Of a stretch of 64,000 nt of DNA, positions 1-64,000 are shown piece after piece. Location of the stretch: assembly GCF_000003815.2 (NCBI RefSeq), contig NC_049992.1, positions 5,344,481 to 5,408,480 on the forward strand. The letters run 5' to 3'. This DNA is from Branchiostoma floridae (Eukaryota > Chordata > Leptocardii > Amphioxiformes > Branchiostomatidae). Numbering within the stretch: position 1 is the stretch's first letter; every line of letters begins with the position of its first letter. The position numbers and the translations under genes were made by a program. A model generated the notes under the pieces. The model was not told the DNA's origin, made no database searches, and saw only the letters and a program-made list of their open reading frames with translations.

Positions 1-246
1 CATACATATCAATACTGATGGCAACATACCTGCAAGATGTAACAATTAAATCTAAAGAAAAACGAATCATAATGGTACTTTACATCAAATAATGCTTTTC
101 TTATTTTGAAAATACATGTAAGTATCAGTGACTATGCAAATTAAGTTGAAATGAGCACAAATTGATTTTTTGTCAAACATATGTATCAAATAGATATCTG
201 TTTCAATCCATCTTGATTTATCCAGTTTCAAAAGGCATGTACATAC

Positions 247-712
247 CAGCCATTGCTTTGGGTGATGAGATGGAGTGCTGTGACACTTCACACAGCACTC
301 CGGGCAATATGTTACAGTTGGGCCACACTCCTCGCAGCTTATGGGGGAACTTTCCTCTTTGCTGCAGATGGAACACAGTAGCTGGCTGGTGCCGCCATCT
401 GTGTGGCTGTTTCCAGGAGACGCTCTCTCAGCTCCTCCCACTTGGCCAGCTCTTTCTCTTTCTCTGCTCTATATCTATTTGCTGAGACCGATGCAGTTGT
501 AGGTTGGTCCAGCTAAACCGGATCAGCAGGTGGTGGCAAGTATGCTTCTGGCTGCTGAGATGGCCCAGTTCCAGGTACCTCAACAGAACTTGAACCAGGC
601 AGGTAGACGAAGCCATGCTCCTTAGAGCCATCCAGGCGGCATGAAGTTATCGGGAATCTAGGCGTCCTTGGCCTGGAGCAACTGATGCCCTCAAACTTTC
701 TCTTTCCCATAC
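247..712 (-). pseudogene. Broken KDZ-transposase-associated cysteine-cluster segment
   Basis: On the minus strand one frame runs from about 712 (KRKFEGISC...PPADPV), hits an in-frame TAG near 518, and continues in the same frame as a charged helix (AEKEKELAKWEELRERLLET). The signal then moves to another frame and gives a cysteine/histidine cluster with CSIC, CEECG, YCPECC and a CHSTPSHH tail. A good splice donor (GTATGT) follows at 246. A W-x-x-LRE helix followed by this kind of Cys/His cluster resembles, from memory, the CxC cluster linked to Kyakuja/Dileera/Zisupton (KDZ) transposases. One stop plus one frameshift within 470 bases indicates a decayed copy, although a sequencing error could explain either. 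Any transposase core would lie beyond the left edge. A B-box-like zinc finger of a host gene is the main alternative. Confidence 0.45.
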
Positions 713-1947
713 CTGAAGGTTCAGAAGGTGAAAGAGGTCACTTTACATTTGAATACTGTCTAACATCCATTATAACACCCAACAACATCCTATAAAACAT
801 TAATGTAAAGTTGTGCAAGGATGTAAACAGGCCACATGCAATAAAATTATACTGTAGATGATCTTGTAGTGCTTAATTCATATTTCCTTTTTGCAACATG
901 AACAACCATCAATGTATGGGGCACTGTGATGCAAAACATTTTATCAGGTGTTCCTGTTCAAAGCTTTTATGATTTCTACTTGGCCATTATAGATTTCCCA
1001 CAATCATCACACTTTACAACTTGTAAACTCAGACATTAGTAGTTTGCTTTTCATACTCTTTTTTTGGCACATGTATCCATCTGGCTTTTGTCAGCTCCAA
1101 AAATATACAACTGGGTTACCTAAAACCTGTTATGGGGTTCCTTAAATTGTGTACGTTATTTAATCATCTGGCACTCATTTCCATGCAGGCTAATGTTGAA
1201 CGCTTTACTGCTATTAGCTAATTTTTGCCTTGAATATGTACACAATCACTTGTTCTTAATTTAATTGTCAAGATAGTTAAGCTGCTATATTTCTCCTAAG
1301 TATCTGATCATGGAATAGCTTAGAAATATAATAAACATATGCTCAGGAACATGTCATCTTTTATTTTTAAACTTGTAGACCTATGAAGCCTTCCAAAATT
1401 TTTTTGGGATTTTCATCACAAAAATGGTTGTTTGTGGCTACTTTGTACATGGTAACATGGAAATAATCCAATTTTCTTCCAGGGAAAGGAACAGGGCAAA
1501 ATGTCCCACCTAACATATACTTAGGTGAGGATACAGTCAGTAACTGTTAACGTTATTGCAGGGATAATATCACTGGCTGATGAACACAGTAGTAGTGAAC
1601 ATGACTACTATTCCAATACATTATACATCCACACATCAGATGCTCTTAAGATTTTGGTAGTTTTTAGGTCTTCTCTATTAGCCACTACAATTGGATTTCT
1701 TTAAGTTGTTATTTTGAGTCAAGGAGTGACAAAGCAGAAAGATTAGGCTGTTGTGTAAGCTAATGTATATAAGGCAGGCACAAAAATCAGGCCATACCAA
1801 GCTTAAAGCATGCTTAAAAATCAATTCTACACAAGATATTTGAAGTAGGCAATCCATATTGGTTGGAAGTATTGAATAAAGGTGTAAAAAAAAAATTGTG
1901 GGTCTTAGTGGCAAGTTTGCAGATGTTGACGCAGTGGAGCACCAAAT
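713..1947. other. AT-rich spacer upstream of the LINE
   Basis: I see no coding exon or clear repeat from 713 to about 1780. The last 150 bases, ending in CACCAAATATGG at the first ATG of the LINE, are probably the LINE 5' untranslated region, but no boundary can be drawn from one copy. Confidence 0.3.
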
Positions 1948-4900
1948 ATGGTGTTTTGTGCACCCTTTTTGACAGATTGTAGTCCATTCCCGTTAACTCC
2001 CCTGCTGGACAACACATGTGCCAATCACCCCCTGAAGTTAACATTAGTCTCTATCTTTATTAACTCTAATGGTAAACTAGCACCCCACTGCAGACCTAAA
2101 TTCACTCTGTTCAGCCTCACCCTGATAATCCTTCTGGCTGGAGATGTGGAGTTAAATCCGGGACCTAGGGCACCGAAGTACCCCTGCGGCGTATGCCATC
2201 GAGCCGTCAGGTGGGAAAAGGTGGACGGCCGGCATGCCATCTGTTGCGACTCATGTGATGTCTGGTACCATACTGACTGCATGGGTATGTCAACACCGGT
2301 CAATAATACCATCAACAACCCTAACGTGTCCTGGATTTGCTGCTCCTGCGGCCTACCTAACTTCAGCTCCAGCCTCTTCAACACTACAGTATTCGAAACT
2401 TCTAATTGTTTCTCTTCTTTTAACACCAGCACCTGTTCTAGTCCAGCAAGATCTATCGGCTCGCCTATCGCTACGTCTTCGCCTATCGGATATGGTATTA
2501 CTCCACCGCCTCGCGACCGCACACATACCAAACCAGTCAGGACCTGTGTGATCAACTTTCAATCTATCCGCAATAAGGTACCTGAACTGCATGCATTTTG
2601 CGAAGCTGTGCAACCAGACATTGTTGTTGGCACTGAGACGTGGCTGGACTCGTCAGTGGGCAGCAGCGAAATCTTTCCGGACACGTACAATGTGTTCAGG
2701 AGAGACAGAGCTGGCCGGGGAGGGGGTGTGCTTGTTGCTGTAAAGAACAACATCATAGCAACCCACCACCCAGACCCGGACTGTCCCTGCGAGTTGACCT
2801 GGGTCCGGGTCCATCTGGCTAACAGTAAGTCCATCTACATAGGGGCCTACTATCGCCCCCCCTCAGCTGGTCATGATGATTTTGTAGCACTAGAAAGATC
2901 AGTGCTGCAAAAGCGGGCTAATAACAACAATGCCCACATCTGGCTAGCAGGTGACTTCAACCTGCTTGATGCGACCTGGAACCCTGAAGCTAATACCACC
3001 GCTTCCAATCCATCCACTCTCACTAGCAATTACATCAGCCTTGCCAATGACTGTGGTCTGGAACAAATGGTCTGTGAACCAACTCGTACTGTGGGGCAAA
3101 CTTCGAACACCCTGGATCTGTTTCTCACCACAAATTCCACCTTAGTGGAGAGAGTCAAAATCTTACCAGGTCTCAGCGATCATGACATCCCGCTGATTGA
3201 TGTTCAAGTAAAGCCCCAAACATCAAACTCAAAAGATCGGCTCATATACCTGTGGAGGAAAGCTAACATCGATGCACTCCAGCAGGATATGGCAACATAC
3301 AGTCGAGAGTTTGCAGACCAGGCCCAGCACAACACTGCCTCAGAAAACTGGGAGCTGTTTAAGGCAGCCGTTAGTGGTGCTGCCAATAAGCATGTCCCCA
3401 GGAAAAAAGTGAGGCCACAATCCAACAAACCTTGGATAACTCCCCAGATTCGCAAAGCTATGCGTAAGCGGTCTGAACTTTTTTCCAAGGCTAGGAGATC
3501 CAACTCCAATGAAGCCTGGGCAAAGTTCAAGAGGTGTAGGAAGGGCGTTAAGCAGAGAGTTAGGAAGGCCCATAGGGATTATGTCTCCAATTACCTGGAG
3601 TCTAACATCGAGGATAATCCCAAGGCCTTTTGGAGCTATGTCAAATCCATCAGACAAGACTCTACTGGTGCGTCCGCCCTAAGACATCAGGGGATGCTAA
3701 CATCTGACCCCAAAGAAAAGGCTGATGCACTGGGGGCCCAGTTTGAGTCAGTGTTTACCAGGGAGGATAAGACCACCGTTCCTACCCTTGGCGAACCCAA
3801 AGCTCCAACTATCCCCTCCCTTAACATCACAGTGGAGGGGGTAGCCAAACAGCTCTCCTGTCTTAACCCCAGCAAGGCCACAGGACCAGACGGATTACCA
3901 CCTCGCCTCCTGAAGACCGTAGCCGAACAAATTGCGCCAATATTACAGGTCATATTCTCCCAGCCAATATCCACGGGAGATGTTCCTGAAGATTGGAGAA
4001 CAGCTAACATCGCTCCAATCTTCAAAAAGGGGGACAGAACCTTGCCATCAAACTATAGGCCGGTGTCTCTGACATCGGTCTGTGGTAAAGTGCTCGAACA
4101 CATCGTGCACAGCCACATGATGAAACATCTAGACGCTCATGGCATTCTGTCCCCTGCGCAACACGGCTTCAGGAAGGGTCTGTCCTGCGAGAGCCAGCTG
4201 GTGCTTACCCTCCAAGACCTGGCCAAGAACATGGACCAGAACAAACAGGTCGATGCCGCGGTGCTTGACTTTAGCAAAGCATTCGATACCGTGCCACACG
4301 AACGTCTGCTGAGCAAGCTCGAGCACTATGGTATTTCTGGCCTCCTTCAGTCTTGGCTTAGGGCCTTCCTTACGGAGAGAACCCAGAGGGTTGTCTTTGA
4401 CGGTGGAACATCTAAAGCTGTCAAGGTCACCTCTGGAGTTCCGCAGGGTACTGTGTTAGGCCCTCTGCTATTCCTGCTCTACATTAATGACCTACCCGAT
4501 TCCGTAGACTCACATGTTCGACTGTTTGCTGACGATTGCTTGATTTATCGAACTATCAGCAAGCCTTCTGACGCACAAGGGCTGCAGTCTGACCTCGATG
4601 CGCTAACAGAATGGCAAAATCGTTGGCTCATGTCGTTCAACCCCTCTAAATGTCACATCCTCCATATCACCCGTAAAAAGCACCCCATCATAACTCAGTA
4701 CTCCCTCTGTGGAGAAGCCCTTACCGGTGTTAAGTCCCACCCCTATCTTGGAGTACAACTGTCCGACGATTTGCGGTGGGACACCCATATCAACCACGCC
4801 ACTAGCAAAGCTGGTAAGGTCCTAGGAGTCATTCGGCGCAACTTGACCCATTGTCCATCTAGGGTCAAGGCCACTTGTTACAAAGCGCTGGTACGGCCTC

Positions 4901-5331
4901 ACTTGGAATATAGTGCCATCGTCTGGGACCCGTACACCAACAAAGGGATACAGGCGGTGGAGGCCGTCCAGCGCAGGGCAGCCCGAGTGACCCTAAATGA
5001 CTACCGGCAGACTAGCAGCGTGACACAAATGCTTTCAGACCTGCAGTGGCGCCCTCTCTCCTAAAGGAGGAGGAACGCCCGCCTCACCTTTTTCTATAAA
5101 GTAGTCAACAATAATATTAACATAGACGCCAGCAATATTCTGAAGCCTGCCCAAGGGCGCACCCGGGGTAGTCACGACTTCAAATATCAACACATATTTG
5201 CACGCACCGATATCTACAAACATTCTTTTTTCCCACGCACAATTCCCGAGTGGAATGCCCTGCCTGGCACGGTTGTAAGCGCTCCCAACGTTGAGCACTT
5301 CCGTGCCAGGCAGGCGGCCTGCCCGCCCTAA
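1948..5331 (+). mobile_element. CR1-like non-LTR retrotransposon (2A, PHD finger, endonuclease, reverse transcriptase)
   Basis: One long frame opens at 1948 and stops at 5064 (1038 codons). The same frame then continues for 88 more sense codons to 5331 and keeps a typical LINE C-terminus (RRRNARLTFFYK, PRTIPEWNALP), so the TAA at 5062-5064 looks like one nonsense mutation. Order: hydrophobic N-terminus (FTLFSLTLIILLA), 2A motif DVELNPGP at residues 66-73, PHD-type C4HC3 finger at about 78-137 (CGVC, CCDSCDVWYH, WICCSC), an APE-type endonuclease starting near 200 (NFQSIRNKV, GTETWL, AGDFN, SDHD), and a reverse transcriptase from about 640 (SNYRPVSLTSVCGK, LDFSKAFDTVPH, SGVPQGTVLGPLLF, FADDC). 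CR1 clade members with an N-terminal 2A are known from lancelets and echinoderms. The 3' end lies somewhere after 5331; no poly(A) or target duplication was found. The single stop suggests a recent insertion. Confidence 0.93.
2140..2166 (+). other. 2A ribosome-skipping motif in the LINE ORF
   Basis: Codons 65-73 read GDVELNPGP, a match to the D-V/I-E-x-N-P-G-P consensus, directly after a hydrophobic stretch. In known 2A peptides translation skips the glycine-proline bond at the end of the motif. That would release a short hydrophobic leader of about 72 residues from the PHD-endonuclease-RT protein. Activity is inferred from the motif only. Confidence 0.85.
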
Positions 5332-7962
5332 CCCGGGAGCCTCAGCTCCCCCCCCCCCTACTTTTGCCCCTCGCGGGGTCATTTGGGGGTATCCTATGCA
5401 GATGCAGATTAGCCGAGAGGCTCGGTGGGCGTCACTCCACCGTCATGCCCAGGGCCGTGCATGGCGAGTATCAAACTCAGGAGCTAGTGATTCTGATTCA
5501 AACTGCGGCTCCGAGTCTCCTTACAAACATGTGTAACAACAGATGTAAATTCTCAGAAATTTGACAAAGGAATTCACACGTACCAACGGATCTATGCGTC
5601 ATAGAGGAGTTTGCAATTTTCGGGTATATGATAATAGCTACACCTCATCAAACCACCTTGTTTGCTTCGCTCACTCTGTGGTTTTATTTGGTGGTTATAG
5701 CAAAGGCCAAGGCGTTACTATGACACCATATACACCTTGGGCTGGGTTATTAGTCCTTAATTATAGAATGGTACAGACATTTATTCTCATACAATACACA
5801 TTCACCAAACTTAAGAAAGAAACAAACTTAATATTCTTCTTAATCTTTCTTTCAATCTTCAGAACAATGCCTGGTATTACATAAAACCTCCTTGTTCAGA
5901 AGAAGAGACTAACAAACAAACAGTTGTATGTCAGTAATACATTGTTACTTGAACCATAGCATGCAGGTTATAAAATGAACCTCTATATATATAATAGTCT
6001 GGGGGCTAGAGGATGCATATGAGTATAATCAAGCACCATGAAGCTGGTGTCTAGCACAATAATACAAGGACAACAACAAACAAAAATTAAAAGCTACATA
6101 ATCACCATCACGTTGGTATGTGTTTAAACAAGTTGTTTCTATGCTATAGTCAAGATACACCAGACCTGTTGACATAGGACTGTGAGTCCTTGAGAATAAA
6201 TTTTCCATACCGTATCCAACTTTTAAAAAAAATCAGGGAAGTGGAGATGTTATTTGCATAATGATCATTTTGCAATTCTGTTTTTGAAACGCTTTGTGAG
6301 ACCGGTCAAGGTAACTTTACACCCGACAGTGTGCAATTAGCACATATAACGTTTACTTTGGAATGTAATCTAATAGAGAGGGAGATGAAACCTGAGGCCA
6401 ATTAAGTTATCACCCAATTCTAGCCTGTCAGGCCACACCTGGGCTTATTTCAATGTCATTTTAACTGTCTCATACACACACCGTGTGAATTGTATAACGT
6501 CCTTGTATAAACCAAGGTGATACTGTAACTTACGTTAAACGTTAACATTAAGGGTGAACGTTATATCATGCGCCGCACTTGGCGGTTTGTTGGTGGCAGA
6601 AAACACACGATAGACAAATATGCCATCTCCCCGTGTAGATTACGGGTAAATCATAACAAATGTTAGATATTAAAGACGAACCTTTGTCAGCGAGTACAAA
6701 AATGGCCGACGCACCAGCTAGGAGGTACTGCCGGAGCTGGGATGACCCCGTCCCATACCGGCACGCACCGCGCGAGACTTCTTCAGACTTACGTTGACTT
6801 CGATATTATCGTTAAGAACTTCCCGTTGACGGTCGAAAGGCTCGTTCTTATGCGATACTATCGGCTTAGAATGACTCCCACTTAACGATACTATCGGCTA
6901 AGTATACCAGAAAGAGCTTGCTGCAGTTGGAGAAAATTTGATATACTTAAGGAACGAAACACACTTTATACCGAGCTGGGAAGGGCTAGTATACACCCAG
7001 CATATAAAATGGTATACATACACCCAGGGATTTCACATAAATGTGATTAGTCTGAGAAGAAGGTCTGTATTTTATTATGAATATAGTCAATATTGCCATA
7101 GTGTTTTGCAACCTTCCCAGAACAAAGCATCCGAAGTGCGGAATACCTCCTTTGAATTTTCTAACATTTCTAATTACGCCACACATCAGAGACTAATTTC
7201 GGCTTGGAAAATTGTGATCACAAAAATCAAGCATTTTGCTTCTGAAACATAAAAGCTTAAAACATCCCTAGTGATTTATTACGAAATACTCTTGGGTGGT
7301 TTGAGTACAATTTTTTCTTTACTTTTTGAACCAATCTAAATGCACCCTTATACTAGCTAAAACGGATTATAGTACAGTATATTATAGAAGATGTGTTTCA
7401 CCAGACCTTATATTACGTGAGGTAAATTGTGGAATCATTCTTTTTTTGGTGCAAAGACGAATTGAAGACTCAGTATGTACATTTAAAGATCGTTCATGTC
7501 ACTAACATACATCAGTTTCTGATGACAAACAAACACCATGTGTATAATCTAATAAGCATTGTACGTTTTACATCATATTCACCCTTCTGATGTTAATGAA
7601 CATCCAATTTTACGAACCATCCTTCCAAATCTTGATTCCTGTCGCCAGGCAATAAGGCCCATGTTAACATAGTAAATATGGCAGTCAGTTAGGACTTTGG
7701 TATACCGAAAAAAGTTTGCTCGTACAATCAAAGCGATCATGTTTACTTTTCTGCTTCTCAAAAAACAACTTTTCCGATTTACCTCGCGCGGTGTCAGATA
7801 CCGAGCCGGCTGTGATGTTCACTATGACGTTGCGGGCGGAAATTAACTGTTTTTGATTCATACGAAATCAGGATATTAGATATCTAATTTAAGAGAAAAA
7901 AGGGAACCACTGTACGTATTATTATCCTGTCATGGGACGTGTTTTTTCTAACAAAGTGACAA
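5332..7962. other. Spacer between LINE and lectin gene copy A
   Basis: Nothing here can be assigned to a gene with confidence. The first 200 bases probably hold the LINE 3' end. A CpG-richer patch at about 6700-6790 has an ATG in good context (AAAAATGGCCGACGC) followed by 27 more codons. This could be a promoter with a first exon but has no further support. I searched for counterparts of the cytoplasmic exons found in copy B (30.6, 31.3 and 33.8-34.5 kb) and saw none. Confidence 0.3.
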
Positions 7963-10900
7963 ATGGAGAAACATATGAATCTTTGTTTGCACACAGATGA
8001 CCCTGAAGACGCCGGGCGACGTGCAACATCTCGTTCTTGTCTAGTCCGTGCTATCCTCATTGCTGTAATGATAACGGCCTTGTTTGGTGTTGGAGCTTGT
8101 TTGGCTGCGAACTTCATTGTCATACCGGACAACAAAGCAGACGTCTACCCGGTCAGTCAGGTAGAGAGAGAGGGGGGGGGGGGGGGGAGGGAGAGAGAGG
8201 GGGGAGAGGGAGAGAGAGGAGAGAGAGAGAGAGAGACAGGGGGTGGGATATAGCTGGAAAGACAATTCGAATATTTTTATTTATTCTAATACCTTTCCTA
8301 GCATTAATATGAGGGCGCTACCACTAATCAGATGATGTAACTTTATTTTCAATACTCCATTCAGCTTTACTTCATCACGTTTGTGTAACGTACAACACTG
8401 TTGAAGGGGATTTTAAGCCTGGTTGTCTTTTGTGTAAAGACTACAGCATACGCAACGTCGTCTGCAGCCGAGTCGTTTCCAGTCACGGACATCTCTCGAC
8501 CATCAGAGATGACAACTGTGCTGTGGGATGTCACCCCTGTGCTGTCAGGGGTCAAGGACATGCTGCCACATGTAACGACGCCGAAGCCAGATGTGACAGC
8601 TTTACCGCCAGCTTTGACAACTGTGCATGTGCAGTCTGCTGTCACATCTAGGCTGTCATGTGTCACAACAGTGTCATGGCAGTTTACAACTGCGCAGCCA
8701 GATGTGACAACTGTGAAGCCAGATGTGGCAACTGTGCAGCTAGATGTGACAACTTCACTGCCACATATGACAGCTGTGCAACCAGGTGTGGCAACTTCAC
8801 TGCCAGATGTGACAACTACACTGACACATGTGACAGCTGTGCAACCAGATGTCACAACTACACTGCCACATGTGACAACTCTGCAGCCAGATGCGCATGT
8901 GACAACCTCACTGCCTGAGATGACAACCGAACATGTAAAGGTGACTACTGTGTTCTATTTTGTATTGATTTTACCAAAATAATTCCCTTTAAATGACAAT
9001 GAAATTTATTGCATTAAAGGACATTTTCACCATCATGAAACTTTGACTTACTTTTTGGCGACGCCTCAGGGGCGGAGCCATTCTTATAGTACTGCGATTG
9101 AGTTGCCAGGAATACTAAATATTCCACGCACGCATTCCCTAGGGAATTCGTTTTTGGTAACATCTTGCGGGACCGGCGTTTGCATCTAACATTGGGAACT
9201 GTAATTTGAGTCTTTGGGCATAGCATAGGGCGTAGTTAATATACACAGTTGCAGCTTTTTGAAGATAGTTCAAACGAGTTTTTCTACATTGGCTACATGA
9301 TGCTGGCCTTTCTTTTGCATAGTCTTACTGTGTGATAGATGTGTTGTTTTGTTGTTCATTCGTGTGTTTTGTATCATGCGCATTTGTGTGACCTTTGCTT
9401 CATTTTATTGTATTAGTTTCTTTTCTTTTAGAACTATTTTGTGCTTTTTGTTTGTTTTCCTTTGGTGATATCGGCGCACGCCCCAATTCTTCCGTGACCG
9501 CGTTAGCCAGTGAATTTCTTCTGTAGCCTGAGCCGGGGGGAAGTTCACCTGTGGGTACAAAGAGACAAAATGACATACATGTAACAATGCCATTAACAGA
9601 TCCCATGTAACACATGTTCTTTGTAGCTATACCCATCCTCTGTATAAACAGAGTCATATTTCAGAGTACATTTACAAAATACAAAGGACCTCAATGTAAA
9701 AGGAAAAGTTCATAGAATGTTGTCAATTCATCAAGAAAAACGTTTTCAATGATACAAATGCTTTTCATCAGATTAACAGTTAACGACAAATACACTATTA
9801 TTTGTCTCCAGGTGCTCATATTTTGCACTATAAGACATTATCTTTCACATTGTCCCTGGCTGTGGGTCCTTTCTCTGTAACGAGTTCTTAGTCTACCTCA
9901 CCTTTATGCTCTGAGCAGTGAATTCTTTCTGAAGTCTGCGGGTGGCCATGCTACCTGTGCGAACAGAGATAGAATAGCCATAAATACATTGAAGCCATTT
10001 CTTGCCGTTTACCGAGAAACATATTGCTTTGCCTTTTATGAAAAACAACCGGTCGTTACTGGAATATCGATTCCGGTCTTGTCAAAAAGGAGAGAATATT
10101 ATATGAAGATAAGGCCAAAAAATCCGACGGAACATAACGCCAAGTAGCTAAAACTTCATGTAAACATAAATTACGTGCGTAGCTAAGTGGGCGTATGATA
10201 AGTACAGGTAGACCAGGGGTGTGTGTAAAACAAAAACTGTCCTAGGCCACTGTCCAAGGACAAATGGCGTACGTCGTTCAAAGTGCCTCGTGTAAATAGG
10301 GCCTATGTGACAGTAACCAGTAACAGCCAGCACAACGTACTTTCAAACAAATAAACACGTCATACAAGGATGTACAAGCATAAACGAACAAAGAAAAAAT
10401 CACTTTGAGAAACTGGCAACAAATCAAATCACAACAAGATCGGTACTAAGAAAAAAGAGGGAACAACAAATCATTATCATCACATAACGCATCAAACAAA
10501 AAAATAAATCCTCAAACTCTCATTTGATAAAATAACCAGAGCCTACAACTTACAAGATCAATGCCAACAACATGCCGACTACATTCTGATACGTGTACTG
10601 CAACTCTATAACACTTATCGCTATCTGTAACTTAAGATGAACCTTCACAATTGATACAGAAACTTAGTTGTATGCCCATACGTTATTATTTCCTTGAATG
10701 GTACATGTACCTGGTCGGAACGCGAAAACCCGTTTTTTAATGTAATAATAAAAAAAACAACCACCACCGCATTACCTCCCCACCAATGTGTTGTCGGTGG
10801 TCATATGGTGTTAGAGGCCCACCAGTCCATGACCCACGTGCACGTTCAGGGAGAGAAAGCAATAGTACCACAATTTGCATGCACGATAATTGTACTACAT

Positions 10901-13900
10901 ACTGTAAATCAACAGGCCAGTTCAAATCCTTCCAGATGACTCCGTCACATGGCCATAAAAAGAGTCGTGGTTTCTCGCCCGGCCTTTGTTGTGTCTCCTT
11001 TGAGTTTGTTGAAAAGAACGCGTTCATACCGTCTTTATCTAAAGCCCTGGTCACAAAGCGCTTACGATTTCATGCGATGGCATATTTCGCATATCGTACG
11101 ATGAGCAGTAAATCGCAGCAAAATCGTAAGCAAAATCAGCCATCGCAACGCATCGGATAATGTTCAAATTTTTTCCAGCGTCGAACGATTTCTCACTTGT
11201 GTCTCTTCTGATTAGCCGCCTGACCGCTTTTGCGCTTCTTTAACCAACAAAATGTGGAAATAGCTGTTGAATACCTTCATATGATATCTTTAACTGTAAA
11301 AATGAATTACAAGAGACCATAAAAATATGAGTATTACAAGCAAAAGTTCAAATCAAGCGCGAGTACTGGTATGGTTATCTCGGCCTGCTTGCCGGCTCTA
11401 CGAGTCAGGCTTTTTCGAAGATCGTATCATGATGTGCTATCAACGAAAAATGCCATCATACAAAAATCATATCATAAGCATTATATCATATATATTTCCG
11501 ACTCATAGAGCCTGTCATTCTGTTCGAGTTGTCCCTATGGTTATTACGATGATGGTAAACAAGTCAAGTCAAGTAAACTGACCCGAGACCGACGAGAGAT
11601 GAGTGATCTAATCATGAACTCACGTGCAGCAGTGTAGCGATCAAGCAATTGTCTGCATCACCTGTGCGTGACACTGAACAGTTGCGACTGATATAGTTTC
11701 CCTTTTCGTCAACATCGACAGCATCAGGGAAATAAAACTGAAACCATCACAACATGCTAAAAATTTATGAATCTTTAACCTCATCAGTAGAAAAACATGG
11801 CCGTAAAGAAGTTTGGTATGGGGGCAATAAAAATCGTACGACGATGGAGAAACTTTGAACATGTTCAAAATCCATTTCAGCTCTATTTTTCGTCATAGGA
11901 CGCCCCCCCCCCCCCGATTTACTATGATTTACTGCGATTGACACAGGTACGCTCTTATGACCTCATCGTACGATGCACTACGGGCTTTGTGACCACGGCG
12001 GCATATATTTAAACCATTGCTTCCGATTCTCCCCCGACTTACGACGCACCACGCTTATACCGCGCATCGCAAGGAATCGCAAGGAATAGCTTGTTTTGAT
12101 GTGAGGAAGAAGTTGTGTAGGTCACCACCCCCACCCCCAGCAGCTTGCTCTGCGGAGCATTGTTCCCTTAACAATTCTAAGGAGGATAGCAAAACAGAGA
12201 ACGACTTTCCATCATATTTAGCATGCAGGTGATTTAGATAAATGTATACGTAATAGCATGATGATTAAGCAAATTATGACTTAATTTGAATAATTAATGA
12301 CGAGAATCTGTAATTGGCTATTTGAACAGTGTATGCGATTCAACTGTGCGTTGTTCACCTGCAGCTATTGTACTAGGTACGACTTTGGTACTTTGATCCC
12401 GCGGCTACTGCTGGTGGAGCGCTTGTTGTAGTAAGACAGACGAAAAGCCTCGGCCGTGATGCGTTTGATATGACACGTCTTTGACAAATTTCAAACTGCA
12501 TCCTTCTCCGTATCTATCCATGCTAATTCAAAGCATTGATGTTGTTAGAGGCTCCTTCACCGGCCTCTCTGGGGGCCTACATACCTCGTCCAAGACTGTA
12601 TTACAGCGTGTAAATTGACCTCACCTTACAGCATGCATGACGTCAATAAAACATAATACAGATATTTTTTTATCATAGTTAAAAGACAGTGATGATTACT
12701 TGCACTTTAAGTCATGATTTCTAATGATGACAAGCAAATGAAGACTACAACACTTTTGAACAAAGTTATACGGTAACCAGTCCAGCTACTTACTTCGGTT
12801 AAGACTTCTCAATACCTACTTCAACGAATAAATCCAAACCGTTCCGCCATTACCTTCTTACTAATTCTCACGTCGCCAGTGTTTTAAAAAAAAAAAAACT
12901 TTTTAAGTGTGGGATCGATTGGGAAAATTAAGGGCGGCATTCCATATTCTTGACTTCTCATCAGCTTGCGCTATGTTTGTGTTGGCAGCCTTTCATACAC
13001 CATACCACAGAGATGAAACTGAGCAAGATGGAGGCGATTACAAGGCAGGAAATAACAGCGGCAATGAAAGGTGAGACTGTCGACTCACAATCAAGTTCTA
13101 TGGGCCTGTAGTATTAGGAGCATTATATATTAAGGTCTGTGTGGATTGATGTCAATTCTTTTTATTGGCAAAATATCATCTAAAGAGGGGGTTTCTGACA
13201 ACTGCTATTTTGTTTTTCTTATATTCTGTATATAATTATATTCACAGAAACCGCCTGCGAGGACCACACCTTGCGGCTGTCCTGTCCACCTGGGCAATCG
13301 CTTGTGATAGATGACGCCAACTATGGCCGTACGTCCCGCTCCGTGTGCCCCTGTACAGGCGACTGTGGGAAAACTTACTGTCGAGCAGCGAAGAGTCTGT
13401 CTATCGTATGGAGCAACTGTCAGGGCTTAGAGCAGTGCAACCTGGAAAGTAATCGTCTCTTTGGTGACCCCTGTAGCGGTGTACAGGTTACCTACCGCTG
13501 TTCCACAGGTTAGTACAGTTGTCAACATGTATGTATTTTCTGCCATATTTACGAGGGTTGCCGCCTGTAATCTCCAAGCAGATCCTACGGTAGCATATGA
13601 TAGTATCAAAACCTGGCAGAGGAGTGAAGCTGGTTTAGGAGTGTGTTTTGCTACTTGGCAAATGGACACCTCTTGGCTGACTACACTCCTTGGCCAGTTT
13701 GGTATCTTATGCCATTGTAGGATCTGCTTGGAGTTTAGCCCCCTCCCCTCCTTCGAGATAATTACTTTTCGGTGTATCATAGATTTGTGCGAACGCAGAT
13801 AGTACAGAATTTGCTTCTGAGATTGTGCCTCGCACAGCCTCTTCAAGTCTAGTATCCTGTGTTGATATACTGTAAATGCATTTAAGTTCGCGGGGATTCA

Positions 13901-16900
13901 ATTTCGCGGTAGCGGGAACAAGGGACTTTTCTTCTATGAGTCTTGTATTTAACTGATTTTGATTTGGTAGTGTTAAGCTTAATTTTGTGTTGATCAGATA
14001 GTTTATTACCCCTATGTCAGATTATTTCCATTTCATGTTATATGAATGGTTAAATTAATGTTGATTCATATACATTTTTGCAAAGCTCAGCTGTTGACAA
14101 CTGGAGGGCCCAACAAGATTATAAATTTAAAAAAAAACAACCACATCAGCTGAAACATAAATTCCTATCCCCTAGCCTGCAGTAAACCCTTTGGGATGAT
14201 GTCAGGAGCAATCCCTGATGACAGCATCACCGCATCCTCACACATGGGCCCTGATCACGAGCCTTACCGCGGGAGATTGAACGGAGAAGCTGGAGCGGCC
14301 TGGACCGCAAAAACTAACAACGTCGGGGAATGGATGCAGGTATAGGCGTCGTTAAAAAAAAGAAGAAGATTAAACCCTTCCCGCGCCTGGTGGCGCATAG
14401 GGCGGTGCCCATCTCTGTTTCCTTAGTCCTGGACCACATAACGCAATCACTACAGCAGGGGGCTAGTCCACTGGTAGTGGTGTGTGTTCAACTTCCATTC
14501 TCTTTCCCGAATGCTGAGTGCTAAGCAGAGAAAGCAGCAGGTACCATTTTTATAGTCTTTGGTATGACTCGGCCGGGGATCGAACTCACGACCTACCGAA
14601 TGCAAAGCGAACACTCTACCCACTAGGCCATTGCTTAGGCGTTGTGCTAATTCAAAACATGTTTGACAATGGGAAATTAGCTTCTATATCTAATTGTATA
14701 GAATTGATGGCCTTTAGAGCAAGACCTGCCAAAAAGCTGACACTCAAGCAACTAGATATAATTTTCAGACACATTCAGACATTTCAGATAACATCATTTT
14801 AAGATCTGGTAAAAAAAGTTTTATACCCTAACTATGAACTCGTACCCTGATTATGAATTTTATACCCAAATTATGAATCTGATTGTACCGATATTATGAA
14901 TTGTATACCATATGACTTCGCTGCTAAATTTCAATCTCAGTACATATCATCATGAAAGTTGATATACAATATGCTCTTATAGCATCTCAATTACGTTCTC
15001 TGATCAACCTCCAGATTGACTTGGGTGGCAAGGAGCGCGTTACTGGGACCATCATTGAGCGCATGCGCAACTACGTATACCACAATGGTGGCCGCGGGGT
15101 GACCTCCTACAAACTACGGTACAGTACAGAGGGGACTAACTGGAAACCGTATGCTGACACAGATGGCTCAGAAAAGGTTTCTTGGATGATACTTTTTTTT
15201 TATTTGTTGATTTGTGAAAGCATGATAAAACGATATCATGCATAGGCTGATATTGTGATCACATGCACATACATATTATACAGCACAAAAATTAACAAAT
15301 ATTAGGTAGAATAAAACAAAGCTGTACACTTTTCAAATAGTGGCAGCTGTAACATGCATGATAAGATCATAGTTTACAACTGGATGGAGACAGTGGCACA
15401 GCTGGAAGTATTACTTTTTGATAATTTTTTAGCACTTCCTAATTCAAACATATACGTTTACCTTCCAGGTCTTTCCAGGCAATGCCGACACGAACACCCC
15501 TGTGACCAATCTGTTGGACTACCCCATTGATGCCCGTTTTGTGCGTTTCGTGGTTCAGTCGTGGCAAGGCAGCATCAGCATGAGGGCGGAGGTTCTGGGC
15601 TGCAGTGAAAGTAAGTTTCTGTCATACCTTTCATGGTACAGGATGCCACAGTTTAACCTGCCCATTGATAATGCCATTTAAGTACAATAAAACAAGGTTG
15701 AATAAAGCTATCAACCCCAGTTCCAATCACAAAGTTTAACATTCTTCTCCAACAAGAAGTCGCAAGAGTCCTCTTCATAACTATTAAAAGAAAACAGGGA
15801 TTCCGGTTCTATTTTTATTTCGCTTATTTCCACAGATCTTGGTGTCTGTCAGCCTAACCCCTGTGCATATGCCGGGACATGTCTGGATCGTGCCGGCGAG
15901 TTTGTCTGTGTTTGCCGTTCTCCGTTAAAGGGAAAGAGCTGCAGCATCAGTAAGTTACAATTTAAACTAAGTAAAAAGAAATATTTATGTACGATTCTTG
16001 ATCTGTCTTCAACAAAGGAAGCGTTGCCTGCAGAATTTCGTAAATTTTACCTGCGTCTATAACTTACAAAGATAGTATCTACCAAACTCCACATATCCAC
16101 ATATACATGGCCTCATTTGGTCAATATTGACCATGGCAAAATCCTAATTGATATCAGCCCTACAGCGTCCTCTCTGGCTACACAGTCCTATACGAGAATG
16201 GCAGTCTCTGTCAGATAGGGCATATCTGCAAGCTGACTCAGGTCTGTTGCAGAGCTCTGATTATATAGTAACGCAAGTGTTTTCATAAAAGGCGCATTCT
16301 TCATGTGAGAATGTGAGAATGTTGTTGCCACCCAGAACTACGACGTCATTTCAAGAGGATGAAAATCGCTTCTTAAGACGCTGTATGTAAACGAATGACG
16401 AGAGATATGTTTTATCCCACCAGTTTGTAGCGTGGACGATCCCATCTTCACGTATGATAAATACCGCTGGGGGCTGCCCCGGCTGACGCGACCACCCTTC
16501 ATGTTTGAAGTAAAGGCCGAACGTGACGTCCACGTGGCGCTGTCCTCTCGCCAGGACCAGGACTTGGACGAGATATACGAAATTGTCATCGGTGGCTGGG
16601 ATAACATGCGATCTGTCATTCGCCGCAGCAGGCAAGGCTACAACCATGTTGATGTCCAAACACCCAGTAAGTATGTTTATTTGCATACGTTAAACGTGAT
16701 ACCGGTTTGCGCTTCTTAGTCTTGGTAGTACATCCTTCTCATGGTATTTCTTGTTCGTTCGTAGATATCGTCTCCAAGACTGAGTACAGAACCTTCTGGA
16801 TAATGTGGTCCTCAGACGGAACCATTGCAGTTGGCAGGGGTGATGAGAACTTGCCGTTTATGCTGTGGAGGGACCCTGACCCACTGCCCATCAACTATGC

Positions 16901-17524
16901 TGGACTCAAATCCGACTGGAGAAATGTTGACCGAAAGGTTGGACAGTGGAAACTATGCCGCACCGCTAGGCCTGACGGTAAGGTTGATACCATGTCAAAG
17001 TCTGAACATTTTTGCCTTATAGGTGGTCAAATATATCTTACATATGTGTTTTTAACATCTACCTAGCCAACATCATCATCATGTTATCATGAGTATCTCG
17101 AATGTGCAAGACTATCTCCCTCCATATCCAGTTACTCAAGCAGCTGGATATGAATTTGGAAACAGCCAGACTTTTCAGATGGCATCCAACATCTTCGTCA
17201 GTGACAGAAAACGGGGCCTTCGTATGGAAATTTCCTGAATCCAGTTGCTTGATTAACTGCTTTTTGGCGATAGTGAAGTTTGTCCCTGATTCTATGATCT
17301 AATTGATCACAGATGCTGAATGCCTTGTGGAGCCGGCCATGCGGCATGAGTGTGGTTGGGCGGGGATCACCTCTGACCAGTGCCGTTCGAAGGGGTGCTG
17401 CTACAATACCGCTACTACACGCCCAGAAATACCGTGGTGCTTCCACAGGGCTAAGAAAGGTGGGCTGTATTCTGAACAGAGGTCGGGCTACAGGGCTGCA
17501 GGAAAGCATGTTAAAGCACACTAA
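7963..17524 (+). CDS. Multidomain type II membrane lectin, copy A (Thr-rich stalk, SUEL, F5/8C, EGF, FAMeT, trefoil)
   Basis: Exons 7963/7997-8151, 8440-8940, 13013-13070, 13248-13508, 14176-14339, 15015-15176, 15469-15610, 15836-15949, 16424-16666, 16765-16977 and 17313-17524 join with continuous phase. From the ATG at 7963 they give 752 residues. Order: short N-terminus; membrane segment about 29-51; Thr/Pro-rich stalk 64-230; galactose/rhamnose-binding SUEL domain about 250-336 (SCPPGQ, ANYGRT, FGDPC); F5/8 type C domain over three exons; EGF with CAYAGTCLDRAGEFVCVC; farnesoic-acid O-methyltransferase-like (FAMeT) fold over two exons (YRWGLPRLTRPPFMFEVKA, TFWIMWSSDGTI); trefoil with six cysteines (CGWAGI, GCCY, WCF). 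There is no cleavable signal peptide, so type II topology with an extracellular lectin array is inferred. Every exon except the first has the same order and phases as copy B. A splice acceptor (CACACAG) sits at 7996, so the ATG at 7963 may instead be intronic, with the true 5' exons missing. Intron 2 is 4.1 kb against 0.2 kb in copy B. Confidence 0.82.
8159..8237 (+). repeat. G/GA-rich simple repeat just after the membrane exon of copy A
   Basis: A run of about 19 G followed by GAGA tracts starts seven bases after the donor of the membrane-segment exon. It lies in the intron and is likely to be unstable. Confidence 0.85.
8440..8940 (+). repeat. Tandem Thr/Pro/Val repeat encoding the mucin-like stalk (copy A)
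   Basis: The exon is a coding minisatellite: imperfect units of about 24-30 bases built on GATGTGACAACT encode PDVTT-like peptides (167 residues). Because the unit length is a multiple of three, other frames and the opposite strand also stay open here; those frames are not considered genes. The acceptor (GTGTAAAG before 8440) and donor (AAG before GTGACT) are shared with copy B, where the exon has only 102 codons. Dense Thr suggests an O-glycosylated stalk. Confidence 0.7.
9902..9954 (-). other. Possible short minus-strand exon inside intron 2 of copy A
   Basis: On the minus strand an acceptor (TCGCACAG) and a donor (GTGAGG) bracket 53 bases that encode MATRRLQKEFTAQSIK in one frame. A second stretch at about 9480-9556 begins after CCCACAG and shares a few words (CAGAA, ATTCACTG). 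This could be the start of a small nested gene, but no further exon or family match is visible, so I give it low weight. Confidence 0.2.
11044..11999. mobile_element. Non-autonomous DNA element with terminal inverted repeats in intron 2 of copy A
   Basis: The ends GCCCTGGTCACAAAGCGC (11044-11061) and the inverted GGGCTTTGTGACCACGGC (11982-11999) form imperfect terminal inverted repeats. The interior has degenerate CGTACGATG-like words near both ends and no transposase frame. It accounts for about a quarter of the expanded intron. Confidence 0.55.
12000..13012. other. Rest of intron 2 of copy A
   Basis: No coding or structured element was recognised apart from short homopolymers. From about 12960 to 13012 the sequence is closely similar to the matching intron end of copy B (28262-28310 region). 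Confidence 0.3.
13568..13736. mobile_element. MITE, CTCCAAGCAG family, copy 1
   Basis: Inverted ends TAATCTCCAAGCAGATCCTA and its counterpart at 13717-13736 flank a 169-base element in the intron after the SUEL exon of copy A. Internal words (GGTATCTTATGCC, GGCAGAGGAGTGAAGC) match the element at 19183. Confidence 0.6.
14358..14635 (-). mobile_element. tRNA-derived SINE in copy A only
   Basis: Read on the minus strand, TGGCCTAGTGGGTAGAG (A box, 14630 downward) is followed by GTGAGTTCGATCCCCGG (B box near 14578-14590), a tRNA-like RNA polymerase III promoter. A non-tRNA body extends to about 14358. The host intron is 675 bases here and 463 in copy B, which lacks it. Confidence 0.6.
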
Positions 17525-17594
17525 AACAAGGCTTCAGAAAAGTAATAACCGCAATTTCAAATTTTTATCCACCAGACAGTCACAGGGGTCATAA

Positions 17595-17745
17595 CATATC
17601 CTTCTCTCAAGGGCTGCCCATGTGGCGTGTAGTACTAGTATACACATGTGGCAGTTTGGTGTCAACGTTATCTGCAAAGGACTACTGGAGGAACGTAGAT
17701 GAAATGCTCCAAAAGAAGGAAATCATTGAAGATCTATCTATCTTT
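17595..17745 (+). other. Conserved 3' flank of copy A, inverted match to 20880-21015
   Basis: Words such as GGGCTGCCCATGT, GCAGTTTGGTGTCAACGTTAT and GGAGGAACGTAGATGAA recur as reverse complements at about 20880-21015. The inverted duplication therefore extends past both stop codons. It is likely 3' untranslated sequence. Confidence 0.6.
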
Positions 17746-18076
17746 CTTAATGTTTCTAAGATAACATTTAATATTCATCATTACATTTTCGTGCGCAAAA
17801 CACGCTGTTGTCGTTATTGTTGTTGTTTGATAAATGTTTGAGTAAAAACTATAAAAAATGTGCTGCTTCAAAAAGACGGGTTAAATGTAGGGAATATCAT
17901 CAACCAAAAACAAATTAAGACCTTCGTAGTAGCCAACTTACTGACAACGTGCTGTTCATATGTTTAACAGGGACGGGACCACGGACGTCGACAGCCGAAT
18001 GACTGAAAACATTTCGCACCTTGGTTAAAATGCGGTACCGAAAACAGATCAAGAAAGAACGGACATGGCCTTACGT

Positions 18077-18348
18077 AAAAGAGCATGCAGATTCAGAAAC
18101 ACATTGAGAAGTGGGGTAAATTACATATTGTACTATCTAGCTAATTTCCATTATTTTCCTGTGCAGTGATAGGGGTACTCAAGGCATTTCATGATCATAC
18201 TCTTTTGTTCTTGGATTTTAAGTTTCAGTTTTGTTGTTACACATGTGCCTTTATTTTTTCTGCATGTTTGCCATGGTTTTCTTTCTGTAAAATTATGATG
18301 TTTATAAACAATAAAAAGACTAATTCATAAAAAAAAGAGCATGCAGAT
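18077..18348 (+). mobile_element. Processed mRNA 3' end flanked by 16-base target duplication
   Basis: AAAAGAGCATGCAGAT occurs at 18077-18092 and again at 18333-18348. Between them lies about 240 bases ending in AATAAA (18310-18315), then 12 bases and a short A tract. This is the layout of a 5'-truncated, LINE-mobilised transcript. The source gene is not recognised. Confidence 0.7.
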
Positions 18349-18797
18349 CCTCAAAAAATATGTCTGAGCATCTCTGTCAGTGACCGACCCAAATGGACTG
18401 GACTTTGTTGAACTATGTACTATTGCTAGACAGTAAATGATAAACGTACAAAATGAGCGTGAGTCAAATTTTATTGCTGTTTTCATATCACAGATACATA
18501 ATTTTCCTCACACGTTTTTAAAACTACAAAAAAATTTAATGTAGCCTTTTTTTAATGTTGCTACTGATAAAGAAATTGTAGCTTGTGTCCACTGATATCG
18601 ATATATTTTTACGTATCACAAAAAAAAATGTACACATCTTGTTGTCGTCGTTTAAAACTTCTTTAAGAATGACCAAATGTAAAATTGAATGGATATCATA
18701 GATTAGCGATAATGTATTAACCTTGTCACATTGAATAATCAGTCGTTTTTATTCGTTTGTCGTATCTGGTTATCCAATTAAGATGCATTCAATAATA

Positions 18798-19083
18798 AGA
18801 TGATAATGATAATGATGATAATGATGATAATGATGATAATGATAATAATGATGATAATGATAATGATGATAATGGTAATGATAATGATGATGATAATAAT
18901 GATGATAATGATAATGATGATAATGATGATGATAATGTTGATAATGATAATGATGATAATGATGATAATGATAATAATGATGATAATGATAATGATAATG
19001 ATGATAATACTGATAATGATAATAATGATAATAATGATTATAAGGATAATTATAAGGATAATTATAAGGATAATAATGATGAT
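18798..19083. repeat. GATAAT/GATGAT microsatellite
   Basis: About 285 bases of mixed GATAAT and GATGAT units. The open frames on both strands (poly Ile/Met or Tyr/His) are repeat artefacts. Confidence 0.95.
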
Positions 19084-19182
19084 AATAGCACATTCTGGAG
19101 ACACTACGTCAACCTTACCTTTAAACACCCTGGCCAATCCTACTCTTTTACTGTTACAGTATAATCTGTATTTGTATTCTTG

Positions 19183-19362
19183 TAGTCTCCAAGCAGACCC
19201 TACGGTTAAAGATACATGTAGTATCAAAGTTGGCAAAGGAGTATAGCCGGCACCGGTGCCCGTTTGACTCCCTTTGACCGGCTATCTCCTTTTGCCCGGT
19301 TATACTCCTTTGCCAGCTTTGATACTATCTTTATGGCACCGTAGGGTCTGCTTGGAGACTAT
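19183..19362. mobile_element. MITE, CTCCAAGCAG family, copy 2
   Basis: Ends TAGTCTCCAAGCAGACCCTA and its inverse at 19343-19362 enclose a long hairpin in which CAAAGTTGGCAAAGGAGTAT pairs with the stretch at about 19300-19322. It lies in the spacer between the two lectin genes. Confidence 0.75.
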
Positions 19363-20879
19363 ATTCTTGTCTTGTATGTCTTTATTTCTATACATGTATA
19401 TCTGTTGTCCGTTGATATGGGCCAAGTGCCTCAACTAAAGCTGAAATAGAATATACAATTACCATAATTGTTCTTTATGGAATAATCTTCTCACGCTTAT
19501 AACTCATTTCTACTGCCATGCGTTCCACAGATTTGCACAGTATAAAGTAACTTGTTGATAGATATACAGTCACCTTCTTTCTTAGTCGTATAAGTAAAAC
19601 GTTTTTCGCAATGTTGTCAGTTCTGATGATGGCATTTTTATTTGTTATTATAGTACGGCTACCATTTCACTATTGCATTAAGTGGACGTTCTTATCGATA
19701 TTAAGCATTTCTAGAGGTCAAACATAACCTCAGTCAAGAAAGAGAAATTGTGTGTTTTTTTCCCTAAGAAAAGTATTACTCGACGGTGAAGGTAAAAAAT
19801 AAGCCAGTCTAACCAGTTCCACCTACTCCTATCACAAATAATGCTTTTTTCGAAGTAGTGAAATATTTTCGTTTGGCGAGAGTGTAACATTTGGTCAGTC
19901 TTGTGTTTTGAATATTCATTTCTCATCGTGGTTTGTATATTATACTTTAAAACAACATTAAGCACAAGTGTTTTTCAGCTTAATTATCACCAAGCCTTAC
20001 AAATATTCGTGACGTTAGTTATTTCCATGCGTTTGAATCTGCACTTGTTTCTATGATACAATATAGTATATTTGTGTATTTATATACACATTTAAAAAAA
20101 AGGGTAGTATCACTCCCTGCTGTTAGTATTGATTTCTGTTGCTAGGTAGTTGGATTATGAATAAGGTACTACTTCATCATAGTGACTGCATGGTGTCACC
20201 TCTCAAAAGAGGATGATCTGAACTGAACTGGCTGCATGCAATTGCAAGATATTGCTATCATTATTGCTTGACGGCGTTTACAAACGATATTTTGGGAATT
20301 TATGTATGTATGAATTTGATTTACTACACCTTAAAAAAAGCTACTCTAAATAATCCGGTCCCATTTTACAAAAATGATAATTTTCATACTGACCCTTCAA
20401 ACTCGGGAGGTAGAAATAAATATTGATAAAACAAGGACACAATATCTTGCATTGTATCATGTTCATATGACAAATATCATGCTCCATCTTTACTTACGAC
20501 ATGGGGTTAATTATTTCTTTGCCCCTGTGTAATACAATAATAAAACTACAAGATTTTCTTTTTTCTACATTATTACATACCAGGGTTTCTTCACTCCATG
20601 TCTCGGCTGACTCCAACCTTTTTTGTTTCTTGCTTCTTCATGCAAGCTAAATGTTATGATGCCTGTGACTTTTTTTTAGATTAAGCATCAATATATACAA
20701 ACAAACAAACGTGTCATCTTTACAAATTTAAAGATTCCTTGAAATAGGTTTTAAGCTTGCCATATGTACCTGTTGTTTGAGAGCAATGAATTTTCTGTCT
20801 CTTTAACCATGTCGGTTCTCTGTTGACGTGTCCTCAGAACGGCATTCTAGTCAAAGTGTGGAATGATCACAGTCATCCG
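19363..20879. other. Unique spacer between the two lectin copies
   Basis: AT-rich sequence with no supported exon or RNA gene. This is the central part of the inverted duplication and holds no sequence recognisably shared with either arm. Confidence 0.3.
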
Positions 20880-21321
20880 GCTGTCCGTGATCCTGTCTCT
20901 GGCAAAAACATAAACAGATGATTTCAGTTTTTGTAGCACTTCATTAACATTCCTCTAGTTATCCTTTACATATAACATCGACACCAAACTGCTACATGGG
21001 CAGCTCTTGGGAGAAGGACACCGTTTTCGCCTGAAATTGACACCAAAGTCGGCAAAAATATTGGGATAAGAAGACATTTTGTAGAATGAGCTAAAAAAGC
21101 AATATTTTCGTGAAAATGCAAACTGTTTCCTCAAAGACTAGTGTCAACCTAGCAAGTTACGTGCGAGTAAAGAAAAAAAATACATCTGCTTGTTTTTGAG
21201 ACCTGGTTATCGAAATTATACTATACCATTTTGTGCTAGAAAAATAAAACAGGTTATGCTATTGCAAACCTGTAAAAATGCTCGATTAACAGACAAAATT
21301 TCTAACCTAAGGTGTGATTGG

Positions 21322-22217
21322 CTTATACCCCCTTCACATTAGGCGCGNNNNNNNNNNNNNNNNNNNNNNNNNNNNNNNNNNNNNNNNNNNNNNNNNNNNN
21401 NNNNNNNNNNNNNNNNNNNNNNNNNNNNNNNNNNNNNNNNNNNNNNNNNNNNNNNNNNNNNNNNNNNNNNNNNNNNNNNNNNNNNNNNNNNNNNNNNNNN
21501 NNNNNNNNNNNNNNNNNNNNNNNNNNNNNNNNNNNNNNNNNNNNNNNNNNNNNNNNNNNNNNNNNNNNNNNNNNNNNNNNNNNNNNNNNNNNNNNNNNNN
21601 NNNNNNNNNNNNNNNNNNNNNNNNNNNNNNNNNNNNNNNNNNNNNNNNNNNNNNNNNNNNNNNNNNNNNNNNNNNNNNNNNNNNNNNNNNNNNNNNNNNN
21701 NNNNNNNNNNNNNNNNNNNNNNNNNNNNNNNNNNNNNNNNNNNNNNNNNNNNNNNNNNNNNNNNNNNNNNNNNNNNNNNNNNNNNNNNNNNNNNNNNNNN
21801 NNNNNNNNNNNNNNNNNNNNNNNNNNNNNNNNNNNNNNNNNNNNNNNNNNNNNNTTCGACTTTACACATTGAAAAAATACTGTTACAGTATTGTTTTTAT
21901 GATATTGCCATAAGATGACCTGATATCACTTTTAAACATTTAAATTTTTACATGCCTTGAGGATATTGTCTAACTTGTCATTTCCTCACGGTCAGTGACT
22001 TGGATCCTTACGAGCACTTCTGGTGCCTCGAGGTGGCGGTGACATGCCAGGACTCATGGGCAGGTCCCGCTTCTCAAACATGCTGGCCAGCCCAGAAACT
22101 TTGCTTATCACGAATTCAGGCAATTTTTGGTGAGCGGCAGGGTCATGCCTCCTCGTAATTTAGAGCTCGCAAACTCATCGTCCGATCGAATCGCGCCTAA
22201 TGTGAAGGGGGTATAAG
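21322..22217. mobile_element. DNA element with inverted termini, interior partly unsequenced
   Basis: The left end CTTATACCCCCTTCACATTA (to GGCGCG at 21347) is mirrored by the right end reading GCGCCTAATGTGAAGGGGGT (to TATAAG at 22217). Ns fill 21348-21854, so the true length is unknown. The known interior (21855-22190) has no coding signal that I recognise. Confidence 0.65.
21348..21854. other. Assembly gap (N)
   Basis: 507 N, beginning exactly inside a terminal inverted repeat. Repeated or hairpin-forming sequence probably broke the assembly here. Open frames across it are meaningless. Confidence 1.
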
Positions 22218-22373
22218 ACATACCATTACCGGCTACCTATAGCCTGAGTACTGTTCAGAGTACATCCCACCTTTTTCTTTTTTTAATTATTCTTTTATTG
22301 TTGATGAATAACATAATTTTACTCAAAGAAAATCATACAAAAATAAAGAGAAACAATAGTTACTTCAAATTCT

Positions 22374-22544
22374 CTTCAAGCAATGACTGTTTTTAAAGGT
22401 AAGGTACATACCTTCAATCAACCTAGTCTCGATCTCGTGAGAGAGCACGAGATCTAGGTCACTCTCCGTGAGCAATATTGACTGTCAGCCGTCAAAAATG
22501 TGGAGGTATGTACCTTACCTTTAAAAACAGTCATTGCTTGAAGA
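22374..22544. mobile_element. Foldback element with 40-base arms
   Basis: CTTCAAGCAATGACTGTTTT and the following 20 bases (22374-22413) are repeated inverted at 22504-22544 (ending CAGTCATTGCTTGAAG), almost without mismatch. The loop of about 90 bases contains a smaller CTCGTGAGAGAGCACGAG palindrome. Confidence 0.75.
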
Positions 22545-22690
22545 AAGTTCCAGTAACTGTTTTCATACGTGACTGAAGAACCAACGAGAGTAACAACAGC
22601 ACTGAAATCCAATATCCGAACACAAAGACTATGGTCAAAGACTATGCAAATGTCGTGAGGATGATCATAAAATGCCGTGAGCCCACCGTT

Positions 22691-25600
22691 CTAAGCACTG
22701 TGGAAGCACCACGGTATTCCTCCACTTGTAGAACTATCGAAGCAGCATCCCTTCTGACGGCACTGATCCGGAGTGATCCCCACCCAACCACAGTCCTTCC
22801 GCATGGCCGGTGTCACAAGGCACTCAACGTCTGTCAAAAATCAGATCACAAATATTTTAGGGACAAACTTTTTTTCTATTTGTCATTGTTAATCAACTGT
22901 GTGCAATATACGTAAATACTGTGTGGAATATTCGCTGATGTGTTAACATCGTTTTAAATAACTGTCTTCGATTTTAATAAATGTAACACGACAGGGCAAT
23001 TCAGGGCCATCGTCCTGCCATTCTGTACCGTGTAAAGTGAGAAGAAGAAATAAACCATTATATATTTGCTTTTGAACAGACGGAGACAATGTGGCACTGC
23101 ACTCAAGTTAGTAACTTATATTAACCGTGCCACATACACAGTACGGACAGAAGGTAAAGGTAGTATTTTTCTTTAACCTCCCCGACCGAAGTCATATAAC
23201 CATTTTTATACGTGGATGAATTGAGGAAAGTCGTGTTAAGTGCCATTTTACAGCCATATTGCAGCCACTTCTTATCGTCACACTTTGTCTTACGCCTACA
23301 TTGGCACCTGCTAACAACAGGGATGATTGTTTTAGATTGGACCCGTTCTAGAGTATGCTAGTAGTAAAGTATCATTTTTCATTTTGCACATCGATGTAAG
23401 AGGATTACTAACTAGTTCCACAGTGGCAAAAATGTCCAGTCTTTGACTTCTATTTAATTAAGGAGGTCCTTGGTTCAACCTAACCTTCAGGCCGAGCGGC
23501 GCGGCATAGATCCCACCAGCCACGGTTTTTCCAGGCCGTGTTGAGTCCGGCATAGTTGATGGGCAGCGGGTTGGGGTCCCTCCACTGCACAAACGGCAGG
23601 GTCTCCCCACCCCTGCCAACTGCAATGGTTCCGTCTGAAGACCACGTTATCCAGAAGGCTCTGTACTCATTCTTGGAGAGGAGGTCTACAGAGGAACAAG
23701 AAATAACATGAGAAGCATGTACTACCAAGTCTGGTCTGAAGCACAAACCGGTATCACTTTCAACGACTAGCAAGGTATTATAATAGTGGTTCAGTGAGTG
23801 AGTGAGTGAGTGAGTGAGTGAGTGAGTGAGTGAGTGAGTGAGTGAGTGAGTGAGTGAGTGAGTGAGTGAGTGAGTGAGTGAGAGACTGAGTGAGTGACTG
23901 AGTGACTGCGTGAATGAGTGAGTGACTGCGCGACTGAGTGGGCGGGTGAGTGAGTAATCATACTTACCGGGTATTTGGACATCAGCATGTTCGAGGCCTT
24001 GCTTGCTGCGGCGAATGACAGATCGCATGTTGTACCAGCCACCGATGACAATTTCGTACATCGCGTCCAAGTCCCGGTCCTGGGAGGACAGCGCCACGTG
24101 GACGTCACGTTCGGCCTTCACATCAAACATGAAGGGGGGTCCCGTCAGCCTGGGCAGACCCCAGCGGTACGTCGTTTCGCAATGGTGACAGGCATACGTG
24201 TGAATGGAATCACAAACTGTAAGGATATAAACATTCATTTCGTCATTCGTTTACATAGACTTATGTAGTGATTTTTATCATAATCTTTAAGCGACGTCTA
24301 GTTCAGCACGAATAGCAACAGCCTTCTCGCCGAGTAGAATTTATAGACTGCCTCTAATACAGCTCAATTGTATTGTACAGCTACAATGAGCCTTTTATCG
24401 AATTTCAAACCACTTGCATTACGGTTTGACCAGTGACACGTGGAGTCAGTAAGATACTAGATTTGTACAAGTTATAAACGCAGATAGAATTTATGACATT
24501 TTGCAGGTATCATTTTCTTTGTTGAGGAGAGGTCATCAGAACCGTATAGATACAAATTTGATTCATTTCTTCGTGACTTACTGATGCTGCAGTTCTTTCC
24601 CTTTAACGGAGGACGGCAAAGACAGACAAACTCGCCCGCACGGTCCAGACATGTCCCTTCATATGCACAGGGGTTAGGCTGACAGGCACCATGATCTGAG
24701 GTAAATAGCGAAAGAACAATAATACAGGAATCCCTGTTTCTTTGAATGGTTAAAAAGAAGACACTTGTGGCTTCCTGGTGGAGAAGAATGTTAATGATTG
24801 GTGTAAGTGATATTATCAAACCTTTGTTTTATTGTACTTACCAAGAAGCAAGATGAAGTCAAATGTACTTGTTAAAAAGTAAGAGTAGATTGGACGTTTA
24901 TGATAATTGCGCATATGAATGTTTATGAGTGCTACCATTGTTAGATGTTTTTAGTTGTTACCATGTGACCTGTACTTAGCCCAGTGGTGCAGAAATGTGC
25001 CAGAAAGGTCTTCATTCATTTAATGGGATTTCCTATGGACAGGTCAAACTGTGGCATCTGTAAGTTATGACAGAAACTTGCTTTCACTACAGCCCAGAAA
25101 TGGCGGTTATTCGTATCGGCTATATAGATACAGATACACATACAGATTGTGTGCACAGGTTTTCAACGTTGGGGCACGCGGGAACAGGCGGCTCGTGGAA
25201 ACCCGTGCCCACGGTGAGGACGCCTCAGGTTTTACCATCGTGCACAGCGGTGGGAGCTCGTGAAAATTTGCCTTTTCGTGCATTGGCATCCTCCTACGCC
25301 CGGTCCCTAACGGCTAGCTAACAGCCTATTGGGGACTTTAGACACGACTGTGGTCCTAATCGTGGACAGTAACATAAGCTGGGAAGGAGTTTAGCCGGCA
25401 GAGGAGTAACGGGTCAATTTACTCATCTGCCGGCTAAACTCCTTCCCCAGCTTATGTTACTGCTTTATGCCACGGGGGGATTATGCTTGGAGATTATGTG
25501 GTCCCTCTGCGTAGGGGAATGGTGCAGTGTTAGAAACTACAAGGTATTACACTTTCACAGAAACTTACTTCCACTGCAGCCCAGAACCTCCGCCCTCATA

Positions 25601-28600
25601 CTGATGCTGCCTCGCCACGACTGGACCACGAAACGCACATAACGGGTATCGATGGGGTAGTCCAACAGATTGGTCACAGGGGTGTTCGTGTCGGCATTGC
25701 CTGGAAAAACCTGGAAGGTAAACGTATAATGCTAGTTAACCTTTATCCGTGGGGTAACCTATATCCGTTGTTCAAAAACAAGGTATTTAGGGATATTAAG
25801 TCGACGGACCGTAGTTTTAAACTACCGTATTTTGAAATTCGAAAATATTCAAGGAACTACCGATATCTTCTGTCGACTTGGTATCCATAAGTAATTAATA
25901 ACAACGGATATAGTCAACCCCGCGGATAAAGGTGAACTAGCGTTATATATAATTTAGAAAGTTCTAAAATGTAATTTCATCTGTGGTACTGTCTTCATCT
26001 TCAAGCTATTAGCTTTTCATGTATGTTCCAGCTGATAGCTTGTAGGCTATAAACATTAAGATATGTTTATTTATTCTTTGCTTTGTTAACAGTGTAAAAA
26101 AAGAAAAATAACAAGCTATATCATCACAGAAACCTTTTCTGAGCCATCGATGTCTGCATATGGTTTCCAGTTAGTCCCATCTGCGCTGTACCGTAGTTTG
26201 TAGGAGGTCACCCCACGGCCATTATTGTGGTAGCCGCCCTGAATGGTGGTTCCGGTGACGCGCTCGGTACCACCCAAATCAACCTGAAGGTTTATTATAG
26301 AACTCGCATTAGATAAGAATATATTGTTTAAGAATATATTGTCACTATGAGTATACCATGTACTTGCAATTAGCCCTCGGGTACGAACTTGCAAATAAAC
26401 TTCTTCGTTGTGAGCATAGTTTCGTTAAGACATTTACGAGATTGAAATTTAGAAGTGAATTAATAGTTAGGGTATAAAATTAATGATATGGGAAAAATAA
26501 AATTCATAATTTGTATATAAAATTCTTGATCAGGGTACGAATTCATAGTTAGGGTATAAAACCTATTTTATTATCATATCTCTTTAGTGTGCCTGACGAA
26601 ATGATGCTACCTGAAAAGTCTAAATGTTGCACAAATCATATCCAGTTTCTAGATTAACTTCTTTCTGGCTCTAGAGGTCACCCGTTCTAAACAATTAGAT
26701 CTTAAATTTCCGTTATCAAACTCATTTTGAATAAACACAAACATACCTGCATCCATTGCCCGACGTTGTTAGTTTTTGCGGTCCAGGCCGCTCCAGCTTC
26801 TCCATTCAATCTCCCGCGGTAAGGCTCGTGATCAGGGCCCATGTGCGAGGAGGCGGTGATGCCGTCATCAGGGATTGCTCCGGATGTCATCCCGAATGGT
26901 TTGCTACAGGCTAGGGGGAAAGTAAAATCGACTTAAGGTGCCTTGAGATGTGCTTTTAATTTACAATCTTGTTGGTCCCTTCAGTTGTCAACAACTGATT
27001 GCTATCGGAATCCTGCAAATATGTATATAAAATGAACATAAATTTAATCATTCTTATAACATAAAACACACATGATCGAACATAGGGGTAATGAATTATC
27101 TGATCGACACAAAATAAGCTTAACACTACCAAATCAAAATCAATCAATTGAAGAACTCATCACAGCAATAACCGTATAAATAGAACGCAACAAAACATAA
27201 AGAAATTACATGTTACGTTACACAACATTACAAATATGCAAAATAGATTAACATCAGTACCATATGAACGGGCATCTGTCGGAAAATACAACATGTATAC
27301 TAACTTTTAGACGTTCAACCAAATATATCAACACAGGGTACGAGATTAGGGGAGCTGCACGATACAAAATCTCTGAACGAAATTCTGTACTATCTAGTAT
27401 CTGCTTACGTACAAAATTATGATACACCGAAATGTGGTTATCACAAAAATGGGAGGGGGGGGGGCAACCATCGTAAAATATGACTTAAAATATATAACGT
27501 TACATATTGAAAAATGTTCTTACCTGATGTACAGCGGTAGGTAACCTGTAGGTACTTTCCAGTCCCACGACAGGGGTCACCAAACACACGAATACTTGCG
27601 CCCACGGTGCACTGCTGTAAGCCCTGACAGTTGCTCCACACGATGGACAGACTCTTCGCCGCTCGACAGTTCTCATTATTACAGGCGCACTTACAGGGGC
27701 ACACGGAGCTGGACGTCCGGCCGAAGTTGGCGTCATCGATCACTAGCCATTGTCCGATTGGGCATGACAGCCGCATGGTGTTGTCCTCACAGGCGGTTTC
27801 TGTATAGGCGTCGGAGGCATAGTTTTCAATGTCAATTCAACGTATCAGTTCCTTTAAGTAACTCCCCCTCTAGGAGTAGGAGGTAACATTAATATTTGGT
27901 ATGTATTTTTAAGCGGAGCACCACTCACCAAAATTGTATTTAGTTGTTCACAGAAAAGAAAATTTTCATTTTTGGGTCTTTATATCTCTCACTCTCTCTC
28001 TCTCTTTCTCACACACACTCTCTCTCTCTCACTCTCTCTTATATATTCTTGTGTGTTACTCATTTTAGCATTCTAGATTCAATTCAGATTAATATTTTGC
28101 CAATGAAAGGGAATTGGGATCAACCCCCACAAAGCGTACATAAAGCTCCCGTTTCTCCTGATATTACTGGCCCATACATGTACAGCTGGCTTGTGAGGCG
28201 TACCTTTCATTGTCGCTGTTACTTCCTGCCTTGTAACCGCCTCCATCTTGTTCAGTTTCATCTCTGTGGTATGGTGTATGAAAGGCTGCCAACAGAAACA
28301 TAGCGCAAGCTGATGGGAATTCAAGAATATGGAATATCGCCTTCAATTTTCGTAATCAATCCTACTCTAATGAAAAACTTAAACCTCCATTTTCATGGTG
28401 ATGTAAAGGCAATCTAAAGGGACTTTCATTTGGGTCAAAGCAGTATGAAATATGACACAGTAGTCACCTTCAAATGTTTGGTTGACAACTCGGACAGTGA
28501 GGTTGTCACATGTGTCAATTTTGTTGTCACATGTGGCAGTGTAGTTGTCACATGTGGCAGTGTAGTTGTCACATCTGGCTGCGAGGTTGTTACCTGCGAT

Positions 28601-29067
28601 GACACAGACTGCACAGTTGTCATATTTGGCAGTAAAGTTATCACATCTGGGTTCAGCGTTGTTACCTCTGACAGCACAGCGGTGACATCAGACACTGCAG
28701 TTGTAACCCCTGACATGCCAGAAGGTGGAGGGGTGTGCGTGTTCGGGAACAGCCACGTGGTGTATGCTGTAGTCTTTACACGAAAGTATTTTACAAGTTA
28801 ACCATAATCAAAATTCCTTACAACGTGGCCACTACCCCTCAGCCAATCAGAGCTCTTCAATTACTGTGTTTATATCCCAATAGTGCAGAAAAGTGTGGTA
28901 CTATGAAAAATGTGTAGTACTATGAACTCATTTTCATAAAATAGAACCACGTATTCTTAATAGTACCACACGTTTTCTGCACCACTGTCTCGCTCTTACA
29001 TCTCTGGTGACCCACCAGATCGTATTTTCTTTTTCCAGTGCATTTATCGGCCTGCAAAGGTCATTCA

Positions 29068-29146
<79 letters not shown>

Positions 29147-32100
29147 GATAGAGAGAGAGAGAGAGAGAGAGGAAGGAAGAGACAGAAAACTGTAAGAATT
29201 GTAGTCTTTAAATCTTTATCTGACTGACCGGGTAGACTTCTGCCTTGTTGTCCGACGTGTCAGCGAAGAAAATGGCAAAGCAAGCTCCTGCACCAAACAA
29301 GGCTGACATTACAACAAAAACGACGACAACACGTTTTAGGCAGGAACGGAAGGTCACCCGTCGCTCTGCATCTTCAGGGTCATCTGTGTGAAAATAAACA
29401 AAGGTTCAAACAAACAAAAACGAAAATAAGTATTCAGATCTTTCTGAGTTTCTCTATTTGACACCTTGTGAGGAAACAACACTCGTGCGAATTACCACGT
29501 ACAGTGATTTTGATGGCTAGAAAAAAACAAAATATTGTGATGCCTTAAATGTAAATGAGACAACTGCGCAATATGATGATATTAAGGTGATAACAATACT
29601 ATTTATGCAACGTACTGCGTAATGTCCCCCTGCATGACCGCTTTAAATGTCCATCTTCAGCCTATAATTTGTCTTTTCACCCAAAAATGAATGATTCTAC
29701 AATTTACATCACGCTACAACTTAACGTTTGGTGAAACGCGTCTTCTATGATATATTAGAATCAGTTCAAGAGTGCTTTTAGATCGGTACAATTTGAAAAT
29801 AAAGACCAAAGTTTCCCCGATACACCCAGTTTTTTTTTGTCATAGGCGACTAGGGTTTCAATTTCTTTTATCTTTCAGGAACAACATGTTTAATATTGTA
29901 TCACAATCTTCAAAAGATAACCAAGCCGAAATTAGTCTCTAGCGTATGGCGTAATTGGAAATGTTAGAAATTCAACGGAGGTGCTGCTATGCACATTTTG
30001 GATGTATTGTTGAAAAAGGTTGCAAAACATCATGGTAAAGTTGACTATAGCCATAACAAAATTCAGACTTTCCTCTCAGACTAATTATTCATTTTCATAT
30101 GATATCCCAGAGTGGTTGTTAGTAAAATCTTTTCTAACGCGGTAAAACTCCAAAGCATAACGTTACACATTTCGCTGACGTATTATCATTGTGCTGTTGA
30201 ATTTCTAGTAATGTAGGCTTGATTTACATGATATCATTTAAGCTTCTTTAAAAACACTTATTTTGTTTTTAAGTATGTCAAATTTTATCCAACTGTGTCT
30301 CGTATCTAATAGTTTGCAGTTTGCACTTAAAAAGCAAGAAAGGATCGTTCGTTGCTTATTTGCACCGCTATTTATTGGCCACATCTGATGGAGTTGTGAT
30401 CTAAGGTGTATTGTTACATAGACTGAATAGAAGCAATTACTTGAAACTTATTCAACAATCATCAAGATCATAATTTCCACCGCTTCTTGAATAATACTGA
30501 CATGAAAAAGTATAATGATTGCATAGCAATGTCACTGGTATCATAGTGCTGTACAATGGTATAAAGACACCGAAATGTTACGAAGAGAAGATACCTTTGT
30601 TGTCTTCATCTTGTTGACCACTACGTTCAGAATTGTGGTACACGTGCTTTTCAGGGTCGCTATTAATGTGGTTAGCAGCATAGTTGTCAGCTATTCTTTC
30701 TCTAGCTGCAGAAAAAACAGCAGTATCGTTATATGTTTTACAATATCTATAATGATAATAGGTTGTTTATTGATTGCTGTTTCATCACTCACTGAATTCA
30801 TCGCAGCGCCGTGAGGCGCTAAATTTCGTATTTAGGCATTAAAAACATAATGAAATAATGAGAATAATAACAGGTAAAACATTTATAATCACATCGCACA
30901 ATGCAGCTCTTGACTAATTAACAAAATATCTTTATCTATAAGCTACCCACTACCTACTGAGTATATACGTACATATGTACATATATGTTTTATTAATATA
31001 GAGATAGAAACTCATACCATTGTTGATTACAGATGATTTCATAACTATCCTGGATGTTGGGAGATTTGTCGTTTATTGTTTCCAATTGCGTAAAATTTTA
31101 TTTAATCGGAATAAGCATTAATATTATTTGTTTAACTGGCATCTGATTCAATTATTTAGATACGTAGTTACTAATAACTAGCGAATGAGGAAGACCATAG
31201 CAATGTCACTGACATAACAATTTTGTAAACTTATATAAAATTGTTAACATACAAAATTTAAGATAAGACAAGATACCTTTGTCTTCAGCCTGCCAACCAC
31301 AAGTTTCAGTATTGTCATACACGTGGTTGTTAGGATCGCCATTGTCGTCAGTAGTAGCTTTCAATTCTCTAGCTGCAGCGAAAACGGTTATACTCACAGT
31401 TACACGAAGTCGATTCTTAAAAAAAACAAACAGCAACAGCAGAGTCCTCCCCAGAGGATGGAATAACGGAGGCCCCCCACATTGTATGGGAGTCATATAT
31501 TATGACTAGCCCAGCTCCAACATACTACTTTTGAAATGTAGTGTGTTTCTTCCCTATTTTCTTGGTTAGTTTTGCTAAAATTCATGAAAATTCACAGATT
31601 TTTTGTGCCAAGTGGCATCACTTTTCCAGTCGGCATTGTCTGCAAAAACTTGTGAATGGGCATGATGAAAACAATAGTCATTTTGCCACTTCACAACTAA
31701 GGAATCACTATAACATGTTATACTTGTAGTATTTGACACACTTTGTCAATGCAAAATGAACCCATATTCATGAAAGCGCAGCGCGTTGGTTCGAGTTATT
31801 TTTGCCAGCCCCTCCACTATACTAAAAAATTCTGGGGAGAACCCTGAATAGTAACAGTTACACGCAATTACAAAGGTCTTCAGGTCGTAAATCCGATACT
31901 CCTATCTATGCACCTTTGACCATGTTTATTTGATTAACATTAACGGTCTTCGCTTGACGAGACACGATCAAAAGACTGCATGTATATTAATGTTTGATAG
32001 TCATATTTTGGAAATAAAATTAAAGTAACCTTAACATTTTCCCCTTCCACCTCAAAATTAAAAAAAAATACAAAATGGCGAATTTGCGGTACAGTTGCGA

Positions 32101-34525
32101 ATTCGGCCCCCCTCCAGATGATATCCTCTGTACAACCCAGAACAGATCATCGAATTGAGCATGCGAAGAAAAAAAGGTGGACATATTATATGAAGAAAAG
32201 TTGCCTTCATTATGGAATCTAAGTGGTCAGGAAGTTTGTCATTTATTTTTCTATTTATTCATTTACTTCTGTATTCTTTCACCAGGGTAAGCTACCATCA
32301 GTGACTAGCACTGCTTTTCAAGGAAGCCCTGGGTACACGTACGCACTATATTTACATTGCACAACATATCGTCAAACACAAAATCATGTCTTTACTCATG
32401 TACATATCCGTGCCAAATCATGAAGAGTTGGAGGTCAGAACAGATGACTGAACACGCAGAGTATGACATAATAAACAATAGATTCTTCATTTTTGTTCTT
32501 TCATATCTTTTCTTCGACCTTGGAATCGACAATGTCATTCTATGACATCAGTATTCGTTTCCCGGCACATTTTATCAGTCATGGCGTATGTTTGGTCATT
32601 TTTAAGCTGCTTTGTACGATTTGCAGTGAAACGGTTGAATTTTTGAAACGGCCAAAAAGTGATGCACGCGCGGATGTCATCCATATAACGTTAGATTATA
32701 ACCAATTCAACATCAGCTTACGTTGTTCTATTCTAATTGCTTTGTAGACTTTAATACGAGAAGGATGGACATCGAATAAGAAAAATAGTATTTGGTACAA
32801 ACTAGAAGGTCACGAAAGAAAATGAACCTAATGTTTTCAATGAGCCATATTAGTTATTACTTTATTTCCATGAAAAACATATGCACGATTAAGGGGTGTT
32901 GTGAAATAGAAGAAAAACACCAAACCCCTAATTTAATCTTCTGTGCAGCTATTGAAACATGCGCGAGGTTTCGATGTTTGATATATGAGAGAGAAAAAGC
33001 AATCAAATCACGATGCATGAAAAATGATATAGCAGCCAATCGCGACTGATTCTTGCTGAATATTGATATCAGGTCATCGCTCCTTAACACTTTTCATGCT
33101 CGTGTCTACAATATGGCTTTAAAAACCTCATAGGAGACGTTAAAATCGGTATTTTATCATGTAAAATGTACAAATACACAAAGTATCTGATAAAAATATC
33201 TTCAACTGTACGCACGTTAGGTTGGTTATCTGCCATAACCAGAACAATAACGAGTGATTTCTGCCTTTTGTTCCAACATTTTCAAAACCTTTTCACCATC
33301 TAAAATGTATAACCTGTGAATCGATTTCTTATATTGTTGACTTTGTACTAAATTAATGAATACATTCTGGAGTATTCCAAGGAAATGTTCAACCTCCTTG
33401 CGTATTCTAATGTGTTAGAAATATTTGCAACGTAGATAATTTGTATTAGTTTCTAAACTGTTCTGTCATGGATTGATATTTTTTCTTAAATATTAGAACA
33501 TTCAGTAAATTGGTCATTGGGTTGAAAATGAAGCAATTCCCAGATCCCTGCAAAGTTTATCTGTGTGCCATAAACAGACGGCTCGCTACAAAAGAGCCAC
33601 AAGTATCTAGTTGAAAATTAAAAACACATCAAGCAAGACTATCCCACCTTCTTTTATGTGGAAAATTATCCAAATCTAAACACAAATTGCTCTGACAGTA
33701 CTCTTATCAGATAGATATAACTCCCTTGGAAATCAGTTTGTAGGGACTACACTGAAAAATTAATAAACAAAAAAACATAAGCTGCCCGATATGTGTTTGC
33801 CATCAAATTATCATTGATATCAGTAACATACCTTTATCTTGTTCAGAAGAAGAGGGTCCAGTGTAGCCCCCTTCATCACTTCGGCCTTTTAGATTTTGCT
33901 TGGGAGGAATCGGCTTACAAATCTCGTATCCGGACGTCTTTGGGGCTGAATAGAGCACGGCATTGGGCTCTTCTTGATATTTGGCTTGAACAGCTTTGCT
34001 TTCTGCCTGTTGTGCTGATTCATTTTGATCTGTTTTGTCTCCCTGCTTGTAGAGCTTTGACGCAATCGTGTTCCCATCCGGACCAGTTTCGTCAGCAGAC
34101 GTTTTCCGAGCTAGCTGAGGAGAATCCCTGTCACCTGTCGTGTCGCCGTAAAGTTTTGACGTAGACTTGAGTCCCTCTTGACCTGTATCGTCATTACGTA
34201 TTTTTCTAGCCTGTCGAGGCGATTCTTTTTTATCAACAATGTCTCCATAGAGCCGTGACATCAACTTGGAATTTTTGTGTCTTGCGCGCTGGTTGTCATG
34301 TTGTCCAGCAGCTCCGACTGTTGTGTCCCTGTACAATGGTGAAGTCTTAGTGGTGGATTTTTGTTGGTCAGGTAGTCCATCTCCGTTTCCATCCTGACCA
34401 GTGTTGGGAAGGACGGGCACCTCGGCATTAGGTTCGATACAGTCGGTAGCTAACATCTCACACTCTACGGTGTTCTGGTACTGGTGCTGTATTTCCTGCA
34501 CTGCATTCTCCTGTTTCGTCTGCAT
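22691..34525 (-). CDS. Multidomain type II membrane lectin receptor, copy B, with tyrosine-motif cytoplasmic tail
   Basis: Minus-strand exons 34525-33832, 31372-31277, 30705-30595, 29383-29229, 28773-28468, 28261-28204, 27799-27524, 26910-26747, 26283-26134, 25710-25569, 24695-24582, 24216-23968, 23685-23485 and 22830-22691 join in continuous phase to 951 residues. Residues 1-300 are hydrophilic and cytoplasmic by inference, with repeated SxLYxD motifs and two YxN motifs. The membrane segment is about 318-340 (VVVVFVVMSALFGAGACFAI). Outside follow a Thr/Pro stalk (353-454), SUEL lectin (474-565; ANFGRT, GDPCRGTGKYLQVTY), F5/8C (566-717), EGF (718-755), FAMeT-like fold (756-905) and trefoil (906-951; CGWVGI, GCCFD, PWCF). 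SUEL and F5/8C domains bind glycans or phospholipids in known proteins; FAMeT-type modules occur in many extracellular chordate proteins with unclear ligand. The donor after residue 905 is the weaker GTTAGG. No known protein with this whole order comes to mind, so no gene name is given. Confidence 0.85.
23793..23882. repeat. (TGAG)n in a short in-frame intron of copy B
   Basis: About 22 TGAG units lie in the 282-base intron between the two FAMeT exons. On the coding strand the intron is open and a multiple of three, so retention would add SLTH repeats to the protein. Confidence 0.9.
25060..25100 (-). repeat. Partial duplicate of an exon end (F5/8C) in copy B
   Basis: CAGAAACTTGCTTTCACTAC followed by AGCCCAG repeats, with few changes, the donor end of the third F5/8C exon at 25558-25585. 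It is too short to encode a domain and looks like a tandem partial duplication about 500 bases downstream of the exon on the coding strand. Confidence 0.45.
25369..25497. mobile_element. MITE related to the CTCCAAGCAG family, copy 3
   Basis: AGTAACATAAGCTGGGAAGG and its inverse near 25446-25462 form a strong hairpin whose core (GGAGTTTAGCCGGCAGAGGAG) resembles the cores of the elements at 13568 and 19183. GCTTGGAGATTATG at 25485 resembles their termini. It sits in the intron between the F5/8C and EGF exons of copy B. Confidence 0.55.
26341..26403 (-). repeat. Dispersed repeat (GCCCGAGGGCTAATTGCA family)
   Basis: The minus strand here reads GTTTATTTGCAAGTTCGTAC then CCGAGGGCTAATTGCAAG. The same word occurs on the plus strand at 45859-45900 and 63065-63120, with a weaker form near 53553. 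The family type is unknown. Confidence 0.6.
27981..28040. repeat. CT-rich simple repeat in copy B
   Basis: Alternating CTCTCT/ACACAC tract in the intron upstream of the SUEL exon. Confidence 0.9.
29066..29181. repeat. GA simple repeat next to the membrane exon of copy B
   Basis: About 115 bases of GAGA in the intron just downstream of the membrane exon. Copy A has a GA tract at the equivalent place, but relative to the gene the purine strand is opposite, so the two probably arose separately. Confidence 0.9.
30595..30705 (-). CDS. Cytoplasmic exon with VYHN motif (copy B, exon 3)
   Basis: A 111-base phase 1-1 exon with the same acceptor (CTGCAG then CTAGAGAA) and donor (AAAG then GTATCT) as exon 2. 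It encodes RERIADNYAANHINSDPEKH followed by VYHNSERSGQQDEDNK. Being symmetric in phase it can be skipped without shifting the frame. Confidence 0.7.
31277..31372 (-). CDS. Cytoplasmic exon with VYDN motif (copy B, exon 2)
   Basis: A 96-base phase 1-1 exon between CTGCAG and GTATCT encodes RELKATTDDNGDPNNHVYDN and about ten further residues. It shares borders, leading RE and the H-V-Y-x-N core with exon 3, so the two are an exon duplication. Y-D-N fits the pYxN docking consensus of Grb2-type SH2 domains. Confidence 0.7.
32488..32690. repeat. Partial copy of the GGATGTCATCCATATAA element
   Basis: Words TGCTTTGTACGATTTGCAGT and CGCGGATGTCATCCATATAA match the right half of the terminal-inverted-repeat element at 40528-41414. 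It lies in intron 1 of copy B. Confidence 0.5.
33832..34525 (-). CDS. First exon of copy B: cytoplasmic tail with LYxD repeats
   Basis: The ATG at 34525 opens 231 codons ending at a clean donor (GATAAAG then GTATGT). Imperfect repeats of about 35-40 residues carry SPLYRDT, SRLYGDI, SKLYGDT and SKLYKQGD, each followed by a charged SPxxARK or similar stretch. Then come VLYSAP, GYEICKPIPPK and GYTGPSSS. KPIPPK could serve as an SH3 ligand. The phase-1 exit matches the next exon. No signal peptide is present, which supports an intracellular location. The repeats could be phosphotyrosine docking sites; this is inferred from motif spacing only. Confidence 0.75.
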
Positions 34526-35969
34526 CTTTGCACTAAAGTTGTCTCTTTCTTTACTGATATACTAGTATATCTCCAAGATTTTTGAAGGATATTGCTGCTC
34601 TAAGCAGAAAATAACACCGTTTTTAGGTGGACCAGGAAAAAAGACCCACTCTTCGAGACGGATTTTTCCTTCTGCGCAAACTCATTTGGAAAGGGATCTT
34701 AATATAATAAGAAAACAACACACTGCAGACAATTTCATTATGTCTGAAACATTGTTTCAGTAATACATACATTGTAAAGGCTTTCACAACCCCTATAGGC
34801 AAGACGTCAAACCTTATTTGTATAAACTGAAACTCTTTGCATTCTTTTGATCATAGTATAGTGACCTGTAGCTCAGGGAAAAGGTTGGAAGATGTAGAAT
34901 GTATTGAAACGAAAAGAGAACCAAGTGACAAGAACAGAACATCTAAGCGTTTTCAACACCTTTAATTCGATTTAGGTCGGGATAACATTTATTTGTGAAT
35001 GCCTTCTAAGCTGTCTTTACATTGATTTCTGACACGTAAAATAATGCACCTCAAAATACGCTAAAGATATGAATCTGCAATACTTAGTATGGAATTCGCC
35101 CCTAGCATTAAATAGCTTTATACTTGAAAACAACACCTTTTCCAAAGGGTTTTGTTGATTATACATGATAGATTTATATTGAAATAGATATTTCGTGTAG
35201 TATTATGTATGATACTTATGATATGACAGCATTCGGTAAAGAATACCGAATTAAAATATCACCGAATCTGTTGGATATAGAAGTTTTCTTATAAACAAAG
35301 GAACATGCGATTATAGTAGTATTGTATGTACATGCGATTATAGTAGTATTGTATAGGCAGGCAGTATGTACATCTATTCAATATATTCAACATCATAACT
35401 CCAGAAGGCCATAAAGACTTTCATTGGTAGTGCACCCGGTATTTAGTATGTCGATGGGCCTTGATGAGACCGTGAAATGATTAGATTTTGCCCCCCCCCC
35501 CCCGTTACTTACTACAGTACTGCATCAGAACGTTCAGTGTCCAGTGTCTCGAGTTCTAGACATGTTACGGTGGTGATATATGCTCTTTGTTGATAGTGTG
35601 GGTGTGAGCCCTAGCGACCTCAGCCAGTTTATCTTCAGATTTTAAAAGAGAATAACTCGAGGTTAAAGGGTTAGCATATCTTCATGATTTTGGTGTGTAC
35701 TCCCAACACTTCTTCTCATAGATAGTACAACATTAAGTATAACAGAAACTGATAAACAGCAAATTATTTCAACTGAAACCATAACCATAAACCTTATTGT
35801 TACCTACTTTTTATGTATTCATCTCTTGTAGAAGCTACATTTGTGTCCTTCATTACATGCATTCCTTAATATTAGCATAAGGGGTTGATTTGTTTCCTAT
35901 CATTGCTTCAAAAATTATCATTATTCCGATAATAATGCTATTCCCAAGATATATATACAGGCTCCAGAT
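34526..35969. other. Spacer between receptor tyrosine kinase and lectin copy B
   Basis: No exon recognised. It should hold the promoter and 5' untranslated region of copy B (right of 34525) and the 3' untranslated region of the kinase gene (left of 35970). A short tandem repeat of ATGCGATTATAGTAGTATTG lies near 35306-35352. Confidence 0.3.
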
Positions 35970-38900
35970 TCAGGACCTAACGGTGTTATAATCACTGAAG
36001 AATTTTAACAGTACTCTGTCGAACTTGTCCTTGAGCTGTGAGAACGTTGGTCTGTCAGCGGGTTTTGCCTTCCAGCAGGATTTCATACAATCATACCTAA
36101 GATAAAAAGAGCCTGTTAATGAACCGGTGCATGAAAACGACATAGAAATCCTAAAGGTCCATGTGTCTTATCATTCTAACCATCATAATTAAATGTTAAA
36201 GACGATGTGCACACAATCTCAACAGCTGCCTATGGTACTGTTTGTTTAAGTGACAAAGATAGCGTACAACTGAGAAGAAAATAACTTACGGGGAAAAATC
36301 ATATATTTATGAGGACCTACAGTTTGTAACTCAAATGTAACAATTAATACAATTGACATCATGCCACAGAGACAACGATTACAACATAGAATGAGCTGTA
36401 CATTTCTAACCAATGGTGAATCTGGGTCCACGTGATAGGTCTAGTATATTTTGTACTTTGCAATCGTTAACACCCTGATATAAAGATAAAACTAGATAAA
36501 GTGATACATCGAGGAACAGAGGTCAAACTTACATGAAAAAGCTGCAATCTTCTGGCATCTCCATACGCCAACCTGCACTCAACTTATCCCGCAAAATCTC
36601 AGCAAAGTGGATATTGGGATAAGGAGGTCCCCCTAAGGATGCACATATAATGTGATACAATACATTGATACCAAGAATATTCTATATTGCTGACTTTTAA
36701 AGGGATTTGTTGATAACACAGCTAAACCCACGTTCCTAAGATCACTAGAACACAAGAAGAAGCCGAACCTACTTATCAGAATAGTTTTAGACCCTATTTG
36801 TAAATTACTACGTATTTCATCATGACTTTTATACTTTTTGTACTAGTACCACGCCCTATGGGCAAGGATAAAGGCTATCATTCATTCATCAAATATCTCT
36901 TGTTCAAAAATTTAGCTTGAATTGCATACCGCCATGCACTTATAGTATATGTTATCGTACCTAAGGTGACGACCTCATACAGCAGAACTCCGAAGGACCA
37001 CCTTGAACGGAGAAATAATGCAACACTATTGGTGATATTGTTTATTGAATATTTTCCTAATGATACATAAAGAGCATGCATATGAGTGAATACAAGTGAT
37101 TTTCAAAAGAATACCATCAGTACACAATTCAAAGTTTGATCAGTTCTATAACTTTAGCTACGGAAGTTTTAGTGATGCTCTTACTTGCTGTATTGAATAA
37201 CACATGTATTAAGAAAACAAAATGATATCACCATCATCAATTTATCTATAAATCAAGAAAAGGAGTGATAGAAGTCGTTTAAATCGGAGGCTATCATCCA
37301 TCCCTCAACCTAGACCGGGGCAACTATCTTCTGACGGGCACCTTTGTCCTTTGTTTACGTCACGCTTCCTTTCTGTTCACATGGCGGGTCATTTCAACTT
37401 AAGAAGGGTCAGAGAACTGAGCTAAAGCTTGTTGCTCATCACCGGACTCTATGGACGGCAATAGAGTATAAAATCGTTGCTTGGTAAAGATTCAATATTG
37501 GGGAATATGTAATGCAAAAGTCATAAATACAGAAATATTACTTACACATCACTTTTCTCTGTACATCTTCCGTTGACCTGGAGTCTCTCCAAACTGATCC
37601 ACTTGTAGGGGACCAGTTGGTCCGGGTCTTGTCTCTTGTACCCCTTCTGGTAGATGTCCGCTGTCAGACCGAAGTCGGAGATCTTCACCACGATGGTCTG
37701 TCCTTTACTCACCAGGATGTTCCGGGCAGCGAGGTCGCCGTGGATGTATTTTTGCTTGCAGATGTATTGCTGAATGAAAGGAAAGTCATATTTTTAATCT
37801 GTATCTTGGTAACATGTATCATGAACACTTCACTTGACTTTACAAGACCAACACTGTATACTGGCACTTAACCCCCAAAACGTTTGGCTTTAAAGTTCTT
37901 CAACTTGGTCACTGAATGGACGCTAGACGGAATCCTTAAAAGAGCAAGGCTGATTAAAATTCAGCCGAGACCTTTGGTGCTATTACCAATTCATTTAAGT
38001 AGGAGTCTTGTAAAGTTCAGTCCATTGTCTATAGCATAGCCATATGTTTATTTAATAGGTTAAATGGGTTGAAATTTAGGAATTGAATAAAGAAAATTAA
38101 ACAAAAATGATGGCTGCAGCTGATAACCGATCAGGTAAACAGTAATGTTATTATCCATGACTCACCATTCCACCTGCCACCTGGCTCCCGATCTGGTACT
38201 TCATCTTCTCCTCCAGCAGGTACATTGGATCGTCACAGGCTGCACCATTCCTAACCTATTGACAATATTCAATTTTTTTTAAAGATTTGCAACGTTAACT
38301 AAGAGTCAATGACCCGTCCTGATATGCTAATGATGGCATAACGTTTGGTCTGGTGATCACCGAATTAACCACAGAGTGAGCAAAGCGAACGAGGTGCTTT
38401 ATGAGACGGTAATTGTTCAATAGCCTGGTGCCACGTTCCCGTTAAGACTGTAATTCATGGCGTCTCAATCCAATAAGACTGGGGCGTTTATAGCCATTAT
38501 AAGGCTTATTATAGGTCCACATCCATCATACACGGCAGTTGGCTACAAGACTTCTTAAATGTTTAGAGAAAAAAGTGAAAGATATATCTGTATGTCATTT
38601 GTCGAATTATATAGTACCTCTTTACACTTCTCCAAGAAGTTGAGGAGATTCCCATACGGCATGTACTCCATGACGAGGAGTGGTCTACTGGGATCGTGTG
38701 TCGTGCAACACCCGCGCATGCGCAGAACATTGCCATGGCTCCCTATGTCGATGACGATGCCGATTTCCTCGTAGAACAGTTTTGTTTCCTCTTCTGTCGC
38801 ATTCTCTGAAGAAACAATTGTGTGTGTTTAGTTTCAAACATGATGACATTCAAACAACACATATCTTATCCCTTCTATCTGTAAGGTTTATATGGTTTCC

Positions 38901-41900
38901 GTTTATAACTTTCTGTCACCAAGGAAAGTGCATCTTGTTTCTTTCTATTTCTCAGAAGATCAGTGCAATACTTAGTGACTGCAACCAAAGTTTACTTGGC
39001 AAAGATTAATCCTATAAAAAATTTGTATTTTTTATCAAGACATAAATCAATCCCAGAACTTCAAGTACAGAAATGACAAAATTTGTCTTTGGCAAATGTC
39101 TTCTTCATATCGCAATTATTCCACATTTTCATCGTCAAATACCTTTGATGGTCTTGATCGCCACTTGCTCTTCCCTGCCCTTTTCTATAAGGGTGCCCTT
39201 GAAGACTTTCGCGAAGGCCCCACGGCCGATGACGTGGCTCATGTCGATGTGCAGACGGTCGAGACCCAGTTCGTACTTTGGGAACCGCGGTTTGGGTCTC
39301 GGCAGAGGCATCGGGGGACGGTCGTCCAGGTCCACTAGCGCTACACTCTGTGCCACATCGTCAGGTTCTTCGTGAGGTCTGTCTTCTAAGCACAAACGAA
39401 ATGCATTACTAGTACTTCACCGCATTAAGATTCTTCCGTATCGTTACCTCCATATTCATGGATTATTATTTTTTCACTAGCGTTTGTGTGTGCGCGTCTC
39501 TCTCTGAAAAAGCTATGGTCATGATTTTGATAGCTCTTGTGCTCAGGAACAAGTGACATAAGTCGATGAAGGTTAGACATCCAGGTAATAAGATGCGCCA
39601 TAAAGCAGTTACTCAAGCAACATTTCGAGATGGGAAAGCGACCAAAATATTTCCCTACCTGCCACAGTATCGTGTAAAAGCTCTTGACCATCCACAGACG
39701 CAGGGGCCAGTCCTTCTTGCCTTCTGCTTTGTGTGCGCCCTCTCTTGACATGCATGACCACCCCCAGTGTCAGAATAGCCACTGCTAGTCCACCAAGAGC
39801 GATGCCTAAGTATTCCACAGTTGGATTCCTGACAAGTTCTGTGGCTGAAATGGCTGTGAAATGATGTACGGTAGATTTTGAAGAGGTGAAGTAAAAAAGC
39901 TTAGTTTTCAACACAATGAAATGCTGCATATTCCAATAAATGCAATTATTCTGTCCAATATGGATCAATATTGAATCAAACTTATCTCAGATATGTCATG
40001 TAAGTATCTAAGGGTAAAAAGAAAACACACTTGGCTTAGGATACATCTGGAAGATCAACAAAAAGCTAATTATAGATCATAATACGTTGTCAACGATCGC
40101 CAGTTTGATAGCAATTATCTATACTATTAATGCACTTTACCTGTTACGGTTACTGGCCTCTCTTCTAGTCCACATTCTTTATCTGTCTCACCTAATAGGA
40201 TGGAAATAGTCATTATTAGATACCATAGAGACCAAAGACCAGACTAACATATGAAACCATAAGCGAAACCAGTAGATCAGATTACAGCTTCTCAGCAATG
40301 CCTGTTTTTTTAATCCCCGCAAAGATGGAGCAACTAGATAGGTCTGTCGCTGTGTTGGTGTTGGCGTGTCAATAGTTGGCCTAGATCCAAACTTGTCATA
40401 CGGAGTTGCCATTCTTGTTTCAATGCAGAACAACATTAAGGCAGAACCAATGCTTTCTTCTTATCACATCACACCCTCTGCAAACGTTGGATTGCGCATT
40501 CGTGATATAAAAGGCAGTTTTACATAAGGCCATGTTGATTTGATTATATGGATGACATCCTTTGGGAACTCCAAAATTGATGCGAGCGAGCGAATAAAAA
40601 AAAAGTTTGGCAAAAAAAAAAAAGTTGGCTTCAGTATGAAATCATTGTGGCCAGGAAGGCTGAACATAGGACTAAATGCACATAGTATGGTATACCAACA
40701 GTTTGATGTTGCGACCAGTACATCATACGGGTGCAAAACATTTTTTTTTCTTCTTGGACCAATCTGAAATAAACAGACCTGAAAAAAATCAGACGAACGG
40801 GGTTTGCCAATTGCAAAATGGGCACACTATGTCGGTGGGTGTTTGGGGTCTTACCGGGCCAAAAAGACAACAAAAGCGAAGTGAGTAGAGGTTATAGTCA
40901 CTTGCACCAAGTTTCTACAGGCAAAGGTACAGAGACAGTGAGCTTTTATTACATGAAGATGGGATTTTAAAATGCCAGTGGTAGTCCAATGATCCACCAA
41001 ACAGATTCCTTTGTAGCAAAATTGACCAATTACCATTGTTTTGAGTATTATCAGTTCTCAAGTTTCCACAGACAATCAGGTCCAGGTTCACGTCCACTTG
41101 GAAATGATCCTCTGGACCTGAACGGGACCTATCCTGAATTTACTGGTACATGTACAAACCCCTACCAAAAATACTTTTTTTTTTTCCTTTCTGTCCTTTC
41201 ACATCTTATTCTTTGACTTTTGATATTTATTTTGGCATTCTATGGCATCAGTTATCAATTTTCTGATACTGTTTTTTTCAATCTACGGAATATTTGTGCT
41301 CATTTTACAGCTGCTTTGCACAATTTACTATGTGGTCCAAAACTTTTTTTTTTGGAAATGGTTGAAAATTGGTGCGAGCGCGGATGTCATCCATATAATC
41401 AAATCAACATGGCCTAAGCTGTTCTTCGTAATACTTAGTAATAGTATGCTTAGTTAACAAACGCCGTGACAACACACCAGTGTTTAACTCACATCTTATG
41501 GAAGCTCTGGTAAGGTCCAAAGAGTTTTCCGCCACGCAAGTGTAGAGCCCAGTGTGGTTAGCCCCTTGAGGCGAATGTGTGCTGTATGTAACTGAGTTGA
41601 CTTTACTTCCGTTGGTCCTCAGAAGGGTTTCGTTTCCCTTCTTCAGTAGGATGTAAGTGGCAGGAGGGTTGGCGTCTACCTCACAGGTTAGGTTCAGACC
41701 TTCTTCGCTCATGCGAAAGCTAGTGATGCGGGGAGCATCTGTAAATGTGTAAGTATACAGGAAACATCAGCAGGGTTCATTTGGGTTTGTATTATGCAAA
41801 TAAGGACCGAAAGAAAGTACCTTTTTTTGTATCACTTATGGAAGTTTCATGATGTTTTTAACTTCTGGAGATTAAAGTCATGCAAACACTAAGTTGCACA

Positions 41901-44451
41901 ATTGGTAGAATGTTCATAACTGTATATCCCGAGTTGAGATGGTCTTACATTACATAATAGACATTACGGTGTATTCCGTATCATCCATATTGACAGAGCC
42001 CCGAAAATAATGAGTAAAACGATGCATGATTATCAGCTGAATTAAACGGTTAGGTCTTCTAACTAACGAGTTTCTATGTAAACAAGATGTGAAACTACGT
42101 CACGCCCCAACACTTTGACCCCACTCTGTAGGTCGCCAATCGACCTATAGATACAGAACATGTTACTTGAGGCTAAACAAGCATTGGGCACAGGGTCCCC
42201 TACGTCGTATCCAAAGTTTCGTGCTTAGTAACCAATTTAGAAACAGTGGTGAATGTAAATTCTTATATGTTAAAATTAAATGCAGGAACTACTATCGTTC
42301 AGTATTGTCACGAAACTCAAGACAGATAATCTGTAAAATTATGCGGATTCACTCTTATTTGGCATTTTGCTATCGAGCCGTATGGGGTCTTTAATAAAAT
42401 GGTGTGTTCAATGTAACTTGAGGTCGTTCTTCCGCTTTCGGTGTACTTTTTCTTTGGCTAATCTTAATGCTAACTTATTTCTTAACCTATAAGTTACATA
42501 AGATACATAAGTTAAACCTTGTTCGACTTAAAAACTCTAGACATACTTACACAACACGTTCAAGGTCACGGAACGTTCAAGGACGTGCCCGTTGATCAGA
42601 GGATGCCGCTGTTCCGCCACACAAGTGACGTTCCTCTTGTTATCAGCCCAGGAGAGCGACAGGGGTCCCAAAGACACACTGTGCCCCTGTACGGGACCTC
42701 TGGTGTCACTGTCGCTCGCCCCATTTGTCCACTGTAGATACGGTTCAGGTATCCCGTTGGCGGAACATGAAAGTTTCACTTCCTCTCCTTCCCTGAATGT
42801 TGTGTTTGTTGGTTGTAATTCCAGCCGTGAAGTCGGCACTATCGTCATGAAAAAACAACAAAAACAAATGAGTTCTTTATGTATTTAGTAAACATAAAGG
42901 GCTACAGGTTACGGACAAGAATTTGTTTTCGAATTCAAATCGGCAACAGGAACAAGTTCTAGATTACGTAGAAACTAGTCTCATAGGTTAATGTAGTTTC
43001 TTTCTGTATTGTATCATGTGTAATATTTGAATCAAGCAGTTTTTAAAATGCGATTATGATTCAAAACACTAATGCACATAAATATACAAATCATCGTTTC
43101 AAGGTTAGACATCCAGGTATACAATAAAGATAAATCACTCTCTCCGACATGAAAAGATTTGGAGATTGCGTCTGTACGTTTCGAGTGACATCCATAGTCT
43201 TACTTCTCTAGCTGGATAAGAATGGGACATAATTTCAATCAGGGCATATAAGGGACATCCATTACTATTCATTTAATAGCGCCAATAATTGTTTGAATAC
43301 GAAAGAAAATTTCGTACCGAGAACAGTGAGATGGCTCTTTATCCGTGTGATGTGAGAACTGCTCCCTCGGAGTCGGCAGTGATAGAACCCAGTGTCTTCC
43401 ACAGTAACGTTTGAGATGGTGAGCTCTGAAAATGATTCCGCGACGGTTCTCCCGTACCAGTGATAGTGCCCTCTCTGGTCGTCTGGTCCATTGTATTCGA
43501 AGACGTGTTGTGGCGCTAAAGATTCCTCTCTTCTGGTGTAAAACCAATGGACTTGCTGCACTTCTCCCTCCGTTACGATACTGTCTGGAGCTGTGCAGGT
43601 GAGTGTGACATTTGTGTGCTCCAACACAGGGACAGGGCGGGTGACCAGGCTGAATCGTTGTGCCAGGCCTGATGAGAGAATGGGAAATTTGAGAAAACAA
43701 AACAGATTTCTTTCCTTCAGATACATGTAATAGTCCGTAGAACTGAATGCCAAAGCCATTTGACTATACCTTTGCATGAGCTAGGTTCCATATTTAAATC
43801 ATCATCAAAATACTGTTTAAAGACAAGTTTAATTGTGACAAAGGTTCAAGTAACAGTGAACCATAGTTTTACAACCTGTGCCATTAGGACTGTGTGGAAC
43901 CCTTTCCGATAGCGTGCATACCGTGTCGGGCGACAAAGCTGGAATCGAACTCACGGCGTCTAGCTAGCGCTAATCTCCAGGCAGATAAACCGGTGGTACA
44001 AAGCAGCACAGTAAATGTATATACAGCCAAGGAGAATAACTGGTCAAAGGCTGTCAGCCGGCCACCAGGAATATGCCCTCAGTCGGTTAGAAGAAAGACT
44101 CACACCTTTCGCCAGCTATAATTGGCCAATCGTATGCCACCGGTAAATCTCAGGACATTTGCTTCTAGCCCCAAAACCGACGGAAGGGCTGCTAACCACT
44201 GCGCTAGGCACGCTACCCACTACAGGGCTCACTGTCACAAATGTATCACTAAGTCTAAGCCAGGCCTAGGTGCGACCGGACGACATGCGGTTGGCTTCAA
44301 GACAGTTGACACGTACACAATCGGGATACAACCATCGCTATGACCAGCGAGATTAGCTGCTGAAGTTTTAAGAGCTGAGTGCCTGAGACCAACTGACTAA
44401 AATACCTGTCCAATATCCGTATGCAAGCACAAGGAAGACTCGCATCTCCAT
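35970..44451 (-). CDS. Receptor tyrosine kinase with three Ig-like domains (HGD catalytic motif)
   Basis: Minus-strand exons 44451-44406, 43668-43318, 42838-42551, 41738-41493, 40182-40141, 39853-39659, 39385-39143, 38805-38628, 38250-38166, 37769-37546, 37001-36961, 36632-36533 and 36096-35970 give 721 residues in unbroken phase. Order: signal peptide (MEMRVFLVLAYGYWTG); three Ig-like domains (LTCTAP/YHCRL, LSCSAN/VTCVAE, LTCEVD/YTCVAE); membrane segment about 336-357 (LGIALGGLAVAILTLGVVMH); cytoplasmic kinase. The kinase has the P-loop GRGAFAKV (443-450), VAIK with Lys467, HGDLAARN (568-575), DFG (590-592), WSFGVLLYEVVTLG and a normal C-lobe ending DRPTFSQLKDKF. The RD arginine is glycine, and the APE site reads WISLERL, retaining only the Glu. 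The tail after the kinase is only about 15 residues. The donor at 38627 (GTGTAA) was chosen because only it keeps phase. Subfamily is not certain; VEGFR/FGFR-type or an amphioxus-specific class are options. Confidence 0.85.
40528..41414. mobile_element. Non-autonomous DNA element with 33-base terminal inverted repeats
   Basis: GGCCATGTTGATTTGATTAT plus 13 bases (40528-40560) is exactly mirrored at 41382-41414 (GGATGTCATCCATATAATCA onward). There is no transposase frame. It is in the kinase gene intron just upstream of the 42-base linker exon. Related fragments lie at 32488-32690 and about 52085-52230. Confidence 0.75.
43930..44220 (-). repeat. Possible degenerate tRNA-derived repeat
   Basis: On the minus strand GTGAGTTCGATTCCAGC (43930 region) resembles a polymerase III B box, preceded by an A-box-like CTAGCTAGACGCC. 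The body to 44220 is repetitive in feel. It sits in intron 1 of the kinase gene. Weak evidence. Confidence 0.3.
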
Positions 44452-44700
44452 GTCCAACGGCGCTGTGCGTCTTGCTCTTATCACAAAATGATCCTCGCTG
44501 AGCCCAGTGTGCGCTATGAACATGTAACAAACATAATATGGTGTGCCAGGGGTGCAATGTGTAGTTCACCGAAAGTGAAAGGGTACATACCAGGAGGCTG
44601 ACGTGAACAAAAACAACCGACAGTGAACAATAGGATCATTTATTGCCTATCGACTCTGAAAAACCTGAGAATACCCAATAATACCCAATGAATCATTCTC

Positions 44701-44791
44701 CTACGCAGAGGGGACCAAATTAAAGTCGTTGCAAAACTGACCTCTTGGTCCCAAGAGGAGTTTTGTAGCGATTTTGGTTCCCGCTGCGTAG
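44701..44791. repeat. Inverted repeat hairpin (CTACGCAG ends)
   Basis: CTACGCAGAGGGGACCAAAT (44701 onward) pairs imperfectly with the stretch ending GGTTCCCGCTGCGTAG at 44791, around a CTCTTGGTCCCAAGAG palindrome. It is MITE-like. Confidence 0.55.
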
Positions 44792-44865
44792 GCTGAGAAT
44801 GGATTTAATCAGATCTATGGTTCGCCGCCTTTGGCAAAAAAAATAAAAATACAAAAAACTAGCCG

Positions 44866-45200
44866 CTAGGGGGCCCAAACTTATGTCACTTATTCCTGAG
44901 CACAAGAGCTATCTAACACCCCAAAATCGTGACCATAGCTTGTTCAGAGGCGAGATAGCAAACCTGGAAGTTGCGCTGCAGTACCAAGGGAAGCCGCTGG
45001 GGGGATGAAAATCTAATCATTTCCAGCTTTCATTACACACTACCAACACACCAAGTATGAAACCAATTCACCAATCCGTTCTTGAGTTATCTTGTTTACA
45101 CACAGACACACACACACAGACACACACACACAGACACACACACAGACAGACAAACGCAGGGTAAAATATAACCTCCATGACATTTCATGGAGGTAAAAAA
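44866..45200 (+). repeat. Dispersed repeat ending in a CACAGA simple tract
   Basis: ACTTATGTCACTTATTCCTG and the following AGCACAAGAGCTATC recur inverted near 39495-39560 in a kinase intron. The body continues to a (CACACAGA)n tract at 45101-45152 and ends AACCTCCATGACATTTCATG. This looks like the 3' part of a retroelement. Confidence 0.5.
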
Positions 45201-47757
45201 AGGTTTTACGATAGCGTTTGTAGCCTGGTCATTACACTTCACGTATTCGCTAGGAACAAACAAACAAACGGATCTATCGGTACCAGTCTGTTACATGTAA
45301 ACATTGGCCTGTTATATTTTTAACTGACCTTTCCAGTTATGGCTCCCCCGGGGGTTGTTTTTGAAACCAAACCCGTGAAAATCCACCGGTGTGTGCCAAT
45401 GAACTAGGCGGGCGGGCAGCACTCTTAGCACCGTAAATATAGCGGCGAGATTACGATGGTACTGTTACCAGGCTATATGATTTTCTACCTATCTATCTAT
45501 CAATATATCACGTATGTTCATTTCTCTTTCGATCTCTCTCTTTGATATAAATGCGCAGGTCACGTTAAATCAGGCTAGTTCACCGTCGAGTGTTGGACAC
45601 ATGTCATGTTAATCAGAGGCTTATTTTGGATTAATCTAATCACAGTTAAGCAACACATACAGTCATTCGCTCTAAAGATTTATTGCGTTTTCTATCGAAT
45701 TGTTGCGTTTCAGTTTCATACTCGTGAAGTAATCCAGTTGCCATAGTAACTGCTATTTGCATTAACTTTCAGGATCTTTCAGTCAATATCAAATGCTCAT
45801 GTCCGTCACGATGACTTTTCCCCCCATTGCGGTTAAACTTTGTGCGTAAATATATATTGAAGTTTATTTGCAAGTTCTTGCCCGAGGGCTAATTGCAACA
45901 TGAAACATACAGAAAATATAGTAAACATACATAAAATAAAGTAATTTGGTATGGATAACAATGGTGAAAAATGTAGACAAGTGACTATTCTATCAATGAT
46001 ATGGACTGCTGAGAGCTACAATCTACGCATTTGGGGTTTGACTTCTTTTCTGGAAGCAGTGGAAGACGAAGTACCCCACTTTTTCTATGATGAGTGGGTT
46101 ATGTGACGCATGATAATGTTCGCCCGCGTTTTCTTATGGACTAAAGTAATCAACATAGCGTACCAGCTGACGATTAAGCTCAGTTATGTGAAATTGGGCG
46201 ATAGATTTGAAAACGGCGAAAGTCAGCTATTGAAACCGACCTTAGAAAACCCCTGCACCCCCGACAAAGCCTGCGTAGGAGGCTACGACTTTGAGGAGTG
46301 CTTCCGGGTTACACAGCAGACCATTATCAACCATATCTCTCCCCTAAGCCTTGTGCGCATTGCAGTACGGAAACCATTAGTGCGCACTTTCATTTTCACT
46401 TTCCGCCATGATTTCGCTAGGGGTAGTCGACAGGAGCATCAGTCGCAGTATGTTTGTATTCGACCTCCGTGCAGTGCACGAGATGCAGAAGGTATGTTGC
46501 ACTAGTGGTCTTCATAATCGTTGGCTATACAAATACCTCACCCTGAGATTCCCGCTAAGCTTGTGTCAGTGTGAATGCCAGTTACACATTACCTCCTTGC
46601 TGCAATATCTTTTCATGGTGTACCAGTCCTGAAGGTAGCCACAGCGGCACCACAGAAAGAACGATTTCTGTAGACACCTTATTCCCCGACCAATTTTTCA
46701 CCCTTTTGAAATCCAACTCTAGTTGACCCGCTTCCGTTTCAACTTCAGGAAAATATATTTTTTTCACTCTTTGTCATTTTTCTTTATTCCGGTGCCTCTG
46801 TGCAGTTTCTTGCACAGTACCTGAGCGCTGATACACATCAGGGTGGATAACGGTAAGGTGTCGTAGCTAAATTTGCTTCAGAGGCAAAGGCCCTTGTAAA
46901 CGTATCCCGCCAAAATTATGTATAAGGTGCACATTAGTCTTTGTACCCACTGGCAACTGACCTGAAACGAAAACATTCCCGTCGTCCCCTGGCTGACCTA
47001 CAGGTATTGCATCATCTATTTGGCGGGAAATTCGGTATGAAAAGCTAGTCGCCAATTTGCTTCCGCGTGTTCATTCTACTCAGGTATAGAATGAGCACCT
47101 GAATGAGCCAGGGGCAACATTAACGTTATGTTGGCAGAAGATCGCTCCGGTTGGCTAAAAAAACGATTAATTATTTTCTTTTTTGTTGACTACTATAAAC
47201 GTGGCATGCTTATTTTTTCGGCCTCAAACACAACGGGCCTTCCGGTACGCTGAGGTGACATGCATTTGTTTTTGTCGTGACGTCACAAAGATCGCATGAG
47301 ACGACAAAATACCAAACAAATCGCCTTGTAATAATGTTAGACAGACCTTTTATCTGTAAAGGTGGCGCAAATTTCACCAATCAGTCACACTCAGGCTAGA
47401 TTAGTTCATTTTTCGTAGATACTCTTGGTTCGTGGAAAACAAAACATGACGCTTGCACTTCAAGCTCTCTCCGCTAGATAGCGCTATTATGGTAATTTTT
47501 CTAATTTTGTTAATTTGAGGTCACATTAAGAACCCTGCCTTTAAAAGAACGGCCATACATAATCTAGTAATGACTATTTATATAGTCTGCCAACATCTAC
47601 GTCGAAACATGAGTAACTAAATCAGCAAAAGAAGGTAAAAGATGATGTATCTGAATGGAATGCTACCTTTCCTCTAGCCTGAAATCAGCTGCAAATTTGT
47701 GCAGTATTGTATATAGTGCGTATCTTGGTGGGTATTTTGCTCTAAAAGTTACGCAGG
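45200..47757. other. Spacer upstream of the small Ig-like gene
   Basis: One copy of the GCCCGAGGGCTAATTGCA repeat is at 45859-45900. An unexplained open stretch at 46110-46505 has no recognisable protein features. The promoter of the following gene should lie before 47758; no TATA box could be singled out. Confidence 0.3.
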
Positions 47758-50700
47758 ATGAACGGCAAAGCGAAGTTGACAGTAATTTTCATACTGTGTG
47801 CAGGTAAGGCGAAATGTCCATAAACCATGCGTTTACACTTATTTAAATGAGAGGTGCGGCTGCATAAGAAAATTTTGCATATGTAACGTTATGTGAGTCT
47901 CGTGACCCACCTGTAACGTGGGGAGGGGGGCATAATTATTTTCCTAAATTTACGATGTTGTAAGGGTTTTATCTAACTAATTCTTAATTTAATTAACACA
48001 TAATTCAATATTTGTTTAGCATCATGGTCAAAATGGTTTATAATGAAGTTGTAGAGCTGTGTAATTTTAGGTACAACAAAAAGACATTTGTATTAGTACT
48101 TGTAAGGGTACTAAGGTACAGGTCAGGACTGGAGGACTTATAAGTACGTAACATTACCTGAAATACTATATATATGGGTACAATGTGAACGGTTAACAGC
48201 AGGATGTTCAGATGTACTAGATGCAGGCCTTTTAAAGTTTTATAAAAGGGTAAGTCAGCTGAGGTATCCATTTTTACACCTGGGTGGAGTGAGGAAAGTC
48301 CTTGGTCAGATGTTTAGTGCCTTTCCAAAGACACAGCACTGGTAGCCTGTGCCTGGTCACCATTATCTGCTGATTGGCTTTGGGGTGCTTTACCCGGCCC
48401 AGTGCTAAGGCACCAGTGTACAAAATATTTTTCTGAGCCAGGTTGCACAGTGTGCAACCTGTGGCAAAAAAAGGTTGCACAACTGAATTTCAAGTTGCAC
48501 CATGGTGACCTACAATTCACTAATTTAAAAAAAAAGGTACAATTACACTGCCTCAGTCCATTTATTTCTTCCAAGTAAGTTGACAATAAAATCAAGTTCT
48601 GAGGCACAAAATCTAAGTTGCACCCTGTGCAACCTGAGTTTAGAAGTAAGTTGCACCAAGCAAAAAGTGGTTGCAATTTGAAAGTGTGCAAGTGGGTAGT
48701 TTGCACGCTGGGCACCGACCTGCTTCTGTCAGCCTGTCTGATCAAGCTCCTTGGTCTGATTAGCTACCCTTCAAGATTTTTTTGCTAGAACTTGTAGTCG
48801 GCTTATTTACTTAGTTTACACTGGTAGCAGATGAAACCTATACATAAACCCAACGCCGTAAAAGTTCCCTGGCCTTCGCTGATTAACTGGCTGCGGCAGG
48901 CTACCCCTACAGTGCCGTAGAGAATACGGCGAGCACCCGATGGAATAGTCACCAGGCTACAGCACTGGTGGCATATCGGAATTCAATCCCCAGACCTCTG
49001 GGTTCTTGACCAAACACCTTATAAACCATTAAAATAACATAATGACAAAGCCGTTAGATGTAGATGGGATCTTCATCACCAGGCCACCAGCGCTGATATG
49101 ACTCATTATGAGGACAGCAAGTAGTCACTGTGATTTTTTATGAAAAAGTCTGACCATTCCAAACTCATATCTACTTGCTTGAGTAATTGCTATTAAATAA
49201 TTTGGAGTATGTTGAATGAATGTTGTGTGAAAAATATAGCCTACAAAATTGAAATTCTTAATGATATTTGTTCTGCTGTCCCTGGATGCCAGTGTACAGT
49301 GGCTATGTATCTGGAGGGCAGCTTTGGTGTCCAGTCAACTGTCCTGATGGAGTTGGAAATGTCCTCGTCTGGGACATAACATCTGGGCCTGCAAAGGAGG
49401 TAAGTGACAAACCCATTATTTTGGTAGGGTCTAGGGATAAACATGTTGTGTTTCCAATTTCAGACCTGAAAACATCAGGGTTGGTACATCATAGGTAGAG
49501 ATTGTCATTTTTTAATAGTTTTTTTGTTTTAGACTTTGGCCCAAACTTCAGTGATACTGGTCTGCATTTTACTGTGTCTCAACAGCCTCTGCTTGTAACA
49601 GGCTTCCAAGAATATTTCAAACGTGTTTGGGCATGCAGTTGAAAATCAGATTCGGACATCAGAATCGATGTTGCTGACATTAATTGTATGAGAGCAACAG
49701 TTTTTCTGCTGGCATTATGTATGCGACAAAAATGAACAAAATACGGTGTATCACCCTTGCTCTCAGCCCTCCCAAAGGAGCCCTAAAATCATACGCCCTC
49801 CAACCTTCTTTCATTGTAGCCTCCATAGCAGGCTCTCTGACTTTTTTGGCACTTTTGCTGGCCATTTCTTTTTGTACTGGGTCGCTGATTGCTGGCCTCT
49901 CTCATAGCCGTCCATTTTAGAGCCTGCATTTTTTCGGCGGTACAAAGTCATATTATAAAATGATTAGGGCGATTAACAAGGAGGTGCGAATTCCCTGCCT
50001 GCCGTGGACGGCTAATAAACTGCACGCATCTCCGCCGGACGCGGACAGTGCGCTGTCACGCCCCGTGTGCACTGACCCGACAATTCTCTAACGGTTTCGG
50101 GGTCAAACTGCTTTTTAAAAACACAGAAGTGAAACTTACCAGTTCGACGTTCTTTCGGTATGTCCGACGCCTTTGCTCGGGCTGAGCGCGTAGCGCATGA
50201 CAGATGGCGGCCGGGAGGAGCGTGTCGTCCGAGTTGTAAAATGCTTGCAGCCAACATGATAATTGCCTCTCCCGGTGTTGTGATTTATTCCTAACGTATG
50301 TGTTAATAGGGCAGATGAATGGCTAATCGTTATATAATATGACTTTGTACCGCCGAAAAAATGCAGGCTCTAAAATGGACGGCTATGAGAGGCCAGCAAT
50401 CAGCGACCCAGTACAAAAAGAAATGGCCAGCAAAAGTGCCAAAAAAGTCCATAGAGAGCCTGCTATGGAGGCTACTTTCATTGGGTGATCCGGTGATCCA
50501 ATCATCAGTCAGGTGGTTTGGTAGCCTGGGTAACATCCTATTTCTACCGGGGCTCCTTACACTCACTTCCCTAGGGGTAGCGAGTGTAAGGAGCCCCGGT
50601 AGAATACAGTATGGTACTCAGGTTAGTGGTTTGGGTGATATGAAATTTTTTAATTGCCATGTTCTCCATATCATCTTTCATCTGAGAAAACAGTGAAATT

Positions 50701-53260
50701 CTTCAGGTTTTAAGAATTTGGGTCTCAAAACACTCGTACAGACTCCCATTTAGACAAGTTCCATCTTTTAAATGATTAAACAATATGGTAAGATGATTTG
50801 TTTTTCCTTTTCAGGTGCACTATTGCATTGTTGGACAAAACTGTTCAACATCTCCCAGTACAAAACCATACACCATGATTGTGTATGTGCCCATGAACAC
50901 ATTCAGACAGCTGCAATGCGGGGTGGGGTCTCCCATTCTTCATAATAACACAGTTGTTGACTTAGCAGGTAAGATTTTAAGTAATTTCTTGCTAACCTTA
51001 ATTGTTTAATATTTTCTTGGGCGAGACATCCCTAATTGAATGTTCTTATTTTCTCTTGTGAAAGTAAATGCAAATCACGTCAAAGTTTTTATTGGACTGT
51101 TATTTGGACAATGATTGTAACAGATGCAATATAAAAGCAAATTATTAATTATGTAAGACTGGCTAGTTACATTCAACTTGACATAGTTACAATCTATACA
51201 CATAGACACATTGAGGTGCTGACTGTTCTGTATGTCTACTGCAGACTATACACAGTACCCATTTTCTCATTCTATGGTTTGTGTTTTGTGTAGAGGTACA
51301 CATGTGCATGGAGTGGCCTATACAGGGAGAAATATAGTGTTGGTACATTATGCATCTATCCACATTTGTACCTTTGGGTAATATTGTACAAGTCGTACAC
51401 TTAATCGTATGCATTAGTATACAGTAATTCTTTCTCCCTTATGATCAAAACTTGACATATTAAGAAATAGTACTGAGTACTCATGTTCTTTGCACATAGG
51501 GCACAGTCTCTAACTGACATGGTATATCACTTTTTTTCCAAAGTCATAACATCATAGCTTGTTGGGGATTTGAACCCAAGAACTCGAGCATCTGAGATTC
51601 TGACCCTTCAACTCATACCATTTAGTAATGTATGGACCACAAAAGAAATAATGGGTTTTTCAATATTCACATTGCATGTTTCATTTTAGCTTCTTATCTA
51701 CTGCAAGTGTACATCTCATGTCAGATGAAAGCTAAGTCAAATACAGTTTAAAATTCATTTTTTTTTTTAGTTTTGGGAGCAGTTAAAACTTTCCATGTGG
51801 CTGAAATCATTAGACCTTATAAAAATATATATTTTTGTCTCATTGCATGTGTTTTCAGACTGTTTTGAACTGCAGTTCAGCACCTGTGCTTATGGAACCC
51901 CGTGCCAGGTCTTCTGTCCTGTCTCTGCAAATGCAAGCTACAGAATCTGGAACAAGAATGGAGATGAGGTAAGTCTTAAACCATGTTGAAGCATAATGCG
52001 CATTGCAAGTTTTGTGCAGAAAGTACAAACTGTGTAAGACCTGGTTGTAAGGTTTGATTCGCTGACAATTGGTTAGATATGTAGTAGTACTCTTTTTTTT
52101 TTTAAATCTTAAACATCTTTTCCCGGACCTGTGACTTTGGGTTTTTCAGTCTAACTTACATGTATTTGCTCATTTTGCAGCTGCTTTGTACAATTTGCAT
52201 TATGGTTGAATTAAAAGATTGTCATGTATTAATCAAATCAAAAAGTTGTTGTTCTTAGATGTTGCCCATTTCACCATGAAATGTAATACTGTGTCTTTAT
52301 TGCAGTTTCAGCCCTGCAAGTCTGAAGACTGTCTGAGTGAGTTATCTGACAGCTGGAAACCAGATGGTGGCAACTCTACCATCCTGCCTGTGCGTCTTCA
52401 TGCAGGAGGGATTCATGAGTGTCGTGCGGATGATGATTTTGGAAACTTGAAGCTGACATACATCTACATGACAGGTCAGTCATCTTACTGATATGTATAC
52501 TTCTGTGCAGGTAAGATTGGGGCTGTGCAGGTATTTCTTTAAATGTCAGTCTGAATCTAGCCTTATACTTCCCCATGTAAATGCATCTAGATTTTGGTTA
52601 GAATCGGTTTATGAATCATTTCAAACCACTGTAATATAAATTAGTCACTTACATGTATTATATAATAATAACCATCACCACAACATACATACAAAACATG
52701 TTTTGTAGTATTTCATATCCTTTGCATTGTACAAGTTTACTACACTTGTAATGTAAGTGTGGCTAGTAGCAGCCATTACTACAATGTCTTAGTGTTCATA
52801 CAATGAAGGAGCATCCATTTGTTGTTTTCTTTTTACAAAATTTAAAATATTGCTAATGTTAAGAGCGTTCAATGCAAAATAATGTACTAAAAGGGAAAAT
52901 ATCAAAAACAGCTATGACAAAAACAAGACAAATGAATCATGTAAAATAGTCGTTTACAAGCAAGTCACATATCCTTAAATCTGAACAGCTCCACCAGGTG
53001 AGGATGATGATAAGGAGATGAAGACGACAACAGCTGAACCAGCAACCACCCTCACAATTCCATCTCGCACAGGAGCCGAGACCACCACTGGAGCCCAGCT
53101 GACCAAGGCAGTTCCCATGATGGCTCCTGCTGGAGGAATTGGTGTGGTCCAAGTCATTTCAAACATTGTTATTGGCCTTATATTGTTTGTTACTATAGTA
53201 ATAATAATCTACTGGAAAATACTGTTACGGAAGCAAGCTTCTGCAATCTATAATGCGTGA
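47758..53260 (+). CDS. Small type I membrane protein with two probable Ig-like domains
   Basis: Exons 47758-47803, 49293-49399, 50815-50968, 51859-51968, 52306-52474 and 52989-53260 give 285 residues in continuous phase. A signal peptide (MNGKAKLTVIFILCA) leads into two modules, each built from two exons with identical phase pattern (1-0, then 0-1). Module 1 has LWCPVNCPDG, VLVWDI and LQCGVG; module 2 has QVFCPVSANA, YRIWNKNGDE and IHECRADDDFG. The C...W...C spacing suggests Ig-like folds, but extra cysteines (CIVGQNC, CKSEDC) are unusual. A Thr-rich stalk (KTTTAEPATT), a membrane helix (IVIGLILFVTIVIIIYW) and a 13-residue tail (KILLRKQASAIYN and Ala) follow. AATAAA at 54488 may end the transcript. 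No known family is recognised. The short tail implies a ligand, decoy or partner-dependent receptor. Confidence 0.75.
49816..50475. mobile_element. Foldback element with 142-base inverted arms and GC-rich cargo
   Basis: The left arm 49816-49957 (GTAGCCTCCATAGCAGGCTC to GTACAAAGTCATATTATA) is almost perfectly inverted at 50333-50475. The loop of 375 bases is GC-rich and unlike the AT-rich intron around it. On the minus strand it carries an exon-like segment with a donor site (listed separately). It lies in intron 2 of the small Ig-like gene, opposite in sense to it. Confidence 0.8.
50140..50257 (-). pseudogene. Exon-like cargo encoding a mitochondrial-presequence-like peptide
   Basis: On the minus strand an ATG at 50257 begins MLAASILQLGRHAPPGRHLS followed by CATRSARAKASDIPKERRT and ends at a consensus donor (CTG then GTAAGT). 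The first 28 residues contain arginines, serines and alanines but no acidic residue, which is typical of mitochondrial targeting signals. No downstream exon lies within the element. Capture of a host promoter plus first exon by the foldback element is the simplest reading. A living nested gene spliced to a distant exon is not excluded. Confidence 0.45.
50541..50605. repeat. Hairpin MITE with 24-base perfect arms
   Basis: The left arm ends CTACCGGGGCTCCTTACACTC; its inverse GAGTGTAAGGAGCCCCGGTA begins at 50582. The loop is 17 bases. It sits 65 bases after the foldback element. Confidence 0.7.
52085..52230 (+). repeat. Fragment of the 40528 element family
   Basis: TTTGCTCATTTTGCAGCTGC then TTTGTACAATTTGC matches the right half of the 40528-41414 element. 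It lies in the intron before the fifth exon of the small Ig-like gene. Confidence 0.5.
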
Positions 53261-54493
53261 CCTACTTTATTTAGATTAGGCCGCACAAATCTTATTTGTT
53301 GGCTCTCAGATTTTTAGGCAAAGAGGGTAAACTGAAATATTACCATGGAAACAGAGCGTGGGAGTGCAGTTTCCAGGAGTAGTATGATACAAGTTTTCCT
53401 CCCAGACTTCTCGTTTATCTTGACTGAAAGCTACATTTTTACTGTAACATCAAAATGGCTGAGAAACAAGGAACAGAAATGGAGCGACTGATATATTTGA
53501 GAAAATAGTTGAAATTAGGGAAGCAATATCATAAGTTTAAAGTGGAATTTTTTAGCCCAGGGGCTAATTGCATTAGTAACAAGAAAAAGATGACAAGCAA
53601 CATATAGAGAACAATATAATAGCTGTTGACTGTAAATCCAATCATAGAAGAACTTGTTGCAACTTTTAAATTTTGATAATGTTTGAGGTCTGTGCTTTGA
53701 AATGCATTGTTACAGTTAAGAGAAAAATAGATTTTAGAGCCCTGTTATATTGTGGACATGTCAATCATGTATCCAAAGCAATGTACAGTTGTACCTGGTT
53801 TTATCCTGATGCACTTTTTAGCTCTTTTAGGGAGATGGCAATAGTCAATACCAGTTGGATAGAATATTTTGATAGAATGTGGTTGTAATGCTGTTTATAA
53901 AATCCAATGGCATACTATGCTGCTCTGGGACTGTTGCAAAGATGCAGTCACGAAGAATTTGATATGAAGAAGACCTATATTTATTGTAACATTCTCAATG
54001 TTGTACATTTTTTCACCACAAGAATGTACTTTTTTACTTTTGCTTTCAATGAAATGGTGTAAAGACATTATTGAAGAAAACACTGACAAGATTTATAATG
54101 ATTAAAGTACATACATGTATGTTGTTATGATAGTTTTAAGTTAAAAGTGTAAAAGAGTATGTGACTACAATATCTTATTTACTAGATACAATTGTAGTTG
54201 AGCTTGGTTGTGCTTAGTTGAAATCTACATGTATGCAGCTATATTTGCATTTGTAATTTGATAACTGTAGATGTCAGAAGGTTTGTTTGACAGTTAAGAT
54301 TTATCAGACGTAAACATCTTCGAGATTCTTTGTTAAAATATAGATATGTATGTCAAACATGTTTGGACAGAGAGCTAAAGCAAATGTTCGACTCAGTATT
54401 TTGACAATGGTGGTCAGGCATTGGTTTTTTGGGGTAGAGGGAGGATATCACAGTTGGCATCTGTGCCAAAAATCCACAGTTGTAAGAAATAAA
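53261..54493 (+). other. Probable 3' untranslated region of the small Ig-like gene
   Basis: AT-rich non-coding sequence that runs from the stop to AATAAA at 54488-54493, the first well-placed polyadenylation signal I noted. The length (about 1.2 kb) is plausible but unproven. Confidence 0.4.
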
Positions 54494-55865
54494 AACAACT
54501 TGAAGGCTTTAAATCATTGATAACCATTTTTTGCTGTAATTTTATGTTAAATCTGGATAGTATAGGGATTACTGTGTTGGAAGGTCTCTATACTTGAATT
54601 AGTTGTACAAAATGACTTTTCCCCATCACTAGTTGGCTGCTTTTGAGCCTGCAGGACCAATCCAATGGCTATAATTGGGGGTGGTTGATTTTACCTACGA
54701 TTCACCTGCGATCATTGTGCGATTTACGGGGTATGCTATCGCATTCGCAGGTACATCACACGATGTATAGGACCGGGGCTTGAAGAAGCTTCAGAATACT
54801 ACTTTGTTGTCAAAAACAATAGCCATCTTTCGCTTCTACTTCATTCAGGTGATATTTTTATAAATTTGAAAGCGCTTAATGAAGTCCAAGAATGCACAGT
54901 TTAGTAAGTTTAAAGTAAAATCAATGATGATGAATCCAAACTTTTGAAATGACTAAACTTTTTTTTATCAATAGTCTTTCATAATCTGGGGTTCTACCAT
55001 TATGTAGCCACAAACATCAGTTGGGAAATCAGTATTTTTTGTTTGGTAATAGTGTAGGTTGTCATGGGCATTCTTCTTTGGGGTCCTTAACTATGTAAAT
55101 TCCCATGGGCAAAATCGAAAAACTGTGTTTTGGTTTCAATCTCCATTAGTGGCTGATGCCTCACTATTCTTCCTGGATTCCGGATGAATGATGTAAAGAC
55201 CCGGGTAGCTGACATGAGAGGCATTAGGGTGATTGGTATTGAATCACCAACTCCAGACCGAAGGATTTGCACCAATTGGCACACTGGGGCATGCCCTTAC
55301 TCTTTTTCGAAAGGTCTGTTGGGTTCTTTAACATGCGTGGGTTGTGATACTTGTAGACCACAACTGAATGATTCCTTCTTACCTTTACTTAATTTAGGGG
55401 AGGCATCTTAGCAAAAGCCCCAGCACCGCGTCAAGGTGTACCTCCATTGCTGAGGGAATTTGGGACGTCATCCTGCCCACAACCACCAACTTCTCAACAT
55501 TATAGACAACAGAACAGCAATATTTCAAGTCTTGAGTGTCACTTGGCTCACAGATATTTACAGTCAGATTTTACAGCTGTAAAATTGGAAGGTCAGAATA
55601 TTCAAACAGTTTGAATACTTTTATTGTCTGTCTAACAGAGGAGAAACCGATATAATTCTGAATCTTATTGCAAAGAATGTTTTAAATTTGCATGTCTAAA
55701 TTTTTAAGATTTGAGCCAGGTGCGCACTAAACACAACGTTATATGCAGAGACTGTTGGTGGCCATGTCAGGATGCGCGTCAATGCTGCCGAAAATGAGTA
55801 CCAATTAGAATTAGTCAATTTATTTCATACAAGACGAGTGGGTAATCCCTTTAACTTTAGAAAAT
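54494..55865. other. Intergenic sequence before the minisatellite
   Basis: No exon recognised. A stretch at 55150-55440 (ACCCGGGTAGCTGACATGAG, CCAACTCCAGACCG) has the look of a dispersed repeat but has no second copy in this window. Confidence 0.3.
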
Positions 55866-56372
55866 TGTTAAAATTGCGGCACAACCACTTAGAAAAAATT
55901 GCTGTAGCATTAAAGTTACGGCACAGCCACAAAAAGTCAAAATAGTTGCTGTAACAGTAAAGTCACGGCACAACCACGAACACAAAATCGTCGTTGTAGC
56001 AGTTAAGTCACGGCACAATCACGTAGTCAAAATCGTCGTTGTAGCAGTAAAGTCACAGCACAACCACCAAGACAAAATCGTCGCTGTAGCAGTAAAGTCA
56101 CGGCACAACCACGAAGACAAAATCGTCGCTGTAGCAAGTTGCAGTACAACCACAAAGACAAAATCGTCGTTGTAGCAGTAAAGTCACGGCACAACCACGA
56201 AGACAAAATCGTCGTTGTAGCTAGTTGCAGTACAACCACAAAGACAAAATCGTCGTTGTAGCAGTAAAGTCGCGGCACAACCACTAAGACAAAATCGTCG
56301 CTGTAGCAGTCACGACACAACCACGAAGACAAAATCGTCGTTGTAGCAAGTTGCAGTACAACCACAAAGACG
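55866..56372. repeat. 45-base minisatellite
   Basis: About eleven imperfect units of GTAGCAGTAAAGTCACGGCA then CAACCACGAAGACAAAATCG and TCGTT. A shorter 41-base variant has AGTTGCAGTACAACC. The minus-strand open frame over it is a repeat artefact. Confidence 0.92.
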
Positions 56373-56985
56373 TCGGGAAGCAATAAACCGATCCTAACTG
56401 CCCATCACAATTAGCGCTTCAGCACGTCAAGAGAATGACAATTATTAGTGAAGCCAATGAGATATAGAGAGTCTATAGGTCCGTCATATATTTGCATTTC
56501 TATGCTTTTATTTTCCATCCTAACCGAGGTAGGTTTAGTACATGTGCTTTAATGTTTCGCAGTAATACCATCATCAAATGATTAAGAATGGTTGATAGAA
56601 GTAGATATTAAAAAACAGAACTGTTCCGGTTCTAAAGGTACCAACTTCTGTCCGCCGGCGCTTGAATTAGTTAGATTGTATCCGTCAATAAGTATATGTT
56701 AGTTACTTCTCGAAATTAAAGTTCGTTATACTGAGACAAATCTCAATAGATATACAAGTACCATTGTACCGTTGTGTATGTAACTAACTGACTTAACGTA
56801 TTGTGCTTAGCTTTCGATCACTATATTAGCCTGTGTTTACACAATCCCTCGCTGGCTGGGGTTAATGAGCGGCGGCAATTGTAGGGCCGGCCGCTAGGGA
56901 GCGCGATTTGGCCAGGCTAGTCCAATAGTATCCAATAGGAAACAAAAGTAAGACAAAGTCAGGACAATATTTTTTGTTTGATTCA

Positions 56986-57517
56986 TTAAAGGGGCATTCC
57001 ACTCCACACGGGAGTGTTATTTTCCGATAGATATCAATTTTAGGAAGTGATAACTGCATACGACTTCACATTATACGATAAAGTACCCAGTTGCTCCGCA
57101 TGCCTCAAAAGCATTCAGTCTTCTACTAAACTCCCCAAGTACCCTCTAATTGAATAAATCCTATGGCTGTATACAATGCAGAACTTTTAGGTAAGGTTAC
57201 CAAACTAATTTCAGTTCGCTAAGAAATTTCGTATTGTTCTTGTATTCTTTGCTATCTTAAGAGAAATTTGCCTTCTCGGTGTGCTCAGCGTACCTCATTT
57301 ATTCCGAAAATATGTACGATAAACAAAGTGTCTATGCGTATAGGGAATACATGGGTAGGGTCTGCATGGGTTTAGTGAGTGTCATTATTGTTTTATAAAA
57401 CACACATCACGTAATTCATCCTAAGGTGAATTCCACAAATTTTGGCTGATTATGTATTCATTGACACATTATTTATTGGAAAACAAGACTCCCTTCTGGA
57501 GTGGAATGCCCCTTTAA
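56986..57517. mobile_element. Non-autonomous DNA element, TTAAAGGGGCATTCCACTCC ends
   Basis: TTAAAGGGGCATTCCACTCC (56986-57005) is exactly inverted at 57498-57517. The length is 532 bases with no coding content. The outermost TTAA at each end would fit a TTAA target, as used by piggyBac-type elements. Confidence 0.75.
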
Positions 57518-57799
57518 TTACAGACACCGGGTAGCGTTATGTAGTGTGCTTTGTTCGCTTTGTATTGTACATATTGTATGATAGCTTGTTGCATCTGTAA
57601 CCTTCATCAACATAACTGTAACGTTGATTTGATAGGCTTTTCTCTCTTTCATAGATTGTCTGATATCGATCCCGCTCTATGCAAATTAGCGTAGTAAGCA
57701 TTTGTAGTCTTCCATAATCAAACGAAAACCTGCTAAACCAGTTTTATTGCCAGCTGTCCACTCATTAGCCATATAAAAGATCTAGACTAACCCACGCTG

Positions 57800-57893
57800 A
57801 CACTGTGATTCCAGACTCTTTGGACCGCTGTTGCAACCGAAACATTCGAATTCCGCCGTCTCTTGGTTCGGACCGTTCTATTTCGGTAAGCAC
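57800..57893 (+). promoter_or_regulatory. Candidate promoter and non-coding first exon of the zinc-finger gene
   Basis: TCTTGGTTCGGACCGTTCTA then TTTCG is followed by a strong donor (GTAAGC at 57894). A matching acceptor (CTTACACAG, ending at 58759) stands 13 bases before the ATG of the zinc-finger frame. CATATAAAAGATC at about 57771 could act as a TATA box, placing the start near 57800. This rests on signals alone. Confidence 0.4.
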
Positions 57894-57902
57894 ACTGGCT
57901 GT

Positions 57903-58080
57903 TGTTTTGTCTAGTGGTACGCTGGTGTCGTCTAGTGGTGAGTATTGTAGTCTCCATTTTCATTTAATTTCCATTGCGTAGAGTAACCTTTATGTAACTT
58001 TATTGTCTAGTGGTACGCTAGTGTCGTCTAGTGGTGAGTATTGTAGTCTCCATTGTCGTTTTAGTTCCTTTGCGTAGAGT
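57903..58080 (+). repeat. Tandem duplication of about 98 bases in the zinc-finger 5' intron
   Basis: GTGGTACGCTGGTGTCGTCT (57914 onward) through GTGAGTATTGTAGTCTCCAT recurs near 58011-58052 with GCTAGTGTCGTCTAGTGG. Each unit has a potential donor (GTGAGTAT). Confidence 0.6.
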
Positions 58081-58229
58081 CATAGTCTGCATAGACTGAC
58101 AGTAGTAGGTACGCATAACAGCAAGCCACTACCAACAGTTTCCCTGTCACCCCTGGAGCATTTTTTGTAGATCTATATACAGCATGATTTTTTTCTTGGA
58201 CAAATTGCGATGTGGTCTCTCTTTAAGGC

Positions 58230-58460
58230 CCCCTTTCCACTAGACGGCGATCGCGCTGCGCTCTCACTGCGACCTAAATAGGATTTGTGTAACACTGGTG
58301 TGACTCAAGTGTGACTAGTCGACTGAGAAGACAACAAAACACAGAAAGTGTAAAAAGATTCGTTTCTTTCCTATACATTCCGTTTAGGGGTACGTCAAAT
58401 TTTAGGTCGAAGAGAGAGAGAGAGAGCGAGCGGCGACAGCGTTGTCCTAGTGGAAAGGGG
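58230..58460. mobile_element. MITE with CCCCTTTCCACTAG ends
   Basis: CCCCTTTCCACTAG at 58230-58243 is exactly inverted at 58447-58460. Inside are GCGATCGCGCTGCGCTCTC and a GAGAGA tract. It is in the 5' intron of the zinc-finger gene. Confidence 0.65.
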
Positions 58461-58504
58461 ATATAACGACACTCGTGTGTAAGCCACATTTACATACATA
58501 TAAT

Positions 58505-58605
58505 GTTAGTACCCTCGGCCCTGGCGGAGAAGTGATGCCACTTTTGTGCACTTTAAACGTGCACAAAAGTAGCATCACTTCTCCGCCAGGGCCGACGGTA
58601 CTAAC
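58505..58605. repeat. Near-perfect palindrome, 46-base arms
   Basis: The arm GTTAGTACCCTCGGCCCTGG onward (58505-58550) is mirrored at 58560-58605 with about one mismatch and a 9-base loop. It lies 170 bases upstream of the zinc-finger start codon and would be transcribed in its intron. Confidence 0.85.
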
Positions 58606-58772
58606 AGATGACGTAACCTAGCCTGAAAAGTGATGAGATGTTGCATAGGAACGTTTTACCAACATGCCATCCTGATGTGTCATTTTTGTTGGGTCATGCT
58701 TTTATGTGATTTGTGACGAATTATTCTGAACCAAGATGTAACTTCTATTTCTTACACAGCCATTCGACCATC

Positions 58773-59720
58773 ATGGAAAACAGGCCTGTGATTACTCAAG
58801 GCTTAGTTGAGAATGCGGAAGAACTAGGACGATGCTTCAACTTGGCGACCAACAGCATGGAGATACAGATTCAGTCGAACACTTGTGGTCGAACGCACCT
58901 GGAATCGCACAGTACAGAAGCGGGGGATCAGACAAGGCCTGAGAATCTCCACAAGTGTGAGGAGTGCAGTAGGCACTTCACTAAGCAGTGCCTTCTGAAG
59001 AGACACATGCAGCGTGTACACACCAAAGAGAAACCGTTCCATTGCGATCATGAGGGGTGTGACGAGCAGTTCCGTCTCTTTGTTGAGCTAAAGAGACACA
59101 TGCGGGTTCACGCCAAACCGTTCCAGTGTCAGGAGTGTGATAAGCAGTTCCTTAGGTTAGGTCTGCTAAAAAAGCACATGGTATCTCACAGCGACCAGAC
59201 ACCGTTCCAGTGCGATCATCATGGGTGTGGCAAGCAGTTTCGTCGGAAGGGCGAGCTAAAGAAACACCTGCTAACTCATACCGACGTTAAACCGTATCAG
59301 TGTGAGGTATGTGGTAAACAGTCACGTTTGATGGGTGATCTAAAGAAACACATGCTGACTCACACCGGTGAGAAACCGCATCGCTGCGAGGAGTGCGGGA
59401 AGCAGTTCACCCAGACAGCTAGTCTAAAGAAGCACTTGAGGTCTCACACAGGCGAGAAACCGTTTCAATGTGAGAAGTGTGGCATGCAGTTTACCCAGAT
59501 GGGGTCTCTGAAAGTCCACGCGCGGACTCACACAGATGAGAAGCCATACATGTGTGAGACGTGTGGCAAGCGGTGCAGGCAACTGAGTAACCTGAAGGAA
59601 CACATGATGACTCACACAGGTGAGAAACCTTACATCTGCCAGGTGTGTGGCAGGCAGGTGAGACACATGTCTGCGCTGAAGAAACACATCATGAGGAATC
59701 ACGCCAGCAAACAGGTATAG
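58773..59720 (+). CDS. C2H2 zinc-finger protein, nine fingers
   Basis: Single coding exon of 315 residues. The start at 58773 (ATC ATG G) was chosen because a splice acceptor (CTTACACAG) ends 13 bases before it and no in-frame ATG lies upstream; codons before that are intronic. The first 60 residues have no motif. Nine C2H2 fingers follow, beginning HKCEECSRHF and ending YICQVCGRQV. Linkers are mostly of the TGEKP type (THTGEKPY, SHTGEKPF), with variants KEKPF, AKPF and SDQTPF. Two fingers have four residues between the cysteines (CDHEGC, CDHHGC). All have intact Cys/His pairs. Such arrays bind DNA in the nucleus, but no KRAB, SCAN or BTB domain is present to hint at function, so it is probably a lineage-specific transcription factor. 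AATAAA at 60283-60288 is a good polyadenylation site. Confidence 0.9.
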   Translation: MENRPVITQGLVENAEELGRCFNLATNSMEIQIQSNTCGRTHLESHSTEAGDQTRPENLHKCEECSRHFTKQCLLKRHMQRVHTKEKPFHCDHEGCDEQFRLFVELKRHMRVHAKPFQCQECDKQFLRLGLLKKHMVSHSDQTPFQCDHHGCGKQFRRKGELKKHLLTHTDVKPYQCEVCGKQSRLMGDLKKHMLTHTGEKPHRCEECGKQFTQTASLKKHLRSHTGEKPFQCEKCGMQFTQMGSLKVHARTHTDEKPYMCETCGKRCRQLSNLKEHMMTHTGEKPYICQVCGRQVRHMSALKKHIMRNHASKQV

Positions 59721-60282
59721 CGAGTTCACGATAGCGGACCCGAATTCAAGTCCTTGGGTAAACGAAAAATTAGGACAATCCGCAAAAGTTACCCTAAAAT
59801 GCTATCCTACGTTTCCACAATAGCACCGAGAACAAGAAAAGACTAAATGGATCCGTCGCACGAGTCCGGAAGTTCAAGTTCTTATGAGTTGCGTGTTGAC
59901 ATTCATTGGTTTCGGAAGCGCTGCGGGGAAGAAGTTACTTAGTACTATTTTTGTTTGTTTGTTGGCCCACCGTTGTGCAGCTTGGTTATCTAACCTTAAA
60001 TACTACGTCTAATTTTAACCATCAGTTTGCTCGACTTTCTGTTTAAGTGGATAAAGAGCTGTATGATACAGAATATGGCTCTTTTCATGTAACGATACAA
60101 TGATTTAGGAGTGCATGCGAATGAGGGTATCAACCTTGTGCATTAGGATCAGATGGAATGACAAATTAGATGTTGTGGGAAGTTATGTTAAAAAGTAGTC
60201 TGCTGTGTTGTTACGTACTAGTATTAGAAGAATCTTGTTTGCTCTTAAAGGCCTTGTCCATGTATTACATTGTATCATTTCC

Positions 60283-60288
60283 AATAAA
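60283..60288 (+). terminator. Polyadenylation signal of the zinc-finger gene
   Basis: AATAAA within TTTCCAATAAAGCATGAATG, about 560 bases after the stop codon, followed by a GT-rich stretch. Confidence 0.6.
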
Positions 60289-60839
60289 GCATGAATGAAT
60301 ATGATCTTGACGTGCAATTTTTTCTCAAGTCGGGATGAGAAAATCGGTCTTCAATCGATCAAACAAGGAAAATAGTACGTATGGCAATAACTTTAACTTT
60401 GGTGATACATCGTGACACAACGTGTTTTATAAAACTTTCTATTTTCTCGACATTTAGTACCTGGGAATCGTCACCATCAACAACATGTCTGGTCCATTAA
60501 GAAAAGTTAAAGATTACAAAATAAAAACAGTTGCCGATGTCTGTGTAAGGGGATGTGATATCTGCTATGTTAAACTGTGAATATATATATACATACATGC
60601 TTCTGAAAAATATATATTTCTGAATAAAATACATATCAATACAGAAGTAAAACAATGTTATTTTGAAGCAATACTATAAAACTATGTTTCCCAAATAAAG
60701 GATGGTGTTACATCGGGTTCTAACTGACATGATCGTTATTCACGAAATGCCTCGGATTGTAAGACACTTTCGTCTGCAAACCATAATTTACCATATATAG
60801 ATATCTTTTGTTAAATCTATTAATGCGACTTATTTAGTC

Positions 60840-63639
60840 TTAGAACAGAACCGAGCAGCATGACAGCCCGGCGTCCACCTTCTTCAGCTCCCCCACTGTC
60901 AGTTCGATTCGCTTGACCTCCGGGAGCTTGTCTGCAAACGCCTGTAATGATTGAACAGGACATGATTTGAAAATTTAGATTTTCTCCATCTACAAAAAAT
61001 GACTAATCGGAATTTTCGAACGAATCTCTCAGTCGTTTGGTGGCCCGCCTGGTGTTGTAAGTATAAATAGGATTATTTTGCCGAAAAGTGGTACATTAGT
61101 ATGTTGTTGTCAAGTCATTTAGACATTAGAAAAATCATAAACTTGTCTCCTTTGAGTTTCAGTCTGATATTGCCAGTTGAGTGTCGGTACCGTCTGTACC
61201 TTTCATTCTTCCAGTTTGGCGGGAAGAAATAAAGCGGTAAAGAAAGAAGGCAAGATAAAACGCCTAAAACAATTGATACACATAAAAAACAGCCGGAGTC
61301 GAACCTCTGCTTGGAGAGTAGTCCCACCTTACCTTACAGCTGTTGGGCCAGTCCTCCGCCCTGCAGTGTATAACGGTCCCGTTCACGTGGATACAGTTCA
61401 GACCCAGGTAGTCAGGAACCCACAACGCTTCGTACGTGCAACCGCTGCTTTTACGTATGATCTGTAAATAAATAAAGACATCAGCTTGTGCCACACGTGA
61501 TGAATCAGGTTTTTGCAAATAGCAACAAGACATTGAAATCACAAATTCTGACATGTAGAAATCACAAAATCTACGATTATGTACAATTATGAGGAATTTT
61601 ACAATTAGTCTGCATTAATAATTGTATCAGAGATATTGGCAGAATAAAATCGTGTCTTCAACATGGTCTGCCCGCACAGAAATCGCACATTGACTTTAAA
61701 AGTTTTAGCAAAATATGCTTTCAGGAAAAAAAATCCACATTTTCGTGAGTACTAGTAGCTCCTTTCAAAACGCGCTTTAAGAAAAAAAAATGAATATGAA
61801 CGAAACCGGCCTTTTTAGGTGAACAAAATCTTACACATTTGGCTACATCTCGCTAGGTGTCGCAAATGCACTGTAGAATTTACGTGACACCATCACAAAA
61901 GGGTTGTCGCCATTAAGAATGAAATGGATGAAATGTCTCTGATCAGCGGACGCAAAACTGTAAACATATATTTAGTGCTGCTTACCTCCCAGGCCTTCCG
62001 TCCCGACTTATGGTTCCCGACAGCGATAACGCCCGGCCCCGCGCAGCACACCACCCCTTTCAGGTGGAACTCTGGCGGCTGAACAGGGATGGAGGTCACG
62101 GGGTAGTCAGGGAAAGTCTCCGCTAGGATCTTCCGACCAGCGTTATTGGACTGTGTCGAGTCACCCACGAAGAATTCTTTTCCTGTCCAAAAGAAAAGAA
62201 CATACTGTTAATTGCACAACGGATAACCGCACACTTCTTACCTCCGACCTCTTCCACTCCGTTTTTGAGTTAATATTACCAAGTTTTCTGTTAATTCAAT
62301 TGACATTCTGTTGTATAAATAAAAACTAAGTTGATTTATTTTATTTTAATTCACGTATGTAAATCACTGATTTTTAGTTTACCATATGTTTGCTTTCTGT
62401 TATTTCAAAGTTATAATTTGTATTGTACATTTCTGTTGCTATTATTTCTGTATAGTTTTAATGTGGACTCCAGGACGACTAGTGTATTTCACTAATGAAA
62501 ATCTAAATCAACCAAACCAAACCAAACCAAACCAAACCAAACCAAACCCCCAAATCCCGTGATGGTGCAGTAGGTGGATAACTTCGCTTTGTTGCACCGC
62601 TTGGATTATTGTACGAAATATATGCTGGAGCGGCAAATGTGGTGTGCATGCAATTAAGCGGCTTCTACTGTACCGATTAATCTATTATAAGTTATCAACA
62701 AACAAACAAACAAACAAACAAGCAAGAAGACAAACAAATGTTCCGATTCGTCATAAAAAAAAAACGACCAGTTTATTGGTTGGATTACAAACCTGTAAAT
62801 ATGACGTCACCGCCCTCCAGAGTTGCTCCCTTGTCCCGTATCCTGTGTACCTCCAAACCCGAGTCCTTCAGTAACTTCTCTACACAGTCGACCTGCAAAA
62901 CAGCAAGATTTCATTTATTTTATTTTATTTTACCGGGGTAAAAATCATAAACAGACCAATGTACAAAAGAGCATCGGATGCCAAGCATTCAGAATGGCGT
63001 TTTGCATGCCGAAGTTTGACTCCGACTGTTTTTCGTGTTTCTAGGATCCATCTTTTTAATGGTGAAGTTTATTTGCAAGTTCGTGCCCGAGGGCTAATTG
63101 CAAGTACATGGTATAAACATAGTAGATATACAAGTGACAATGGATAGTTATAAACAATTTTCTACTCTAATTCAATAGACGTTTCAAGTTGTAGTAGACA
63201 ATTTTTACCGTTTTCTTTATGTCTGTCGGCCGACATAAAGAAGATGGGACAAAATAGAAAGCCTAATAAAAACAACTAAACAAATATCAGTAAAGAGCCT
63301 AACTTCTGCTTGGAGAGTAGATCTTCTTACCTCTTTCCGACGTACTGTATCTACAGGCCTGGTGACCAGCGCCCTGTTGCCGACCACCACACAGGTGTCC
63401 TCCACAAACGGACAGTCCGGAGTGGACTCGTCCGCCGGCAGAACGGTCATCACGTCCAGTCCCAGGTCCCGCAGGGTCTGGGTGTAACGCGCGTGATCCT
63501 CCCGAGCTTTGACCAGGTCTATGATGTCCTTTGATCGTCTTTTCTTCCACTTGAATGCCTCGGAGTGGTCCCGAATGGAGTCAGGAATCTCGCGAACTAT
63601 GGCCCTGGAATACTGCGGTAGGCTGTGGCCTTCCGCCAT
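60840..63639 (-). CDS. DDAH: Dimethylarginine dimethylaminohydrolase (DDAH)
   Basis: Five minus-strand exons, 63639-63331, 62892-62793, 62182-61986, 61461-61333 and 60941-60840, give 278 residues in unbroken phase, close to the roughly 285 of vertebrate DDAH. The enzyme hydrolyses asymmetric dimethylarginine to citrulline and dimethylamine in the cytosol and so relieves inhibition of nitric oxide synthase. Landmarks: LPADESTPDCPFVEDTCVVV with the acidic catalytic residues, TRP-x-RRKEV, LEGGDVIFTG, the FVGDSTQSNNAG loop, GPGVIAVGN, the histidine in GTVIHCRAEDWP, and the nucleophilic cysteine in LSCCSVLF at the C-terminus. All expected active-site positions are present, so it should be active. 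DDAH1 versus DDAH2 cannot be decided, because an invertebrate gene may predate the split. Introns carry simple repeats only. Confidence 0.95.
62509..62548. repeat. (CCAAA)n tract
   Basis: Eight CCAAA units in the second DDAH intron, possibly the tail of a retroelement lying at about 62280-62508. Confidence 0.85.
62696..62725. repeat. (CAAA)n tract
   Basis: Short AAACAAACAAAC tract in the second DDAH intron. Confidence 0.85.
63065..63120 (+). repeat. Dispersed repeat (GCCCGAGGGCTAATTGCA family), DDAH intron 1
   Basis: Closest relative of the copy at 26341-26403: the two share AGTACATGGTATA after the core word, which the 45859 copy lacks. Confidence 0.6.
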
Positions 63640-64000
63640 CGGCTTGGCTATGATTATCTGTTAAAGATTACGAACGAATATATCCAGTCGGTGCTTCAGT
63701 AGTAACTGCTTTTTGGCGAAAACTTGAATTAAATATTCTGCTTATATTTTGGGGAAATTATGCATAATAATTTGTACCAAAGGGACCGTTATTTGAAGTA
63801 CATACTATTATTTATTAGTTATTAACACTCATAAAACAGTGAAAGTATAGATAACTCAGTGAAAAGTCATACAACCTGAGAGAAACATGAACATGTGGCC
63901 TGCTGAAGGTGAAGTTTTAACCCGTCTTTCTGGCGCAACTAGTTTTCCGTATACCGGAAGTGACAATGAGCAGACCTGTAGCGGTGTCATGGGTCACGAC
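63640..64000. promoter_or_regulatory. Upstream region of DDAH
   Basis: This must contain the DDAH 5' untranslated region and promoter on the minus strand. No TATA box, initiator or further exon can be singled out. Confidence 0.3.

Follow-up and report, generated by a model that had tools for sequence, protein, structure and literature searches.

The modules in the ectodomain of the receptor gene described here are known individually from several proteins. SUEL domains occur in the latrophilins, which are adhesion GPCRs, and in CSL3, a secreted rhamnose-binding lectin, while F5/8C domains are found in coagulation factors V and VIII, neuropilins and lactadherin, which are type I or secreted and carry other sets of modules. 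Comparable in overall design are some type II membrane receptors. As far as their available descriptions go, the type II C-type lectin receptors (the Dectin-1 kind) share with the present gene, termed gene A, both topology and the possession of cytoplasmic tyrosines, and FIBCD1 is described, in the accessible part of one report, as a tetrameric type II endocytic receptor for chitin (PMC9994688). A related stock of modules is deployed in the footprint proteins of sea stars, where, in the portion of the published account available, FAMeT domains are present in Sfp1, 3, 4a and 5, EGF repeats in Sfp3/4, lectin domains in Sfp1 and 2, and FA58C/galactose-binding domains in Sfp10/11 (PMC9382459). In lancelets the rate at which new domain pairs arise is reported, again in a source available in part, to be unusually high, with phase 1-1 exons as the main route (PMC4284660); if the DNA is that of a lancelet, a new order of modules is by itself expected.

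Gene A lies on the minus strand of a 64,000-nucleotide stretch (the window; C14:5344481-5408480) and was rebuilt from the sequence with an ATG at 34525 and a stop codon ending at 22691. Its 14 GT-AG exons match in phase, contain no internal stops and encode a product of 899 amino acids, so that the exon series proposed in the preliminary description is confirmed to the exact coordinate (Table 1). The product comprises, in order, a hydrophilic tail of 317 residues (put earlier at about 300), a membrane helix, a Thr-rich stalk, and SUEL, F5/8C, EGF, FAMeT and trefoil modules. The hydropathy profile displays a single peak (windows over residues 312-343, best 2.51), which is preceded by basic residues and by no earlier hydrophobic stretch. 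These features are consistent with the type II anchor suggested previously, and indicate that the gene A product is probably a type II single-pass membrane protein.

Among the known systems, the latrophilins and CSL3 have the SUEL domain in common with gene A by sequence but lack its tail and module order; the sequence likeness to the coagulation factors, neuropilins and lactadherin is through the F5/8C domain. FIBCD1 is, like gene A, a type II protein with one recognition head, a likeness drawn from the accessible description of FIBCD1, whereas its fibrinogen domain is absent from gene A; FIBCD1 is the nearest receptor in mode of working for the fibrinogen-bearing relatives considered below. 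Gene A differs from the C-type lectin receptors in having no C-type lectin domain and no ITAM/ITIM-like excess. The footprint proteins share FAMeT, EGF, lectin and FA58C modules with gene A but are secreted adhesives, and a membrane helix, a cytoplasmic tail and a trefoil are unmentioned in the available part of their description (PMC9382459). No publication on this architecture was found by title or abstract among the literature matches listed, in keeping with the earlier statement that no named protein is known to have this order of modules.

Two details of the exon model require comment. A candidate optional exon of 52 nt (29051-29000, minus strand) lies in the interval between helix and stalk, and is in frame with a longer stalk exon; the resulting 15-exon model is also open (974 amino acids). 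The 14-exon model was preferred because the 52-nt exon has poorly scoring splice sites and no recognisable counterpart in gene B, the second copy described below. There is some doubt about where exon 5 begins, as the acceptor scores favour the short form in gene A (8.1 versus 2.9 for the long form) but the long form in gene B (8.1 versus 3.0).

Table 1. Exons of gene A and of the part of gene B inside the window (positions are those of the window)
Feature	Positions	Strand	Content
Gene A exon 1	33832..34525	-	initiating ATG; bulk of the cytoplasmic tail, with LYxD repeats and YQN; copied in gene B
Gene A exon 2	31277..31372	-	tail, VYDN; gene B copy reads VYVD
Gene A exon 3	30595..30705	-	tail, VYHN; duplicate of exon 2; gene B copy reads VYDN
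Gene A exon 4	29229..29383	-	basic stretch and membrane helix; gene B 59% identical
Gene A exon 5, short form	28468..28593	-	Thr-rich stalk; start at 28766 in the long form
Gene A exon 6	28204..28285	-	stalk
Gene A exon 7	27524..27799	-	SUEL lectin domain
Gene A exon 8	26747..26910	-	F5/8C part 1
Gene A exon 9	26134..26283	-	F5/8C part 2
Gene A exon 10	25569..25710	-	F5/8C part 3
Gene A exon 11	24582..24695	-	EGF, Pfam score at cut-off
Gene A exon 12	23968..24216	-	FAMeT part 1
Gene A exon 13	23485..23685	-	FAMeT part 2
Gene A exon 14	22691..22830	-	trefoil and stop codon
Gene B exon 4	7997..8151	+	membrane helix
Gene B exon 5, short form	8683..8940	+	stalk
Gene B exon 6	12989..13070	+	stalk
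Gene B exon 7	13248..13508	+	SUEL
Gene B exons 8-10	14176-14339, 15015-15176, 15469-15610	+	F5/8C
Gene B exon 11	15836..15949	+	EGF
Gene B exons 12-13	16424-16666, 16765-16977	+	FAMeT
Gene B exon 14	17313..17524	+	trefoil, 23 residues longer than that of gene A

The module order given in the preliminary description was borne out by matches to five Pfam families. In the 15-exon product of gene A the E-values were 3.4e-18 for SUEL, 1.1e-31 for F5/8C, 4.2e-38 for Methyltransf_FA, 9.1e-15 for trefoil and 2.8e-4 for EGF, the last corresponding to 21.5 bits, exactly the Pfam cut-off. All five families scored above cut-off in the gene B product, the SUEL domain (PF02140; curated cut-off 31.4) reaching 66.2 bits in gene A and 46.9 bits in gene B. 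Neither a C-type lectin domain nor a fibrinogen C-terminal domain was detected in the Pfam scan of the two genes at the thresholds used. Compared with known sequences, the gene A SUEL domain matched CSL3 at 1.2e-24 and latrophilin domains from 2.8e-15, and in alignments with rhamnose-binding lectins its ANFGR, FGDPC and KYL motifs are intact or almost so. The SUEL domain of gene B has lost a run of residues including KYL, and stretches of the predicted binding region are partly gone.

The earlier attribution of glycan or lipid binding in known proteins to every one of the five modules goes beyond what is established for FAMeT and EGF. The Methyltransf_FA, or farnesoic acid O-methyltransferase, label on gene A is likewise best taken as a name and not as an activity. 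The accessible part of one report holds that methylating capacity has never been reliably demonstrated for the FAMeT protein group, and that the group may be non-enzymatic (PMC10015273). Sequence searches for FAMeT returned no relative in the PDB at E up to 1 and none in the viral or prokaryote contigs searched, and the predicted fold of the region had a mean pLDDT of 39.6 for a contiguous translation that included the intron, and was set aside. Exons for SUEL, F5/8C and FAMeT are common in the host genome, with at least 76 matches (E ≤ 0.001).

Gene B is an inverted copy that lies tail-to-tail with gene A on the plus strand, with 11 exons inside the window (7997-17524). Read from the window alone, gene B would be a receptor without a tail, an interpretation ruled out by a search of the 513 Mb host genome, which located tail exons 1-3 past the left edge (C14:5339226-5341166, or -5254 to -3314 relative to the window) on the same strand and in order. 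Gene B is thus complete, its 14 exons encoding 932 residues with the phases of gene A and with no stop or frameshift. Intron 3 of gene B contains an open retrotransposon frame (1930-5061, plus strand) with matches to a PHD finger, an endonuclease and a reverse transcriptase.

The two genes are 77% identical over 852 codons. The dN/dS ratio between them is 0.50 for the whole gene (interval 0.41-0.64) and 0.52 for the tail (0.35-0.81), with values of 0.47 for the helix exon, 0.37 for SUEL and 0.23 for F5/8C. The intervals include 1 for the stalk (0.69), EGF (0.86), FAMeT (0.61), trefoil (0.50), exon 2 (0.48) and exon 3 (1.24). By this comparison the entire unit, tail included, has been duplicated and its frames kept open. 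That genes A and B are recent duplicates in decay, without function, is very improbable. Such decay would be in line with the loss of one YxN motif and of SUEL residues from gene B, with the seemingly incomplete gene C (see below) and with the domain intervals that include 1, whereas the absence of any stop or frameshift across the 14 exons of either gene and the whole-gene dN/dS, whose interval lies below 1, argue against it.

The remainder of the window contains several other coding features. Immunoglobulin-type exons and tyrosine kinase exons make up a gene upstream of gene A (35973-43780, minus strand). The catalytic loop of tyrosine kinases usually reads HRDLAARN; in this neighbour it reads HGDLAARN. 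A C2H2 zinc-finger frame is present at 58713-59717 (plus strand), and an exon at 63220-63660 (minus strand) matches eukaryotic DDAH at 24.1 bits, the cut-off being 23.

As to whether tail and ectodomain are parts of one gene, the window by itself left doubt. Exon 4 of gene A has no in-frame ATG ahead of the helix and must be preceded by an exon that ends in phase 1; when the interval 34.6-29.4 kb was scanned for such exons, only exons 1, 2 and 3 and overlapping variants of them were listed. Exon 1 sits within an open frame of 252 codons, and 600 kb of simulated intron-like sequence contained no open run above 185. The codon scores of exons 1-3 lay above the 99th percentile of length-matched intron windows, although the introns used for the percentile had also trained the background, and their splice scores were within the best 0.2-1.1% among all GT or AG on the strand. 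An alternative that assigns exons 1-3 to a different gene, with the ectodomain gene beginning elsewhere, would account for the lower third-position GC of the tail exons (0.35-0.44 versus 0.50-0.70 in the module exons), for the capacity of exon 1 to end as its own 252-codon frame, and for the lack of significant likeness between exon 1 and exons 2 and 3 (shuffle p 0.10 and 0.36). The alternative is, however, difficult to reconcile with the helix exon that has no start codon of its own, with the kinase exons upstream, which terminate at their own stop before exon 1, and with gene B, in which all 14 exons are retained with their order and phases. A separate tail gene was also rejected on the grounds that gene C and three fibrinogen loci preserve the order of tail then helix, and we give it almost no credence. 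The preliminary description had named transcripts that assign the tail exons to a separate gene as the finding that would overturn its single-gene model; what was found instead was a second locus with the same 14 exons, and the full-length gene B is, short of a cDNA, strong evidence that tail and ectodomain form one gene.

A search of the host genome with the tail as query produced 21 matches (E ≤ 10), among them the exons of gene A itself and those of gene B. Seven further first-exon tail frames were read (C10a, C10b, C10c, C14, C9, C15a and C15b), together with about 22-26 kb of downstream sequence per locus (about 45 kb for C10a). At C10a, which we term gene C, the tail is followed by an exon with VYEN, a helix 43% identical to that of gene A, a stalk, a SUEL domain (54% identity to gene A) and two of the three F5/8C exons (61% and 58%); in the next 17 kb no match to an exon of gene A or B was better than E 0.4, and the later modules are absent. 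At C15a, C15b and C9, by contrast with gene C, the tail and a juxtamembrane exon (HYENM in C15a, HYEDI in C15b and C9) precede a different helix and fibrinogen-like exons, all ordered on one strand, recalling the fibrinogen head of FIBCD1. Two Fibrinogen_C matches in C15a, at 24.6 and 39.2 bits, exceed the Pfam cut-off of 22, while the fibrinogen-like calls in C15b and C9 are based on similarity to C15a; of the three loci, only C15a was read as having a Ser/Thr-rich stalk. Reading by eye, the tail exons of gene C and these three loci end in phase 1, the helix exons are 1-0, and the fibrinogen exons start in phase 1, matching the backbone of gene A, although the end of the mid exon of C9 is not clean. 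Within the 22-26 kb downstream of C10b, C10c and C14 no recognised helix or head was present. No relatives of the gene A tail were found in the viral contigs searched.

Some further features of loci with related sequences were noted. A tail frame on C14 near 8.36 Mb (L012, 7483-6536) contains six LYGD repeats, four of which read SHLYGDK. On C10 near 2.40 Mb (L010), two tail exons are arranged head-to-head about 1.5 kb apart (5994-5404 and 7530-7883), and the plus-strand frame of the pair has a stop directly after its repeats. A gene-A-like helix exon, a Thr-rich stalk and a SUEL domain lie on one strand at C16:15111153-15127441 (L032, L033), and further SUEL exons are scattered over 15.10-15.21 Mb of C16. 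At C3:3748760-3763347 (L034, L035) FAMeT exons share a strand with a tandem pair of F5/8C units and lie about 10 kb downstream of them.

The gene A tail contains 12 tyrosines. The repeated LYxD motif of the preliminary description occurs three times, compared with 0.05 in shuffles, an excess that is partly due to internal repetition within exon 1. The YxN motif, counted twice before, is present three times (residues 16, 250 and 286), a mild excess over the 0.79 expected (3.6% of shuffles); a pair of these sites occupies exons copied from each other (exons 2 and 3). In gene B eight of the 11 alignable tyrosines are kept, three are substituted and the twelfth falls within a deletion; two of the three YxN patterns are retained, one juxtamembrane site having changed from VYDN to VYVD. 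As 211 of 281 tail residues are identical between the two genes, tyrosine is no better kept than the average residue. Across the family, each of the nine tails carries two to seven copies of [LIV]Yx[D/N], compared with 0.07-0.17 in shuffles. Tyrosine is also the best-conserved residue type, at 67% of aligned pairs, ahead of Ser (55%) and Asp (52%), a figure to be read in the light of an aligner that favours tyrosine matches, repeats that are not independent, and tails picked by their likeness to that of gene A. YxxPhi motifs (Y..[VILM]) are at chance level in the gene A tail (one observed, 1.39 expected), and on this count a tail of the ITAM/ITIM/YxxPhi type was rejected.

Related tails behind different heads, together with the shared [LIV]Yx[D/N] repeats, make it likely that one unit, either the tail alone or the tail with its helix, has been used repeatedly and combined with two or more kinds of head. 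A more specific proposal is that these tails constitute an undescribed tyrosine-repeat signalling cassette, built of [LIV]Y[G/E]D repeats and membrane-proximal Yx[N/D] with motifs other than ITAM or ITIM, and linked within one animal genome, through phase-1 exons, to differing type II heads (SUEL-F5/8C-EGF-FAMeT-trefoil in one case, fibrinogen in the other). We put this forward tentatively, as a reasonable proposal with somewhat under an even chance.

How such receptors might operate can be outlined. Genes A and B would encode type II single-pass receptors in which the Thr-rich stalk bears the compound head outside the cell. The head (SUEL, F5/8C, EGF, FAMeT and trefoil) would most likely bind sugars or lipids, whether on microbes, mucus or neighbouring cells. 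The inner tail, long and probably disordered, presents spaced [LIV]Yx[D/N] tyrosines and, near the membrane, Yx[N/D]. Binding of a multivalent ligand would cluster the heads and bring the tails together, whereupon their tyrosines would probably be phosphorylated by a cytosolic tyrosine kinase. YxN is the motif bound by Grb2-type SH2 domains, and among the SH2 adaptors that the phosphorylated tail might recruit, a Grb2-type interaction with YxN is the first candidate. This scheme, with its reusable tail, is the best explanation we can offer, and we regard it as about evenly balanced between right and wrong. The earlier interpretation of gene A as a pattern-recognition or adhesion receptor, with a tail that may signal through phosphotyrosine, is partly supported.

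Adhesion is the main rival to the signalling model because secreted adhesives of sea stars and sea urchins draw on the same set of modules. On that account the proteins would be type II adhesion or endocytic scavenger receptors whose heads hold mucus, matrix or food, the tail serving in scaffolding or trafficking and its tyrosines not being phosphorylated signals. The recurrence of SUEL, FA58C, EGF and FAMeT in the echinoderm adhesives, as given in the accessible parts of the two reports (PMC9382459, PMC10057474), the endocytic role ascribed in its available description to FIBCD1, a type II protein with a fibrinogen head (PMC9994688), and the lack of any special retention of tyrosine between genes A and B are all consistent with this possibility. 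Sorting-type YxxPhi motifs are not in excess, however, and unless tyrosine has a specific role the recurrence of [LIV]Yx[D/N] in all nine tails is difficult to account for, so we consider adhesion or scavenging appreciably less probable than signalling. It is also conceivable, but improbable, that the ectodomain is mainly shed at the stalk and acts, once secreted, as an agglutinin or adhesive of mucosal surfaces, with the membrane form as its precursor. The mucin-type Thr-rich stalk would suit such a product, as would the trefoil, a module of mucus-associated secreted peptides, whereas a secreted product would have no need of a conserved tail of 317 residues.

As a type II multi-module receptor, gene A is in itself of a known kind, and the occurrence of related tails behind different heads is more surprising than its new module order. 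Gene A also appears to set a FAMeT domain within a membrane receptor. The best-known lectin receptors with signalling tyrosines are those of vertebrate immune cells. If the signalling model is correct, a family of related tails behind unrelated heads would show how exon shuffling can put such receptors together in a different animal lineage, and its tail peptides and heads form a defined panel with which this can be tested.
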